A DNA stretch of 64,000 bases from Phycisphaerae bacterium (GTDB taxonomy: Bacteria; Planctomycetota; Phycisphaerae; UBA1845), in assembly GCA_029260235.1 (NCBI GenBank), contig JAJDDP010000211.1, positions 1 to 64,000 of the forward strand, in the 5' to 3' direction. The stretch's first letter is position 1, and each line of letters begins with the position of its first letter. The notes under the pieces are model-generated. The model made no database searches and was not told the DNA's origin. It saw only the letters and a program-made list of their open reading frames with translations. The position numbers and the translations under genes were made by a program. Shown in pieces: positions 1 to 64,000 of the stretch.

Positions 1-1925
1 TCGGTCTTGCCCACGCCGCTCGGGCCTACGCAGAGGAACACCCCCTTGGGCTGGTCGGGATTGCCCATGCCCGCTTTGGAGGTGCGGAGTTTCTCAGACA
101 CAATATCAAGAGCTGCATCCTGACCCACCACACGCCCGCGCAGACGATCCGCCATGTGCAAGGTGGCTTCGATTTCGTTCTTGACCATCTTGCCGACCGG
201 GATGCCCGTCCAATCGGCCACCACCGCTGCAACAGCGGCTTCATCGACATGGGGGAACAAGAGCGGATCTTCGCCTTGTAGTTCAGCCAGTTTGCTGGTC
301 AGCTTAGCCAACTGCTCGCGCACCTTGGTCTCCTCAGCCTCGGTGAGGCCAGGATTCTCAGGCTTGTCTTGGCCCTCTTCGGCCTTGCTCTCGAATTTAT
401 CAGGTTGATCCCCGGTGAGTTTGGCGCGGAGATCGCGAATCTGGTCAACGAGGGCCAGCTCAGCCTTCCATTGCTTTTCGAGCGATTCACGTTGCTCCAA
501 GAGACCCTTCCGCGAGGCTTGCATGTCAGCTAGCTCGCCATTGTCTGCCACAATCGCCCCGGCCTGATCGCGCTGAACCGCTTCGATGGCGGTATCCAGA
601 TAGCTCAACTGGCGATCGACATTGTCGAGCGCTGCGGGCCTGGTGCTCAACCCCACAGCCACCCGGGCTGACGAGGTGTCCAGTAAGTCCACGGCTTTGT
701 CGGGCAGAAACCGCCCGCTGATGTACCGATTGGAAAGCTCGACCGCCGCAGACACAGCCGCATCGGCCATGATCACTTTGTGGTGCTTCTCGTACTTGGT
801 TTTCAACCCTCGAAGCATCACCACGGCGTCTTCGCACGAAGGTTCGTTGCAGCGGATCAGCTGAAAACGGCGTTCCAGCGCAGCGTCCTTTTCAAAGTAT
901 TTCTTGTACTCAGCCCAAGTTGTGGCTGCTACCGTCCGTAGCTCACCTCGAGCCAGGGCAGGCTTGAGCAGATTGGCTGCGTCCCCGCCACCGGCAGCTC
1001 CGCCGGCGCCGATTAAGGTATGGGCTTCATCGATGAAGGTGATGATCGGCGTTTCACTAGCCTTGATTTCTTTGAGCACGTTCTTGAGCCGATTCTCGAA
1101 CTCACCCTTCACGCTGGCACCAGCTTGTAGCAGGCCCAAGTCCAGCGAAATCAACTTGACCCCCTTTAGCAGCGGAGGCACATCTCCCTCGGCAATTCGC
1201 AGTGCCAACCCCTCAACAATGGCGGTCTTGCCTGTGCCCGGCTCGCCCACCAGGATGGGGTTGTTCTTGCGTCGTCGGGCGAACACGTCGATCATCTGAC
1301 GAATCTCGTGATCCCGCCCAAACACCGGGTCGATACCCCCGGCCGCTGCCGTGGCAGTCAAGTCCACTGTGTATTGTGCTAATGCCCCATCAGCAGCTGA
1401 GGGACCGGCTGGTCCTCCTGGTGCAGCTGTCCCTGCCGGCTGGTCAGAAGCCCCAGCCACGATTTCAAAGAAGTTGTCCCTGAGTTGGTCGATGTCGATG
1501 CGGTCCAACTCGGAAGTGAACTCGCCGACGTGGGTATGCCCAGGATTCAGGGCGATGGCAAGAACCAACAGCCCAGGCCTGATCTGCTCCAAGCCAAATT
1601 CGTCTGCCATCACCATGGCCGATTGAAAGAGCTCGACAAGCATGGGGGATAGCGCCGGTTTGCCACGATGCCCACTGGGCAACGCATCCAGCACCCGTTG
1701 AACCGCCCGCCTGACCGAAGTGCGGTCGACCTTGAAAGTATCATAGATCTTGGTCACGTCGCCGGCGGTTTCGTCCAGCAAGCGAAGGAGCAAGTGTTCG
1801 GGAATCACTTCAAAGTGAGCCCGCGAAACGCTGACGTTGGTAGCTCCCTGGAAATGCTTGATGCATTCAGGATCCAATCGCCCAATGATCCGTCGAAGTT
1901 CGTCGCCTTTGGGTGCGTTAGCCAT
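1..1925 (-). CDS. tssH: TssH (ClpV) T6SS AAA+ ATPase, 3' end cut by window edge
   Basis: Hsp100/Clp-family ATPase that in T6SS disassembles the contracted TssB/TssC sheath in the cytoplasm so it can be reused. About 641 residues are visible, starting at the ATG at 1925. They comprise an N-terminal Clp repeat domain (about residues 10-160), a first AAA+ module with Walker A GEPGTGKTA near residue 225 and Walker B TFIDEAH near 300, a coiled-coil middle domain around 400-520, and the second Walker A GPSGVGKT at the very edge of the window. The C-terminal half of the second AAA+ module lies outside. ClpB has the same architecture, so the TssH call rests on its place as last gene of the tss operon, 71 bp after tssG, and on the divergent N-terminal domain. 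Confidence 0.9.
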   Translation of the reverse strand, partial: MANAPKGDELRRIIGRLDPECIKHFQGATNVSVSRAHFEVIPEHLLLRLLDETAGDVTKIYDTFKVDRTSVRRAVQRVLDALPSGHRGKPALSPMLVELFQSAMVMADEFGLEQIRPGLLVLAIALNPGHTHVGEFTSELDRIDIDQLRDNFFEIVAGASDQPAGTAAPGGPAGPSAADGALAQYTVDLTATAAAGGIDPVFGRDHEIRQMIDVFARRRKNNPILVGEPGTGKTAIVEGLALRIAEGDVPPLLKGVKLISLDLGLLQAGASVKGEFENRLKNVLKEIKASETPIITFIDEAHTLIGAGGAAGGGDAANLLKPALARGELRTVAATTWAEYKKYFEKDAALERRFQLIRCNEPSCEDAVVMLRGLKTKYEKHHKVIMADAAVSAAVELSNRYISGRFLPDKAVDLLDTSSARVAVGLSTRPAALDNVDRQLSYLDTAIEAVQRDQAGAIVADNGELADMQASRKGLLEQRESLEKQWKAELALVDQIRDLRAKLTGDQPDKFESKAEEGQDKPENPGLTEAEETKVREQLAKLTSKLAELQGEDPLLFPHVDEAAVAAVVADWTGIPVGKMVKNEIEATLHMADRLRGRVVGQDAALDIVSEKLRTSKAGMGNPDQPKGVFLCVGPSGVGKT

Positions 1926-1996
1926 GCTTTGGTTTCCGTTCTATGGTTCGTTCCACTCTAATTCGGGTCATCGGCTCAGGCTGCGGCCGGCTCGGT

Positions 1997-3130
1997 TTAT
2001 GCAACTCTTCCGGCCAGGGCAGCTGAACTCTCATCAAACACGACCGACGTTTCGGGGAGATCCTCGGTCCGTACCCAACTGGTGAACCCGAGTCGGCCCG
2101 CACCATCATCTGATCCGAGGCGGGTCTCGGGAACGTCTCCAGCCCGCAGTTTAATCTCCAGGGTGAAGCTCAAAGGATCCATGCAATACAATCTTACAAG
2201 CGACCGCGTCTTGTTGTGCGATTCTCCATCGGGCAACAGGGTGACATAGGTTTCCCAATCCACCGGTCCCAGCGACACGTTGAAGGCGCCGCTCAAGTCG
2301 AACACTTGGGCGCCAACCGTCAAGTCCATACCCAGACAACAGTTAGTCGAGCCGATGACATTTGTATCGGATGGGCTCAGCGGCACCCACCGTCCCTTGA
2401 ATTGGTCTACGCTCACCGGCAAGTCCCGCCAATAGTCCCCAAGGATGCCTTCCAGCATGACCGCGGATCGCGGGCGCTGAGTCAGCGCCCCCGCGTAGCG
2501 AATCATGCCGATAGGATTGACGCCCAGGGTCTCTTCTTGGCACTCAGGCGACAGGCCTATTAACCAAAGCAAGAAATCGGTGACCGCATCACGATCAGGC
2601 ATGCCGAAAGTGACGTTGTATCTATATTTTGTCCAAGCGCGATAAAACAACGACAGAAACCGGTGGTGAAATATGTCCAGAAAATCACGCACAGGAGCCG
2701 AACCCGTGTCAACCCTTTCAGGACCGGCTGCCCCGGGGCGGTTCTCTCCGGCGGCTTCGACCGCCAGCGGATTGTAAGGCTCTACAGATCGCAGGACATC
2801 AATTGCATAATGCAGTGGCAGGGGAGTGCTGACTCCATAGAGGCCCAAGAAAGTCGCTTCCAAGAGATAACCGGGGGCACCATTTTGTTTGTCGTGCTTG
2901 AAAATGCGCCGGAGGTCGGTCGGTGGAAAAGCCATCGACACATGGGGTCTGAATCTCAACGACTCGGCAGAAATCGGTCCCCGTCCGCCAACACTCTGCC
3001 CGCCTCCCACTGATCGCTCCAAGAGCCAGATCGCTTGGAAGAAGTCGAACTCCCACGCCCTCTCCAGCAGTCGCTTCATCAGAGGTGCGTCATCGGGCAG
3101 GGCTGTTTCGCTCCGCTTATCAACCATCAT
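1997..3130 (-). CDS. tssG: TssG T6SS baseplate protein
   Basis: TssG (ImpH/VasB family), a baseplate wedge subunit that binds TssF in the cytoplasm under the membrane complex. About 377 residues, a normal family length. The diagnostic N-terminal stretch FDFFQAIWLLER is followed by family-typical segments such as PLPLHYAID. The frame is open to 3193, but the tandem ATGs at 3130/3127 follow a G-rich ribosome-binding stretch and give a short overlap of about 10 bp with tssF, so 3130 is preferred. The overlap suggests translational coupling of the two wedge subunits. Confidence 0.92.
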   Translation of the reverse strand: MMVDKRSETALPDDAPLMKRLLERAWEFDFFQAIWLLERSVGGGQSVGGRGPISAESLRFRPHVSMAFPPTDLRRIFKHDKQNGAPGYLLEATFLGLYGVSTPLPLHYAIDVLRSVEPYNPLAVEAAGENRPGAAGPERVDTGSAPVRDFLDIFHHRFLSLFYRAWTKYRYNVTFGMPDRDAVTDFLLWLIGLSPECQEETLGVNPIGMIRYAGALTQRPRSAVMLEGILGDYWRDLPVSVDQFKGRWVPLSPSDTNVIGSTNCCLGMDLTVGAQVFDLSGAFNVSLGPVDWETYVTLLPDGESHNKTRSLVRLYCMDPLSFTLEIKLRAGDVPETRLGSDDGAGRLGFTSWVRTEDLPETSVVFDESSAALAGRVA

Positions 3131-4943
3131 GCCCCCCTGCTCTCTCTGGTTCAGCCGGCGTGCATTGATCTCCTGATCGTGGGGAGAAGACATGAACCTG
3201 TCCGCTTCGGGTAAACCGTACCGTCAATTGGCTGTAGGCGTTGAGCGTCACATAGAGTCCAATGAAGCAGTCAAGCACGGTTGCGAACAAATACGCGTCG
3301 CCTTCTCCGGCGAAATGGTCTTCATTCAGTTCCACCGAGACAGACAAGCCTCGAATCGGGGCTCCGCGAATCATGCGTTCTTTGTATTCGGAACGAAGCG
3401 AGACGATGCCGTTCAACATCCGCTGATGGGCCAGAGCCAGCTGTACATCGTGTTCCTGCTGAAAATCATAAACCCGGAGCAACTCGCGGAAATGCTCTAC
3501 GTTCATCAGCGACACGAAGTTGAGCGACATGTGAGAGATCAACCGCCAATGAAGGCCCTTGCCGAGCGGTGGACATATCGTGGCTGTGGGTTTCTTGAGA
3601 TTCCTGAAGGTAACGCCTGACGGCGAACTGTCGGTAGGCTCGCAAATGTCACCTGCCCGCAATTCACCGGGGAGGTTGCGGTTGGTGCAGGTCAGCTCTA
3701 CTGATATGGTTTCGTCCTGTGGCAGTTGGCCTTGGGGTGTAGCGGGAACAACCGATAGGTATGTATCGGTGCCCAACCGAGGATCACCACCTACGACGTT
3801 GGCGGTCACATGCGTTTGGTAGTATGCCTCAGCCGCGTCTGCAGTGCCGGCCATGTGCGTGAATGAATAGAAGGGTGGGTATTCTCTTGGCTTGTACTCC
3901 CCAGATCTGCTGACGCCGAATACCTGATCCACCGAGTATGGTTCTGCATGACGGTGGTCGGCGATGCCCGCCTTGACCGGCCTGATCAGGTAGCGCACGC
4001 GATCATGTCGAAGGCGAATAGGTTCTGCAGCTTGCTCGAAGAGGTTGATGACCGGCGCACAATGCAGCCGAATGTTTTCCAATGAGACCAGCGGGAAGGA
4101 TTCCAATCGCCGATTCAAGGTCACGGCCAACTCAAGCGTTCGCTCTGTTCCCAATTGAGTTACCGCACGATCCAAGCCCAAGAAGTTGACGAACAAAAAT
4201 CGGTCCTTGAACGCAAAATACTCCTGCAACAATCGGTAGCCCGGAAATGAGTGCTTTGAAAAAGGCAGCACCGCACGAGCCCGCTCCATCCCCGCAGCTA
4301 CAACGCTGTCAGAGGGTAACAAGACTTCCGCGCGATCGTGCCGGCTAGACCCATCGCTGACGGCCACATGATCAACATGGGCAGCCAACAGTGCGTAAAG
4401 CGTAGAAGCGGTCGCAGGGTCGCCCGAAAGATGAAAACGAACCGAGTCGAGCTCTAGATCCTCCAACACTGCCGCAGACGCAGCCTCAAGCGTCAGCACC
4501 AACCGCACGGGCTTGGCAGCCTCAGTCTCCAAACGAACGCTCTTCAACGACCAAGGCCTTAGTACAATGGGCCAGCTTGCCCGATACTTGCATCGTGTGC
4601 CGTCAATTGGCACACTTGAGTATTCACTCCCTGCTTCTACATGCAATGGTCCGCGCAGCGCATCGATGTCAGGCTGGTACTCCAGTATGCTCATCGATGG
4701 TACGGACCTGAGATAGTGAGGCCAAAGAAGGTCCATCATGCTCGCGGTCAACTCGGGCAACTCGTCATCGAGCTTCTGACGAATCCGACCGCTGAGGAAG
4801 GCCATGCCTTCCAACAGGCGCTCAACATCCGGGTCCGAGCCACGGTCGGCCAGGGAGCGGGCGATCTCAGGATTAGCCTGAGCAAACTCGGGACCGACAT
4901 CCCGGAGGTATCGCAGTTCGTCCTGGTAGTAGGTGTTGCTCAT
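3120..4943 (-). CDS. tssF: TssF T6SS baseplate protein
   Basis: TssF (ImpG/VasA family), 607 residues, the large wedge subunit of the T6SS baseplate. The N-terminus has the family pattern YYQDELRYLRDVGPEFA and then DPDVERLLEGMAFLSGRIRQ. The motif LLWPHYLRSVPSM near residue 75 is also typical. No signal peptide or membrane segment is visible, which fits a cytoplasmic baseplate role. Its 3' end overlaps the start of tssG, and a 126-bp gap separates it from tssE upstream. Confidence 0.95.
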   Translation of the reverse strand: MSNTYYQDELRYLRDVGPEFAQANPEIARSLADRGSDPDVERLLEGMAFLSGRIRQKLDDELPELTASMMDLLWPHYLRSVPSMSILEYQPDIDALRGPLHVEAGSEYSSVPIDGTRCKYRASWPIVLRPWSLKSVRLETEAAKPVRLVLTLEAASAAVLEDLELDSVRFHLSGDPATASTLYALLAAHVDHVAVSDGSSRHDRAEVLLPSDSVVAAGMERARAVLPFSKHSFPGYRLLQEYFAFKDRFLFVNFLGLDRAVTQLGTERTLELAVTLNRRLESFPLVSLENIRLHCAPVINLFEQAAEPIRLRHDRVRYLIRPVKAGIADHRHAEPYSVDQVFGVSRSGEYKPREYPPFYSFTHMAGTADAAEAYYQTHVTANVVGGDPRLGTDTYLSVVPATPQGQLPQDETISVELTCTNRNLPGELRAGDICEPTDSSPSGVTFRNLKKPTATICPPLGKGLHWRLISHMSLNFVSLMNVEHFRELLRVYDFQQEHDVQLALAHQRMLNGIVSLRSEYKERMIRGAPIRGLSVSVELNEDHFAGEGDAYLFATVLDCFIGLYVTLNAYSQLTVRFTRSGQVHVFSPRSGDQCTPAEPERAGGHDG

Positions 4944-5069
4944 GACTCGATACCCAACTCAGCAGAACCGCCACGCCTTCGCAGCCTCACACCTCGCCAA
5001 CCGCCAAGGCATGTCGCCCGAGGGGCCGCCCTAAGTCACGAAACATCGAAGTTGATGACCACGCCAAAA

Positions 5070-5498
5070 CTAGCCTTCTACATCGAACTGACCATCGCCG
5101 GACATGGATGTTTGATACCACACCCGATGTTCCCGACCACCGGCCCCTAGCACTGCGTCCACGCGAAAGGAAACAGACCGCTGCTCATCCTCGTCGATGA
5201 CCTGGGTCACGCGGGCGCGGCGCAAGCGAGGTTCGTACTGATCGATGGTGTTTTGGATCGCGTCCTGAACGATCTGGACGTAATTGCCCACATCGACGCT
5301 CAGATCGGCCATGGCTGGCAAACCGTAGTCGGGCACGCACTCAGACATTCCGTGGCGGGCATTCAGCAGGCGGACCAGATGCATGCGGACCGACTCCATG
5401 ATGGCATCGACGTCCACATTCGCAGTCGCTTCATTCGCCTTGCGCGGACTTCCCATCCCCGTCCCGATGCGCCCCAGCAATGTCCGTTCACGCTTCAC
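5070..5498 (-). CDS. tssE: TssE, gp25-like T6SS baseplate protein
   Basis: TssE (gp25-like/lysozyme-fold family) joins the baseplate to the sheath. I place the start at a GTG at 5498, giving 142 residues beginning with K-R-E-R-T-L-L-G-R-I, because a strong GGAGGAG site lies 10 bp upstream. A TTG at 5528 is the in-frame alternative. The centre carries the typical pattern DYGLPAM followed by IQNTIDQYEPRL, where the EPR segment is the conserved gp25 motif. It sits between hcp and tssF in the operon. Confidence 0.9.
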   Translation of the reverse strand: MKRERTLLGRIGTGMGSPRKANEATANVDVDAIMESVRMHLVRLLNARHGMSECVPDYGLPAMADLSVDVGNYVQIVQDAIQNTIDQYEPRLRRARVTQVIDEDEQRSVSFRVDAVLGAGGREHRVWYQTSMSGDGQFDVEG

Positions 5499-5609
5499 TG
5501 GCAACCAGCTCCTCCACGCCCAGGCCAACTACGACTCGCCCTACCCGGTGAGGGCAACGCCCGGACGTGGAATGTCCAGATTCGACGCGACATGATCAGC
5601 CAGCATCTG

Positions 5610-6089
5610 CTAGCCGCCACCTGGAGCGCGCCACTTATCCATTTCCACCATGCTCTCGGGCAAGAAGTTCCACTCGATCTCTTCATAGACCATGCTGACC
5701 TGTTCCATGTGACGATAGGACTCGTTGGCCGGCAGGAAACTCATGGGCATATAAGGTCTGATGTCCACGATGCGGGCTTGACGCAAGGTGATGGTGTAGT
5801 ACTTAGCTTCCTCGCGTGAATCCGGATCGATGCGATAGTAGTCGATGGTGACTTCCGCCAAGTTTTGGCCCGTGCACAGCGCCTTGGCGAAACCCGGCGT
5901 CGCAGCATCGATCAACTTGACGATGCGGAACGGGGAATGAACTCGGACGCCACTCGCTTGCCCGGTGGTAGGCTCCACCGGCTGGTGCAGGTGATGTTCG
6001 ATTTCGAACACATCGGACGTACCGTCACGACCCTCTTTCTCGCTGGAACCGGGATACTCAGGCACTTTCAAGTTACATGGAGTTGGCAT
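5610..6089 (-). CDS. hcp: Hcp (TssD) T6SS inner tube protein
   Basis: Hcp forms the hexameric rings stacked as the inner tube expelled by T6SS. 159 residues from the ATG at 6089, which follows an AGGAG site 8 bp upstream; the frame runs upstream without a better start. It is preceded by a 415-bp non-coding stretch with a strong hairpin, which may let hcp accumulate at a different level from the rest of the operon. Family features include the central EIEHHLHQPVE and VTIDYYRIDP segments and the late WNFLPESM strand. No C-terminal extension (evolved Hcp effector) is present. Confidence 0.9.
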   Translation of the reverse strand: MPTPCNLKVPEYPGSSEKEGRDGTSDVFEIEHHLHQPVEPTTGQASGVRVHSPFRIVKLIDAATPGFAKALCTGQNLAEVTIDYYRIDPDSREEAKYYTITLRQARIVDIRPYMPMSFLPANESYRHMEQVSMVYEEIEWNFLPESMVEMDKWRAPGGG

Positions 6090-6504
6090 GGCAATTAGCT
6101 CCTCTTCTCGTCGCACCGTTCCTGCTGCAGAACTACGATTGAGTTCCGAATCAGACGCGCGGTGCTGGTCAAAAACTGGTTTCCACTCAGGGGTCTCTCC
6201 GACTTAGTCCCCACACGCAGCACTAGTAAGGCAGGCCCTGTGCCACATCCCCGCTTTTCCCCCTAGAAAATCAGATGTGCGCTGCAACTATCTGTCTTGG
6301 CGATACTTAGGGCGCGCCGCGTGTATCCTATCGCAGCCTGCACGTCGGTCTTGTGCCGGGCCTTCTGGTCTGCATTACCCAACCATCCGAAGATGGTTGG
6401 GCCTGTGGAACCACCCAGACAGTTAGATGCACTACCCTTCACCATAATCAAGCGAGGACCGACCGCTCCGTCGATCTGCCCTGGCTGCCTGCTATCCCCA
6501 TCCA
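6090..6504. other. 415-bp non-coding stretch between tssC and hcp
   Basis: This is the longest gap inside the T6SS operon. A short minus-strand frame (6263-6505) exists but has no recognisable protein character. The clear content is the hairpin at 6378-6401 and the hcp ribosome-binding site at its hcp-proximal end. An internal promoter or RNA-processing region for hcp is plausible but not demonstrated. Confidence 0.6.
6378..6401 (-). promoter_or_regulatory. Perfect 10-bp stem with UUCG tetraloop upstream of hcp
   Basis: On the minus strand the sequence reads CCCAACCATC, TTCG, GATGGTTGGG. This is a perfect 10-bp stem closed by a cUUCGg tetraloop, one of the most stable RNA hairpins known. No T-run follows, so it is not a typical intrinsic terminator. 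It more likely stabilises or insulates the downstream hcp mRNA or defines an RNA-processing end; that role is inference. Confidence 0.6.
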
Positions 6505-7989
6505 TTAACCTGGAGGCGGATCGAACTGCCCAACCATGGAGAGTTCAATCTCGACGCCCTTGAGCCTGAAGTGCGGAATCATTTGGATTTCAGATTTGAA
6601 CATGCCCGGCTTGCCCGGAACAGGCTCGGCGGTCACCTGGATTTCCTTCAATGGATACTTGGCCACAAGCTTGTCATCCATCGTACCCTTGCGGGCGTAC
6701 TGTAGCAGCCACTTGTTGATCTCGCCGACCATCTTGTCGGCGTCCATCACCCGACCCATGTTCTCGCGCCAGATTACTTTCAGGTAATGGGCAATGCGGC
6801 AGGAGATCATCAGGTACGGCAATGCCATGCCCAGCCGAGCACGGGTTTCATCTTCCTTACCCTCGGCGGTATCAGGGAACTTGCCAACCCGCTTGGCTGA
6901 CGGGGCATCGAAGAAGGCTGCGTTGTCGCTTCCCTTACGCATGACCAACGGAATAAAACCGAAGTTGCAGAGGTCAACGTCCATGTCCTCCGAGATCAAC
7001 GTCTCGGTAGGAATCTTGGTTTGATATTGGCCGGTCGATTCGTACTGGTGCAATGGGAGATCAGGCACGGTTCCGCCACTGTTTGGTCCGACGATGGAAT
7101 TGTACCATCCGTTGGAAGCAAAACTGGCCACCATGCGCCCAGCCAAGGCAAACGATGCGTTACCCCACAGGTACCGATCATGATGCTCGGTGCGAACGTC
7201 TTCGTCGAACGTGAAATCCTTTACGTCCTGATCTTCGACCGTGTAGGGCTTGCGAAGTAGGAATCGTGGCATAGCCAACCCGACGTAGCGGGCATCGTCA
7301 GAATCGCGGAAGGCGTTCCACTTGGTGTACTGGGGTTGTTCGAAGATTTCGTACATCTCCGCCATTCTGGGCAGCCCGGTGAAAGACTCCTCTTTTCTGC
7401 CCATCATCTTGGGATTGACTCCTCCAAGGAACGGGCACTTGGCCACCGCAGAGACTCTTGAAATCTCAGTGAGCAGCTCGCACTCGGGATTGCGGTTGTC
7501 AAAGGCGAAGTTGGAAACCATCAACCCGTAAGGATTGCCGCCAAAGGTGTTATATTGGTCGCGGTATACGGTTTTGAATAGCCCCGACTTCTGCCAATCC
7601 TTACAATCCTGGAAGTCCTCGAGCAGATCATCTTTTGAACTGTTGAGCATCTCGATGCGGATGTTCTGGCGGAAGTTGGTGTTGTCCACCAGATACCAGA
7701 GGCTCCGCCAGGCTGACTCGAGTTCCTGAAACTGCTCGCTATGCAGGACTTCGTTGACCTGGGCGCTGATCTGCTGGTCGATTTCTGAAATGAAATCATC
7801 GACTACCTGCTTATTGATGACCAGCTTGTCGGCATCGAGCCCAGAGGCTTTCTGGATGATTCCGGCGATGCCTTTGCGGTACAGATCTTGATATTCGCTA
7901 TCCAAGTCCAGGCTGTCGATCAGGGAATCGACGGCTGTCGTATCGGCTGCCTCTGCGCCGGCTTGGGCTTGCTGTGGTTGCTCTGCCAT
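6505..7989 (-). CDS. tssC: TssC large sheath subunit
   Basis: TssC (EvpB/VipB family), the large subunit of the contractile sheath, cytoplasmic. 494 residues from the ATG at 7989, preceded by GGAG; the frame extends upstream but the extension lacks family similarity and a good site. The family pattern from residue 80 onward (SEQFQELESAWRSLWYLV) is clear. Typical later segments include the PKMMGR loop and FLLRKPY. The C-terminus ends with LSMVGQFDPPPG. It follows tssB after 176 bp. Confidence 0.96.
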   Translation of the reverse strand: MAEQPQQAQAGAEAADTTAVDSLIDSLDLDSEYQDLYRKGIAGIIQKASGLDADKLVINKQVVDDFISEIDQQISAQVNEVLHSEQFQELESAWRSLWYLVDNTNFRQNIRIEMLNSSKDDLLEDFQDCKDWQKSGLFKTVYRDQYNTFGGNPYGLMVSNFAFDNRNPECELLTEISRVSAVAKCPFLGGVNPKMMGRKEESFTGLPRMAEMYEIFEQPQYTKWNAFRDSDDARYVGLAMPRFLLRKPYTVEDQDVKDFTFDEDVRTEHHDRYLWGNASFALAGRMVASFASNGWYNSIVGPNSGGTVPDLPLHQYESTGQYQTKIPTETLISEDMDVDLCNFGFIPLVMRKGSDNAAFFDAPSAKRVGKFPDTAEGKEDETRARLGMALPYLMISCRIAHYLKVIWRENMGRVMDADKMVGEINKWLLQYARKGTMDDKLVAKYPLKEIQVTAEPVPGKPGMFKSEIQMIPHFRLKGVEIELSMVGQFDPPPG

Positions 7990-8165
7990 GACTGTGTGTC
8001 TCCATTGACGATTACGGTCGTGCGTGCTTGGGGTCGCTTTGCCAACACTCCCTAGCGGTTGATCTCTAAATTGAGGCGGTTTCCATCCTTGCTCTCGTTG
8101 AATCCGCACCGGCGGGCCGGCCAAAACACTGTTGATGCCCTGCCACGATTTTCCTCACCCCTGCC

Positions 8166-8762
8166 CTATGCTGGCGGCGTCTCGGGATCGGATGGTGGCG
8201 GATCGCCCGACGGACCGTCTGTCGGTGGTGGATCAGCGGCCGGGGGTTCAGGAACTGGCGGAGCCGCAGCTGGTGCTTCTGCCGGTGCCTCGGCACTGGC
8301 GATCATCGCTAGGATCTGGGACCGCACAGCTGGATCCTTCACCGCGCCCAGTAATTTCTTCTGGGCAGCTTTGTCACCCATCACCGGCCTCAGTGCCTTC
8401 ATGGCATCGCGGAGCTCGAGCAAATTACGCAACTCGGGCACTTGCCGGGCGACGGACTCAGGCCTGAAGTCCTTAAGGGTGCCCAGGTTCATTTTGATGG
8501 CCATCTCGCCACCGCCCTTGCTGACCTTGTCCGGCACGCTCATGTCCAGCGACAAGTTGAAACTCTGCATCACCGAGTCGAAGTTGCTCTTGTTGATGTC
8601 TAGAGGAGCACGCTCTTCGATAGTCCGCTTGTCGTCTTTGAGCGTGTAATCACCCATTACCAAGACGCGGAAGGGCAACTCCGGCTCTGCGCCTCCGCGA
8701 AGGCGATCAGAGATTGCGATGTTCACCCGTGATTCACGGGCTTTTGATGCTGCTTTGGCCAT
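8166..8762 (-). CDS. tssB: TssB small sheath subunit with Pro/Ala-rich tail
   Basis: TssB (ImpB/VipA family), the small sheath subunit that pairs with TssC. 198 residues, start at 8762 after AAGGAG. Conserved features are the early VNIAISDRL and LPFRVLVMGDYT stretches and DFRPESVARQVPEL near residue 100. Usual TssB proteins are about 160-175 residues. Here the last 40 or so residues are almost only Pro, Ala, Glu, Asp, Ser and Gly, an added flexible tail that would project from the sheath surface. Confidence 0.94.
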   Translation of the reverse strand: MAKAASKARESRVNIAISDRLRGGAEPELPFRVLVMGDYTLKDDKRTIEERAPLDINKSNFDSVMQSFNLSLDMSVPDKVSKGGGEMAIKMNLGTLKDFRPESVARQVPELRNLLELRDAMKALRPVMGDKAAQKKLLGAVKDPAVRSQILAMIASAEAPAEAPAAAPPVPEPPAADPPPTDGPSGDPPPSDPETPPA

Positions 8763-8800
8763 GGGTCGGCTCCTTTTTGTTTAAGGCTTGGTTCTGGTGA

Positions 8801-10369
8801 TTACTTGCCCGAAGGTTCAGCTGCAAGAGCAGCCACCGGGTCAAGCTGGCACAGCCAAGCATACGAGTCACGAACTTTTTCGAGCGTTCCGGGGGTCGGC
8901 GCTTTCTCCGAGGATGCGAGTGATTTTCGACAACGGTAAAGCGTCTCAGCGACATTGACCGCCAACGTCGGCTCCCATTCATCAATACCGAACTTTTGAA
9001 TCTCTTGGTAGCAATCTTCGAGCAATGGTCCGGCAAGTTTCAGCCTTTGTGCTTCAAAACAAAGCTGGGCGATGTGTAGACGCCACAGCAGACGATCTCG
9101 CCGTTGGGTGCAGGTGGTCAAGCCTTCCTGCAGTGACGCGACCGCCTCCTTGAGTTTCCCAGAGGCGACCAATTTCCGCGCCTTGCCGGACGCCTTGGTC
9201 AGCTTGCCATTGGCAGCCGATCCGCCTCCTTGTCCGCCCCCACCTGGTTTTGCTGCAACTTCAGATTCGATCCATATGCGCGTCTCACCACCGCACAATG
9301 CTTGGCCACCTTTGAATCGCAGATCAAACAATTCTTCACCAAGCCGTCGAACCAGTCCGGCGGTGGCTGTGATGACTGCCTCCAACGCTTTCTCGTGGGT
9401 CGATCCCAGCCCCCGCAAGGCAGCACAGACGTAACGCTGCACATCAAGCCAAAGGGGATCAGACGTACGGAATCCTGCCTCGGCGTTCTTCAGCAGGTTC
9501 TCCCACATTTGCTTTGAATACTGGTGCTCAAGGGTTTCGATCACACTTTTTTCCGGCGGGGTGATTTCATACTTTCCGTCATCGGAAGTTGGCAAGCTAA
9601 TTTTGGACCACTTTATGGCCCGGACCCATGCGTAGGGGAGCGGGTCGGTAGGATCAGCCTTGCGCAAGAATGCGGCTGCGCTCATCACCGCAGTGACGGC
9701 ACTGCCCGAATCTGCAACTTCAGCAGCCACAAATCCGCCAGCCACTGGTGCAGCAGGGGCGCCGGGTGCTCCAGACGGTGCCGCTGGAGGAGCCGCGGGG
9801 GCGGCCGCAGCTGGTCGTTTGGCACACTGTTCTTTGAGGCTGCGAATGAACTTCTTGAAGTCAGGCCCATCGTCGGGCATCTTGCCAGTTAGGGCAGCCT
9901 CTAACTCGGCGATCCGTACGGCACATTGATCGAGTGCGTCGAAGTCGTCGCCCTTGGGTTGGTTTTCCCAAAACCATCCTCGTTCGGAAAAATAGTCCGT
10001 CACTACTTCGATTCTGCTTTTCCGCCGGCGTGGTCGGGCTGGGAAGAGTCCGTCCCAGAAGTTGTTTATCAACTCAGTCGTCATAGCCATCCAGGCTGAC
10101 AAGCCTGCATAGCCATACACCTTGAAAAGGGCTAGCCCGAGGGCCGACGCTACCTCTACATCTTTGGATTTGGTCCTGAGGAGTTCAGTGGCACTTCGCT
10201 GCATGCTGTGCCAGTCAGGCTCGTCCGATTCTATCCGGTCCAGTTTGCCTACTTCTCCAACGACGAAAATGTAGGCCTCGTCATCCCCGACATCCGTACC
10301 GCAAGGGTCGGCGCCTGGAATAGGCTGTCTGCCCAGATCAAGAAATGGATTTTCGTCGAGACTTGCCAT
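8801..10369 (-). CDS. tssA: TssA T6SS cap/assembly protein
   Basis: TssA (ImpA family), which primes and caps tube and sheath assembly. 522 residues. The N-terminal ImpA_N domain is recognisable by PGADPCGTDVG followed by SKDVEVASALGLALFKVYGYAGLSAW in two blocks, with NNFWDGLFP near residue 105. Residues about 190-215 are an Ala/Pro-rich linker, and the C-terminal half is predicted helical with EALEAVITATAGLVRRL-type helices. It is encoded 38 bp upstream of tssB and 248 bp downstream of tagF. Confidence 0.9.
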   Translation of the reverse strand: MASLDENPFLDLGRQPIPGADPCGTDVGDDEAYIFVVGEVGKLDRIESDEPDWHSMQRSATELLRTKSKDVEVASALGLALFKVYGYAGLSAWMAMTTELINNFWDGLFPARPRRRKSRIEVVTDYFSERGWFWENQPKGDDFDALDQCAVRIAELEAALTGKMPDDGPDFKKFIRSLKEQCAKRPAAAAPAAPPAAPSGAPGAPAAPVAGGFVAAEVADSGSAVTAVMSAAAFLRKADPTDPLPYAWVRAIKWSKISLPTSDDGKYEITPPEKSVIETLEHQYSKQMWENLLKNAEAGFRTSDPLWLDVQRYVCAALRGLGSTHEKALEAVITATAGLVRRLGEELFDLRFKGGQALCGGETRIWIESEVAAKPGGGGQGGGSAANGKLTKASGKARKLVASGKLKEAVASLQEGLTTCTQRRDRLLWRLHIAQLCFEAQRLKLAGPLLEDCYQEIQKFGIDEWEPTLAVNVAETLYRCRKSLASSEKAPTPGTLEKVRDSYAWLCQLDPVAALAAEPSGK

Positions 10370-10572
10370 CAGATTTACTCACATCTGACCAGTGCAGGGC
10401 CGAGGTGTCGCGACAGTGGTCCGCTGCATCCGTGCGGCAAGACTTGGTCGGTCGAAATTTCCACAGCCGGATCCCCCTTGGATGGACTCTAACCGACGAC
10501 CGCGAAGCGCCTAGTTGACAAAGCTTCAGGTCACCCACCGACAAGCCACCCAGGCATCTCAACCCGAAAGAT

Positions 10573-10592
10573 ACGAGGGAATCAACCCTCGT
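10573..10592 (-). terminator. Hairpin between tagF and tssA
   Basis: Downstream of the tagF stop the minus strand reads ACGAGGG, a 6-nt loop, then CCCTCGT, a perfect 7-bp stem. It is followed by a weak T-containing stretch (ATCTTTC). It may be a partial terminator or attenuator in the 248-bp gap before tssA. The T-run is poor, so the call is tentative. Confidence 0.35.
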
Positions 10593-10617
10593 GAACCTAT
10601 CACAGCCCTATAAAATG

Positions 10618-11613
10618 TCAAGTGAGCGTACGTGGTTGCTCAGCGAAATCCAACCATGAGGCTGTGGACAGTTCTAGGGCAGGGTGCAAATTCGTCAACC
10701 CACCAACGGGCTTAGCAGCGACCAAGTCATCGAGGCAGGCAAGCGTCGGAGCCAATGGGGTTGCGAGCAGAAAATCTTCTCCTTCCAAGCCCTTGGCCAT
10801 CACAATGAGCGATGCTGCCCCGTTGGCCACGTCGGCCCCCACAACCAACGACAAGGGCCGCCGAGACCAATCTAATCGATTCTCCAACCAGAGAAGCCAG
10901 CCGGATATCTGTAGGGAAGCATCGACGCCGACTGATAGCGGCACGCGGAGTGTGGCATCGACCCGCTTGCCATCCAGCTCTGCCAAGTTGTTGCCCCAAG
11001 CGGCGGCCCGTTTCAGCCAGGTTTGCCGATCAGGGGCCATCGAGTCCGATCCCAAGCCATCCAACCAATCCGCCAATGCCACAGACTTGGCTTCTTCAGT
11101 CCACGCAAGTCCCTCGTCTCCCTCAGCCCGGGAATTCACCGCTCGTGTGCGTCCACCAAGTAAGGCATCGAGTCGCTGTGCGGTCTTGAGATGGGTCTTC
11201 ACATCGCTGTGAAGTGCATGCAGATCCTCAATCACCCGCAAGTACAGCCCGGCATCGTTGCTGCTGGGGCCAGGAAAGTCAGATGTGGGACCGCCTGCAA
11301 ATACACAGAACGGAAAGGACCGCCCCCGCATATCACCGCCATAGTCACGGATGGAAGCAAACACGGTCATCTCTGTCTTGGGGAGTCTAAGTAGCAAGCC
11401 ACAAGATGGCAAAACCGGGTTATCCGAACCCTCCCCACCGAGTCGGCCCTTGTAGATCTGATACCCTTTGAGAATCCAGTCGATGAACTCGACGGTCCAG
11501 TCTTGCTCGGAGGGGGATCGGTAATAATCGGCGTAATCAGGGAGCTTTCCGAACCAGTGAATCCTGAGATCAGGTGAAGGCGTGTTTGATCGGAACAGAT
11601 CTCTCCAGCCCAT
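10618..11613 (-). CDS. tagF: TagF (ImpM family) T6SS-associated regulator
   Basis: TagF/ImpM proteins act as post-translational repressors of T6SS assembly in several species. 331 residues. The family N-terminus HWFGKLPDYADYYR (about residues 19-32) and the LRLPKTEMTVFASIRDYGG-type segment with the RGRSFPFCVF strand are clear. In other systems TagF works together with a kinase/phosphatase/Fha pathway. No Fha or PppA is visible here, although a degenerate kinase fusion lies divergent at 20981. Encoded between tssM and tssA. Confidence 0.85.
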   Translation of the reverse strand: MGWRDLFRSNTPSPDLRIHWFGKLPDYADYYRSPSEQDWTVEFIDWILKGYQIYKGRLGGEGSDNPVLPSCGLLLRLPKTEMTVFASIRDYGGDMRGRSFPFCVFAGGPTSDFPGPSSNDAGLYLRVIEDLHALHSDVKTHLKTAQRLDALLGGRTRAVNSRAEGDEGLAWTEEAKSVALADWLDGLGSDSMAPDRQTWLKRAAAWGNNLAELDGKRVDATLRVPLSVGVDASLQISGWLLWLENRLDWSRRPLSLVVGADVANGAASLIVMAKGLEGEDFLLATPLAPTLACLDDLVAAKPVGGLTNLHPALELSTASWLDFAEQPRTLT

Positions 11614-11703
11614 GTTATCTTAACCCCTGGCGTTCTGCTCGGGCGCAGGGCTGAGCTGCTAGCCGACGGCCCTGTTCCCCCAATGGTCCTGCCAAGACTA
11701 GGG

Positions 11704-14700
11704 TCATGGCCGTTCCAGCGGGTAGATCGGATCCGGCATGGGTCGCTCCAACTTGAAGAGGAATTTCTCTCCCACGATGTGTTTGTCCGGATCCAAAGTA
11801 CTAATCAAGGGAGCCTGGCCCGCCGCCCTAAACCTAGCCGGTAGGTCAAAGCTGTGCGATGTGACCCATTTGTCGCCATACCTGATTCCGTGACGATGCA
11901 AATATGCACACAAAGCCAGGGGCGACGTTTCGCCAAAAGTCCGAGTCAAATTCGGATAGCTCCGGCCTGATCCCTCACGTTTTCGTCCTTCAATGAGGGA
12001 GACCGATAGCTCCGTCTTGCCCGCGCGGGTAGACCAGTCCCACACCGCATTCTGTGGCCGATTGATCTTCTTTTCGGTCAATGTCGCAATACGCAATGGG
12101 CGCCCCACGTCGCTGCCAGGCTCGTCGTCCTTGACTACTGCCAAAGCGAGGTCCAGGGACACGGCGTCGTAGTACTGCTGGGCTGTGTCGTGGACGCGTT
12201 CCTTGCCGAACGGCTCGGTCACCGGGTCAGCCCCCTCGACACTCACCACCAATGCTTCCGCCGTTACACGATTGCCCAGACCCATGAAACCAACCCAATT
12301 ACGCGCACCTTCATAGAAATTATTTCGCGCCATCCAGAATGGCTCGTCATGCGGCAGCGACTCTTCGATCGGCTGGAATACCAGCTGGGCACGCCCCACC
12401 TCGCGGACGAATTCTTTGAATTCCACAAAATCGACGGTCTGCAGCGATTTTGGACCTACGGCCGACTCGTTGAGGTAAGGCCAGCCATCATACGCATCCG
12501 CGTTGGCAAAATACCTGCTCTGCATGACGAACAAAGTTTCCGACAATGCCCGACTCAAGAGTTCCTGGGCTTTGGATTCAAAAGCGACAAGCTGCCCGGT
12601 CAACTTATATTCCTTGTCGATGCGGGCCTCTTCTCGCAAAGCCTGAATCGTATTCCACGGGATGGCCGCCGTGTCTTCCTTGCGAGCGTCATTGCCAAAC
12701 TTGTTGGGCAACTTCACGTTCGAGGCGATGGCCTTGGAGAGAGCAGTCCATCGCTCGACAAACCCATCAGCCAGTGCGCTCCAGGGCGCATCCGCATCGT
12801 TCGCGCCCTCTAGGCTATCTTTTGGGTATTGCGCTTCAACAGCGAAGCTAGCCAAGGCTTGCCCGCCGTCTTTCTCGATGGCATCTTGCATCCAAGAGGC
12901 AACTTCCAGCCAATCCATATCTGTAGGATCGACATTGCTGGTCCAGCGGCCCGACACGTTGTCCAAATACCAGCTCCAGAATGGGACAGCCTCAAGCAAT
13001 TCGGTGAGTGCAACTTGGAGTTCGTTCGCGACTGCATCTCCACCTGTCCCGCGAACACCACTGCCCCGCTGCATCATCCTAGCCAGCGTGTCCCAGTCGT
13101 CCGCTCGATCAATCAGCCGACCCAATTCGCTTAGATCCGCGCTTTCGTAGGCATCCGCCCAAGACCGGACGTATTCGCGCGTATACACCCGTCCCGCCCG
13201 TCCAAGCTCCTGCATGCACACCTCGTTGAGCGGCTGGGTATCGTCCGTGCTGCGGAAGTAGTAACTCGAATCAAAATCGCCCAGGCTATAGAGCAGATTG
13301 CTGGACTCTTCCATCAGCTCGTTCAGAAATGGCCTAGTTGCACACGCCGGCACTTGGCCTATGGAGTCGCTCTTGACTACCGTCGTTTTCCGCGTCTCGC
13401 GCCGGCGCTCGCCCTGTCCCCGTCTTCCTCGGCGAGTCCGCTTGCTGCGATTCTTCTTGGATCGGTCCGGCTTGCTGGCTTGACGCTCAGAATCTTGATC
13501 GTCATCGCCACGCGGAACATCGATTCGGTAAACGGAAGGCATCCGGCTGTTCCAGTCGGGTACCAGCTCTGCCAATCCCCAGCGTCCCGTCTGATCAAGT
13601 CCAGCCAACATGGTGTTGAGCAGCCGCCGCCCTTGCCCCAGGATAATCAAGTCCAGATGGGCTTCGTGCAGCTCACTCAACTCGTCCGGCCGCCAAACAG
13701 GAGGCAGGGAGGCTACATCGATCTGAGAATCGGAGTCTTCAGCCCCCAATAACTCCTCCAACTCATCGACCCAATCAGCTGGCGTCCCTACGTCGTCAGC
13801 AACGTCCAATTTCGCCGCGACCAATCCATCGTGAATGTTCTTGAGGATCCCTCCGACCTCGCTTAAGTCGGGCGAAGTCTGCAAAGCATCCGACGCTGTT
13901 CCACCCCCAGAGGTCAGGGCGAAGATGTGTGGATAGCGCGCCGGCACTTCCTTGACCACTTGGGCAAATGCGTCGTAGTAGGCTTCCTTATACTCACGGT
14001 CGGTCAGCTCGACCTGGCGCAGGCTGGCCCATAGCGTACGGTCCAAGCCGGGCAAGCCCGACGCATCGCTGCCACCAGCCAAGGCAGCCAAGGCTTTGCC
14101 CACAGCTTCGTCGGGCGATGCTTCACAATGGCTATACGCAGCCAGCAAGGATGCCTGATAGTCTGTCCATAATTTGCGTTGGGCTAGAATGGCTGTGCCC
14201 AACGGATCAATTCTGGTGTGTACGCCCTCTGACGAGCCTTGCCAACGGCATGCTTGAACCGAGTCGGCGAACGTCTGGTAGTCCTTGACGAACGTCTCCC
14301 TGAATGTTTGCAAGTCCTCGAGAGTTTCAGGGTCTTCACGGGCAGCATCCAGCATGCTCGTGTAACTGGTTTCAAGCGCATCGCAACGGGTGCGAATTCG
14401 CAACCACTCGCGAACCAGCGGATCTGGATGGGTGTCATTCAGTTCGGCGTAACCAGCCAAGTAGCTGTGCGTTTTCAATAGGGCTGCGCGGATGGTGCCG
14501 GCTGGATCAAACGAACTGCCGAGCAACAACCCTGCCGGGTTCTTCCTGTCCTCCACGCGGGCTAGGACCGTAAAGTATGCCGCCGCCTGACTGAAGAACT
14601 GCTCCTTCTTGGTTACCATGATCGCTTCTTTGTCGGTGACCACCCGACAGAGTATTTCGAATTGCCCGAGGTCCATGCCCTTGGGAACCTTGCCTTCTCG

Positions 14701-16467
14701 GGCACAGCCAAACCAGCCAACATATTGCTCCAGAGAGGCCATGTACTCGTTGGCGGCGCGTCGAGCCTCCTCGCCAGCCCGGGGATCCTGCAGCATCGTA
14801 GTCTTGAGGGCCTGCTCGACGTAGCTGAGGGCTTCGCTCAACAGCTCCCGCTCAAACATGCCTGCCCGAATCGCGTTCAGGTCGATGATCGGCTTGGATG
14901 ATCCAATTCCCAACGAGAGAATCCGTGCCCAAGCCCGATTGGTCTCCAAAATGTTTACGTCATCCCCCAAGGCGCTAGCGGCCAGGAGGGCATCGGCAGA
15001 GGTGCGTTCGATGTCAGGGCGAGCACCACTGGCGTCGGTACGTGGTTGACCGATCATCGAGCCGAACTTGTAGGAACTTAGTCCTAGCAACGTAACTAGA
15101 AGGACAAAGAGAGCTGCACTGCTCCACTTGAGGACCTTGGCCATCTTCCGCTTTCGCATGGCCTGTTCTTCGTTGCGGAAGACCAGTCCATGCTCTGGGA
15201 ACACCTTCCTGAACAACAGGTCTTTGATAAAGTGAGGCCTCTTGTTGGGATACAGGTCCAGCGGTGCGAATTGGCTTCCCACGTCTGACCCCAGACGCTC
15301 GCTCAGATGTTTAAGAATCAGGGCGCCTTCCTGTGTCGCACTGGTGAAGTAGATGCCCCGGAAGAGCAGGTTCTTGATGGCCCGCGGATTGCGGATCATC
15401 GGGAATAGCGTGCGGATGTACGTCTGCAATGGAGCCTTCAACTCGCGGAATTCCTCCGGATAGCTATAGGCCAATCCAAGATCAATTTCATCGGCTTCGT
15501 CATTGAGCCTGCGAAGTCGCAGCTCGTTCAGGCGGCTATACAGATCCCCAAACTCCCCACCAAACATCTCTGGATCGTAGAGCTCGTTGTAGTTGCCTTC
15601 TTTGGACCAACCGAAAATCTGATTCTTGAAGGTGATGTCCCGCTCTGCCCGATCAAAGAACTGCATGAACCCTAGAATCTTGTCGCACTTGGTCACCAGC
15701 AGGTAAGTCGCGAAGGTCACGCCCAGCTTGGCCTGCAAGTCGCGCAGCCTCTCCAACATGGTGTTGGCATCCTGCTCGACCTTTTCAGGCGAATCCTCCA
15801 GCAAATGGTCAGCCGACACGCAAACCAAGGCGCCGTTGACGGGGTATCCTTTTCGGCCTCTGCCGACCGTGTTTAGGAAGGCTTCCCACTCTTTGCGATC
15901 CGCATCATCCTGCGGGTTGCACAGACGCCCAGCCATATCGACGAATACGGCGTCTTCGGTGAACCACCAGTTGTAGTTGAGTGTGCCAAGCTGATAGCCT
16001 TCAGGCTTGCCTGTTGAAAACGTGAGGCCGCCCTCGTTGATCAGTTTTGTCTTGCCGCACCCCGAATCCCCCAACACGATGTACCAGGGCAGATCGTAGA
16101 CGCTCAGCCCCAGGTTCTTGTTCATGTCCTTGATGGCTGTGAAGAACTTCTCGTTGTTGGCCTTGATCGACGCGCGTACATCCATCCCCGTCGGTCCGCC
16201 GGCACCTTCGTCCGCCAAGTCGGCGGCCATTTTCCGTTGCCGTTTCTTAGCCCCCCTGCCAAAGATCTTGGCGATGACGAACCCGACCAGACAAATCACC
16301 CCAACGGTTCCAGCCACCACCAGAATGACCATGAACATGGACCAGCCCGGGAACAAGAACCGCTTAAGGACGTACATCGCCCCCAACGGCGTACCCAAGC
16401 CAGCCATGGCAATCAACATGCGGACTTCACGAGGCAAGCTCTTGAATAAGGCGAGTAGTTTCTTCAT
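11704..16467 (-). CDS. tssM: TssM (IcmF family) inner-membrane T6SS protein
   Basis: TssM spans the inner membrane and, with TssL and TssJ, forms the T6SS trans-envelope complex. 1587 residues, longer than the usual 1100-1300. Two N-terminal membrane segments lie at about 15-37 and 43-69. A cytoplasmic NTPase-like domain has Walker A GDSGCGKT at 133-140, and a third membrane segment is near 445-465. The rest is a large periplasmic domain. Around residues 990-1030 there is a remarkable Arg/Lys/Ser-rich stretch (RSKKNRSKRTRRGRRGQ). Start ATG at 16467 follows AGGA. A 70-bp gap separates it from tssL. Confidence 0.93.
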   Translation of the reverse strand: MKKLLALFKSLPREVRMLIAMAGLGTPLGAMYVLKRFLFPGWSMFMVILVVAGTVGVICLVGFVIAKIFGRGAKKRQRKMAADLADEGAGGPTGMDVRASIKANNEKFFTAIKDMNKNLGLSVYDLPWYIVLGDSGCGKTKLINEGGLTFSTGKPEGYQLGTLNYNWWFTEDAVFVDMAGRLCNPQDDADRKEWEAFLNTVGRGRKGYPVNGALVCVSADHLLEDSPEKVEQDANTMLERLRDLQAKLGVTFATYLLVTKCDKILGFMQFFDRAERDITFKNQIFGWSKEGNYNELYDPEMFGGEFGDLYSRLNELRLRRLNDEADEIDLGLAYSYPEEFRELKAPLQTYIRTLFPMIRNPRAIKNLLFRGIYFTSATQEGALILKHLSERLGSDVGSQFAPLDLYPNKRPHFIKDLLFRKVFPEHGLVFRNEEQAMRKRKMAKVLKWSSAALFVLLVTLLGLSSYKFGSMIGQPRTDASGARPDIERTSADALLAASALGDDVNILETNRAWARILSLGIGSSKPIIDLNAIRAGMFERELLSEALSYVEQALKTTMLQDPRAGEEARRAANEYMASLEQYVGWFGCAREGKVPKGMDLGQFEILCRVVTDKEAIMVTKKEQFFSQAAAYFTVLARVEDRKNPAGLLLGSSFDPAGTIRAALLKTHSYLAGYAELNDTHPDPLVREWLRIRTRCDALETSYTSMLDAAREDPETLEDLQTFRETFVKDYQTFADSVQACRWQGSSEGVHTRIDPLGTAILAQRKLWTDYQASLLAAYSHCEASPDEAVGKALAALAGGSDASGLPGLDRTLWASLRQVELTDREYKEAYYDAFAQVVKEVPARYPHIFALTSGGGTASDALQTSPDLSEVGGILKNIHDGLVAAKLDVADDVGTPADWVDELEELLGAEDSDSQIDVASLPPVWRPDELSELHEAHLDLIILGQGRRLLNTMLAGLDQTGRWGLAELVPDWNSRMPSVYRIDVPRGDDDQDSERQASKPDRSKKNRSKRTRRGRRGQGERRRETRKTTVVKSDSIGQVPACATRPFLNELMEESSNLLYSLGDFDSSYYFRSTDDTQPLNEVCMQELGRAGRVYTREYVRSWADAYESADLSELGRLIDRADDWDTLARMMQRGSGVRGTGGDAVANELQVALTELLEAVPFWSWYLDNVSGRWTSNVDPTDMDWLEVASWMQDAIEKDGGQALASFAVEAQYPKDSLEGANDADAPWSALADGFVERWTALSKAIASNVKLPNKFGNDARKEDTAAIPWNTIQALREEARIDKEYKLTGQLVAFESKAQELLSRALSETLFVMQSRYFANADAYDGWPYLNESAVGPKSLQTVDFVEFKEFVREVGRAQLVFQPIEESLPHDEPFWMARNNFYEGARNWVGFMGLGNRVTAEALVVSVEGADPVTEPFGKERVHDTAQQYYDAVSLDLALAVVKDDEPGSDVGRPLRIATLTEKKINRPQNAVWDWSTRAGKTELSVSLIEGRKREGSGRSYPNLTRTFGETSPLALCAYLHRHGIRYGDKWVTSHSFDLPARFRAAGQAPLISTLDPDKHIVGEKFLFKLERPMPDPIYPLERP

Positions 16468-16537
16468 CTTGCTATTCCTGAGTCCTTCCGGCCGGTTTTC
16501 CCCGTCTAAGATATTTGGTCAGCGTGTGATCAAGACG

Positions 16538-17320
16538 CTAACCAGAATTGGTGTCATCCTCGAGAACCATTGGCGCGTCCTGCCATTCCTCGGCGACGTC
16601 GCCGATTTCACCGACGGCCTGGCTCCAAGCCATCCTAAAGGTGAAAATCGAGAGAACGATAATGATCGCCAGCGTAGCCAGCACAACACTCAGGCTCAGC
16701 CCGAGGCTGTAATTGACCTTGAGTTCCTGATTGTGCCGATAAGCCTCGGGAAACATTTCCTTGGCCCGAGTGGAGGCATAGGCAGGCAGCCTGCTAAACA
16801 GCCGGCGGGTGTAGTCCGCCAGTTCTTGCGGACGATCATGGTACTGCCCCTGAAAGCCGAGCCGAAGGCAGGTGAAGTAGAGGCTTAGTTGTTCGGCCAA
16901 TTCGTCTTTGTCACGCCGATCGCGGCGCTCAGCCAATTCGTACTCCCGCTGCAGATCATCGCAATCGCGGAAGAACTCTTCACCCCCAAGTGCCTGGGCA
17001 TGATCCAAGATTGTAGGGTCGGTCTCGAATGGGTTGTCGATCCAGTAGTTACGCCCTTCCCAATCCGTGTTGATCATCCGGTAGTCGAGCAGATAGACCA
17101 TGACAGCTTTGATGCGGTCATTCCAGGCCCGCTCACTGACTGGCTCTTGCCTGGAGAGGTCTTCCGCATCTCGCAGGGCTGCTAACGCTTCGTAGCGAAC
17201 CTGATCAGGAGCCTCTACCGAACCGTGCTTGATCCGCCGCACAAAGTTGGTCAGAAACTCAAAGACGGGCCAGCACGCTGAGGTCAGATGTAAGGAAGCT
17301 TGTTCGTCCATATCACTCAT
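16538..17320 (-). CDS. tssL: TssL (DotU family) inner-membrane T6SS protein
   Basis: TssL/DotU, 260 residues, the tail-anchored partner of TssM. The ATG at 17320 overlaps the tssK stop as ATGA, so translation is probably coupled; the longer upstream frame is rejected for that reason. The conserved DotU stretch CLRLGFQGQY is near residue 160. A single C-terminal membrane segment (LSVVLATLAIIIVLSIFTF) is near residue 225. No peptidoglycan-binding OmpA domain follows, so cell-wall anchoring must come from another protein if it occurs. Confidence 0.93.
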   Translation of the reverse strand: MSDMDEQASLHLTSACWPVFEFLTNFVRRIKHGSVEAPDQVRYEALAALRDAEDLSRQEPVSERAWNDRIKAVMVYLLDYRMINTDWEGRNYWIDNPFETDPTILDHAQALGGEEFFRDCDDLQREYELAERRDRRDKDELAEQLSLYFTCLRLGFQGQYHDRPQELADYTRRLFSRLPAYASTRAKEMFPEAYRHNQELKVNYSLGLSLSVVLATLAIIIVLSIFTFRMAWSQAVGEIGDVAEEWQDAPMVLEDDTNSG

Positions 17321-18735
17321 GACCGATTCTTCAGCACAACGTAGAGCGACGGCTGGAAGGCCTCGAAGGCAGCCAACTGCCCTTCTTGGATACTTACACG
17401 CAGGCCTCGCTCCTGCTCGCACTCGCGCCAGTAATCGGTTCGATCCGTTCCAATGGTCTTGTTGATCTTGAAGTAATGCAGCCCCTGGCGCCGCGGCAAC
17501 GTGCCGGCTGGCACCGCCTTGATTTCCAGCCTCAACCCCCGGACTGCAATGTTGGCGATTCTAGTTGCCCTGGAAGGCGAAGCCAATTTCAGATTCAATC
17601 GCCCGTATACGTCTTTCTCCAACTCCTGAATGTCCATCTCATCAGACCGCATTGCCACAAACAGCTCAAGATTCTCGTCGATCCACTGACGATCCAACTC
17701 GACCTCAAGCCCTTCGCGGTTTTGGCGATCGCGCTTCCTGGTGAACGGTCGCTCAACGTAGGCCATGGGCCTCATCGCTTCGAGCAAACCCTCTATTCGA
17801 GTCCGCAGCCTATAGAGAACCAAGCCCGGCTGGTCGTGGTCATAGGTCGGCATGGTGCCAGGCACCAAATCGTCATGAAAAACCGACAGATGGCCCACCA
17901 AACGCGACATAGCCACAAACACATCATAGGGATGCAGCAGCGGGCTTTGCAACATTGCCTTTAATTGTGCCCGCGATTCGTTGAGGCAATGCAGTTTCAG
18001 GAGATGTTCGGTGTTGGCTGCTACCCCATCAGTGAAGAGCATGCGATGCTCTTTGGCTTCGCGTGCCAACACTTCATCCTTGGCCTCGATCTGATCGGAT
18101 AACGATCCGATCATGGCATTCAACCCGGCGTCTGCCTGGAGGCTCAGCAGCGGGCCTGCCCACATGGGGTCAAGCTCCGGCACAGCCCCTGGACGGTCGG
18201 TGCGCTTGATTGCACCAATGCGGACGACTTCGTAACCAATCATGTCGTCGCCCGCGGCAAATAACCGGGCCCGCATCCGCCGGACATAAATGGTCTGTGG
18301 GTTCTGACCCGTATTCTCATCCCGCGTGACTAACGCCTTAGGCTCGTACCTTGGCGAACCGTCGGTCAGTTCCGGGCTATCAAGCGAAATCGAATTGGCC
18401 CGCACTTCCTGCATCTGCGGAATCCCCAAGAATACATCCAAGGGCTTGTTGACCTCTTCGAGCTTCCCGTCAAAGTTGAGGGGGGCAACTTCAGTGTTTT
18501 CAGGGATGTTGAGCCAAGTACCATCTTTGAGACGAACGCAGCAGGCGTCGAGGCGCAGGGTTGAGTTTTCCAACGGCTCTGGAGCAATCTGCAAAGCGGC
18601 AAAACCCCATGCGTAGGGGCGAACAGAATCGAGGCCTGTTCTTATGTTGTTCTCTAGCCAACGCTGGCCTGATTGCAGGTGGTGCGGGCGGAGGAACATG
18701 CCCTCAGACCAGTGAATTTCCGTCCAAAAGCTCAT
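17317..18735 (-). CDS. tssK: TssK T6SS baseplate-membrane connector
   Basis: TssK (ImpJ/VasE family) is the trimeric adaptor between baseplate and membrane complex. 472 residues. The hallmark N-terminus IHWSEGMFLRPHHLQ is present at about residues 7-21. The ATG at 18735 has an AAAGG site 8 bp upstream; an in-frame TTG just before it is less likely. Later segments VAMSRLVGHLS and YVERPFTRK also fit the family. Its stop overlaps the tssL start. Confidence 0.95.
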   Translation of the reverse strand: MSFWTEIHWSEGMFLRPHHLQSGQRWLENNIRTGLDSVRPYAWGFAALQIAPEPLENSTLRLDACCVRLKDGTWLNIPENTEVAPLNFDGKLEEVNKPLDVFLGIPQMQEVRANSISLDSPELTDGSPRYEPKALVTRDENTGQNPQTIYVRRMRARLFAAGDDMIGYEVVRIGAIKRTDRPGAVPELDPMWAGPLLSLQADAGLNAMIGSLSDQIEAKDEVLAREAKEHRMLFTDGVAANTEHLLKLHCLNESRAQLKAMLQSPLLHPYDVFVAMSRLVGHLSVFHDDLVPGTMPTYDHDQPGLVLYRLRTRIEGLLEAMRPMAYVERPFTRKRDRQNREGLEVELDRQWIDENLELFVAMRSDEMDIQELEKDVYGRLNLKLASPSRATRIANIAVRGLRLEIKAVPAGTLPRRQGLHYFKINKTIGTDRTDYWRECEQERGLRVSIQEGQLAAFEAFQPSLYVVLKNRS

Positions 18736-18837
18736 CAAATCGACCTTTCGAGTACCAGGATCAACCCAGCTTGGGGCACAAACAAGAGACGCGATTACCT
18801 TAGGAGAACTTCAGTCAGCCCAAGTGATCGCCCTGGT

Positions 18838-19530
18838 TCAATCCTCTTCCTTGCCGTGCAATTTCCTGGGAGTCTCGTTGTCAATGTACTGTCCATAGAA
18901 TTCCCGACTGGAGTCTACGCCGATTCTAACAAACAGATCGCGCGTATACGCCCCAGGCGGATGCAACTCGGCCGGCGGCACAGCCATGACCCTTCCATCA
19001 GGCCCGATGAACTTGCCGAACACATAAATCACCGACTGGTCGTTATGCAAACCACCGCTAAACTCAAACTCGCGTTCGAGCGTCTTCTCCTTGTCCGTGG
19101 CTGCCCCACGGAGAGGCGTCCCTGCCTTGGTACCGTAGAATTGCTTGTCATAGGTCATCACGAAGATCTGCGACTTGGGCAGGTAGAACCTCCCTGCTCG
19201 ATCATCCATGTCGGCTTTGTCGCCGGAGATAGGACGATCCTGAAACCAGACATCGGACGTAATCCCTTCGCCGGGGGCCAATCGATCATTACAGTCGAGC
19301 TTCAGGTCGGCGGCTGTCACGCACACGATGTTGATCTCCAAAGGATCACCCGTGCGGCTGGCCGCAGGTCGGTTCATGTGCACAGCCGTGTTGATGTAGT
19401 CATCCTGCGTGATGGTCAACAATCGAGCACATCCTGCAAGGCTCCCAGAAGCAGCCAGTGCAGCTAGGCAAACCAACTTGGCCCGGAAGAGCCCTCGCCC
19501 AAACGTCCACGCGTTCTTGACAGTTCTCAT
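18838..19530 (-). CDS. tssJ: TssJ-like outer-membrane lipoprotein
   Basis: Predicted lipoprotein of 230 residues. The start at 19530 gives a basic n-region, a hydrophobic core and the lipobox LAGC at about residues 31-34. The mature part is a short beta-rich domain with DPLEINIVCVTAADLKLD and LPPAELHPPG-like segments consistent with TssJ, the lipoprotein that anchors TssM at the outer membrane. Sequence similarity to TssJ is weak by eye, so position between the coiled-coil gene and tssK is part of the argument. Another secreted T6SS accessory lipoprotein remains possible. Confidence 0.72.
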   Translation of the reverse strand: MRTVKNAWTFGRGLFRAKLVCLAALAASGSLAGCARLLTITQDDYINTAVHMNRPAASRTGDPLEINIVCVTAADLKLDCNDRLAPGEGITSDVWFQDRPISGDKADMDDRAGRFYLPKSQIFVMTYDKQFYGTKAGTPLRGAATDKEKTLEREFEFSGGLHNDQSVIYVFGKFIGPDGRVMAVPPAELHPPGAYTRDLFVRIGVDSSREFYGQYIDNETPRKLHGKEED

Positions 19531-19561
19531 TTTACCCACCTTCAATAAACCGCCTGACTTA

Positions 19562-20746
19562 TTAGCCTGCCCGCCCGAAAGACTCCGCCAGATTCTTGCT
19601 GCGGAGTTGGTGAATATGTTCCAAGAAGTGGTAGTGGCCATCATCGCGGAGGTAATCCTTGACCTTTCGGTTCGGATCTCCCTCGAGGCCCATCTCCCCA
19701 CGCAAATGCGTTTCCAATTCTGAGGCAATGGACTCGATAGCGCTATCGCAACCAATCATGGATGCCTGTGCCCAGGAAAGCAGCATCCGCAGTCGCATCT
19801 TCAGCAAACCAGCAGGCCTACCGTCTTTGACGGCGATTGTCTGCCTCACCGTCTTGTGGACGTCGTCCCTCTTGGCATAAACCTCCCAAGGCACTTTAAC
19901 CGTTGTGTTGTGTTTCGTGTACTTGCCCAAGAAGACCCGCATGCTGTTGTCGAATTCATCCGCAAAGTGGGCCAACTCGATGAAGGCGTCCACCAGGCGT
20001 TCAGCCGCCTGCACATTTGGCAGGACGTGACCCTCGACCAGTGAAGGCTTGGTTGATGCAAGCCGCAGCCAAAGTTGCCCCAACAGGGACTCGGCACTCT
20101 GGGAGACCGCTTGCTTTGCCTTGTTGAGTTCTGCATTCAACTGCTCGACTTGGGCTTCTTTGTCCGTCCGCAGCTTCTCGAATGCCTGTCTGCTCTGCTC
20201 AAGCTCAGCCGCAAGCTCTCGCCGACTGGCTTCTATCCGATCCGCTTTGCTGTCATCCGCGCCGGAGGCTTCTAGACGCTGTACTTGGAGCATCAGACGC
20301 TCCTGCTCTACCTCGGCTGCGTGCAGGGCGGTGTTCTTGGCTACGAGTTCAGCCATTTGGGCGTCGTGATCATGCTGCAGCGACTCTAGTCGGGCACGTT
20401 GTTCTTCGATGGCACGCTGTTGATCGTCCGCCCGAACCTGTTCAGCCTCAAACTGCGAGGTGCGATGGGCCAAGTCGGCTTGAGTCGTAGCCAGCTTGTC
20501 TTCCAGATTGGCCCGTTCTCGATCAACCTTCTCCAACCTCTTGCTGACCTCTTGCGACCGGTCGTTCGCCCCGGCGTCCGTGGCTTGAGCGCCGCCGCCA
20601 GCCAACTCGCCGAACAGGGAAGCCAGCAACTGATAGCGCTGCGGTTCATCCATCTCAGCCAACGCTGCTTGGAGTGACCCGACGACCGCATCATCGGCCC
20701 CGCCGCCCCTTGAGCCGTTTCTTGCTGGCTTGCTGTCACCCGTCAT
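19562..20746 (-). CDS. Coiled-coil protein at head of T6SS operon, function unknown
   Basis: I do not recognise a named T6SS family. 394 residues from the ATG at 20746; an upstream TTG at 20848 would add 34 residues without clear support. Residues about 75-225 form a long, heptad-rich coiled coil full of E, Q, A, L and R. The C-terminal 170 residues are a compact, probably globular helical domain (LGQLWLRLASTKPSL, then LAHFADEFDNSMRVFLGKYTKH). No signal peptide is visible, so it is probably cytoplasmic. It lies 31 bp upstream of tssJ and seems to be the first gene of the operon, which suggests a T6SS assembly or regulatory role. That role is inferred from position only. Confidence 0.75.
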   Translation of the reverse strand: MTGDSKPARNGSRGGGADDAVVGSLQAALAEMDEPQRYQLLASLFGELAGGGAQATDAGANDRSQEVSKRLEKVDRERANLEDKLATTQADLAHRTSQFEAEQVRADDQQRAIEEQRARLESLQHDHDAQMAELVAKNTALHAAEVEQERLMLQVQRLEASGADDSKADRIEASRRELAAELEQSRQAFEKLRTDKEAQVEQLNAELNKAKQAVSQSAESLLGQLWLRLASTKPSLVEGHVLPNVQAAERLVDAFIELAHFADEFDNSMRVFLGKYTKHNTTVKVPWEVYAKRDDVHKTVRQTIAVKDGRPAGLLKMRLRMLLSWAQASMIGCDSAIESIASELETHLRGEMGLEGDPNRKVKDYLRDDGHYHFLEHIHQLRSKNLAESFGRAG

Positions 20747-20980
20747 GCAGAAGTGTCCGTCATCACAACCCCGAACATGGCACCACTCTCTGACATCGCC
20801 ACCGCTCTGTTGAACAACCGTGGCGATCTCCCAAACTCGATCCGCCAAGACATCGATGCTAAGCTACCCGCTGATTGCCAGGTTGTCGACCGCACGAGAA
20901 GGCAAGTCCCATCGGCAGGGGCTACCATGAGTACACGCAGCTGATCCGGTACGGCGGCAGAACAAGGGTTGAAATCTAGA
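20747..20980. promoter_or_regulatory. Divergent intergenic region of T6SS operon and kinase-FGE gene
   Basis: The only divergent gap in the T6SS region, 234 bp, so promoters for both directions must lie here or inside the flanking 5' ends. I see no clear -24/-12 sigma-54 pair or strong -35/-10 pair. An 82-codon minus-strand frame crosses it and ends as ATGA on the coiled-coil gene's start; I do not call it as a gene. Confidence 0.5.
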
Positions 20981-23900
20981 ATGGCTGCCATCTACCGACG
21001 GGGCATCATCAGGACTGTTCAGACCGACGAGAGCGCATGGGCTGAGCTGACCGAGAAGCTTCAGGCTGCTGTCGAGCGGCAGAACGAGCTAGCCAACGCC
21101 TGTCCGCATGTGCTTCGGTTCAAGGGGTCTCTCCAAGCAGCGGCGGACAACCAAAGCCTGGTCATCGAGCACGAACCCGCGACGACCATTCCGATTGGTC
21201 CGTTGTTCAGTGACTCAAGCGCGCCTGTGCCCGCGGCCCACCTCCTTCGAGTCACAGCGGCGCTTTATGAGGCGTTAGCCGCTGCGCACGGGGGGAGTGG
21301 TGGAGCCCCTCTCGCCCACGGCTGCATCTGCCCCGGAGTGGTGCTATATACGCCGGATGGCCAAGTCAAAGTCTCTGATTTTGGCTTCGCCCAAGCCATC
21401 TGCAGTGTTCTAGGGCCACAAGAGTACCTTAACCTGGCCGTAGGGCCGACCTCCCAAGACGTGCCAAGTGGAACCACGTTTTGCATGTGGGAAGTCCAAG
21501 CCCCCGATGAGTTTTCACGTGACGACCGCATTTGCGGCTTCGTCGATCCTGAGAAATACGGCACGCACACGCTGACCGCCTTCGAACATGGCTCGGATAT
21601 CATCGGGGCGGGCTTCGTGCTGCATTTGATGGCTGAGCACCAACACGCTTACCTTTACGCCGACCCCGATGCCCATCGCCTCGTAGAAATGTCCGAGTTC
21701 ATGGCCATGGGGCGCTACAACGGGGCTCGCCGCAAGGACCTCCGCGCTGCCGACGATCCGGGCACAAAGCGCTGGTGCGATCTCATGGCGGGGATCTTAG
21801 CCCGCTTACCTCAAAACCGTCCGTCGGCTGGCGAGGTTGCCGAAGCTCTTAGCGAATATGTAGTCCCACAACAAGCCGACGACGTCCTGAGACAACAACT
21901 TGGGGAGATCGAGGGCTACGCTCAGCAGGAGGAGTGGGACAAAGTTCTCCAAGAATGCCGCCTGGTGGTTCAAGACCAAGCTGCGCCTGCGGACGTGACT
22001 CAGAGAGCCAACGCCTTGGCCATGCAAGCCGAGGCCAACCTGCTCCTCGCCCAAGCCACTGAGTCACTTCAGCACGGCAACCTCGACCAAGCAGGCCCAC
22101 CGCTCGAAGATATCTCGAAGATGGTCGGGCTTCCTGCCGAGCTGGTTGACCGAGCGAGGCAACTCAGCGACGTGGTCCGGGCCAATATCGTCACTAGGAA
22201 CGCGGTGGAGGAAATCAGGGCGGAACTCGAACAGGCTGACCGCGTCGATCCTGTGCAATTGCACGACCAGACTGAAACGCTCCTCCAGCGACTTGGTCAT
22301 TTTGCAGCCGAAGATGCCCTCGTGGAGCGTGTGGCACAATCCATTGCTTCGGTGAAGAAGGAAGTTGAGGCTGTCCGCGACGAGGTGCTCCCTCATGCGA
22401 AAGCGGCCAAGCAGCAGAATCTCGACAGCGCCCAGGCGTGGGTAGACAAGATCACGTCAGCCGCAGAAGCAGCCAGTTGGGATGAGGTTGGCTCTTTGCT
22501 GGAGGATCGCCCCTCGCTGACGCATTGGCCCGAGGGCATCCTAGAAAAAGCAAACGCGTTCGAGCAACAACTCGATGCGTTTCGGGCAGACCAAGCGCGA
22601 CAAGGTGCCATTCAGGAGGATGCACAGTCAGCCCACGCATGGATCGATTCACTCTCCAAAGCCGTGGCTGAGGAAGATTGGGATTTGGCGGAACAGGCCT
22701 TGGCTGACAAGCCCCGGCTCGCTAATTGGCCCGATGACATCCTGGATCAAGCCAATCAGCTGGCATCCAGCCTTCGCAATGCCCGCAAAGATCAAGCCAA
22801 TCTCGCACATGCCGAGGAATGGGCTGGGAGATTCATCAAAGCGGCTCAAGCAGAGGATTGGGATGCCGCCACCGATCTGCTCGCTCAAAAACCGGTGCTG
22901 CAGAGCTGGCCCGAAGAGCTGGCCGATACGCTGGCACCGCTGCAGGCAGAAGTTGAACAGCGAGTCGAAGCCGACGAATTGGAGCGCCGCCGCGTCGAAC
23001 AACAGCAGCGCCAGGCGTACCAATGGCTCGATCAAGCCAATGAAGCCTCCAACAGCGAGCAGTGGGAAGAGGCGCTGACGCTCACTCAAACTCCTCCAGC
23101 ACTTGAGAGTATTCCCAAACAGGTCATGGAGAGGTCAGCCAAGCTAGCCGTCTACTGCCGTGACAAGCTGGGCGAGGCCGTTCTAGAAGAGCTAAGAGCC
23201 AGGCGCGAGAAGATCCTCGAATTGGCCCGCAGGCACATCGACGGGTTGATCGGTCAAGAATTCGAGGGGCTAATTGCGCCTGGGGCGTTCAAGGTCGGGA
23301 TGGATGCCGATGAGTTCGTATCCGACATTCCCGGCGCCGATGGACGGGCTGTCCTGCATGTCGCTGCTGGCGAGACCTCCGGTGCCAAGCTACGGTTTTC
23401 CGCCCCGTTTGATTTCAAAGTCAATGCCGAGCCAGCTAGCATTTGTGACGATGAGGGCACGCTGGATGCACTGTTAGTCGACTCGGTTGGGCGACTGCTC
23501 CTCGACACGCAAAAGCAGGGCATAGTAGGGTTGGCACAGCGCCTTCGCGACGGACTATTCCCCATGGCAGAGGCGGACTTGAATCTCGGCAAGGCCACTG
23601 CTGAGGCCGACGCGAAGATCCAACTCATGGGCCCAGATAGTAGCGCGGGCAGTCTCAAGGTGCCGCTGCGTTGGGCTCCGGATCACCTGCGTTGGGAATA
23701 CCGCGATGCGGCCGAGTTTTGCGACCGGGCTACGAGAATTTGTACGCGAGAAGTCGCCGCTCAAATCATGGCTGACTTACCCGCGCGGAGTGACCTTCTG
23801 GGCCAATACTTGTCACTTCTTGAGGTCAAGCTGGAATCTGCTCCCGATGACTCCAGGACGACTCTTGCTGCCCCGCTGCCTTTGGATGCAAGTTTGGGAG

Positions 23901-26158
23901 TTCGCGGTGGAGGGCCGCTCGAGCCGCAAACCCTGCTCAGCTTCAAAGTCTCCTGCCCCCAACTCGGCATTGTTGATCATGAGGCTGACCTTTCTACTGC
24001 CGAGGCGACTTTATTGCAGTTGATTGTCCAAGCCCAGATAAGCGACCGATCAGCCATCGAGGCAGACCTGTCGGGCCAAGTGAAAGGTGCGGCTGCCAAG
24101 GCAAAGATCACCTCCTCGCCCAACCGCATCCAAACTCCTGTTGGCGAACTGACCTTTGAACTCAAACCGAAGGGCCGGCCCCCCTTGCAACTTGCCGCTT
24201 CGTGGGATGTCAAGAAGTTCGCCTTCATCCTGCCTGAAGAATGGCAGCAGCTGGTCGATCAATGCTTGGCTGGGACTGCCCCGCTGGCCCCCATCGCAGA
24301 CAGCATCGAAACCTCATCACCGGATCAAACGAAGAAGGCCCCATTGTGGCGTCAACGGCGTGCACAAGCGGCCGCAGGGTTGATCGCAGCCGCGGGGCTT
24401 GCTGCCGGCGGCTGGGCGGTTTGGTCGGGTCCAGCCAAGACGGTGCCCCATAACCCCACCAAACAACCCGCAGGAACCGAGCCGACCGAGGATGAAGTAG
24501 TCAAGAAGCCAACAGCGCAACCAATCGATGACCAATCCCAGCCGCCTGATACGACCGAAATTGAGCAGCCGCAGGTGCCCACAAACGATGCTGATACAAC
24601 CCGAGACGAAGTGATTACGACACCCACTGATCCGCCAGCCGAAGACCCGGAAGACCAAGCCCTCAAAGAGCTGACCGCCCAATTGGCCATCGCGACTAAG
24701 GACTACGAATCCATCGAACAAGAGCTGAAGGCGCCTACACATAGCCAGCTAGTTGCGCGGATCGATCAGGGTGGCGTCGATGAGCTGGTCGAGACTACCT
24801 ATACGTTGTCGGACCAGCTGCCTGCCGATGCAACTGACTTGGCTGATCAGGTTGATACCCAGCTTGAACAGCTCGAAGATTGGCAGGCTAAGTTGAGAGA
24901 ATACGGCAAGGTGCTGGATTTGGGAGGAAAGACCATTGATGAGCAGATCCAAGTTCTAGAAAAGGCAAAGTCTGCCTGGACCACCGACTGGGTCACGCGG
25001 CTGCTGGAACAACTGCCTTCCATCGGGGCATCGCTGGCTGCCGCCGAGGAACAAGCAGGCCAGGGCAACTGGCGGTCTGCCCTCTCTGCATTGAGAAAAG
25101 TCAAAGAGGGTGCCGCAGAGGCTGGTTTGGCAACAACGATCGACGACACCATAGCCGCCGCCCACCAACGTGTTGCCGACGCCCGACTTGATTTCTTGAC
25201 TCCCGTGCTCGCCGAAGCCAAGCAATGGCTGGCCAACAACCCCATGCCTGAAAATCAACTCTTCCACCTCTCGCAGACCGATCAAGCAACAGAAGCGCGC
25301 TACAAGCTCGACTATCTGGATTTCGATTTCCCCACCAACCCCGAGTCTGGAGACTGGATCGACGCTGCCCGCCAGGAAGAAATTTTTCCGTGGACGATTC
25401 TATCCGACATCCAAGCCAAGACTGTGGCTGGGCTACTTGATTGGGTGAACGTCTCACTGCCTATTCCAGCAATCAATGGTTCAGAAGGCTCGGCCATCGA
25501 TCTGGTCTTCATCCCACCTTGGCCTGCTGCTGGGCTGACCGACTCGGTCTGGATGAGCCAAACCGAAATCACCGTTGCTCAGTTTCAAACTATCACCGGC
25601 AGTCTGCCCGATGCGCGAGGGGAGGCCTTCATGGAGATGCGGAAGAAGGGCACCAATCCGATTGCCTTCGTGCCGGCTGACAAAGTTGGAAAGTTCTGTG
25701 GCCAATTGCAATCGAGATTCGACGAGGGCACGCTTACCGTCAAGATTCCCGACGCCGAACGATGGAAGATCGCTTACCATGCAGGGGCCTATGCCGACGT
25801 GCAGGCATTCACGCGGCAGTGTGCCTATGATCAGGGCGGAACCGCCAGACTTGATCCAACCCGTGCCAATCTCGAATCGGACGAACTGTTCTCACCGAAC
25901 GAGCTCTTTTCACCAGGGCACGAGGATGGCTACGAATTCTACGCCCCAGTCAGGTTGAATCCTTCCAATAGATGGTTGCTCCACGGGATGCTGGATAACG
26001 TCAGGGAGTGGGTAAGAGCAGTGTCTCGGATCCAGGCGGTCGGAGGATCATTCCGCGATGCAGCACTGGACGACTACACCGAACCTATCGGAATGGACAA
26101 CTCCAAAGCGTACGATCATGTGGGCCTGCGCATCGTTATCGTTCCGACCCGACAGTAA
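20981..26158 (+). CDS. Pseudokinase - helical repeat - TM - FGE-like fusion protein
   Basis: 1725 residues. Residues 1-290 resemble the C-lobe of a Ser/Thr kinase, with a reduced N-lobe. The catalytic loop reads HGCICPGVVL (113-122), so the HRD aspartate, the following lysine and the asparagine are all replaced, while DFG (133-135) remains. This predicts a pseudokinase. Residues about 485-725 hold four tandem 60-68-residue helical repeats with a 'WD...L..P.L..WP' pattern. An unrecognised beta-rich region follows, then a membrane segment near 1127-1150, a Pro/Thr/Asp-rich linker, a coiled coil, and a C-terminal FGE/sulfatase-modifying-factor-like domain (about 1505-1725: TEITVAQF, GMLDNVREWV, VGGSFRD, VGLRIV). 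Chlamydial Pkn1 pairs a kinase with an FGE domain in a similar way. ATG at 20981 is chosen over TTG at 20969 for AAGGG spacing. Its divergence from the T6SS operon suggests a signalling or scaffold role there. Confidence 0.8.
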   Translation: MAAIYRRGIIRTVQTDESAWAELTEKLQAAVERQNELANACPHVLRFKGSLQAAADNQSLVIEHEPATTIPIGPLFSDSSAPVPAAHLLRVTAALYEALAAAHGGSGGAPLAHGCICPGVVLYTPDGQVKVSDFGFAQAICSVLGPQEYLNLAVGPTSQDVPSGTTFCMWEVQAPDEFSRDDRICGFVDPEKYGTHTLTAFEHGSDIIGAGFVLHLMAEHQHAYLYADPDAHRLVEMSEFMAMGRYNGARRKDLRAADDPGTKRWCDLMAGILARLPQNRPSAGEVAEALSEYVVPQQADDVLRQQLGEIEGYAQQEEWDKVLQECRLVVQDQAAPADVTQRANALAMQAEANLLLAQATESLQHGNLDQAGPPLEDISKMVGLPAELVDRARQLSDVVRANIVTRNAVEEIRAELEQADRVDPVQLHDQTETLLQRLGHFAAEDALVERVAQSIASVKKEVEAVRDEVLPHAKAAKQQNLDSAQAWVDKITSAAEAASWDEVGSLLEDRPSLTHWPEGILEKANAFEQQLDAFRADQARQGAIQEDAQSAHAWIDSLSKAVAEEDWDLAEQALADKPRLANWPDDILDQANQLASSLRNARKDQANLAHAEEWAGRFIKAAQAEDWDAATDLLAQKPVLQSWPEELADTLAPLQAEVEQRVEADELERRRVEQQQRQAYQWLDQANEASNSEQWEEALTLTQTPPALESIPKQVMERSAKLAVYCRDKLGEAVLEELRARREKILELARRHIDGLIGQEFEGLIAPGAFKVGMDADEFVSDIPGADGRAVLHVAAGETSGAKLRFSAPFDFKVNAEPASICDDEGTLDALLVDSVGRLLLDTQKQGIVGLAQRLRDGLFPMAEADLNLGKATAEADAKIQLMGPDSSAGSLKVPLRWAPDHLRWEYRDAAEFCDRATRICTREVAAQIMADLPARSDLLGQYLSLLEVKLESAPDDSRTTLAAPLPLDASLGVRGGGPLEPQTLLSFKVSCPQLGIVDHEADLSTAEATLLQLIVQAQISDRSAIEADLSGQVKGAAAKAKITSSPNRIQTPVGELTFELKPKGRPPLQLAASWDVKKFAFILPEEWQQLVDQCLAGTAPLAPIADSIETSSPDQTKKAPLWRQRRAQAAAGLIAAAGLAAGGWAVWSGPAKTVPHNPTKQPAGTEPTEDEVVKKPTAQPIDDQSQPPDTTEIEQPQVPTNDADTTRDEVITTPTDPPAEDPEDQALKELTAQLAIATKDYESIEQELKAPTHSQLVARIDQGGVDELVETTYTLSDQLPADATDLADQVDTQLEQLEDWQAKLREYGKVLDLGGKTIDEQIQVLEKAKSAWTTDWVTRLLEQLPSIGASLAAAEEQAGQGNWRSALSALRKVKEGAAEAGLATTIDDTIAAAHQRVADARLDFLTPVLAEAKQWLANNPMPENQLFHLSQTDQATEARYKLDYLDFDFPTNPESGDWIDAARQEEIFPWTILSDIQAKTVAGLLDWVNVSLPIPAINGSEGSAIDLVFIPPWPAAGLTDSVWMSQTEITVAQFQTITGSLPDARGEAFMEMRKKGTNPIAFVPADKVGKFCGQLQSRFDEGTLTVKIPDAERWKIAYHAGAYADVQAFTRQCAYDQGGTARLDPTRANLESDELFSPNELFSPGHEDGYEFYAPVRLNPSNRWLLHGMLDNVREWVRAVSRIQAVGGSFRDAALDDYTEPIGMDNSKAYDHVGLRIVIVPTRQ
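22435..23160 (+). repeat. Four tandem coding repeats of about 65 codons
   Basis: Within the pseudokinase-FGE gene, four consecutive units begin near 22435, 22636, 22816 and 23020. Each carries an aromatic residue, then EDWD or ASWD, a leucine-rich helix, P-x-L-x-x-W-P and a second helix. The units are clearly related at protein level but diverged in DNA. A weaker fifth unit (EEWDKVLQECR) lies upstream near residue 320. Confidence 0.65.
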
Positions 26159-26161
26159 CAA

Positions 26162-28264
26162 CTACTTCCCGCTGCGCTGCTTCTTGAATTGAAGCACGCG
26201 GGGATGATCGGCGCCCAGCGTGTCTGTCAGTATGCCCAGCGCCTCCCGCCAGCGCGAGTTAGCCCGCTCCGATTCTCCCCGAGAATGGTGTATATCGCCA
26301 AGTGCCGCCAGCAGTGCACCGCGAATGGGGTGTCGCTTCAAGCCAGCGTCTAACGACCTCAGTGCTCGGCTATAGATTCGGAACGCTTCATCTTGCTTTC
26401 CCATGCGCTCGAGCAATTGCCCCTGCTGCAAGCGAAGGGCCGCTAGTGAAGGCGCGCCATCTGGATAGTGTTTGCGGAAACCCTCCTCAGCCACCTCGAA
26501 TTTTTGCAGGGCCACCGCGTAGGCAGAGGGCGTGCGAGCGGTTACCTCAGCGAAGTAGACCATCGCTCGCAGTACTTCCAGGTTATCTTGACCCAACGAA
26601 TCTTGCAGAACTTTGAATCGTCGGCCAGCCTCAGCTTTTAGTCTGCTAAAGGCAGCCGCCCCTTCGCTGGAGTCGCTGCAGTTCGCCGCGATCAGCGCCG
26701 CCTGCAGACAGGCTAGCACTGCATCCTTGTGCTCAGACCCGAGTTGCGCATCGAGGGCCTTCATCGCCTGATCGGCCAGTTCCAATGCCTGCGAACATCG
26801 CCCTTCTTCGCGATGGACCGCCGCCAGCTCTAACCGAGCCTGGGCAACCAGCGGATGGGCCTCGCCCTGGGTGGCTATCAATCCCGCCACGGCCTGCTCA
26901 CCTAGTTTGGTCGCCTCTTGCCAATGCCCGCGAAGCCGGGCGAGGTTAGCGAGATCCATGAGAATCAGCAGCCTGTCTGGATGCCGCTCATCTTGCATGA
27001 ATTCAAATTCATCCAACACCCCTTGCAATTGGACCTCCGCCTCATCCAATCGCTCCATGGTCAAAAACATTCGGCCCAGATTCGCCTTGAGGACCGCGGC
27101 AGTCCTAGGGTCGACCTTTCCAGCCTCCAAGGCTTGCTGAGCACTCTCTAGGTAGCGTTCCGCATCGCCATAGGCGCCTAGCTCTTGAGCACAGGCAGCT
27201 GCGTTCATAGCCAACTCGGTTTGGAAATTTAGATCGTCACGGCAGGAGGCGTCTCGCCGACCTAGGTGTCTTGCCAAATCGAATTTGAGATTGGCCTCCT
27301 CAAGATCCCCCAGTTTCAGTGCAGCCACGCCGAGGACCACTTGGATTCTAGGCTGCCTCTCCGCACCCGGGAGGGCTGAGAGCGCCTGACACTGGGAACG
27401 CACATCGTCATAACGCCCGGCATCCAGTAGCACCAGAACCAAGCTCGCCAAGACCTCGGCGTGTTGCGGCGAATCGTCCTCTTCGCGGCAGAGACGCGCA
27501 GCCTCAGTGAAGGACTGAGCGGCTGATTCCGATTCTGATTTCCTTTGGTGAATCGAGCCTAGCGAATGGTGGATCGATATCTGAAGCGAGATCGGGCAGT
27601 CATCCAGCTTGGCCGAAGCTCCCAATGCATTCTTTTGACACTGCAGGGCACTGTCGAGATCTCGCTTGGCGGCGTCTACACCGCCTTCGGCCTCTTGCCT
27701 GCTTCGTTCAAAATAGGCATCGCCCATGGCCTGCAACGTGGCAACATGATCCGCGCTCTTTTGGTCAGATCTAGTCAACGACCTTTCATATACATCCAGT
27801 GCCTCGCCCAGTCGTCGCTCGGACCGCAAGAACCGCCCCAGCGACCGGCTGGCAATGCCGTACAGGCGATCACTGCTCGCCTGTGGCCGCGCTTCCAGCG
27901 AAATGAGCAGATCGCTCGCGATTTGGATCGCTTTTTGCCGATCCCCGGCATTGGATTCGAGCGAATCCGTCGTTTTGGTGGCCCGACCCCAGTACGCTTG
28001 GCACAGTCCATGGCGAACCTCAGCATCGCGCAGGGAATCACCGGCGGAGTCAGCCAGCAGCGACTCATAGACGGCGATGGCCTCGTCAAAATTCCCCTGG
28101 CGGCGCAAGCGGTCAGCCTGTGAGCGTCCCTGCTGGGTCGAAACTCCCACGCCCGTACTTTGTAGTCGAGGGCCGCCGGCTGAAGCACATCCACCAACAA
28201 TGCTGCCCATCAGCAATAGGCTGATCACCCTACTCGCGCGCCGGATGTACAGTGTCGCCACCAT
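26162..28264 (-). CDS. TPR-repeat lipoprotein
   Basis: Predicted lipoprotein of 700 residues. It has a short basic start, a hydrophobic core and the lipobox VGGC at about 23-26. Nearly all of the mature protein is tetratricopeptide repeats (for example FDEAIAVYESLLADS, LDEAEVQLQGVLDEFE, GDAERYLESAQQALEAG). Such helical scaffolds bind protein partners; the partner is unknown. The ATG at 28264 follows AGAGGAAAG. It converges on the pseudokinase-FGE gene with only 3 bp between the stops and is divergent from the TPR/beta-barrel gene at 28464. Confidence 0.85.
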   Translation of the reverse strand: MVATLYIRRASRVISLLLMGSIVGGCASAGGPRLQSTGVGVSTQQGRSQADRLRRQGNFDEAIAVYESLLADSAGDSLRDAEVRHGLCQAYWGRATKTTDSLESNAGDRQKAIQIASDLLISLEARPQASSDRLYGIASRSLGRFLRSERRLGEALDVYERSLTRSDQKSADHVATLQAMGDAYFERSRQEAEGGVDAAKRDLDSALQCQKNALGASAKLDDCPISLQISIHHSLGSIHQRKSESESAAQSFTEAARLCREEDDSPQHAEVLASLVLVLLDAGRYDDVRSQCQALSALPGAERQPRIQVVLGVAALKLGDLEEANLKFDLARHLGRRDASCRDDLNFQTELAMNAAACAQELGAYGDAERYLESAQQALEAGKVDPRTAAVLKANLGRMFLTMERLDEAEVQLQGVLDEFEFMQDERHPDRLLILMDLANLARLRGHWQEATKLGEQAVAGLIATQGEAHPLVAQARLELAAVHREEGRCSQALELADQAMKALDAQLGSEHKDAVLACLQAALIAANCSDSSEGAAAFSRLKAEAGRRFKVLQDSLGQDNLEVLRAMVYFAEVTARTPSAYAVALQKFEVAEEGFRKHYPDGAPSLAALRLQQGQLLERMGKQDEAFRIYSRALRSLDAGLKRHPIRGALLAALGDIHHSRGESERANSRWREALGILTDTLGADHPRVLQFKKQRSGK

Positions 28265-28463
28265 GCTTTCCTCTCATCAAAGACTGATCTTGCCAACTGC
28301 GCTCAATGGTATATCCTGGCTCGCGGGGCCTCAACCGGAAGGAAATTACTTGCCACCAGCGCCGTTGGCCCTCAAGATACGGCTCAACACCTGATCTGAT
28401 CCCGCCCGATGGGCAGCGGTCGCCGATTCGCGGGATTTGCCGGGGTAGTTGCGAGGATCAAAT
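28265..28463. promoter_or_regulatory. Divergent promoter region
   Basis: 199 bp between the oppositely oriented TPR lipoprotein and TPR/beta-barrel genes. It must supply both promoters. The plus-strand gene's GAGG site is at 28453-28456. I could not identify reliable promoter hexamers. Confidence 0.4.
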
Positions 28464-30080
28464 ATGAGATTCAACGTGCTAGGTGCGCTTGCGGGCGGCT
28501 TGCTTGCCACGACCATGATGCCGGCCTTTGCTTTGGCCCAAAGCAAGGGAAGCGCCGAAGTATCGCTCAGTCGGGGTATCGACTCCTTCATGGCTGAGGA
28601 TTACGCGAAAGCACGTCGGCACTTCGAGGCTTCGCTCACCGCCGACCCTGATTTTGCAGCAGGCCACTACTTTCTTGGGTTGACGCTCATGCAGACCGCC
28701 AGCCAGGGAGTCGGTCCAGCCGCCAAGAAAGCCCTGCTAGAGCGAGCACTCACTGAATTTGAATTATCCCGTCTACGAGATCCGCAGCTTGTCCTAGCCT
28801 ACCTGGACGGAGCTATCGCCCAAACCATCCTTGGAAGATTCGGGCAGGCAGAATCCGGCTTCGAGCAGTTCATCAACGAGCGGCCTGGCGATCCTCTGCC
28901 GTTCCTTTTCCTGGCGGTCGTCCATTACCGTCAAGCACAAGACGACCCCTCCCAACTCGCGCTGGCCACTGAAAACCTGGACCGAGCAGACCAAGCCCTG
29001 GAGACATCAGGCGAAACCAACCGCTCGCTCCAGGCACATATCCTGTTCTACCGCGGGCTGATCGCTATCGAGCAAAATGACCGCACAGCCGCTCGTGACG
29101 CGTTTGAGCAGGGATATGAATTGGCCCCTGACTCTGATGTAGGCCTGCAGAGCAAGGAGATTCTCGACCGTCTGCTTGATCGGCGACCGTGGGAGTTGAC
29201 TCTCCAGATCGGCTATGACTACGACACCAACATCACCTTGCGGGGACATGACGTCCGCCGACTCGCTGGCGAAGACAAAGGGAACGACTGGCGCTTCGGG
29301 CTGGGCAGCGCATTTTCCTACCGGCTTCATGAAACCGAAACAACGGTCATCGGGGTTGGGTTCAGCACTTATGACAGTTGGCACACCGACATCACCGACT
29401 TCAACGTACAGAACTACGGCGTCAATGTGTATGGGGCTTATTCACCCGAGGGAGCTGACTGGCTGACGCTGAGCATTCGATATGACTGGGATCATAGCTT
29501 GCTTGGAAATCAAAGTTACCTCACCCGGCATCGGGTCACGCCGCAAATCGACATTCAAGAAACCGATTGGACCAGCACCTCGCTCTTCTATCAGTTTGAA
29601 GCCAACAACTTCATGAACGAAGGCCCCGATGATCGCTTCAGCCAGGATGGCCATACCCATGCCTTCGGCGTCGTGCAACGGTTTGAACTGGCCCAGATGT
29701 ACGACCGGCCGCTCGTCCTCGACCTGAGCTATCGCTTCGAGAATGTGCAAACCGACGGATCCCAGTTCGATGCAGACAACCACATATTCGCCCTGGGCTT
29801 AGACGTTCCGCTTCCTTGGGATATGACTTTCGATTTTACAAGCGAATTTGAAGTCGATTTCTACAGCCAGCACAACATCCTGGACTTAGGCAGGAGCAAG
29901 CGAGAGGACTTCATCCATACGTTCATCTTCGCCCTGACCAAGCAATTCGACGAACATCTGTCTGCTCGGTTTCAGGTGGATATGACCAACAACGACTCCA
30001 ACGTTACGGACTTGGACGGCCAGAATTTCTTCTCATATAACCGAGTGATCTACGGCTTGACCCTCATCTACAACTTCTAG
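28464..30080 (+). CDS. TPR plus outer-membrane beta-barrel protein
   Basis: 538 residues from the ATG at 28464 (GAGG 7 bp upstream). A cleavable signal peptide ends near AFALAQ. Residues about 30-235 are TPR-like helices (YAKARRHFEASLTADPDFAAGHYFLGL in two blocks). From about 240 to the end alternating beta strands with aromatic girdles dominate (LTLQIGYDYDTNITL, LSIRYDWDHSL), and the last residue is Phe, the usual outer-membrane barrel signal. The TPR-then-barrel arrangement is that of surface lipoprotein assembly modifiers (Slam) and related DUF560 proteins. With several lipoproteins encoded nearby a role in their surface display is attractive, but this is inference. Confidence 0.78.
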   Translation: MRFNVLGALAGGLLATTMMPAFALAQSKGSAEVSLSRGIDSFMAEDYAKARRHFEASLTADPDFAAGHYFLGLTLMQTASQGVGPAAKKALLERALTEFELSRLRDPQLVLAYLDGAIAQTILGRFGQAESGFEQFINERPGDPLPFLFLAVVHYRQAQDDPSQLALATENLDRADQALETSGETNRSLQAHILFYRGLIAIEQNDRTAARDAFEQGYELAPDSDVGLQSKEILDRLLDRRPWELTLQIGYDYDTNITLRGHDVRRLAGEDKGNDWRFGLGSAFSYRLHETETTVIGVGFSTYDSWHTDITDFNVQNYGVNVYGAYSPEGADWLTLSIRYDWDHSLLGNQSYLTRHRVTPQIDIQETDWTSTSLFYQFEANNFMNEGPDDRFSQDGHTHAFGVVQRFELAQMYDRPLVLDLSYRFENVQTDGSQFDADNHIFALGLDVPLPWDMTFDFTSEFEVDFYSQHNILDLGRSKREDFIHTFIFALTKQFDEHLSARFQVDMTNNDSNVTDLDGQNFFSYNRVIYGLTLIYNF

Positions 30081-30343
30081 CGGCGGCCAACCGGCTGATC
30101 GACGACACGCTGACCCGAGCGACGGTTCCGGCTGGCAGGCTTGGTCTTGTCGATTTTGCGGATTGTTGCTGACTCAGCGTCGTCCTGGCTCATCTCAGAA
30201 AGTTGAGTTTGGCGGGCTTTGTCTTGCGGGCTAGTTGCGTCGTCACCACCCCGAGACGCCGAAGTAGATGCACAGCCATTCCCAGCTAGTGAAAAACAAA
30301 CCATCCACGCCATCGCGACGCCCATTTGAATCTTACGCATCAT
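30077..30343 (-). CDS. Small lipoprotein, unknown function
   Basis: 88 residues beginning MMRKIQMG, with a hydrophobic core and a lipobox-like AGNGC at about 20-24. The mature part is short, highly charged and probably disordered. Either of two adjacent ATGs could be used; GAGG lies upstream. Its stop codon shares the palindrome CTAG with the stop of the convergent barrel gene. No function can be assigned. Confidence 0.6.
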   Translation of the reverse strand: MMRKIQMGVAMAWMVCFSLAGNGCASTSASRGGDDATSPQDKARQTQLSEMSQDDAESATIRKIDKTKPASRNRRSGQRVVDQPVGRR

Positions 30344-30461
30344 TCGTTTTCCTCGTTTTGGCAGCGATTGATCGACTGCCTCGTCCTTGCCCCGCTATAA
30401 ACTAGGCGGTACCGTAGCAGCGAGTTAGGATAACCGCCTCTAGGAATGACGCAACGGCAGC

Positions 30462-30935
30462 ATGATCACAGATCCCCTACGCTACATTGCAAGCCGCTAC
30501 CAATCAGTGTGCACAGCTGCTCTGCTGCTCGTTGTTGGCTGTGGCACTGCTCCAGGCGTTGATGCATCGCCCTCGGATGGCAGCGCGGCAGGCGGTGAAG
30601 TCACCGCCACTGTCATCAACGTCACGCTCTTTGATGTAACCGCGCTGCTCAGCGGAATTCGCAACGATGACGTCGATACCGTCGAGCGTTCAGCCGGCTC
30701 GCAGGATACTGCCGCAGTCACCTTTCGCTGCATCGACGAACTGGTCGTAGGCGACCCGCTCAATCCCGAGTTGCCCGGCGTCATCATTGATCCAGATGGG
30801 TTGGCTGCACTTGTCGATCCTTTTTCCATACTGGAAGGCGAATCGTTCTTCTGCGGCGACATCATCGAGATCATCGTCAGCGGCAACGACATCGAGACCT
30901 TCGCCGTGGATGTCTTCGCCTTCACGCCGCCGTGA
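30462..30935 (+). CDS. Predicted lipoprotein, unknown function
   Basis: 157 residues. After a moderately long n-region there is a hydrophobic stretch (AALLLVVGCG) with lipobox VVGC. The mature protein is acidic, with several short beta-like segments and two cysteines (FRCID, FFCGD) that could form a disulfide. No family is recognised. It ends 2 bp before the stop of the convergent large lipoprotein gene at 30938. Confidence 0.65.
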   Translation: MITDPLRYIASRYQSVCTAALLLVVGCGTAPGVDASPSDGSAAGGEVTATVINVTLFDVTALLSGIRNDDVDTVERSAGSQDTAAVTFRCIDELVVGDPLNPELPGVIIDPDGLAALVDPFSILEGESFFCGDIIEIIVSGNDIETFAVDVFAFTPP

Positions 30936-30937
30936 CT

Positions 30938-33115
30938 CTAAGGGCCAACTAGGGTCAGTGTCACCGTGTCGGTCAACTTGCGATCCACCCAGTTCAAGGT
31001 GAACACATAATCGCCCGCCACCGCGCCGGTGACGACGAACGGCGTGCCTATCGCCCCAGGCGTTTCCAGGGCCACGACCACCCCAGGCGGAGCAGAAGTT
31101 ACAGACCAGCGCACCGAATCGGTCCCGCTGGCGGGGCAGATACGACCCACAAGATCGTTACCATCGGGTCCACTATCGTAGAACCTTTGCAGGCTGATTG
31201 TTCCTACTTTGAGCGTCCCGGCATCGACCAAGGCCCCTTGTCCCTCGCACTCGTCGGGAACACCATTGGTATTGCAGTCGTCGCTTGTACCCAAGGCGAT
31301 ATCCTGGCTGTCAGCCACCCCATTACTGTCGCAATCGGGCTGCGGGCAATTTGCTTGCAAACACGATATCCCGTCGCCTTGGTACTGCCCGGCTGTGCAG
31401 TTGATAATGGTGGTCTCCACGCAGCTGCCATCCGGCACACAGCAGGCCCCGGTGAGTGCCGCGCATTGGACTAAAGCGCAGCTCGTACCATCGCCTTGAT
31501 AGTTGTTCGCCGCACAATTGGAAGCCTCTGCATCGATACAAGTTCCGTCAGGCGCGCAGCACGCACCGGTTACGGCGACATCATTCTCGATTGAAACCTG
31601 GACCGGGGCGTTCACCGTGTCGTCAAGGGTTAGGCCGTAGAAACCTAACCCCTCAGCAAGCTGTTGGCAGCCCACGTCTTCCAGAAAGACCTCTACTTCC
31701 GCCTGGGTCTCAGAACCACTACCCACTGGCACAGAGAGGGAGGCCAATGGAGCATCAAAAACATCTCCGGGCATCAAGGAGAAGGTGACCTGCACAGCCA
31801 CCGTGTCCAACCCGTTGAGGTCTTCCAATTCAAATACCAGAGCTCTGGCAGCCGTTTGGCCACAATTTCGCAACTCCAGCGTTGGGCCTGAGATAATACG
31901 CGGCGGGCCGTCTAGGATGAATGTCCGGAAGTTCTGCGAGGCGTCGTCCGAATCCGGCAAGGCTGTCTGGTCAGTGCCGTCGTCAGCCCGAATTCCCCAT
32001 GCCCATCTGCCGGCTGCGAGTTGCAAGTCGCCGAACAAATTCGATAAGTCAGCCTCAGCCGTGGATGCAATGACTTCAAGCTGTTCGCCCGAATCGAAGA
32101 GCGCAGCTGGCGCATCGTTGTCGCCAATCTGTTCAAAGGCGAAGGTCAACGTCAACGGATCCTCACAATTGCCTGCATCAACTTCCCAGGCGAACTGCGG
32201 CACGCTTCCCTGAGCCACGCTGCTATCGTTGCCTGGACCGATCAGCAGACCAGTCGGCGGGACGTTTTCATCTGCTACGAACTGGACGCCAACTTGGCCA
32301 TCAAAACTGAACAGCACCTGGTCAGCCGTCTCCATCCGCAGGCCCCAACTCAATGCCAAGCCCAGCGGCAGCGCATCTGCTTCTGCGATCTGCCACGACT
32401 CAGCCGTCGGTGGTTGGACATCAAAGACGCGCAGAGATTGCTCGAACGGATTGGCCTGATCAGCCCGGCTGACAAACACCTGGGTCCGCAGCGGTTGCAC
32501 TTCGCCTATCGACCATTGAAATGTGGTGACCGACCGGGCCGGGGCGCTTTCACGCGGGCAGATCAGGACCACATCATCCAACCCCAACCGATTGAAAACG
32601 CCTTCAGCCACTTCGAACGCAGTACCGGCATCGGCGGCGGGACGCCGAATCGATTGCACACCGTCGCTGATTTCCACGCCCCAATAATATACACCGCCAT
32701 CGACCAGTTGCAGCGTGACCCGATGCTCCAGCTCCTCCGGACTCGTCCGAACGCCCTGAATGATCAGCGGATTCTCAAATACATTCTCGTCGCCGCCGAC
32801 GTAGACGGTTGTATCTACGTTTGTTTCGTTTTGATCCGAAGCTTCCCAAATGAACAGCAATTCGCCGGTGCCCACCTCAGCCCCCTCGGGCGGGAAAACA
32901 ACCGCTCCTGCGGGCGGAGCATTATCCTGGCCCTCAGGCAGCGCGGCTGGCGCATCCAATCCGTTGTCGATGAACACATTGCCATCGCCACCGGTCATGC
33001 CACCGCCCGAGCCCGCTCCCCCGCCTCCCCCGCCACTGGGAGCACAGCCCAAGGCCCCACCCAACCAGGCCAATACCAATGGGGTGAGCGTCCGCCTAGA
33101 TTGTGTGCTTTGCAT
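30938..33115 (-). CDS. Large secreted lipoprotein with Cys-rich GACC cassettes (paralogue 1)
   Basis: 725 residues from ATG 33115, preceded by AAGGAGG. Signal with lipobox ALGC, then a Gly/Ser-rich linker. The main part is a series of beta-sandwich-like modules (patterns such as GELLFIWEASDQN, YYWGVEISDG, RWAWGIRADDGTDQ). Near residue 530 come two cassettes of the type GACCxxDGxCxxxxxxxCxxxxYQGDGxxC, then a calcium-loop-like DCDSNGVADSQDI...DCNTNGVPDECE segment and a C-terminal beta domain. The calcium-loop pattern is common in planctomycete secreted proteins. The same modules occur in the same order in the two next genes. Confidence 0.8.
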   Translation of the reverse strand: MQSTQSRRTLTPLVLAWLGGALGCAPSGGGGGGAGSGGGMTGGDGNVFIDNGLDAPAALPEGQDNAPPAGAVVFPPEGAEVGTGELLFIWEASDQNETNVDTTVYVGGDENVFENPLIIQGVRTSPEELEHRVTLQLVDGGVYYWGVEISDGVQSIRRPAADAGTAFEVAEGVFNRLGLDDVVLICPRESAPARSVTTFQWSIGEVQPLRTQVFVSRADQANPFEQSLRVFDVQPPTAESWQIAEADALPLGLALSWGLRMETADQVLFSFDGQVGVQFVADENVPPTGLLIGPGNDSSVAQGSVPQFAWEVDAGNCEDPLTLTFAFEQIGDNDAPAALFDSGEQLEVIASTAEADLSNLFGDLQLAAGRWAWGIRADDGTDQTALPDSDDASQNFRTFILDGPPRIISGPTLELRNCGQTAARALVFELEDLNGLDTVAVQVTFSLMPGDVFDAPLASLSVPVGSGSETQAEVEVFLEDVGCQQLAEGLGFYGLTLDDTVNAPVQVSIENDVAVTGACCAPDGTCIDAEASNCAANNYQGDGTSCALVQCAALTGACCVPDGSCVETTIINCTAGQYQGDGISCLQANCPQPDCDSNGVADSQDIALGTSDDCNTNGVPDECEGQGALVDAGTLKVGTISLQRFYDSGPDGNDLVGRICPASGTDSVRWSVTSAPPGVVVALETPGAIGTPFVVTGAVAGDYVFTLNWVDRKLTDTVTLTLVGP

Positions 33116-33195
33116 GGTCCGAACCTCCTTGCTCTGATGCATCTTATCGGATGGCGACAGCCTACTCGATCACCGGTTGTTCAAGCCAATCCATG

Positions 33196-33226
33196 AAAAA
33201 GGCCCCAGGGGCGAACCGCCCGGGGC
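33196..33226 (-). terminator. Intrinsic terminator of the 33312-35579 gene
   Basis: On the minus strand a GC-rich stem (GCCCC/GGGCG against CGCCC/GGGGC with a 2-nt bulge, GTT loop) is followed at once by CTTTTT. It lies about 86 bp after the stop of the lipoprotein gene ending at 33312 and separates it from the next gene. Confidence 0.8.
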
Positions 33227-33311
33227 GTTGGTGGGTTTGATGAGATAGCCGGCGTGCTCGTTGGCTAACAGAGATCCATCCACACATCCTATCTTTGGCC
33301 CGGATCAGCCA

Positions 33312-35579
33312 CTACGGTATTGGCGGGAAGAACAGCGATAGCGTCACCGTGTCCGAAAAATTGCCAGCCGTCAGGCGGAAGACGTAATCACCCGGAATGG
33401 CTGGGCTGACAATTTCGTAGGCTGAGATCAGCGACGTCGGATTAAACAATTCCACGACCCCGTCGGGGGGACCCGAATCCAATGTCCAAAGTACGGGGCC
33501 TAGAGTTGGTGGGCAGACGCTGCCCGTCAAATCGTTTCCGTTGTTGCTGCTTTGGTATCCGCCGTTGTCATCTATGAGCCCAATCGCCAATACCCCAGCA
33601 TCAACAGAAAACACGTCCTCGCACTCGTCCGGTATTCCATTCAAGTCGCAGTCTTGGCTCAAGCCAAAAGCGATATCACAGAAATCCCGCAAGCCGTTGG
33701 AGTTGCAATCGGTGTTGCTCTCGCAGTCATCTGGCACGCCGTTGTTATTGCAATCGTTTTCAATCAGCTCCTGATCATCAGGGGTGCCATTGTTGTTGCA
33801 ATCGATGATCACTGGCGGAGGCTGAGGACAACTCACTTGGCCACAGGAGGTATCGTCGCCCTGGTAGTTGCCAAGACACTCGTCGATAGTCCCCTCCGTG
33901 CATGAACCGTCTCCCAGACAACATGCTCCCTTGGGCAGCGGACAATCCACCTCGCCGCAGATGGTGTCGTCGCCCTGATAGATCCCATCGATGCATTCGG
34001 AGCGTACGACTTCGAGACAACCTCCATCGGGCAAGCAGCAGGCACCGGGCGGCGGCCCACCATAGAAACGCGATTCGCGCACTGGGGGGTTCACGTCATC
34101 ATCCAATTCTACCCCGTAGAAACCGGCGCCGCGGTCGAAGACTGCACAGGCCGTCCCTCCACCATCCTGGCTCAAGGCGATCAAGATCGAACCCAAATCG
34201 GTGATGGGAACATCCATCGTAGCCAGCGGGTCATCGAACACCGAAGCTCGTGTCTCGGCATAACTCAGGCGAACACCCACCGAATCCAAACCGTTCTCGT
34301 CGGCGAATGAGAAGCTCAGCGCATCGACGTCGAATTGGCCTCCACATCTATCTTGGTCCAGAAGCGGTCCGTCCACAAATTCAGGAGCTGTGTTTCGAAT
34401 GATGGTGCGGAATGTTTGGGCTGGGTCATCGCTGTGGGATAGCCCGGTCAGGTCAGTGCCGTCATCAGCCATGATGCCCCAGGCCCAGCGCCCGCCGGAG
34501 ATGTCCAATTGATCCAGGGCAGCCGCCAAGTTCAGCTCCAAACTATCAGCGCCAACGGGCAAGCTGATGGGCGACTCAAACAGCGCGGCTGGTCCGTTGC
34601 CTCCGACTAGTTTTGCGAAGAACACCGTCGATGTCAGTTGGTCTTCGCAGTTCCCGGCGTCAGCCTCCCAAGACAGCTGGAAAGTCTCAGTGGTGTCTGC
34701 CAAGACCGCGTCATCGGATGGACCAAGTAGCGTGCCCGACGGTGGCACGTTGTCTTCGGCCGTGAAAGAGACGCCCAACTGCCCTTCAAAGGTGAACAGA
34801 ACCTGATCGGCCGTCTCTACCCGCAGGCCCCAGCTTAATTCCTGATTCAAGGGCAGCGCGTCGGTCAAGGCAATCGCCAAGCTTGTTGCGGTCGGCGGGG
34901 ATACATCGAATACGCGGAGTGATCCATTGAACGGATTGTCTTGATTGGCTCTGCCTACAAATACCTGGGCTCGAATCGGCGTGATGTCGCCGTAGATCCA
35001 CTCGAAGCGAGTGACCGCCCTGGCCGGTTGACCATCTCGCGGACAGAGCAAGGTAACATCCTGAAGCCCTTGCCGGCCCGAACTTATCGCCGAGGCCACG
35101 AACTCTATCCCTACACCATCGGCGGGCCGGCGAATCGTGTTGGTGCCGTCAGTTACTTCGATACCCCAATAGAATGTCCCGGCTGAAGGGACTTGTAGCG
35201 CGGCGGTATCGGTGTCTGGCTGAGCTTGGCCACAAACAACCGCGCTCGTCGCAGCGCCGTTGAACACATCGGGATTATCACTGACAAAAACGGTTACCTC
35301 CAATTCATCGCCGTCTTGGTCGGTCGCAGAAAAGAGGAAGTCCACCATGCCTGCACCCACAGAAGCACCCGCCACCGGGAACACAAGCTCCGCGGCTGGC
35401 GTAGCTTCGCCACCGTCACCGGGTTCTACACATGGAGTGGGCAGCGGCTGGCCAGTACCGTTTCCTCCGCCATTGCCGCCTCCGCCTCCCCCACCGGCAG
35501 TCGAGACGCAGCCCGTCAGGCTGAAGTAACCAATTAACGCAAGACAGACGATCTTTGCCGAATTTGAGATGATTCGCAT
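33312..35579 (-). CDS. Large secreted lipoprotein with Cys-rich GACC cassettes (paralogue 2)
   Basis: 755 residues from ATG 35579, preceded by GGGGAG; a longer upstream frame is rejected. Lipobox LTGC near residue 24, then a poly-Gly linker. The module order copies the neighbour at 30938: repeated beta domains (FYWGIEVTDGTNTIRRP, RWAWGIMADDGTDL), two Cys cassettes (GACCLPDGGC, GACCLGDGSC), extended DCNNNGTPDD / DCNSNGLRDFCD calcium-loop repeats and a C-terminal domain of about 80 residues. It is probably anchored in the outer membrane and surface or periplasmic; ligand unknown. Confidence 0.8.
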   Translation of the reverse strand: MRIISNSAKIVCLALIGYFSLTGCVSTAGGGGGGGNGGGNGTGQPLPTPCVEPGDGGEATPAAELVFPVAGASVGAGMVDFLFSATDQDGDELEVTVFVSDNPDVFNGAATSAVVCGQAQPDTDTAALQVPSAGTFYWGIEVTDGTNTIRRPADGVGIEFVASAISSGRQGLQDVTLLCPRDGQPARAVTRFEWIYGDITPIRAQVFVGRANQDNPFNGSLRVFDVSPPTATSLAIALTDALPLNQELSWGLRVETADQVLFTFEGQLGVSFTAEDNVPPSGTLLGPSDDAVLADTTETFQLSWEADAGNCEDQLTSTVFFAKLVGGNGPAALFESPISLPVGADSLELNLAAALDQLDISGGRWAWGIMADDGTDLTGLSHSDDPAQTFRTIIRNTAPEFVDGPLLDQDRCGGQFDVDALSFSFADENGLDSVGVRLSYAETRASVFDDPLATMDVPITDLGSILIALSQDGGGTACAVFDRGAGFYGVELDDDVNPPVRESRFYGGPPPGACCLPDGGCLEVVRSECIDGIYQGDDTICGEVDCPLPKGACCLGDGSCTEGTIDECLGNYQGDDTSCGQVSCPQPPPVIIDCNNNGTPDDQELIENDCNNNGVPDDCESNTDCNSNGLRDFCDIAFGLSQDCDLNGIPDECEDVFSVDAGVLAIGLIDDNGGYQSSNNGNDLTGSVCPPTLGPVLWTLDSGPPDGVVELFNPTSLISAYEIVSPAIPGDYVFRLTAGNFSDTVTLSLFFPPIP

Positions 35580-35796
35580 GGAACTCCCCCTGTAAGGCTG
35601 CAGATTCTTCCCGACTGCAATACGAACGACAGATCTTCCCCATGCTCGCGCACAGAACTGCCGCAAGACTTCCTGATTCTAGCCCCCCAGAAGTGTACGG
35701 CGAGGATTTTTCCCAGCCGCAACACGCAATAACGCTAACCCGGGGCCTGTGGGTCCGAGATTATCTGCTTAGAGTGACAAGTTCAATAAGCCGACG

Positions 35797-38700
35797 TTAG
35801 AGCCCAGGTTGGAGCGGACCGGTCGGGGCGTGCTCCAATGCCCCCATATCCACGGTCAGGCTCAGCCCACCGTTCTGGATTCGAACAGCTCCATCGAAAT
35901 CGGTGCCGGGCAGCGGATCCACCGCTGGGGTCGAAGCATCGATGTCGGCACTGTTGTTCCCCACGTCGATGCAAGGCGAGCCGAAAAGCAATTCCAGCGC
36001 AGTCCCAAACAGTGGGTCCATGCCGATGTTGCTGTTGCCCACTAACGTGTCCAGACCCTCGATGCAGCTGAAAGATACTATCGGTGCCGTTTTGGAGAAG
36101 CCGATTTGCATCTCTTCAGTTCGTTCTTGGGCGCTGATATTGTTGCCCCAGAGGATCGTGTTGGCCATCGTGAGACTTCCATTTGCATGAATGCCGCCAC
36201 CTGAATCCGGCCCTTCGCATCCGGCGAAATTCTGAGTGAAGGTGCAATTGCTCACCGTTGCTGACGCGGCGCCTTCGATTCGTAGACCTCCTCCGCCACC
36301 ACCACCACAGGTGCCGGCTTCATTCGATCGGAAGATGGAATTAACGATGACCACGTTCCCACTCTCTACGCTAATTCCGCCGCCGGCATCCTCGGCGAAA
36401 TTGCTGAGAAACTCACAAGCAGTCACGGTTGGGCTGCCCCCGCTGCTCATCATTCCGCCGCCTGCACCGCCGAAACTCTGCCCCGGGAAAGATGCAAAAT
36501 TCCCTGCAAAGGTGCAAAGTTGCAAGGCAGGGCTGCTTGATTCATTGAAAATACCGCCACCGCTCGAAGCACCATTGGAATTAAAATCACACTGCGTGAT
36601 CGTCGGGGAGCTGTCATCGATGTACATGCCTCCTCCGGACTCGCTTGCGAAATTGCCCTCCACAGTACAATCGGAGATGGTTGGACCTGAGTTCGTCATG
36701 TAGATCCCGCCGCCGACTTGATCTGGAAGACCGTTGGTTGGAATATTTGCGTTGCCGCCCGAAATGGTAAAGCCCTCGAGCAGTGTAGTTGGTCCAACGC
36801 CGATGGCTGTTACTACATGGACACTATTTTCAAAATTCGAAACCCCTGGCTCAAGCTGAGGGCCCCCACCAAAGTCGTTGCCTTCAATGTCGCCGCTGAG
36901 AACGCTGGGCTGCGTGGTCGGGATTCGATCAGAGAGGCAAACCTCGTTGCCAGTAAACCCACCGCGAAGAGCAACGCCATCAACTAGCTCAAAGCTTGAT
37001 GTGCGGTCCTCGCTAAGGGCTGGAGCCGGCGTATATCTGCCAGAAGCTACCCAGATTTCCGCAACGCCGCCCTCAGACTCGACGGCGGTGGCCAGGGCTT
37101 CGGTCAGGGTGTCGAACGCAGCCGCCCAGCTGGTGCCGTCCCCGGGAACCTCCACACTTGAATCGACAAACAGCCGTCCCGGGGCTGGCTCGCATTCATC
37201 GGGAATGCCGTTCGAGTTGCAGTCCGACAATTCCCCACCTGGCAAGATGACAAAGGCGTTGTCGCTCGCGCTACCGGTAACATAGACACGGCCCTGCAGG
37301 TCGACAGCGACTCCCTGAGCCCCGTTGAAGCTGTCGCTGGCAGCCCCACCATTTTGATCCACGATCTGGGCCACTCCGCCGTCTGGTGTTATCTTGAAGG
37401 CATTATTGCTAAGTCTCCCCACCACATAGATATTCAGCTTGGCATCTACCGCGATTCCGCGCGGAGCTTCAAGAATATTTCCGAGGCCATCTCCTGTTTC
37501 ATCAATGACCACCGTGATGATTCCCGCGGAAGTGATCTTGAATACATTGTTACTTCCGCCCCCTGACACATAGACGTTTCCTCCGACATCCACAGCTATG
37601 TCGAACGGTTCACGCAGAGTATTGCCAGCACCATCTCCATTTCCGTCGATGATCTGCGTAACCACACCGGCAGGCGAGATCTTGAATGCATTGTCACTAA
37701 GCCGTCCCGCGACGTAGATGTTTCCAGAGATGTCTGTGGCGATCCCGCGCGGATCATCAAGACCATCACTTGCGCTGATCACCTCTGTAATGACACCACT
37801 TGGTGTGACCTTGAAGGCATTATCGCTGTCAGATCCCGCAACAAACACATTCCCAGTCAGACCCACAGCAATCGCATTTGCCGCCTCGAGCCCGTTGTTC
37901 GCGCCATCCCCGCCAGAATCTATGATCTCTGTTATGAGTCCTGCCGGCGTGACTTTGAAAGCACTATCGCTGATTCCGCCCGCGACATAAACATTTCCTA
38001 AGGAATCCACCGCAATGCCCCGTGGACCATCCAGGCCGCTGCTCGTGGTGATTATCTCCGTGATGATGCCGGAGCTCGTAATTTTGAATGCGTTGTTGCT
38101 AAACCGCCCAACGAGAAAGACGTTGCCTGAGTGATCAATCGCGATCCGTTGTGGCCCATCCAGACCGTTGACGCCCCCATCACCCGCTGACGTGATGATC
38201 TGGGAAATGACTTTCGCTGCAATGTCGCACTCATCTGGGACGCCGTTCTGGTCACAATCCTGGCAACCCGAATCAGTTTCGCATGCTGCAATGTCACACT
38301 CATCGGGTACAGCATTCGTATTGCAGTCCAGGCTAGTGCCGTTGGAGATGTCCAGGGCATCGTCGATTCCGTTTCCGTTGCAGTCCGGAACGCGCGGCGG
38401 TTCGGGGCAGCTGATCTGGCCGCATGTGCTGCCGTCGCCCTGATAGGCCCCATTGCAATCATCCGCGGTGCCCTGCGCACAGCTACCATCTTCAAGACAA
38501 CAGGCCCCTAGTGGCAAGGGGCACTCCAAACCAGCACAGGCAGTTTCGTCGCCCAGGTACACGCCGGAACAATCAGCCTCGGTCGATTCGGCGCAGCTGC
38601 CGTCATCCTGGCAGCAAGCTCCTACTGGCGACGGACAGGACGCAGTTTCACACGTTGTACCATCGCCCTGGAAGACGCCATCGCAATCATCGACCATTCC

Positions 38701-40323
38701 TTCAGTGCATGAACCGTCGAGAGCGCAGCATGCCCCTTCGGATGGACCGTCGAACATAGCCGTGGCGCGAACCGGAAGGTTGACGCCGTCGTTCAATTCA
38801 ACGCCGTAAAATCCGTCGCCGCCTGGCAGCGATGCGCACGCATCCGAAACAGCCTGCACCAGCACTAGCCCATCAACTGCGTCGACTCCATTGCCTAGGC
38901 CGTCGAGGCGAAGCGTGGTTTGCGGATTGGTGAAAACGTCGGCTTCGGTCGGGGCGAAGGTCACCGTAACATCAACCGTCTCAGCCCCGTTCTCGTCGCT
39001 GAAAGAGAATTCCAAGGCGTCGGCAACCGCGGCTTCGCAGCTTTGCAAGCTAAAGGCCGGGGCACTCACGAACTGTGGGGCCGCATCGAGAATGAAGGTG
39101 CGAAAGCTTCGACTGCCGTCGTTTGAGTCGGGCAAATCGAACTGATCGGTGCCGTCATCGGCCCGGATACCCCACGCCCAACGGCCTATCCTGAGGTCCA
39201 TCAACTGCAACTGGGCTACCAGGTCTGCCTCTACATTATCCGGTCGAACCTCGGCCCGAATAGCCGAGTTGAACAGATCTTCTGGTTCGCCAGACGCGCC
39301 GAGGAACTCAAAGAAGAAGGTCAAGCTCAGCGGGTCTTCGCAATTGCCAGAATCAACGTCAAATCCAGGCAGCAGGGCTATGCCTTCGGGTATGGCTGTC
39401 TCATTGGCAGGGCCTGTCAACTGACCTGACGGCGGGACGTTCTCAGCAACCGTGAACGCAGCCCCAAGTTGCCCCTCGAAAGTAAACTGCGTCTGATTGG
39501 CGCCCTCAATCCGCAGTCCCCAGTTCAAGGTCTCACCGAGCGGCAGCGCGTCGGCGGCGCCCAGTGCATAGGAAGTTGCAGTCGGAGGGATGACCTCGAA
39601 CACGCGCAGCGGTTGCTCGAACGGATTCGCTTGATCGGTTCGGCTGACGAATATTTGAGCGCGTAACGGCACGTCGTCGCCCAAGAGCCAATTGAACGTC
39701 GTAGCCTGTCGGGCAGGATCAACACCGGTCGGGCAGAGCAGCACGGCATTCTCTAACCCTTGTCTTCCGATGCCATCCTCAGCCACTTCGAAAGGCGAAC
39801 CAGTACCGCCGGTCGGTCGTCTGATGGTGCTGATTCCGTCGGTGATTTCGATACCCCAGAAGTAAGACCCGACGTCGAGGGTGACGGCAAATTGATCCTG
39901 CAAAGCCAACGCGGTGGAACAAATCACACTGGTATTCTGTGCGTTATCAAAGATGTCAGGATCGCTACCCACCAAGAGAGTCACAGCCAAGTCATCCCCG
40001 TCCAGGTCGGAGGCAGACCAAATGAAGTTGACCTCACCGACAGCGACTTGAATGTCCTCAGGAGGGAACAGCAACGCCCCAGTTGGGATGGCAGCACCGG
40101 CTGCACCTGCGGTAAGGCAATCGGCGGGCTGGAGATTAGGAACCGGTTGGCCAGTATCACCACCGTCGGGGCCATCACCAGCAGACCCGCCCCCATTGCC
40201 GTCTCCGCCAGTAGAGCCGGCTCCAGTTCCACCAGCGCCACCGGCTAACGGATCACATCCCGCTAGGGCTAGAACGCTGACCAACAGGATGCCGAAAACA
40301 TCTTTCTTACTGAATGAATGCAT
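35797..40323 (-). CDS. Giant lipoprotein: beta modules, Cys cassettes, 7-repeat propeller, beta-helix (paralogue 3)
   Basis: 1508 residues from ATG 40323. Lipobox LAGC near residue 20. Residues about 40-520 match the two neighbouring lipoproteins. Three Cys cassettes follow (GACCALDGSC, GACCQDDGSC, GACCLEDGSC), then DCNGNGIDDALDI-type calcium loops. Unlike its paralogues it continues with seven NHL-like propeller repeats (about 710-1035) and a right-handed beta-helix rich in GGGI/GGGM turns (about 1060-1480). The end has the SPCIDVGNNS...VDMGALE pattern usual for secreted planctomycete beta-helix proteins. It looks like a surface adhesin or sensor built by adding modules to a common ancestor. 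Confidence 0.8.
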   Translation of the reverse strand: MHSFSKKDVFGILLVSVLALAGCDPLAGGAGGTGAGSTGGDGNGGGSAGDGPDGGDTGQPVPNLQPADCLTAGAAGAAIPTGALLFPPEDIQVAVGEVNFIWSASDLDGDDLAVTLLVGSDPDIFDNAQNTSVICSTALALQDQFAVTLDVGSYFWGIEITDGISTIRRPTGGTGSPFEVAEDGIGRQGLENAVLLCPTGVDPARQATTFNWLLGDDVPLRAQIFVSRTDQANPFEQPLRVFEVIPPTATSYALGAADALPLGETLNWGLRIEGANQTQFTFEGQLGAAFTVAENVPPSGQLTGPANETAIPEGIALLPGFDVDSGNCEDPLSLTFFFEFLGASGEPEDLFNSAIRAEVRPDNVEADLVAQLQLMDLRIGRWAWGIRADDGTDQFDLPDSNDGSRSFRTFILDAAPQFVSAPAFSLQSCEAAVADALEFSFSDENGAETVDVTVTFAPTEADVFTNPQTTLRLDGLGNGVDAVDGLVLVQAVSDACASLPGGDGFYGVELNDGVNLPVRATAMFDGPSEGACCALDGSCTEGMVDDCDGVFQGDGTTCETASCPSPVGACCQDDGSCAESTEADCSGVYLGDETACAGLECPLPLGACCLEDGSCAQGTADDCNGAYQGDGSTCGQISCPEPPRVPDCNGNGIDDALDISNGTSLDCNTNAVPDECDIAACETDSGCQDCDQNGVPDECDIAAKVISQIITSAGDGGVNGLDGPQRIAIDHSGNVFLVGRFSNNAFKITSSGIITEIITTSSGLDGPRGIAVDSLGNVYVAGGISDSAFKVTPAGLITEIIDSGGDGANNGLEAANAIAVGLTGNVFVAGSDSDNAFKVTPSGVITEVISASDGLDDPRGIATDISGNIYVAGRLSDNAFKISPAGVVTQIIDGNGDGAGNTLREPFDIAVDVGGNVYVSGGGSNNVFKITSAGIITVVIDETGDGLGNILEAPRGIAVDAKLNIYVVGRLSNNAFKITPDGGVAQIVDQNGGAASDSFNGAQGVAVDLQGRVYVTGSASDNAFVILPGGELSDCNSNGIPDECEPAPGRLFVDSSVEVPGDGTSWAAAFDTLTEALATAVESEGGVAEIWVASGRYTPAPALSEDRTSSFELVDGVALRGGFTGNEVCLSDRIPTTQPSVLSGDIEGNDFGGGPQLEPGVSNFENSVHVVTAIGVGPTTLLEGFTISGGNANIPTNGLPDQVGGGIYMTNSGPTISDCTVEGNFASESGGGMYIDDSSPTITQCDFNSNGASSGGGIFNESSSPALQLCTFAGNFASFPGQSFGGAGGGMMSSGGSPTVTACEFLSNFAEDAGGGISVESGNVVIVNSIFRSNEAGTCGGGGGGGLRIEGAASATVSNCTFTQNFAGCEGPDSGGGIHANGSLTMANTILWGNNISAQERTEEMQIGFSKTAPIVSFSCIEGLDTLVGNSNIGMDPLFGTALELLFGSPCIDVGNNSADIDASTPAVDPLPGTDFDGAVRIQNGGLSLTVDMGALEHAPTGPLQPGL
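37215..38200 (-). repeat. Seven coding propeller repeats
   Basis: Seven units of about 44-49 codons in the 35797-40323 gene. Each has the pattern GxAVDxxGNVYVAGxxSDNAFKVTPxG (written as consensus), followed by an ITEII strand. The number fits a closed seven-bladed beta-propeller. Confidence 0.7.
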
Positions 40324-40547
40324 GTTGAACTTCTCCGTGCTGAACAACGTATTACCCGAGCAGACATGATAGCACAGCACCCGCTCGCCAGGAAAGAAAA
40401 TGCATGCAAGTCTCGATCAAGGTCAAGAGCAGACCGCCCAGGCCAGGATTATCGGGAGCATTGTGAAACCGAACAGCTGAGACGCATGCTCCCGCCAAAC
40501 CTGAGAAGCGAGTGACCTTCAGCATCTGGTAAGCTGGACCGCCACCG

Positions 40548-42722
40548 CTACCTCGTGACGGTAGCTCGCCCAATGTATCGATGTGCGGGGGGGGAATTGA
40601 TTGTCTTGACCAGACGCCCACCGCCGGATCGTAAGGACCGAACCCGTGAGGAAGAGCCGGCTTGCGGCCTAATGGTCCGCTGAATGGACTTAGCCCGCCG
40701 ACTAAAGCGGTCACCGGACAAGACAAATCGACCCGGAGTCCTTCGCAGAGTTCGGAGCACACCTGAGCCTGGTTGACTCAGCGCAGGCCCGCAGATGGTG
40801 TGCTGGTCCGGCGGAACCAGATGATTCACTTCGTCGCAGAGCACGGTAAACAATTCGTTGCGCACATCAGGCATGTCATTGAGATCCTCGAACTGAACGA
40901 CTTCACCGTCTGCCCCGGTGATGCGGCCACCGTCTCGCCACTGCACCAATGAGAAGTTGCTCCCGCGGATGACCTCAAATTGCTCACTGGCGGGTAGCGT
41001 GCTTTCTTCAAGATTCCCACCACCACCATGATGGATCACCGCGATGGTCTGACCGGCGGCTGAAAACTGAATCCCCACCGTGTTGTCTGGGGAATTGGTT
41101 AGCGGAGTGCCCACGCTGGCAAACCCTGAGTCATCTAGTGCGACGGTTCGGTCTGAGGGCAAGTTTAGTGCCGTCGGGGTGATGGCATCGCCGTCGAAGT
41201 TAAAGCGGTTGCCAAGTGCATCTTGGTCTGAGTTGGACAAGAACAGGAGCTGCGGCCCTGTTTGGCTCAGCTGAAGCGGGTTCAAACCAGCCCCTATGGC
41301 AGCAATCTGATCACTGACCGCTTCACCGCCAACCGTCAATCCGCCGGTGTCAGACGCGAGGCTCAACTGTGGATACCCAACGGGCTGGTTAGGGTTCAGC
41401 TCCACGTTGTCTCCAGATATGGTGGCAAACGCGGACCCCGAATCGCCACCAGCCCCGATGGTGCCTCCGCCGCTGAGGTGATCACCGCGGGCGATGGCGC
41501 CAAAACCATCCGACACCACTGCGAGGTAACTTGATCCCGCATCAAAGCCTGAATCTGCCACAGCTTGCAATGGCGAGTAAAACGCCCAACCAGAAGCGTT
41601 GTCGACTTGCTCAGCCAAGAACGTTGCCCCGTTGTTATCGACCAATTCCGCATTAGGACCAGCCAACTGAAGGTAGCTGAATCCGCCGTTGGCAAAGTCG
41701 GTCAGATAGGCCGGCTGGAAGGCTGGGTTTCCATCTACTGCGGTCAAGAAATCGTTGAAGTCAGGATTGGCTGGAACGCCGGCGTAACCGACGAATTGTG
41801 CGATGGCTGAGTTGGGCGCCCCGGCCGTGATCACGATGGGATCGGCAAATACAAAATCCATCGGTTCAGGTTCGATCACCACATCTGGAATCGGATTCAC
41901 AAGGGGAGGATTCGTCGGAATTCGATCTTGGACCACCGCGTTTTGCTCGATGATCAACTGGTTGGTCGGCGCGATAATTTGGGGCGTTGCTTGCCGAGGG
42001 CCAAACCCTGTGTTGAGCGCGGACAAACGGGTAACGTCAGAACCTTGAATTCTCACGATCTCCGCCGTTTGGCGGTGAAGTAGTTCTCGCAGTTGATCGG
42101 CTGCATCGCTGTCATCGCCAACTTCCGGCGGACCGGGAATCTGCCCTTGGACGATGCGCCACCGATGGCCAGCCAGCAAATCGTACGGGCCTGCCACGGG
42201 TGCCGTACCCTCAACAGTGGACGCACCTTCCATGGCTGCGAATGTGCTGACAGCTGGGCTTGCATTCGCCCCCTGTGGCTCGTGGCGGACGGAGTACCAG
42301 CCCGTATCACCCCCATGCACGTCCGGCAACCAGGTCAATCGACCAAATGGCGTCTCCATGGCGATCTTGCTTCGTGTTCCTTCATCGGCGTAGAAGACGA
42401 CGTAGCCACTTTCGATCACAACGCGCTTGCCGTCCGGCTCTTCGATCACCCTAACCTTAGAATTGATCCCTAAGTGGAAGACAATGTTCTCCACCAGCAA
42501 TCCCAGGGCGTCGTCCTCGCCGGTTTCCAAGAGATGGCCAGAAAGAATTGACTGCAAGGGCCTGATGGCTTCGCCAACCATCCTCGGCGCGCCCACCATC
42601 AGCGTAACCCGGCCCATGTCACCCTCAGCCATCGACACGGCACCCATCATGCTGCCGTAGACGGTCGCGCAGAGCAGAGCAGCGAGTTTCGGCCTAGCGT
42701 TTTTTGAGAAATCAAGATTCAT
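40548..42722 (-). CDS. Secreted FecR-domain protein
   Basis: 724 residues from ATG 42722, preceded by GAAGGAA; signal peptide with cleavage near VSMA. Residues about 35-160 match the FecR-type periplasmic domain (VTLMVGAPRMVGE, LLETGEDDALGLLVEN, SKVRVIEE, VIESGYVVFY). Here it is not coupled to a TonB receptor or an ECF sigma factor. The middle is a long beta-rich, low-complexity region with many N, G, A and D residues, and the last 70 residues are very basic (many R, S and G). Function unknown; the FecR fold in such orphan proteins may act as a structural or polymer-binding domain. Confidence 0.7.
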   Translation of the reverse strand: MNLDFSKNARPKLAALLCATVYGSMMGAVSMAEGDMGRVTLMVGAPRMVGEAIRPLQSILSGHLLETGEDDALGLLVENIVFHLGINSKVRVIEEPDGKRVVIESGYVVFYADEGTRSKIAMETPFGRLTWLPDVHGGDTGWYSVRHEPQGANASPAVSTFAAMEGASTVEGTAPVAGPYDLLAGHRWRIVQGQIPGPPEVGDDSDAADQLRELLHRQTAEIVRIQGSDVTRLSALNTGFGPRQATPQIIAPTNQLIIEQNAVVQDRIPTNPPLVNPIPDVVIEPEPMDFVFADPIVITAGAPNSAIAQFVGYAGVPANPDFNDFLTAVDGNPAFQPAYLTDFANGGFSYLQLAGPNAELVDNNGATFLAEQVDNASGWAFYSPLQAVADSGFDAGSSYLAVVSDGFGAIARGDHLSGGGTIGAGGDSGSAFATISGDNVELNPNQPVGYPQLSLASDTGGLTVGGEAVSDQIAAIGAGLNPLQLSQTGPQLLFLSNSDQDALGNRFNFDGDAITPTALNLPSDRTVALDDSGFASVGTPLTNSPDNTVGIQFSAAGQTIAVIHHGGGGNLEESTLPASEQFEVIRGSNFSLVQWRDGGRITGADGEVVQFEDLNDMPDVRNELFTVLCDEVNHLVPPDQHTICGPALSQPGSGVLRTLRRTPGRFVLSGDRFSRRAKSIQRTIRPQAGSSSRVRSLRSGGGRLVKTINSPPAHRYIGRATVTR

Positions 42723-42833
42723 GGCTGGTTCCTTCCAGAAGATGCCTGCGGCTGGCCATCCATGCACAACTGCGATGCCATTCCGTCAGCGACCCCAAGA
42801 GCTGGTTCATTCTCCGAGCGCGCCAAGATACTG

Positions 42834-43091
42834 TCAAGGGATCATCAAGGATGAGACATCTGGAAATAACTTTTGCCAACTGCGGATCTCAGGCGTGCGG
42901 TCTGCTTGGCGAACCGTCTCGACATGCTCGCTGATGGCGCAAAGAACCAACTCGCCGTATGAGGCTATGCCGTCGATCTTGATCTCTTTGGCCCCGGTGA
43001 CGAAGTTGGTCACCACCACCGGATGATCCGGCGAAAGCGCAAAGGCCGGGGCGCCCAAATTTTGTTGGGGGAACTTCTGCTCAGCGGGACA
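42834..43091 (-). pseudogene. Possible truncated gene remnant or short orphan frame
   Basis: An open frame without ATG encodes about 85 residues that look protein-like (ALSPDHPVVVTNFVTGAKE, then DGIASYGELVLCAISEHVETV). The only start is a TTG at 43058, and the frame is closed upstream by TAG at 43092-43094. It ends 111 bp before the FecR-domain gene on the same strand. It may be the 3' tail of a lost gene or a small gene with a TTG start. I do not recognise the family. Confidence 0.3.
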
Positions 43092-43108
43092 CTATGAATC
43101 GCTCAACA

Positions 43109-43135
43109 CTGGAAAGAGGCGGAGCCTCTTTCCAG
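43109..43135. promoter_or_regulatory. Perfect 12-bp inverted repeat upstream of cytochrome operon
   Basis: CTGGAAAGAGGC, GGA, GCCTCTTTCCAG: a perfect 12-bp stem with a 3-nt loop. It lies 205 bp before the first cytochrome start, in the 617-bp gap that separates the envelope region from the electron-transfer island (42723-43339). No T-run follows in either direction. It may be an operator, a 5' UTR hairpin or a transcription boundary. The rest of the gap holds only the remnant frame on the minus strand. Confidence 0.45.
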
Positions 43136-43339
43136 AAGCCAAATTGGTCGCGGAGTGCACATCCAAAGGCAGCCACCACCGCGGCCAAAACCGATTCGCC
43201 AATATTTGGCAAGGAAAATGCTGGCCCTATGAAGCAGCGAGCGGTACGCTCTCGCCAGCGGTGTGCCTCTGGCGGTGATGGTGGAAACCCGGTTAGACTG
43301 CCAGAAACCAACATCGGAGCAAAGGATCGGGACGCGATA

Positions 43340-44584
43340 ATGCCGAAACCAAGGTCGAGTGTACAACGGATTGTGCTCGGAACCCTTTTCATGGCTGGCA
43401 TCCCTGCCTGTCAGATTGATCCACCGACATCCAGCCCCAGTCCCAGCGGCACGCCGGAGTTCCTCGGCTCGACAACCTGTGCCGCTTGCCATCCCAGCCT
43501 TGGAGCACTGCACGCAGTTCATGGGCACGCCAACGCATTGACCTTGATCGAAGGCGAGGGGCCTGGTTTTCCAGAAACCGATCCGCCGCAAGCGCCGCTC
43601 GAGGCCCCGGGTGGGCTAGGGTGGGAGAATCTCTCCTATCTCGTCGGAGGATACAAGCTGGCTGGCAGGGCCGTGGACAGGGATGGCTTCCTCCTGATTG
43701 ACGGCTCAACCGGCGAATACCTGCAATCCAATCGCAGCCATCCGGTGACGGGAACCCTGGCGGGGCTGGTTTCTTTCGATATCGACAACGTCATCGGGCA
43801 ACCCTTCACCATCGCGTGCTTTAGATGTCACACTACTGGGGCGGCTTCATTTGATGGCAACGGGGGTATCCGGCAGGGCGGCAGAATCGGTATCGAGGGC
43901 ACTTGGGCTGAGGGCGGCGTGGGCTGCGAGGCCTGCCACGGCCCGGGGAGTTTGCATATCCCGGCGCCAGAGCAGGGAAACATCACCGTGGACAGCTCTG
44001 CCCAGGCCTGCGGGACTTGCCACACCCACGACGACCGCCCGGATGAAATCCAGGTCGAAAAGGGCTTCTTGCTCGGCAACCAGCAATTCGCGGAAGTCCT
44101 AGCGAGTCCCCATGCCGACTTTGATTGCACAGTCTGTCATGATCCGCACCGCTCAGTGATTCATGACCGGGACCTGGCCATACGCAACGAGTGCCAAACT
44201 TGCCATCCCGAGCGGGACACTGCTTCGCACGAAGGCAAGATCTTCTCCCAAGATGACTACGCTGAAGCATTGACCTGCATGAGTTGCCACATGTCGCTGG
44301 CGGGAAGATCAGCCATCAGCGCGGATGCAGAACGAACAGCCAACAACGGAGGGCGCATCGGCGACACGCGAACTCATATTATATGGATCAACACAGATCC
44401 GGTCGGACTAGACGACATCCTCGGCGCGGAGGATGGCATTTGGCCGACCGATTCAGAAGGCAAGGCAGCAATAACCTTGGACTTCATTTGCTTACGCTGC
44501 CACACCGGACTGGGAAATGCATTCAAACTGGAGCTTGCGGGTGCGGCCGCAATCGCCCCAGGATTGCACGGCACAACGGAGTAG
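43340..44584 (+). CDS. Octahaem c-type cytochrome, probable lipoprotein
   Basis: 414 residues from ATG 43340, chosen because it gives a basic n-region and hydrophobic core ending in GIPAC, a plausible lipobox. The open frame starts earlier at 43094, but that part is not protein-like. Eight CXXCH haem sites: CAACH, CFRCH, CEACH, CGTCH, CTVCH, CQTCH, CMSCH, CLRCH. The wide spacing and the GCEACHGPGS segment recall Geobacter-type outer-surface cytochromes. As first gene of the run and probably lipid-anchored, it is a candidate for one face of the porin-cytochrome conduit encoded just downstream. Confidence 0.85.
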   Translation: MPKPRSSVQRIVLGTLFMAGIPACQIDPPTSSPSPSGTPEFLGSTTCAACHPSLGALHAVHGHANALTLIEGEGPGFPETDPPQAPLEAPGGLGWENLSYLVGGYKLAGRAVDRDGFLLIDGSTGEYLQSNRSHPVTGTLAGLVSFDIDNVIGQPFTIACFRCHTTGAASFDGNGGIRQGGRIGIEGTWAEGGVGCEACHGPGSLHIPAPEQGNITVDSSAQACGTCHTHDDRPDEIQVEKGFLLGNQQFAEVLASPHADFDCTVCHDPHRSVIHDRDLAIRNECQTCHPERDTASHEGKIFSQDDYAEALTCMSCHMSLAGRSAISADAERTANNGGRIGDTRTHIIWINTDPVGLDDILGAEDGIWPTDSEGKAAITLDFICLRCHTGLGNAFKLELAGAAAIAPGLHGTTE

Positions 44585-44618
44585 GCCCGCCGGTATCGAC
44601 GCGGTCACCAGTATTTGG

Positions 44619-46694
44619 ATGAGACCAGGAGTGCGCTATCCTGCCATGCTCTTGATGTGGACCTCGGCGGTTGCCGGTTCTGCGTTTGCCGCTGCGCCGA
44701 CTGCTGAGCGATCGGCTGACGACCAGCCCAGCCGCATCGAACCAGGCATGTTTCATCTGAGTTTTGATGACCTGTATTTCGAATTCGAATCCGACTATCA
44801 GGAACGACGCGTGCGGTCCCGGTCGGCGGGCAGACGGGATACCGTGCAGATCAACAAGGACTTGGAACTTCGCGAGTTGTTGGGTTTCAGACTCCACGGC
44901 GATTTGATCGATCCCAATCTGTTGGAATTCTCAGCAGGGTTCGAGTTCGGCATGGGCCAATCGCGATTCCACGAGGATCTGGGGGTGTTCGATGAAAACG
45001 ATTCTGCCAACGGCGTCCTGCTAAACTACGATCTATCCCTCGACCTGTTCCGATCCAAGCCGGTATCGGTGCATGCCTACGCCCGGCGTCAAGACGCCCG
45101 CATTCCTCGGAGCTTCTTGCCTAGTTTGCGTGAACAGCAGGACGAGGCCGGCGTATCGGTGGTGGCCGTCACTGGCAACCTAACTACCGAGTTTGGCCTA
45201 AGCTGGAGCCAACTCGAAAGGGAGGGCAACCGGCAGGACTTGGACGACGAACGCGAAGAAAATCTACGATTCTATATCGACAGCGACTGGGACATCGCCG
45301 AGGGACACAAGCTTCGCCTCCGCTTCGACCACGAACGGCTGGTCAACACCTTCCAAGGCAGTGCCTTCGATTTTGATACCACACGAACCGAACTGCGGCT
45401 CGATCATGAAATAGCCTTTGGCTCGGCTCAGCAGCACAGCCTGGACAGTTTTCTCCGCTTCAACAATGAACGTGGCGACTTGCCCCGAGACGAGTTCGAA
45501 GCTGCCACGAGGTTGTCGCTCACCCACAGCGAGAAGTTCCGCACTATTTGGCGTTATGGCTACTACAAGTTCGAGCAGAGCGCCCTAGACGTCGATCAGC
45601 ACCGGTTCGACGCGACGGTCGTCTACACGCCCAACGACGCTTGGCGAATCACCGTGGACGGGTTCGCCATGCACGAGTTCGCCAGTGACGATGTTGACGT
45701 CGATGAGTACGGCGGGCTGTTGGACGTTAGCTATCGCAAAGAGAATTCACTCGGTGAACTGAACGTCAATGCCGCCTTCGGTTGGACGCGTACCCTCACC
45801 CGCGGGGATGGTGGGCGGCGCTTCGTCCGCAACGAAGCCCACGACCTCGACACCATACGCCCGGTCTACCTGCGAGAAACCGGCGCCGTGCCGGGTTCCA
45901 TATTCGCGCACAATGCCGCCCGCAGTCAACGATTCGTGGTGGGCGTCGATTACCGCTTCAGCTATGTCGGGGGCAGGGTGGTGCTGTTCCGCATTCCGTC
46001 GGGGCGAATTGAGGACGATGAGGTGGTCTACTTTGACTACGACTACCACATACCCACCGATGCCAGTGTGAACAGTATCCGCACCGACTTCCTGCTCGAA
46101 CACCGGTTCAATTTTGGTTTGACCCCCTACTATCATTTCGAGGGTCGCTTTGAAGACGCCGACAATGAAGGGCCTGTGGTACTGCTCCGCGACCACATGG
46201 ATCGCCACCGCATCGGCCTGCGGTTCGAGAAGCAGCATTGGAGCGTGACCGGCGAACTCGAAGTCTTCGACGATACCATCGAACCCTACGATGCCTTCCA
46301 TTTCACCGGCAGGGTAGCCCTCCTAAGAACGCCCGCCCATAATACAGAGCTATCTGGTGAACTGTCTCGCTATTGGTTTGAAGGTGGGTTGGATGATCGC
46401 CGGGTCTGGTGGCTGGATTTACGGCTGACGGACCGCTGGCAAATCAACCCCTACTTATCGCTGACCACCGGGGCAGCTTATCGCTTCGAGGATGACTCGG
46501 TGGGCGGTCTCACCAATGGCGTGGACGTCGATGTCGTGTTCGCCTACACGCGGAATTACCTGACCGTGGAAGTGGCAGGTGAGTACAATTTGCTTTCGTA
46601 CGCCGATCCGCGCGATGAAGGGTTTGGTGTGTTCATCAACGTGCGTCGAGATCTAAGCCACTTGATTCCCAGGAGCCTGAGGGCATCACGGTGA
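44619..46694 (+). CDS. Large outer-membrane beta-barrel, predicted conduit porin
   Basis: 691 residues from ATG 44619; signal peptide cleaved near AFA/AAP. The mature protein is almost wholly alternating amphipathic strands rich in D, E, R, Y and F (YFEFESDYQERRV, LRFYIDSDWDI, VYFDYDYHIPTD, WWLDLRLTDRWQINPY), enough for a barrel of 20 or more strands. This fits the porin-like sheath (MtrB/PioB/OmbB role) that holds a multihaem cytochrome across the outer membrane. I see no family-level identity with MtrB, so the role comes from fold type and cytochrome neighbours. The stop overlaps the next gene as GTGA. Confidence 0.78.
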   Translation: MRPGVRYPAMLLMWTSAVAGSAFAAAPTAERSADDQPSRIEPGMFHLSFDDLYFEFESDYQERRVRSRSAGRRDTVQINKDLELRELLGFRLHGDLIDPNLLEFSAGFEFGMGQSRFHEDLGVFDENDSANGVLLNYDLSLDLFRSKPVSVHAYARRQDARIPRSFLPSLREQQDEAGVSVVAVTGNLTTEFGLSWSQLEREGNRQDLDDEREENLRFYIDSDWDIAEGHKLRLRFDHERLVNTFQGSAFDFDTTRTELRLDHEIAFGSAQQHSLDSFLRFNNERGDLPRDEFEAATRLSLTHSEKFRTIWRYGYYKFEQSALDVDQHRFDATVVYTPNDAWRITVDGFAMHEFASDDVDVDEYGGLLDVSYRKENSLGELNVNAAFGWTRTLTRGDGGRRFVRNEAHDLDTIRPVYLRETGAVPGSIFAHNAARSQRFVVGVDYRFSYVGGRVVLFRIPSGRIEDDEVVYFDYDYHIPTDASVNSIRTDFLLEHRFNFGLTPYYHFEGRFEDADNEGPVVLLRDHMDRHRIGLRFEKQHWSVTGELEVFDDTIEPYDAFHFTGRVALLRTPAHNTELSGELSRYWFEGGLDDRRVWWLDLRLTDRWQINPYLSLTTGAAYRFEDDSVGGLTNGVDVDVVFAYTRNYLTVEVAGEYNLLSYADPRDEGFGVFINVRRDLSHLIPRSLRASR

Positions 46695-47710
46695 TCCGAG
46701 AATCAATCATCTTCCTGGCATGTATGGTGATCGTGGCTGGCTGCTCGGCGCATCGCGTCGAATTGTTGGTACCACCCGACCCGCCAATCCAGTGGCCCGC
46801 GTCGCCGGATGTTTCGCGGGTGAGGTATCTTGGGCAATTGACCGGGAGCACGGACACCGACACACGCGCCGGCTCTACAAAATTTTGGCAGGAACTCATC
46901 CACGGCCCGGTCGCGCCCTCGATGATGGTTACGCCGCACGCTGTAGCCGCAGACCCTGAAGGCAGGCGCGTAGCCGTGGCTGACACCAATGGCCGCTGCG
47001 TCCACCTCTTTGACGTGGTCACGCCAAGTTATCAACGAATTGAACTGGCTAATCGGTCGGGCAAGCGGTTTGAGTGCCCCACCGGCGTAGCCTGGGTCGG
47101 CTCAGACCTCTGGGTGACCGACAGTGAATTGCATGCGGTGGCTGTTGCAGTCGGCGTTGGAGGCGGACGACTCATCGGCCTCGACGTGCTCAAGCGGCCT
47201 GCGGGCTTGGCCTATTGCCCGGCGAACCAGCTATGCTATGTCGCGGACGCCGATGCCCATACCATCTACGCGTTCGACCAGGCGGGTCAGCTGGCCTTTC
47301 AGTTCGGCAGCCATGGTGCGGATCCGGGGCAGTATAATCGACCGACGCACGTCGCCTGTGACGGGGATTCGTTGCTGGTGGCTGACTCCATGAATTTCCG
47401 GGTGCAGCGACTCGCCTTAGATGGTACACCAATAGATGCGCTGGGCCGTAAGGGGGACGCTAGCGGTGATCTCTCTTTGCCCAAGGGTGTAGCCCTCGAT
47501 GCTGAGGGTAATCGTTGGGTCGTCGATGCCCATTTTGAGAATGTGCAGGCATTCGACGATCAAGGACGGCTACTCATGGCCTTTGGGCGTGAAGGACAAG
47601 CACCGGGTGAATTCTGGTTGCCGGCTGGGGCGTGCATCGACTTGAAGCAGCGTCTCTGGGTGGCTGATACATACAATCGGCGGGTACAGGTGTTCGAGTT
47701 ATTGCCATGA
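46691..47710 (+). CDS. NHL-repeat beta-propeller lipoprotein (1)
   Basis: 339 residues, GTG start overlapping the barrel gene stop by 4 bp. Lipobox VAGC near residue 18. The mature protein is a six-bladed NHL-type propeller (repeats such as VAVADTNGRCVHLFD, LLVADSMNFRVQRLALDG, LWVADTYNRRVQVFELL). NHL lipoproteins recur in multihaem cytochrome operons of other bacteria, where they are thought to help assembly or docking; the exact job is unknown. Its stop overlaps the next cytochrome gene as ATGA. Confidence 0.85.
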   Translation: MIRESIIFLACMVIVAGCSAHRVELLVPPDPPIQWPASPDVSRVRYLGQLTGSTDTDTRAGSTKFWQELIHGPVAPSMMVTPHAVAADPEGRRVAVADTNGRCVHLFDVVTPSYQRIELANRSGKRFECPTGVAWVGSDLWVTDSELHAVAVAVGVGGGRLIGLDVLKRPAGLAYCPANQLCYVADADAHTIYAFDQAGQLAFQFGSHGADPGQYNRPTHVACDGDSLLVADSMNFRVQRLALDGTPIDALGRKGDASGDLSLPKGVALDAEGNRWVVDAHFENVQAFDDQGRLLMAFGREGQAPGEFWLPAGACIDLKQRLWVADTYNRRVQVFELLP

Positions 47711-49452
47711 GTCGATCTCAATCAACAATAGTCCTCCTGCTAGTCGCCGGGCTGGCTGGCTCTAAGGCAAACGCCCAGCGCAGCGTCGTCGGTTCGCCGC
47801 ACGATCTCAGCGTGTTCGGGCGGGCCTCTGCCCATGCGATTGAAGAAGAGCAGGTTTGCATCTTCTGCCACGCCCCGCACAACGCTACAGGGCAAGCCCC
47901 CCTGTGGAATCGCCACATGCCGCCGACGCACTACCGCATCTACGAGTCTTCCACCACCGATGCACGCATTGACCAACCCAGCGGCCCGTCCAAGATGTGT
48001 CTGAGTTGTCACGATGGCGCCCTCGCGCTCGGCTTGTTAGCAAGCCGTCCCATCGGCGACCCCGTGGTAATGAGCAGCCGCACCATTGGACCGGGGCCTG
48101 CTGACCTGACCCAGGATTTGTCCGACGACCATCCCATCGCTTTTCGATACGACCGCGCCTTGGCAAACCGCGATGGCCAATTGAAAGACCCCAACATAGT
48201 CTCCTCCAAGTTACCGCTTGGCGCTCATGACGAGGTTCACTGCACGACATGCCACGACGCCCACGACAACAGCCTCGGGGATTTCCTGCGGATCACCGAC
48301 CGCCGAAGTGCTATTTGTCTCTCCTGCCACGACATGCTGGGGTGGGACGTATCCGCCCATGCGCGTAGCCCGTTCCCAATTCGAGGCCGGCAGGTCGATC
48401 CCCGTGAGAAGCTGACCTATCACACGGTGGCTGACAATGCGTGCAGCAATTGCCACAAAATCCACTCAGCCCCAGGACGGGAACGGCTGCGCCGCTTCGT
48501 TCGTGAAGAGGACAACTGCCTGAACTGCCACAGCGGCGGCGTGGTGCTGCAAAACATCGCCAGCGAAATGCGAAAACCCTCAGCCCACCGCGTCGAGCGT
48601 TACCTTGGCAGGCACGACCCAACCGAAGACCCTCGAACCATGGGCCGCCATGTCGAGTGTGAAGATTGCCACAACCCCCACGCTGTGGCGGCCAACGCTC
48701 CGAACAGCACGCGTCGGCCCTCCAACGGCGCCGTCGATGGGAACACGCGCTTTGTGTCGGGCATCAGCGCCACCGGACGGCGGGTGAAGAACTCGCATTT
48801 TGAATATGAAATCTGCTTCAAGTGCCACGCCGACAACATCTCCAGGCCCAGGAACTCCGGCATCGCTCGCCAGGTCACTCAGACCAACACGCGGCTGGAA
48901 TTTCAGCCCACAAACCCCTCCTTTCATCCGGTGATCAACCCGCGCAACAACCGCGACGTGGTCAGCCTATTGCCGCCTTGGCGCGTCGGGTCGCAGATGC
49001 GCTGCACCGACTGCCACAACTCCGACCAAGGCCTGAGCAATTCGATCCCCAACGGGCCTTCTGGGCCACATGGCTCCATCCATGCTCCGATACTGATCGA
49101 CAACTACACCACCAAAGATTTCACCATGGAGAGCGCCCGCAACTATGCACTCTGCTACCGCTGCCATGACCGGCAGAGTATCTTAGGCGATGAAAGTTTC
49201 GAGCTGCACAACCTCCATGTGGTACAAGAGCGGGCCCCCTGCTCAGCCTGTCACGACGCCCATGGCATTAGCCGGTCGCAGGGCAGTCGAACCAACCACA
49301 GCAACCTGATCAACTTTGACCGCTCAATCGTCACCTCAGCCAGCGGCGGGCTGGGCAGCCGTGTCGAATATGTCGATACTGGCACCTACGCGGGCAACTG
49401 CACCTTGACCTGTCACAATGTGGTTCATGTGCGCTTTGGATACGGACGGTGA
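47707..49452 (+). CDS. Dodecahaem-type c cytochrome (11 CXXCH + 1 CX3CH)
   Basis: 581 residues with a signal peptide ending near KANAQ. Eleven CXXCH sites: CIFCH, CLSCH, CTTCH, CLSCH, CSNCH, CLNCH, CEDCH, CFKCH, CTDCH, CYRCH and CSACH. A further CTLTCH near the C-terminus is a CX3CH variant. Many sites are in the C-x-x-C-H-x-x-H form with an extra histidine (DAH, NPH, KIH). No membrane anchor is visible, so it is periplasmic or secreted. The number of haems and long loops leave open a filament-forming cytochrome like OmcS/OmcE. It overlaps the preceding propeller gene by 4 bp. Confidence 0.88.
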   Translation: MSRSQSTIVLLLVAGLAGSKANAQRSVVGSPHDLSVFGRASAHAIEEEQVCIFCHAPHNATGQAPLWNRHMPPTHYRIYESSTTDARIDQPSGPSKMCLSCHDGALALGLLASRPIGDPVVMSSRTIGPGPADLTQDLSDDHPIAFRYDRALANRDGQLKDPNIVSSKLPLGAHDEVHCTTCHDAHDNSLGDFLRITDRRSAICLSCHDMLGWDVSAHARSPFPIRGRQVDPREKLTYHTVADNACSNCHKIHSAPGRERLRRFVREEDNCLNCHSGGVVLQNIASEMRKPSAHRVERYLGRHDPTEDPRTMGRHVECEDCHNPHAVAANAPNSTRRPSNGAVDGNTRFVSGISATGRRVKNSHFEYEICFKCHADNISRPRNSGIARQVTQTNTRLEFQPTNPSFHPVINPRNNRDVVSLLPPWRVGSQMRCTDCHNSDQGLSNSIPNGPSGPHGSIHAPILIDNYTTKDFTMESARNYALCYRCHDRQSILGDESFELHNLHVVQERAPCSACHDAHGISRSQGSRTNHSNLINFDRSIVTSASGGLGSRVEYVDTGTYAGNCTLTCHNVVHVRFGYGR

Positions 49453-49474
49453 CTCAGATGAGGAATGCAACGCC

Positions 49475-50122
49475 ATGAAGATAATCCTGTTGGTCGTCGC
49501 TCTCCTGGGACTCAACGCGCTGACTGGTTCACCTGTCGCCGGTGACGCCAAGCCGGACGGGGAGCCGGCAGAGGCCCTTTCCGGGTATCAGAAGGGTGTA
49601 GCGGGCAGCAAGCACGATTTCAGCGATGCTGGTTGGGGCAATTCCTGCAACGCCTGTCACGTTCCGCACATTCAGGGCGTTCGCCCAAGTTCGTCGCCGC
49701 TAAACCAACCTGATCGCCAAGCTACCGTTGAGTTATTTCGCATCGAAGCCCAACGAGACGTTTTCGTCCCCGGCAGATTCACGCCCGGGCCTACCAGCCT
49801 GATTTGCATCGGCTGCCACGACGGAACGGTGGCGACTTCCACCATCGGATCATCCCATGCCCTGCTGGCTGGCGTTCGCGAAGGGTTCGCTGTTCCAGAA
49901 GGCTTTGCTTGGCGAGATCATCCCATCGGCATCCACTATCCTGCGGGCGAGCGAGAATTTCACCCGGCCTCGGTCGTGTTGGCCAAGGGCAAAGTGAAGC
50001 TGCCCGAGGGGCGCATCGAATGCGTCTCCTGCCACGATCCCCATAATCAATCAGGGGCACCCAAAATGCTGGTGATGTCTAACCGCCGAAGTCGACTATG
50101 CTTGAGTTGCCACATCAAATGA
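49475..50122 (+). CDS. Tetrahaem c-type cytochrome
   Basis: 215 residues from ATG 49475 (AGGA upstream; 22 bp after the previous stop); signal peptide cleaved near SPVAGDA. Four CXXCH sites: CNACH, CIGCH, CVSCH and CLSCH, the last three residues from the C-terminus. The motif arrangement is that of doubled-CXXCH domain proteins. It is probably a small periplasmic carrier or a conduit subunit. Its stop overlaps the next propeller lipoprotein as ATGA. Confidence 0.87.
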   Translation: MKIILLVVALLGLNALTGSPVAGDAKPDGEPAEALSGYQKGVAGSKHDFSDAGWGNSCNACHVPHIQGVRPSSSPLNQPDRQATVELFRIEAQRDVFVPGRFTPGPTSLICIGCHDGTVATSTIGSSHALLAGVREGFAVPEGFAWRDHPIGIHYPAGEREFHPASVVLAKGKVKLPEGRIECVSCHDPHNQSGAPKMLVMSNRRSRLCLSCHIK

Positions 50123-51231
50123 CCAAACCGATTATTCAACTCGGCATTGTACTCATGCTGTCAGCTTCGGGCAGCGGGCTGCTGACCGGCTGTGCCCTGA
50201 CCGGTCCAGATAGTCATGCTTGGACTGGATCCGCCTATTTCCCGGACGACCGCACAGTTCCACGCATCGTGGTTCATGGCAATTTGCTGACTCAACTGCC
50301 CCGGGCTGATTCGACCTCAGCCTTGGAACTGTTCCTTTACGGCCCACCCGATATGGTTCAATCGGCCATGCGGAACCCCCAGGGCGTTGCCATCAACGGT
50401 AGCGAACTGTTGATCTGCGACCAGGGTCGATTCGACGTGATCGCCACCAATCTGGCTACCGGGCGGAGTCGATTTTTCTGCGACCCAAGCAATCCACCTC
50501 GCTGTCCGGTTGATGTAGCCGTGGATGCACAGGGCCTTGTCTATGTGGCAGATACGACTCTTCGTAGCGTATTGATCTATGCATCCGACGGTCGATACCG
50601 CGGGGAGTTGGTGACATCAGCCGACCCGGACCGAGAATTCCGACCTGCGGCTGTGACCGTCCATGGCGATGTCGTCTTCATCGGCAATATCGGCGAACAT
50701 CGCATCGACCGCTGGTCTATCGCTAAGCAGCAGTGGTTGGCTCCATGGATCCCGCCATCAAGTGCCCCGCCGCTCTACGCGCCGAGTGGATTGTGCGTTG
50801 GCCTTGGAGGAGTCTTGTTCATCGCCGATGCGGTGCAGGGCAGCGTTCTTAGGGTGTCACCGGATGGCACATGGCTGCCGCCTATCGGCACACCAGGCCG
50901 AGCTGACGGCCAGCTAGTGAGGCCCAAACAGGTGGCTTGCACTGAATCAGGACTTCTCCTCGTCACCGACGCTGGACGACAATCCATGTTGGTTTACGAT
51001 TCGACGGGGCGCTACCTCACCGAAGTTCACGAAGGACCGGCCGATTGGCCAGGCTGGGTGCTCCCTTGCGGGATAGCTGTACTGCCCACAGATGTTAGTG
51101 CGGCTGCATGGGGAAGCTCCGGGGGAGAGCAAGTCGTGGTCACCGATTCGTTGGGCCGCGTGTCGTTGACCTCGCTGACGGCTGTGACAGCCGCCGATTT
51201 GCCCGCTCAGATACCGGAACGATCCAAATGA
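50119..51231 (+). CDS. NHL-repeat beta-propeller lipoprotein (2)
   Basis: 370 residues from ATG 50119, overlapping the tetrahaem gene by 4 bp. Signal with lipobox LTGC near residue 24. The mature part is an NHL-type propeller (AVDAQGLVYVADTTLRSVLIY, VLFIADAVQGSVLRVS, LLLVTDAGRQSMLVYD, split here into blades). It is a diverged second copy of the type encoded at 46691, again placed directly before a cytochrome gene. The repeated pairing suggests each propeller serves the cytochrome encoded after it. Confidence 0.84.
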   Translation: MTKPIIQLGIVLMLSASGSGLLTGCALTGPDSHAWTGSAYFPDDRTVPRIVVHGNLLTQLPRADSTSALELFLYGPPDMVQSAMRNPQGVAINGSELLICDQGRFDVIATNLATGRSRFFCDPSNPPRCPVDVAVDAQGLVYVADTTLRSVLIYASDGRYRGELVTSADPDREFRPAAVTVHGDVVFIGNIGEHRIDRWSIAKQQWLAPWIPPSSAPPLYAPSGLCVGLGGVLFIADAVQGSVLRVSPDGTWLPPIGTPGRADGQLVRPKQVACTESGLLLVTDAGRQSMLVYDSTGRYLTEVHEGPADWPGWVLPCGIAVLPTDVSAAAWGSSGGEQVVVTDSLGRVSLTSLTAVTAADLPAQIPERSK

Positions 51232-52178
51232 TCGAGAAACGGTTCTTTGTATCGTGTTGCCTAGTCGCCGGCATCGTCGGCTGGGCGGGTCTGCGCATGC
51301 AAGTACGCGCCGACGCGAATTCCTCCAACCAACAGCCGGCAGAAAACCCCCACTGGTCTGCGGAGGGGTGTGCCAGCTGCCACGCCGTTGGAGACGGTGA
51401 ATTCAGTACAATCCCAGTCAACGAAATTGACGGCCTCTGTTTGGGATGTCACGATGGTGTTCGGGCCTCAGAGGAGTTGCATCCGATCGGCCGTTCGTTC
51501 GACAGCCCGCAGATCACCTTGCCGAAGGACTGGCCTGCCCCCGAGGGGCGATTGGGTTGCATTACTTGCCACAACGTCCGCCAGGCTTGTCAGCCGCAAC
51601 CGGTCAGACCCGCGTTGAACTCAGTATTCTTGCGCTCTGAGCCGACCGCCAACGCCTATTGCAATCAGTGTCACACCGCAGCTGCCGACCATGGCCAGCT
51701 TAACCCACACCGCATGCTCGACGCCGACGGCCAAGTCAATAAGCAGACCTGCACGTTCTGCCACCAGAGCGAGATGCCAACAGGCCCGAGCGCACGCAGG
51801 ACGGGTGATTCGAGATTGCAAATGGATCCAATCTTGTTATGCCTGCGATGTCACCAATCACACACGGACTACTTTGAGCCAGGGCATATTGGAATCAAGC
51901 CCTCTTCTCAGATCTTGGAACGGATCTCGAAGCTAAACCAAGCGCAATCGTTGGAGCATCCAGAAGCGCACGCGGCGGTTCGATCCAAGTACGCAAGCCT
52001 ACCATTGTCGCCCGAAGGACGAGTCACCTGCTCGACGTGTCACAACCCCCACCAGCAGGGCGTGTTTCCCGAAGGAAGCGTGTTGGGTTGCGGGGCGAGG
52101 CGCCTCGATAGAGCCGATGGCGGCCTGCCCCACCGCGGGCTGGACCGGGATCTGTGCGGCGCATGCCATGCAAAATGA
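51228..52178 (+). CDS. Octahaem c-type cytochrome
   Basis: 316 residues; ATG 51228 overlaps the propeller stop as ATGA. The longer upstream frame is rejected. Signal peptide or N-terminal anchor around residues 7-24. Eight CXXCH sites: CASCH, CLGCH, CITCH, CNQCH, CTFCH, CLRCH, CSTCH, CGACH. The last site is two residues from the end. Probably periplasmic. This is the last gene of the tightly packed run starting at 44619; a 305-bp gap follows. Confidence 0.86.
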   Translation: MIEKRFFVSCCLVAGIVGWAGLRMQVRADANSSNQQPAENPHWSAEGCASCHAVGDGEFSTIPVNEIDGLCLGCHDGVRASEELHPIGRSFDSPQITLPKDWPAPEGRLGCITCHNVRQACQPQPVRPALNSVFLRSEPTANAYCNQCHTAAADHGQLNPHRMLDADGQVNKQTCTFCHQSEMPTGPSARRTGDSRLQMDPILLCLRCHQSHTDYFEPGHIGIKPSSQILERISKLNQAQSLEHPEAHAAVRSKYASLPLSPEGRVTCSTCHNPHQQGVFPEGSVLGCGARRLDRADGGLPHRGLDRDLCGACHAK

Positions 52179-52483
52179 TTTCAGCCCTCCGCAAAGTTCT
52201 CAATTCTGAATATGTGGCCACCTTTTCTGCCTCAGAAGTGGAATGGCAGCGTTGCCGCATGAGGAATCGCACCTGGATCAGCCCACTTGGCACACGAAGT
52301 GCCGGATGGGTTGATGCGTAGCAGCCTGCCGCCTTCGCTTGCAGGGTGAGTGGGATCAAGAGTTGCGCCAGGCCTGTCACGCCCAATGACTGCACCCAGG
52401 TCGAACAGCTCAGAGCTGCGGGATCGAGAGGTGCCCGTGATCGCGGGTCGCCAAGTTGGCGACCGAATGGGGGGCATGACCTA
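52179..52483. other. 305-bp non-coding gap before the FeS/NrfD module
   Basis: No convincing gene in either strand. It contains the hairpin at 52446-52464 next to the downstream ribosome-binding site. It probably carries a separate promoter for the iron-sulfur/NrfD genes, but I cannot point to promoter hexamers or a known riboswitch. Confidence 0.5.
52446..52464 (+). promoter_or_regulatory. Hairpin just upstream of the ferredoxin-like gene start
   Basis: GGTCGCC, AAGTT, GGCGACC: a perfect 7-bp GC-rich stem with a 5-nt loop, ending 19 bp before the ATG at 52484 and just before its G-rich ribosome-binding stretch. It could affect translation initiation; this is inference. Confidence 0.4.
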
Positions 52484-53416
52484 ATGGCTTTGAATCGGCG
52501 CGAGTTCATGCGAGTTGCCGGCGTTGCCGGAGCTGGAGTGGCGTTCGCAAATAACCAGAGTCACGCGAACGAATTCGCCCAGCTGCCGGGTTCGGCTGAC
52601 CAAATGATGGGCGTCCTTGTGGACATCCCCAATTGTATCGGCTGTCGCAAGTGCGAATATGCCTGTCAAGAGTCGGCTGGATTCGACGTAGCACCCCTTG
52701 AGACCTTCGAAGACAAATCGGTGTTTGCCCAGGACCGCCGTCCGACGCCGAGCAGTTACACCGTCGTAAACAGATACGGCCATCCAACGGGCGACTCCAA
52801 GCCAGCCCATGTGAAAGTCAACTGCCTGCACTGCCTTGAACCGGCGTGCGTCTCAGCCTGTTTGGTTCGGGCGCTAACCAAGGAGCCAAGCGGGCCTGTG
52901 GTGTACGACGCGGCCAAGTGCATGGGCTGTCGCTACTGTATGGTGGCATGCCCGTTCCAGATTCCAGCCTACGAATACGACAACGCCACGACACCGCAAG
53001 TCCGCAAATGCACGATGTGCTTTGGCCAGCTGACCAAGAACGGCGGCGTCCCGGCATGCGTCAAAGCCTGCCCCCAAGACTGCGTCATCTATGGCAAGCG
53101 AAACGATTTGCTGCGGCTGGCTCATGACCGGATCAGCGCACACCCCGACGTGTACATCGACCATGTGTATGGCGAGCATGAGGCGGGCGGCACGTCTTGG
53201 TTATATCTGTCAAGCATCCCCTATGAAGAACTCGGCTTCGTCAAGGCAGGCCTGACCGCCCCGCCGGCACTGACCGAGTTGATTCAACATGGGATCTTCA
53301 AGTATTGGATTCCGCCGTTAGCGCTCTATGGACTACTGGGCATCATCATGAAGCTTTCCCGCCCCGATCCTTCCGAGCAAGCCGCTCAAGCTGAATCAGG
53401 AACCGTTGAATGTTAG
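52484..53416 (+). CDS. Tat-exported 4x[4Fe-4S] ferredoxin-like subunit (HybA/HmcB/CbcT type)
   Basis: 310 residues from ATG 52484. Twin-arginine signal NRREFMRVAG at residues 4-13. Four cysteine groups for [4Fe-4S] clusters start with C-I-G-C-R-K-C-E-Y-A-C at 51-61, then CLHCLEPACVSAC, CMGCRYCMVAC and CTMCFGQLTKNG...ACVKAC. A C-terminal membrane segment (WIPPLALYGLLGIIM) near residue 280 tethers it, as in HybA and HmcB. It passes electrons between the NrfD-type membrane subunit and a periplasmic cytochrome. The next gene overlaps it by 7 bp. Confidence 0.9.
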   Translation: MALNRREFMRVAGVAGAGVAFANNQSHANEFAQLPGSADQMMGVLVDIPNCIGCRKCEYACQESAGFDVAPLETFEDKSVFAQDRRPTPSSYTVVNRYGHPTGDSKPAHVKVNCLHCLEPACVSACLVRALTKEPSGPVVYDAAKCMGCRYCMVACPFQIPAYEYDNATTPQVRKCTMCFGQLTKNGGVPACVKACPQDCVIYGKRNDLLRLAHDRISAHPDVYIDHVYGEHEAGGTSWLYLSSIPYEELGFVKAGLTAPPALTELIQHGIFKYWIPPLALYGLLGIIMKLSRPDPSEQAAQAESGTVEC

Positions 53417-54603
53417 TGCATGGACCAGCCAAACCGACCGGACACACATTGGCCACCCCCGGTGTCTTGGCGTTGCTGGCCTTGACCGTGATGGGCATGG
53501 GTGTTGCCGGCTACCGACTTGTGTTTGGACTTCAGGCGGTCACCAACCTGGATCAACAGCATCCCTGGGGTCTTTGGATCGCTATCGACGTCGGAACGGG
53601 GGTCGCACTTGCGGCTGGGGGCTTCACCACGGCGGCGTTAGTTCATGTGTTCCATCGCCAGAGGTACAGCGCCCTGATGCGGCCTGCTCTGCTGACTGCC
53701 ATGCTCGGCTATACGTTTGTAGGGATAGGCCTGATGTTCGATCTGGGGCGGTATTACAACATCTGGCACCCAATACTGCCCTCCATGTGGCAAGGTAACT
53801 CAGTGCTGTTCGAGGTGGGCTTATGTGTCATGTGCTACCTCACCGTGCTGTATATCGAATTTCTTCCGATTGTCTGTGAGCGCTTCGCCGGAGATGATCG
53901 ATACCCCAGACTCGGGCCCGTGTGTGCATGGGTGCAACGGGTGGTTCGTAAGACGATGTTCTTGCTCATCCTGGCTGGAGTGGTGCTGTCGTGTTTGCAC
54001 CAGTCATCGCTCGGCACGTTAATGGTCATCGCTCCATCCAAAGTGCATCCGTTGTGGTACACGCCGATCCTCCCGCTGCTGTTCCTCCTCTCGGCCATCG
54101 CCGTCGGTTTTCCCATGGTGATCTTCGAGTCGATCTACGCCTCTTGGTCCATGAAGAGTAAGTACGAAATGCACCTGCTCGCACCCCTGGCCAGGTTCAT
54201 TCCCGTGTTTCTGGGTGTCTACCTAGCCTTCAAGATTGGCGACATGGTCGTCCGCGAAAGCTACACACATTTCGCCGCGACATCAGTTACGGGCGCACTC
54301 TTCGCGTCGGAGATCATTCTGGGGCTGGTGGTTCCCTTAGCGCTGCTGCTGTCAGCGAGAGTTCGGAGTTCGCCGCGTTGGTTGCTCATCGCCTCGTTGA
54401 TGGTTGTTCTGGGCGTCGCCCTGAATCGCGTGAATATATTCTTGGTGAGCTACCAGCCGCCGTACGCCGTCAAGAGCTACGTCCCGTCGGTGGGCGAGTT
54501 TGTCTTGACCGTTGGGCTCATCGCTTGCTTGATGCTCGTTTACCGTGTCATCGTGACCTACCTTCCAGTGTTGAGTTCTGCTCCGAAAGCAGGGACAGCG
54601 TGA
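53410..54603 (+). CDS. NrfD/HybB-family membrane subunit
   Basis: 397 residues, about ten predicted membrane segments and no signal peptide. The family (NrfD/PsrC/HybB) binds menaquinone and couples it to the iron-sulfur subunit. Recognisable features are HPWGLWIAIDVGTGVALAAG near residue 50 (written as one block of 20) and the FPMVIFESIYASW loop near 235. The order FeS protein, NrfD protein, multihaem cytochrome matches Hmc/Tmc complexes of sulfate reducers and Cbc complexes of Geobacter. AGGA lies 8 bp before ATG 53410. Confidence 0.92.
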   Translation: MLVHGPAKPTGHTLATPGVLALLALTVMGMGVAGYRLVFGLQAVTNLDQQHPWGLWIAIDVGTGVALAAGGFTTAALVHVFHRQRYSALMRPALLTAMLGYTFVGIGLMFDLGRYYNIWHPILPSMWQGNSVLFEVGLCVMCYLTVLYIEFLPIVCERFAGDDRYPRLGPVCAWVQRVVRKTMFLLILAGVVLSCLHQSSLGTLMVIAPSKVHPLWYTPILPLLFLLSAIAVGFPMVIFESIYASWSMKSKYEMHLLAPLARFIPVFLGVYLAFKIGDMVVRESYTHFAATSVTGALFASEIILGLVVPLALLLSARVRSSPRWLLIASLMVVLGVALNRVNIFLVSYQPPYAVKSYVPSVGEFVLTVGLIACLMLVYRVIVTYLPVLSSAPKAGTA

Positions 54604-55841
54604 TCCACCCCAGCAAGCTAAGATCCGGCGGATTGGGGTGGCTTAGATACGCAACTAAGATTGTTGTCGGTGTGGCTCTGTTTGGGATTCCTCGAAGCGC
54701 GGTCGCCCAAACAGCATCTACCCAGCCCAATGGTTTGCCCGACTGCGGTCGGTGCCATCAATGCGCCTCTCCAACTATCAAAGATCGCTGCCTTCAACCC
54801 TGCCTGCGCCCGTCGAGCGAACAGATAGAGCGGTCCCTCGATAATGGGCTGGGGCCAGACGTCGTGATCCTGGACGAACTGGAGGACCGCTACCTTCCGG
54901 TCCCGTTCGACCATGAGGGACACGCCGCCATGGCAGAAGTGACCCGAGGCTGCGCCGTTTGCCACCACTATACGCCAGAGAGCACCGCCCACCCGGCATG
55001 CAAGACCTGTCACGAGATCGCCCCAAGTCGCCAAGACATTCGCAAACCCGGGCTTAAGGGGGCCTATCATCGCCAGTGCCTGAATTGTCATCGGGAGTGG
55101 AGCCACGAGGAAAGCTGTTCGATCTGCCATCTTCCAAAAGCAGGAAGAGACCGCGCTGGCGAGCCAACTCCCGTGCTGAGCAAAGACGACATCATGGGAC
55201 GAATGCATCCCCCCATTTCGGAGCCAAAGACAGAAATCTACACCACCAGGGCAGCGGCAGCTCCAGGCCAGAGCGTCATTTTCCGTCATGATGAACACGT
55301 TCATCGCTTCGGCTTGGCCTGTGCGGAATGCCATCATGAGGACAACTGCAAAAGATGCCACGAGGCGGGAAGAGAGGGCGCACATCGCGCCAAGTCTGTG
55401 AGCGAACATCATCAGCCCTGCGCCACCTGTCATAGGGTAGACGACCAGCAGAAATGCGACCGCTGCCACTGGAAGCATGGCCAGCCCAAGCCGCCGCCCT
55501 TCGATCACGCGACCACCGGATGGCAGCTTAGCCGGTACCATCGCAAGTTGAGCTGCCGCCAATGCCACATTTCCGTTCCATTCGCCAGGCTCGATGGCAT
55601 CTGCAACTCGTGCCATAGTGCCTGGAGCCTGGAGACCTTCGATCACAAGGTCACGGGCCAAGTTTTGGATCAGAACCATGCAGAAGTTCCCTGCGAGGAA
55701 TGCCACTTGGACCGCGCGTTTGAGCGCCCACCGACGTGTGACGAGTGCCACGACGATGAAGAAGGCTTCGGGTTACCGGCCAAACGCCCAGGGCCAACCA
55801 GCTCGACCAAACCCCTTGAGACTCCACCCGTGCAACCATAG
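54600..55841 (+). CDS. 13-haem c-type cytochrome of the FeS/NrfD module
   Basis: 413 residues; the GTG at 54600 overlaps the NrfD stop as GTGA, and gives a clean signal peptide (to SAVAQT). Thirteen CXXCH sites: CGRCH, CAVCH, CKTCH, CLNCH, CSICH, CAECH, CKRCH, CATCH, CDRCH, CRQCH, CNSCH, CEECH and CDECH. The first site sits in a cysteine-rich block (CGRCHQC...PTIKDRCLQPC) with extra cysteines. Comparable in place and role to HmcA, the periplasmic cytochrome of Hmc. Likely accepts electrons from the neighbouring FeS subunit. Confidence 0.88.
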   Translation: MIHPSKLRSGGLGWLRYATKIVVGVALFGIPRSAVAQTASTQPNGLPDCGRCHQCASPTIKDRCLQPCLRPSSEQIERSLDNGLGPDVVILDELEDRYLPVPFDHEGHAAMAEVTRGCAVCHHYTPESTAHPACKTCHEIAPSRQDIRKPGLKGAYHRQCLNCHREWSHEESCSICHLPKAGRDRAGEPTPVLSKDDIMGRMHPPISEPKTEIYTTRAAAAPGQSVIFRHDEHVHRFGLACAECHHEDNCKRCHEAGREGAHRAKSVSEHHQPCATCHRVDDQQKCDRCHWKHGQPKPPPFDHATTGWQLSRYHRKLSCRQCHISVPFARLDGICNSCHSAWSLETFDHKVTGQVLDQNHAEVPCEECHLDRAFERPPTCDECHDDEEGFGLPAKRPGPTSSTKPLETPPVQP

Positions 55842-55854
55842 AGAGATTCTTGCA

Positions 55855-57999
55855 ATGCCAGGCCCCTTTGAATACGAAACGCTGATTCGTACTGAATCGT
55901 CAACTGATCATCCGGCCGCAAACGCGATAGGCCTAGCCACTACCGGCTCAAGCCAAAGCGCCCGCTTGGTGGGGATGCGGGTTTCTGTTCGGAACAACAC
56001 GACGAGAACAAGACCAACGCGTTTTCAAGCGAGTCTGTCGCCTCTCCTCGGCATGATGACGGTGCTCCTCGTGTCCGCCACAACCACCGCCGGTCAAGAG
56101 CCCTCAGCCCCTACCTGCAGGGACTGCCACGAGCAATCGACCAGCAAGTTGGAGGATGGAGCCTTCGCAGAACTGCTGGCGGACTCGGTGCATAAGAGCC
56201 TAACCTGCACAGATTGCCACGATTCCATATCAATAGAAGAATTGGCCCCTGAAGAAGCCTTGCCGCACGGCGAATCGGTCTCAGCCGTGGATTGCGGCGG
56301 ATGCCACGATGAAGAAGCAGAGATTTATCAGAAACACGGCCGCTTCGAGCTAGGCAGCAATCCTGACGTTCCCCAGTGCTGGGATTGCCACAGCGCACAT
56401 GACATCCTCCCTTCCTCGGATCGCCGCTCCAGCGTACACCGGCACAACATCCCCACAACCTGCATGACATGCCACGGCGACGTGAATCTCATCAAGAACC
56501 ACGATCTTCTGCGTGACGAGCCGATCAAGCTCTACATGGGCAGCGTGCACGCAAAAGCCAGTGAAGGCGGGCTGTACCTAGCAGCCACCTGCAGCGATTG
56601 CCATTCTTCTGGAAGCGCCGACGGCAAGCCGACGGCCCACCGTATTCTGAGCTCGGCGGACCTCGAATCGACCATCAATCATTTCAACATCCCAGATACA
56701 TGCGGCAAGTGCCATCGTGGTACGACCGTTGACTACTGGGAGGGTATCCACGGCCAACTTGCCAAGCGAGGTAAGGTCGATGCTCCGGTCTGCACGCACT
56801 GCCACGGGGAACACGGCATTCTGTCCACATCAGACCTACGCTCGCCAGTCAGCGCCGCGCGCCTGGCAGAGGCGACCTGTTCGCCCTGCCATGAATCCGC
56901 CCTGCTCAACGAGCGATACGGTATCCCGGCGGGACGACTCAAGTCCTACGTCGATTCCTACCATGGACTCAAACGCAAAGCCGGCAACGTGCATGTTGCC
57001 AATTGCTCGTCATGCCACGGCAGCCACCGAATTCTGCCTCACACGGACCCACGCTCGTCGATCTATCCTGACAATTTGCAGGGCACCTGTGGAAAATGTC
57101 ACCCCGGCATGTCCACGGTCCTCGCCCAGAGCGCGATCCATGATACCGCCACGGGGATCAAGACCGGTTGGCCGCGTTTCTTCACCGTGTTTTACATGTG
57201 GCTCATCGGTATCACCATCGGTCTGATGCTCCTTCACAACGTTGGCCATTGGTTCAGGCACGTCAGGCTGAGGACTGCAGGGAAGTATGTCATTCGCATG
57301 ACCGCCGGAGAGACTGCACAGCATTGGGTGTTAATGATTGCCTTCAGCGTTCTGGTGTTTTCGGGCTTCTCGCTCCGCTTCTCTGAAGCGTGGTGGGTGG
57401 ACTTCCTCTTTGGTTGGGGTGGTGGACAGGGCTTTGTCATCCGGGGACTAGTTCATAGGGTCGCGGCTATCACATTCATGGTCTGGGCAGTTTGGCATGC
57501 GATCTATCTTTGCACCCGCCGCGGACGCGAGTGGGTTCGCGACATGATCGCTTCGAAGCGTGATCTGCAAGACATCAAACATAACGCCATGTTCTTCCTG
57601 AGTCTCCGTGATTCAGAGGCTCGCTTCGGAAGGTTTAGCTACATGGAGAAATGTGAATACTGGGCGATGATCTGGGGCGCGGTGCTCATGACTGCCACCG
57701 GCCTGCTGCTCTGGTTTGACAACTACTTTGTTGAGTCGTGGCACCTTCCCAAGGGCGTGCTTGATGTAGCCTTGGTGATTCACTACTACGAAGCTTGGTT
57801 AGCGGCGTTGGCGATCCTGGTCTGGCATATCTACGGCACGGTGTTTAACCCAGCAGTCTTCCCAATGAACTCGGCTTGGTGGGCCGGTAGAATGCCCAAG
57901 GCAATGTATGACCACGAACACCCGGAAGGTCCGAGACTCAAGAGCCGTGAAAGCACAGTTGATCCCGAGGCCGAGGAAGGACCGGCCAAGAGCGTTTGA
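55855..57999 (+). CDS. CbcL-like fusion: 11-haem cytochrome c plus membrane cytochrome b
   Basis: 714 residues from ATG 55855; an ATG at 55975 would shorten a long n-region before the signal (LLGMMTVLLVSATTTAG) and may be the true start. Eleven CXXCH sites in the periplasmic half: CRDCH, CTDCH, CGGCH, CWDCH, CMTCH, CSDCH, CGKCH, CTHCH, CSPCH, CSSCH, CGKCH. The C-terminal third has about five membrane segments with histidines suited to b-haems (LLHNVGHWF, HRVAAITF...VWHAIY, LVWHIYGTVF), as in formate-dehydrogenase/Ni-Fe-hydrogenase cytochrome b. Geobacter CbcL has the same architecture and oxidises menaquinol. It follows the 13-haem gene by 13 bp. Confidence 0.9.
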   Translation: MPGPFEYETLIRTESSTDHPAANAIGLATTGSSQSARLVGMRVSVRNNTTRTRPTRFQASLSPLLGMMTVLLVSATTTAGQEPSAPTCRDCHEQSTSKLEDGAFAELLADSVHKSLTCTDCHDSISIEELAPEEALPHGESVSAVDCGGCHDEEAEIYQKHGRFELGSNPDVPQCWDCHSAHDILPSSDRRSSVHRHNIPTTCMTCHGDVNLIKNHDLLRDEPIKLYMGSVHAKASEGGLYLAATCSDCHSSGSADGKPTAHRILSSADLESTINHFNIPDTCGKCHRGTTVDYWEGIHGQLAKRGKVDAPVCTHCHGEHGILSTSDLRSPVSAARLAEATCSPCHESALLNERYGIPAGRLKSYVDSYHGLKRKAGNVHVANCSSCHGSHRILPHTDPRSSIYPDNLQGTCGKCHPGMSTVLAQSAIHDTATGIKTGWPRFFTVFYMWLIGITIGLMLLHNVGHWFRHVRLRTAGKYVIRMTAGETAQHWVLMIAFSVLVFSGFSLRFSEAWWVDFLFGWGGGQGFVIRGLVHRVAAITFMVWAVWHAIYLCTRRGREWVRDMIASKRDLQDIKHNAMFFLSLRDSEARFGRFSYMEKCEYWAMIWGAVLMTATGLLLWFDNYFVESWHLPKGVLDVALVIHYYEAWLAALAILVWHIYGTVFNPAVFPMNSAWWAGRMPKAMYDHEHPEGPRLKSRESTVDPEAEEGPAKSV

Positions 58000-58035
58000 G
58001 GTTTACGAGATCTTCAGTTCCAAACTCGCTTGATC

Positions 58036-60942
58036 CTACCGATAGGCGAACAACAAGGCGTAGAGCATTAGGCCCACCAGGGTGAATCCAACCGTCAGGG
58101 CGGTGAATCCGAAAACCTTGGCTGTGCGCACGAAGGCGGGCGTTGCAGCCTCACCCAGATGCTGGGCTAGTTTTCCGCTTGTGGTCAACTCCTCGTACAG
58201 CTCCGGTCGATCGCGACGCAGTTCATCCACCGGCATCCGGCCGGTGAAGATGACCGTATCGATGGGGAACTTGTCCGGCCGGAAGTGCGTGTTGAAAAAG
58301 TGAATGGTAAAGATGAACCCCGTAGCCAGCAGAGCTTCATCGCTGTGGATGATGGTAGCTATATTGATCCACGAGCCCGGGATAAGGTGCGTAAAGAACT
58401 CGGGAAACCACAAACACAAACCGGTTGCGCCGATGATGGTAACGCCCCAGAACACGGCGAAGTAGTCGAATTTCTCCCAGTAGGTCCAGCGACCGTACCG
58501 TGGCCTTGGTCCCCGCCCGAGGAACCACTTGACGGTCGCCACTGCCTGGCGGACGTCCGCGAATCGGGGCAAAATCGCGTCGGGGCCGAATAGAAAAGAT
58601 AGCACACCCTTGGGACTCGCTCGGAGCCTTCGAAATACGTCGACGAGATGCAAGCCCACATACAAGAAGGTGATGACCGCACATACCCGATGGACCCACC
58701 CGGCTGTTCCTACTCCGCCAAACATGGCGATTAGAACCGCGGCCCAACGCGTATAAGCAAACTTGAGCATCATGCCCGTCACCGCCAAGCCGAAGAAACT
58801 GACGATGACCATCAGATGTAGCGTTCGCTGGTAAGGCGTAAAGCGGACGAAATGCAGGCCGTTGCCTTCATCGGCCTCCTTGGCAGCCCGATGCTCGACG
58901 CGCATCTTCCAGGCTCGCGGCAACCACAAGAGCGTGTGCAGTCCGAACAGCGAAAACGTGCCCACCAGTAAGCCAGTCATGCCCCAAAAGGCATAATACA
59001 GCCCCGGGTACTTCTCGGGATCGTGGTGGGTCGCATGGGTCAGGTAACCCGCAAAGCGCCGGTGCGATCCTTCATGACACTGCCCGCAGGTTTGCACGAT
59101 GTTCTCGCGGGACAGGCGGGAGCGATGGTTCGAGGGAGACAATATGTCGTGGGCTCCGTGGCAGTCGTCGCATTTTGCTCGCGTCGTATCGCCTAGAGCA
59201 GAGGCCTTACCGTGATAGGTATCGAAGTACGTCTCGGTGACCTCTTCATGGCATTTGCCGCACTGTTCCATGATACCCAACTTGAATTCAGCGACGTCTG
59301 TTCTAGCCACTGTGTGGGCAGCGTGACAATCACTGCAGTCGGGCAACTCGGGCATGCCTCGTTGGCGGCTGCTTGAATAGTCGGGGTTACCCGTCTCAGA
59401 GTGGATGCTGCCTTGATACTGCTCATAAATACCGTCGTGACATTGACCGCAGGTAGCGGCGATGTTGGCTTGATTCACCGTAGATTCAGGGTCGCTTCGC
59501 GGCAGCTCCTTGTGGGGCGAATGGCAGTCTGTGCAGGTAGCCGTCACCGTCAACCCGCTTTCAAGCAGACCCTTGCCATGGATACTCATCGTATAACGAG
59601 CGACGATATCCTCTTCTTCGCCGAAGTACCGCACAGCTGCTGTAGCACCATGCCGATGACAACGGGCGCAAAGAGTCGGCACGTTGCGTGGGTAAATTGG
59701 CGAGCCTCGCACCTGCGCTTCGAGCAACGGTGAGGCTCCGGCAGGAATGGCCTGCTCAAGAATATTGTGCCGACCATGACAGTCCGTGCAATAGGGGGCA
59801 TCCGAGTCGCCGGCGGCATGGAGCTGTCCGTGTCGACCGCGATCATAGTCGTTGACTTGGGTTTCGTGACAAACCGAACAATTCACTTGCTCGGTGATGG
59901 TAGCACAGGATCGTTCCTGCGAAGGAGTTACCCCTGTGTGGCACTGCGCGCAAGCAACACGCTCTCGGCCGTGGATGGAGCGGGCGTGCTCATCGGCATT
60001 GACAAACAGTGATCTCCCATCTTCGGCGGCGACGACTTCACTATCCGAGTGACAGCTTAGACAGTCGGCGTTGGCCATGTTGGTGTCGTAGAAGACTTTG
60101 CGGATTTCGTGGGGCGAATGGCATTCCACGCAAATGGGAACAGCGCCGGCCCGCTGCCACAATTCACCGGCAACGCTCTTACGATGAACTTCCTCGATCA
60201 TTCCGTGGCACTGCTCGCAGGTAGCGACGACGTTGTCCTTGTGGATGGATGATCGCGGATCGGTATGGGGCAAGACGTTATGCCCGGTATGGCAACTGGT
60301 GCACACCGCCGTGACCACTAAGCCCTGTTTGAACAAACCCTCCCCGTGAATACTGTCTTTGTATCGCTGAAAGACCTGCTCCTCTGGAATGTCGTGCGTG
60401 CGTTCCACTTCGGAGCCCTCAGCGTGGCATTGGGCGCACATCAGCGGGATGTTAAAGGGAGAGATGGCTGACCCAGGGTCGCTTAAGGGCACGATGTAGT
60501 GTTGACCGTGGCAATCTTGACAGCGGGGGGCATCCTCATCGCCCTCCTCTGCCAAGGTGCCGTGAGTGCTGTCCCAATAGGCGGTGATGGGCCCATCGTC
60601 GTCGTCGTGGCATTCAACGCACTCGACGCGGTCCTGACTCGACGGATGCGGGTAGCTCTCGACACCTTCAAGCTCAAGGTGGCAGTCGATACAAAGCAAC
60701 TTGGCGTGGATGCTGGTCGAATACCGGACGGGATCCACATATAGGGAGACGTCACGTCCGTCGCGTTCGATTTTCAATCCCGGTTTACCGTGACATTCCT
60801 GACAAGTTGAGATGTCTTGACCGGCAGCCTGCTCAGTCCCAAGCCACAGCACTATGCTCACGGCCGCTGCGGAACAGCTGGCCCAACCGCCCAGGGCATT
60901 CCCGGTTCCAGGAATTCTGACCAAATCGCCGAAGTTCCTCAT
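58036..60942 (-). CDS. CbcL-like fusion: 19-haem cytochrome c plus membrane cytochrome b
   Basis: 968 residues, start ATG 60942, signal peptide to about residue 41. Nineteen CXXCH sites between about residues 47 and 640: CQECH, CIDCH, CVECH, CQDCH, CAQCH, CTSCH, CEQCH, CVECH, CLSCH, CAQCH, CSVCH, CTDCH, CARCH, CTDCH, CGQCH, CSDCH, CGKCH, CDDCH, CGQCH. Then about six membrane segments of a cytochrome b domain with histidines HLMVIV, HRVCAVITF, HLVDVF, IIHSDEALLA and FIFTIHFF. It is convergent with, and related to, the 11-haem fusion, but has many more haem sites than the nine of Geobacter CbcL. Expressed from its own promoter. Confidence 0.9.
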   Translation of the reverse strand: MRNFGDLVRIPGTGNALGGWASCSAAAVSIVLWLGTEQAAGQDISTCQECHGKPGLKIERDGRDVSLYVDPVRYSTSIHAKLLCIDCHLELEGVESYPHPSSQDRVECVECHDDDDGPITAYWDSTHGTLAEEGDEDAPRCQDCHGQHYIVPLSDPGSAISPFNIPLMCAQCHAEGSEVERTHDIPEEQVFQRYKDSIHGEGLFKQGLVVTAVCTSCHTGHNVLPHTDPRSSIHKDNVVATCEQCHGMIEEVHRKSVAGELWQRAGAVPICVECHSPHEIRKVFYDTNMANADCLSCHSDSEVVAAEDGRSLFVNADEHARSIHGRERVACAQCHTGVTPSQERSCATITEQVNCSVCHETQVNDYDRGRHGQLHAAGDSDAPYCTDCHGRHNILEQAIPAGASPLLEAQVRGSPIYPRNVPTLCARCHRHGATAAVRYFGEEEDIVARYTMSIHGKGLLESGLTVTATCTDCHSPHKELPRSDPESTVNQANIAATCGQCHDGIYEQYQGSIHSETGNPDYSSSRQRGMPELPDCSDCHAAHTVARTDVAEFKLGIMEQCGKCHEEVTETYFDTYHGKASALGDTTRAKCDDCHGAHDILSPSNHRSRLSRENIVQTCGQCHEGSHRRFAGYLTHATHHDPEKYPGLYYAFWGMTGLLVGTFSLFGLHTLLWLPRAWKMRVEHRAAKEADEGNGLHFVRFTPYQRTLHLMVIVSFFGLAVTGMMLKFAYTRWAAVLIAMFGGVGTAGWVHRVCAVITFLYVGLHLVDVFRRLRASPKGVLSFLFGPDAILPRFADVRQAVATVKWFLGRGPRPRYGRWTYWEKFDYFAVFWGVTIIGATGLCLWFPEFFTHLIPGSWINIATIIHSDEALLATGFIFTIHFFNTHFRPDKFPIDTVIFTGRMPVDELRRDRPELYEELTTSGKLAQHLGEAATPAFVRTAKVFGFTALTVGFTLVGLMLYALLFAYR

Positions 60943-61145
60943 TCCATATTTTCCTTTGTCGGTCGCCCCCTACCTACAATTCCACCGTGTAAACTCCTGT
61001 TCGCAGGCCAACACAATTGTGGTCCAGCCCAAGTTTTATAGGGAAGCAATCTCTATGCCATGCCAACAAACGCAGTCGCCTTGCGGCGTCTTTTTACTGT
61101 TGCAGAAACCCAGGACTCCCTACATGATGGACCGGCTTAGGATCG
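60943..61145. promoter_or_regulatory. Divergent promoter region with palindrome CACAATTGTG
   Basis: 203 bp between the divergent 19-haem and 18-haem genes. A perfect 10-bp palindrome CACAATTGTG lies at 61012-61021 and could be an operator for a dimeric regulator acting on both genes. A terminator-like hairpin follows at 61070-61095. Confidence 0.45.
61070..61095 (+). terminator. Terminator-like hairpin in leader of 18-haem gene
   Basis: ACGC (AGT) CGC CTT GCG GCGT followed by CTTTTT: a 7-bp stem with a 3-nt bulge and a T-run, 50 bp before the GTG start at 61146. If transcription starts upstream, this could be an attenuator controlling the downstream cytochrome gene. Confidence 0.5.
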
Positions 61146-63239
61146 GTGAAGGTCAAGGGGGCAGACCAAGCGCGAGAGTTCGCCAGCACGGTCAGCCGAT
61201 GGAGTCAACGGCCAGTGGTCAGGAAAACCCCAGCGATTTCGGCGGGCTTGGTTTTGACCATGGCCGGCTATTGCCTTGCTCAGACCACGCCGCCCTCCGA
61301 TCAGCAAAGTAGCGTCTTGCTGAGACGGGGCCATCAAACTGGGCTTCAAATTCCGACCGGCATGAATGTGCCGGACAATCTCCCGCTGGACAACGGGGGC
61401 ATCACATGTCAAACGTGCCACACGGGCAAGCCTGGCGAGACGATCACCAACACCCATTCCATGCGCGTGCCCAACGATCAAAGCCAACTCTGCATGCTCT
61501 GCCATGCGGATTATGCCGGAGGCTTGGGAAAAGGCTCGCACCCGCTGGGAGGCACAACAACTAGCAGCAAGGAAGCAGCCCAGCCCTCGGGACATTCAAG
61601 TCAAGATCGCACGAGAGTCACCTGTCAATCTTGCCACACTCCGCACGGCCCACGAAAAGATAACCTGCTCGCTCAGGGCACAGACTCCAACCAGCTATGC
61701 ACCTCCTGTCACCCGCACCAATCACCCGGACACTGGCAAGAGGACATACCCCAAGACCATCCTCAAAACCCGAAATTTTCAAGCAAGGCGCAGCGACAGG
61801 CCATCACCGACCTAGGCACGCGCTTGGGATCCGATGATTCACTGATCTGCTTATCTTGCCACAAGCTGCATTCCGCGCAGCCGGGACGCTATCTGCTGGC
61901 CAAGCCGCTCAACGATGGTGATTTCTGCCTCAGCTGTCATCCGGGCCAAAATGTCTTGGCCAAGAGCAGCCACAACTTGGGCATATCGGCGCCTGACGAA
62001 CGTAATCAACTGGGCTTGACCGTCCCCCAGAGCGGGCTGTGTGGCGCATGTCACAGTGTTCATCAATACGCCCGCAAACCCTCACCCCAGCCACACGACG
62101 AGTCGGGGCGCTGCCTCTCCTGCCACCAACCTGGAGGCGGTGGCGCGAAGATCAGTGTCACATCCAGTCACCCTAGTCTTGCCTGCGGAGACTGCCACGA
62201 TCCGCACAGCAGCGAGCACGCAGCCTTCTTGCGAGAAGATAAGAACGATCTTTGTGCGGATTGCCACGACGAAATCAGCGAAACACTCTTGAGTAAGCAC
62301 GATTTCACTGACCGCAAAAATTTTCGAAATGGCACGGGTCGCCTATCGAGCGAATCGAGTGCTTGCGGATTTTGCCACGACATTCACCGTGGGAAAGGCC
62401 CTCTCATGTGGGCCGCCACTTCTAAGCAACCGCTCCAAGCAAATCAGCTCTGCACGAATTGCCACACCACCAGCCGCCAAGACGCAATGGCTTCCTTACG
62501 CCCGCTTATCCATCCGACTGGTCCAGACACCGTGCCTGCCTCCGAGGATTTGGAACTGCCTTTGTTCGACGAACTCGGTGTACGCGACGACACGGGCGGT
62601 GTTGCTTGCGCGACCTGCCATGACGTCCATGCCGATCCGGAAGAGTCACCCGCGCTCTTGCGGCTCGTAGACGACGAACCGCATGTACTTTGCAGCGAGT
62701 GCCATCCGCAAGGCGAGACTGTGCCGTGGAGCCTGCACAACAGCAATTTGTTGGGGCACGCTGCCGTCACCTGCGCGCCGTGTCATGCCGTGCACGCCAA
62801 TCCCGATGCCAAGATCGCCGGCGAGTTCTCGACTTTCTGGCCAGTAACGGCCCCGCGTGCCAAGGCTGACTTGTGCCTGAACTGCCATGGCCCACGAGGC
62901 GAAGCCACCCGGCTTGAGCGATTCAGTCATCCCGATTTGGTCATGGTAAACCTCATGCAACCCAACGAGCCAGGCTATTTGCCTTTGGCCGGTGACGATG
63001 GAACGCTTGCCTCGACCGGCCGTCTGACCTGCGTGACTTGCCATCTTACGCATGGCTTACCGATGAAGGACGCCCCGGGCGGCTTGACCCCGGAAACTGT
63101 CGGATCGACTATTCATCGAGCGTCCCTGCCTATGGTAAGACATTACGCCACCCCGAACCTATGCAGCAGTTGCCACGGGCAAGAGGGGCTGCACCGCTTC
63201 CTCCACTTCCACGCCACCGGCGCGCGAGCGAAGCGCTAA
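61146..63239 (+). CDS. 18-haem c-type cytochrome
   Basis: 697 residues with a GTG start at 61146 (AGGA just upstream; no better ATG before the signal). Signal peptide ends near GYCLAQ. Eighteen CXXCH sites: CQTCH, CMLCH, CQSCH, CTSCH, CLSCH, CLSCH, CGACH, CLSCH, CGDCH, CADCH, CGFCH, CTNCH, CATCH, CSECH, CAPCH, CLNCH, CVTCH, CSSCH. Many belong to doubled-CXXCH units with CH-x-x-H (HTPH, HDPH, HDVH, HAVH). No membrane segment beyond the signal, so periplasmic or exported. It could be an electron relay across the periplasm or an outer-surface cytochrome. Confidence 0.9.
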   Translation: MKVKGADQAREFASTVSRWSQRPVVRKTPAISAGLVLTMAGYCLAQTTPPSDQQSSVLLRRGHQTGLQIPTGMNVPDNLPLDNGGITCQTCHTGKPGETITNTHSMRVPNDQSQLCMLCHADYAGGLGKGSHPLGGTTTSSKEAAQPSGHSSQDRTRVTCQSCHTPHGPRKDNLLAQGTDSNQLCTSCHPHQSPGHWQEDIPQDHPQNPKFSSKAQRQAITDLGTRLGSDDSLICLSCHKLHSAQPGRYLLAKPLNDGDFCLSCHPGQNVLAKSSHNLGISAPDERNQLGLTVPQSGLCGACHSVHQYARKPSPQPHDESGRCLSCHQPGGGGAKISVTSSHPSLACGDCHDPHSSEHAAFLREDKNDLCADCHDEISETLLSKHDFTDRKNFRNGTGRLSSESSACGFCHDIHRGKGPLMWAATSKQPLQANQLCTNCHTTSRQDAMASLRPLIHPTGPDTVPASEDLELPLFDELGVRDDTGGVACATCHDVHADPEESPALLRLVDDEPHVLCSECHPQGETVPWSLHNSNLLGHAAVTCAPCHAVHANPDAKIAGEFSTFWPVTAPRAKADLCLNCHGPRGEATRLERFSHPDLVMVNLMQPNEPGYLPLAGDDGTLASTGRLTCVTCHLTHGLPMKDAPGGLTPETVGSTIHRASLPMVRHYATPNLCSSCHGQEGLHRFLHFHATGARAKR

Positions 63240-63254
63240 AGCGGCCCCGCTTCT
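63239..63254 (+). terminator. Weak hairpin after 18-haem gene stop
   Basis: AAGCG, GCCC, CGCTT begins at the stop codon, with only a short pyrimidine stretch after it. It may help end transcription before the convergent NAD(P)HX dehydratase gene; weak evidence. Confidence 0.25.
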
Positions 63255-63329
63255 TGGGTGCTATCTTGGATGAGAATTCTGGACTGGAAACGCCCTACCG
63301 ATGGATGCTGGCGGCCCATCGGCCATTGG

Positions 63330-64000
63330 CTAATCGTGATAGGTTGGATCCATTTCGCAAAATGCATCGGAGAGGTAATCAATCAAGTCGAGCGCCGTGA
63401 TGCTCAGTCTACCTAGTTCTTCTGAAGCCATGTCGCCAGCCAAGCCGTGAACGTAAACTCCGAGAACGGCTGCGTCCATGGGTGTCATGCTCTGTCCCAG
63501 GAGGGCGGCGATTATGCCGGTCAACACGTCCCCCGCCCCGCCGGTGGCCATTCCCGAGTTGCCGGTCTGATTCACGTAGACCTGCGTCCCGTCAGTGACG
63601 ACGGTGCGGGCGCCTTTATGCACGACTACCGCTCCCGTTGAGCGAGACAATGCCACGGCAGCCTCGGTTCGGTCGGTGGCAGAAGCTTCGAGCGATCGGC
63701 CGACGAGCAGCCGTTCCATCTCGCCTGGGTGCGGAGTCAACACCATCTGGTGAGGCCAATGGGCTGTCCACTGCCCCATCGTCGCAAGCAAGTTCAACCC
63801 ATCGGCGTCGATAACCGCATTGCCGCTAAAATGAGTGAGCAGGTCCTGCATGCAGTCGGCATCGACTTTGGGATCCAAGCCGGGACCAACGGCCACGACG
63901 TCGGCTCCAAATGCGATCAGCAGTGAACTGATTGTTTGTGAGTCGTCAGCCGGATAGGCCTGGGCTGTGGCAGCGGGGGCCAAAGTTAGGGCGTACCCCA
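63330..64000 (-). CDS. nnrD: ADP-dependent NAD(P)H-hydrate dehydratase, 5' end cut by window edge
   Basis: YjeF C-terminal/ribokinase-like family (EC 4.2.1.136), a cytoplasmic repair enzyme that dehydrates the S form of damaged NAD(P)H hydrates using ADP. About 223 C-terminal residues are visible; the frame stays open to the window edge and the upstream codons (GYALTLAPAAT) fit the family, so the start lies outside. Diagnostic motifs are VVAVGPGL, VIDADGLNLL, LTPHPGEMERLL, VVVHKGARTVV and the anion-hole segment GNSGMATGGAGDVLTG. Full-length family members are about 280 residues, or about 500 when fused to the epimerase. A housekeeping gene with no evident link to the cytochrome island. Confidence 0.93.
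   Translation of the reverse strand, partial: GYALTLAPAATAQAYPADDSQTISSLLIAFGADVVAVGPGLDPKVDADCMQDLLTHFSGNAVIDADGLNLLATMGQWTAHWPHQMVLTPHPGEMERLLVGRSLEASATDRTEAAVALSRSTGAVVVHKGARTVVTDGTQVYVNQTGNSGMATGGAGDVLTGIIAALLGQSMTPMDAAVLGVYVHGLAGDMASEELGRLSITALDLIDYLSDAFCEMDPTYHD

What the first reader, a model, noticed from the sequence alone, without database searches (positions are those of the whole stretch)
20981..26158. Giant pseudokinase-repeat-TM-FGE fusion divergent from a T6SS
The HRD aspartate and its following lysine and asparagine are replaced by Cys, Cys and Val while DFG is kept, and the N-lobe is nearly missing. The FGE-like domain is on the other side of a membrane segment. T6SS signalling in other bacteria uses an active transmembrane kinase (PpkA), so this could be a novel scaffold that takes its place.
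Basis: partly seen in the sequence, partly recalled or inferred. Interest (0 to 1): 0.75.

Follow-up and report, generated by a model that had tools for sequence, protein, structure and literature searches.

The report
Dead-kinase receptor in type VI secretion locus
Beside the genes for a bacterial toxin-injecting machine, these little-known planctomycetes keep a membrane protein built like the kinase that normally switches the machine on, but with its catalytic residues lost throughout the family, so the switch probably works by binding rather than by phosphorylation.

Summary
ORF 20981-26158 (1725 aa) is a kinase fold without glycine loop, catalytic Asp, Lys or Asn (HGCICPGV; DFG kept), then helical repeats, an unnamed conserved domain, one membrane segment, a helical stalk and an FGE-like end. 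All 29 distinct strong family members lack the catalytic Asp. In its order the family tracks the T6SS (TssK in 25 of 27 genomes with the gene, 12 of 87 without) and usually adjoins it. New here: (1) the locus is collinear with a proteobacterial T6SS in which an intact kinase and the FHA protein TagH hold the places of the pseudokinase and a coiled-coil protein, and the PP2C gene is missing; (2) a second, very divergent family of the same plan (dead kinase, membrane segment, FGE-like end) adjoins TssK/TssL in all 14 loci found to carry it in other orders of the class. Best reading: a T6SS receptor-scaffold in PpkA's place, with a TagR-like FGE domain fused on, acting without phosphotransfer. 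Locus, fold and lost residues are shown; function is inferred. The FGE end is not universal: most close relatives carry another periplasmic domain.

The parts
20981..26158 (+). pseudokinase-repeat-TM-FGE protein, 1725 aa (alternative start TTG 20969)
20981..21871 (+). pseudokinase domain, begins at strand beta3 (no glycine loop)
21317..21340 (+). degenerate catalytic loop HGCICPGV (for HRDLKPxN)
21377..21385 (+). retained DFG motif
21875..23260 (+). helical region with four W-D/E repeats of about 65 aa
23261..24274 (+). conserved alpha/beta domain before the membrane segment; no Pfam or PDB sequence match; related to part of the alternative periplasmic region of orthologues
24371..24421 (+). 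single predicted membrane segment, basic on its N-terminal side (N-in, C-out)
24632..25456 (+). predicted helical-bundle stalk, periplasmic by topology
25466..26155 (+). FGE-like (sulfatase-modifying-factor fold) end; no Cys in the GGS...R stretch where FGE has its catalytic pair
19562..20746 (-). coiled-coil protein in the place of TagH/Fha; no FHA domain; next to the pseudokinase gene in nearly all orthologous loci
18838..19530 (-). lipoprotein (SLAGC lipobox) in the place of TssJ; TssJ identity by position only
17317..18738 (-). TssK
16538..17422 (-). TssL (DotU)
11704..16467 (-). TssM (IcmF)
10618..11613 (-). TagF-like protein; no PP2C gene between it and TssA
1..10369 (-). TssA, TssB, TssC, Hcp, TssE, TssF, TssG and truncated TssH

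Best explanation
The protein is a single-pass inner-membrane receptor-scaffold of the T6SS that stands where proteobacteria have the threonine kinase PpkA. Shown by sequence and model: an N-terminal kinase fold without the parts needed for phosphotransfer, cytosolic helical arms plus a conserved domain, one membrane segment, and a C-terminal FGE-like domain (to my knowledge the superfamily of TagR, which activates PpkA from the periplasm), all in one chain. Also shown: its place in a locus that has no FHA protein and no PP2C phosphatase. Inferred: the periplasmic end senses or docks on an envelope component, and the pseudokinase and arms recruit the coiled-coil neighbour (19562-20746) and TssL/TssK, so that T6SS assembly is started by binding instead of by phosphorylation of Fha.
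For: Catalytic Asp, Lys and Asn are lost in all 29 distinct strong members (D to G 27, C 1, A 1; K to C 27, S 2) while fold and other motifs (RDDRICAFIDPEKYG) are conserved. T6SS linkage: TssK in 25 of 27 genomes with the gene and 12 of 87 without (odds ratio 78; Fisher p 5e-14, ignoring relatedness); TssK within about 8 kb on the same contig in 17 genomes; the gene is either divergent from, or first in, the run coiled coil-lipoprotein-TssK-TssL-TssM. Collinearity with Pseudoalteromonas: kinase divergent from TagH-TssJ-TssK-TssL-TssM-TagF-PP2C-TssA-TssB-TssC; six of six annotated proteobacterial T6SS kinases keep the catalytic Asp, Asn and DFG. No FHA domain on this contig and no T6SS_FHA_C above the cut-off in 114 genomes of the order. 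A second family of the same plan adjoins TssK/TssL in all 14 loci found to carry it; 13 of 14 lack the Asp, and the last lost Lys, Asn and DFG; its N domain matches the T6SS-kinase profile (hhalign prob 96), and the gene between it and TssK weakly matches T6SS_FHA_C in five of nine members (best E 0.0033). PpkA of Acidovorax interacts with T6SS parts and forms foci even when catalytically dead (PMC12607579), so a binding role for this protein type is plausible.
Against: In Acidovorax the kinase activity is needed for T6SS killing (PMC12607579), so losing it is not trivially neutral. The coiled-coil neighbour shows no detectable homology to TagH (hhalign prob under 1). The FGE end is replaced by another domain in most close relatives, so TagR-like sensing cannot be the whole story. 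Exceptions to linkage: G049, G066, G104, and a paralogue on contig C137 of this genome. One of the four T6SS loci of the class outside the order that were picked by TssK alone (L116) has no such gene. No interaction, expression or activity data exist; all main-family records with a name are metagenome bins.
Confidence: 0.6

Rival explanations
1. It is a structural or positioning accessory of the T6SS membrane complex (an anchor between TssJLM and the envelope) with no switch function; the kinase fold is only a spare binding module.
For: Very long helical and stalk regions; periplasmic module exchangeable; always near TssK-TssL-TssM. Acidovorax TssW-PpkA acts in positioning (PMC12607579).
Against: Position collinear with the regulatory kinase gene, and the FGE end recalls the regulator TagR rather than an anchor.
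Confidence: 0.22
2. The pseudokinase fold has another enzymatic activity (as SelO does AMPylation and SidJ glutamylation), using the retained DFG Asp.
For: DFG Asp kept in 29 of 29 strong members; precedent of pseudokinases with other chemistry (e.g. PMC6858067, found).
Against: No glycine loop, no beta1-beta2, beta3 Lys position is Arg or variable, so ATP binding looks poor; the second family changed DFG instead (mostly DPx), so no single set of chemical residues is shared.
Confidence: 0.1
3. Planctomycetes carry many kinase and FGE genes; this is a decayed one that lies next to the T6SS without working with it.
For: 19 FGE matches in this genome; a paralogue away from the T6SS (L057).
Against: Conserved in 27 genomes with adjacency, orderly orientation and conserved residues; a second divergent family in the same place in 14 loci.
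Confidence: 0.04

Closest known systems
PpkA, T6SS threonine kinase (Pseudomonas, Serratia, Acidovorax)
   Same: N-terminal kinase fold, one membrane segment, C-terminal periplasmic part; encoded in the T6SS locus, in the same relative position as the Pseudoalteromonas T6SS kinase
   Different: No catalytic residues or glycine loop; 1725 aa against 306-722 aa in the six kinases read; FHA protein and PP2C phosphatase not in the locus; FGE domain fused on
TagR (periplasmic activator of PpkA in P. aeruginosa) and other non-catalytic FGE-fold proteins (SUMF2, GldK/PorK)
   Same: FGE fold without the catalytic Cys pair, at a secretion system; sequence matches to SUMF2, GldK/PorK and FGE. TagR's FGE relation is from my own knowledge; no held paper was found that states it
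   Different: Part of the same chain as the kinase fold instead of a separate periplasmic protein
Pseudokinases such as MLKL
   Same: Kinase fold without catalytic residues; best Foldseek hit
   Different: Bacterial membrane protein linked to a T6SS; N-lobe cut before strand beta3

Membership tests
Protein kinase fold | bilobal kinase fold | tested here: met
   AlphaFold2 pLDDT 82.5; VIA-align Z up to 19.7 over 225-238 residues
Active Ser/Thr kinase | HRD Asp, catalytic Lys and Asn, glycine loop | tested here: not met
PpkA (T6SS kinase) | kinase fold - TM - periplasmic domain, encoded in the T6SS locus | tested here: met
   (topology predicted)
PpkA (T6SS kinase) | catalytically competent kinase | tested here: not met
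   control kinases intact
Threonine phosphorylation pathway (PpkA-Fha-PppA) | FHA protein TagH and PP2C phosphatase in the locus | tested here: not met
   (FHA domains exist elsewhere in the genome, none on this contig)
FGE superfamily | FGE-sulfatase domain match | tested here: met
   closest orthologue 54.7 bits, E 1.5e-14; the window copy itself 18.2 bits, below the cut-off of 23.3
Formylglycine-generating enzyme | catalytic Cys pair after GGS | tested here: not met
   no Cys in GGSFRDAALDDY...GLR nor in the two best relatives
TagR | binds and activates the T6SS kinase from the periplasm | not testable with these tools
   needs experiment
T6SS_FHA_C (Fha/TagH) for the neighbour 19562-20746 | sequence homology to the TagH C-terminal domain | tested here: not met
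   hhalign prob under 1; order-wide search below cut-off

The most novel reading that the evidence does not exclude
Probability: 0.4. Interest if true: 0.8.

Novelty: new variant of a known kind. Interest (0 to 1): 0.62.

Why it matters
T6SS firing control is known almost only from Proteobacteria, where kinase activity is needed. A genetically fixed replacement of the kinase by a pseudokinase, in two divergent families across a class, would separate what PpkA does by phosphorylation from what it does by binding, a question raised by the focus-forming behaviour of catalytically dead PpkA in Acidovorax. It also gives a natural fusion that links the kinase fold with an FGE-fold periplasmic domain, which supports the idea that such domains serve as adaptors in secretion systems.

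Tried and rejected
Active kinase with unusual motifs: rejected by residue counts in 29 members and the missing glycine loop. FHA-like C-terminus in the coiled-coil neighbour: hhalign found nothing. Fold of the domain at 23261-24274: no Pfam or PDB sequence match; the structural search of the whole model was filled by kinases, so its fold was not really tested. FGE part of the periplasmic model: pLDDT too low to use. The family outside the order: none of 391 phylum genomes at E 1e-20, but only six candidates per genome were scored. T6SS loci of a diverged subtype in the order (L119-L121, L123-L129) have no pseudokinase next to TssK, although seven of those genomes carry a weaker relative (about 75-112 bits) elsewhere. 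Literature: no held paper was found on pseudokinases in T6SS loci or on planctomycete T6SS control.

Full report
Observation. The protein starts at ATG 20981, as orthologues show, and ends at 26158. The model of residues 1-1120 is a kinase fold from residue 1 to 297. The structural alignments begin at strand beta3 in CDK2, PknB and BRAF, so the glycine loop is deleted; the beta3 Lys position falls near Arg6/Arg7, of which Arg7 is invariant in the alignment (inference from the first aligned residues). After it come helices with four W-D/E repeats, a conserved domain of about 340 residues without any named relative, a membrane segment with basic residues before it, a helical stalk and the FGE-like end. 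The FGE assignment rests on the closest orthologue (54.7 bits) and on PDB sequence matches to SUMF2 and FGE; the window copy alone is below Pfam's cut-off.

Family. A profile of the pseudokinase domain finds 36 of 114 genomes of the order, 27 of them strongly, and none in 391 other genomes of the phylum (limited depth). Named records are Phycisphaerae/Planctomycetota metagenome bins. All 29 distinct strong domains lack the HRD Asp and the catalytic Lys and Asn, and all keep the DFG Asp.

T6SS link. TssK occurs in 37 of 114 genomes of the order and in 25 of the 27 with a strong pseudokinase. In 17 genomes both genes lie within about 8 kb; in others the contig ends at the coiled-coil neighbour, or the neighbours are TssL and TssM. 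The gene is either divergent from the T6SS run or its first gene (L099, L101, L102). Exceptions: G049, G066, G104 and the paralogue on contig C137 of this genome.

Place in the locus. In Pseudoalteromonas plasmid NZ_CP077771 a Ser/Thr kinase stands divergent from TagH-TssJ-TssK-TssL-TssM-TagF-PP2C-TssA-TssB-TssC. The window reads pseudokinase / coiled coil-lipoprotein-TssK-TssL-TssM-TagF-TssA-TssB-TssC. So pseudokinase and coiled coil occupy the places of kinase and FHA protein, and the phosphatase is missing. Six of six annotated T6SS kinases from plasmids keep the catalytic Asp, Asn and DFG. No FHA match lies on this contig, and no T6SS_FHA_C passes its cut-off in the order. The coiled-coil protein has no detectable homology to TagH.

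Second family. Of four T6SS loci of the same class outside the order, picked by TssK, three (L115, L117, L118) have just 5' of TssK a protein of 1344-1513 aa with a degenerate kinase domain, one membrane segment, helices and an FGE-like end; L116 does not. A search with the L118 protein found 11 more loci by similarity alone, and all 11 adjoin TssK and/or TssL/TssM. Catalytic loops read HGELKPTNV, HGNLKDLGN, HGALSPENV, HGRLRASNV and similar; 13 of 14 lack the Asp and DFG is mostly DPx; one keeps the Asp but lost Lys, Asn and DFG. The N domain matches the T6SS-kinase profile (prob 96). The gene between it and TssK weakly matches T6SS_FHA_C in five of nine members, without an FHA domain. The two families lost catalysis by different residues, which speaks for a binding role and against a hidden shared chemistry.

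Periplasmic modules. In the main family the part after the membrane segment is FGE-like in the window, G007 and G030, a shorter, strongly altered form in others (L051, L054, L098-L102, L106; only a weak link to the FGE set), and a different region of about 800 aa in most close relatives; that region contains a copy of the first part of the cytosolic domain at 23261-24274 (hhalign prob 93).

Mechanism. Shown: anatomy, lost residues, locus. Inferred: binding-based control. PpkA of Acidovorax interacts with Fha and T6SS parts and forms foci even when catalytically dead, but its activity is needed for killing (PMC12607579), and TagQ-TagR act upstream of PpkA in Pseudomonas (PMC6657622). A chain that carries both the kinase fold and the FGE fold could pass a periplasmic signal straight to the assembly site. 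This is a proposal, at about 0.6.

Limits. Fisher's p ignores relatedness. Topology, fold and the TssJ identity are predictions. Nothing was tested in cells.

Noticed in passing
window 43094-63239: Cluster of multiheme c-type cytochromes with NHL-repeat proteins, a 4Fe-4S protein and an NrfD-like membrane subunit, suggesting an electron-transfer complex.
   Followed up: no
G000 contig C137, L057:8974-11064 (-): Paralogue of the pseudokinase (697 aa, with a membrane segment, HGGLCPASIL loop) away from the T6SS, next to a relative of the window's SBBP-repeat protein (35797-40380); a kinase with an intact HRD motif lies on the same contig.
   Followed up: partly
window 28449-30080 (+): TPR protein whose relatives lie close to the pseudokinase gene in many orthologous loci (L092-L095, L097, L099, L101, L102, L106, L109): a conserved neighbour of unknown role.
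   Followed up: no
L043:16738-19110 and relatives: The alternative periplasmic region contains a copy of part of the cytosolic domain found before the membrane segment (hhalign prob 93, E 3e-7): related domains apparently on both sides of the membrane.
   Followed up: partly
L118:8301-9266 and relatives (alignment A7): Protein of about 310-340 aa between the second-family pseudokinase and TssK, with weak T6SS_FHA_C matches and no FHA domain: a possible FHA-less Fha.
   Followed up: partly
L193:15128-19804: A second copy of the second-family pseudokinase-FGE protein follows TssM, so this locus has two.
   Followed up: no
L153, L156, L158 (G038, G057, G079): Weaker relatives of the pseudokinase, with C-terminal ends like those of the T6SS-linked proteins, lie away from T6SS genes in genomes that carry a diverged T6SS elsewhere.
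   Followed up: partly
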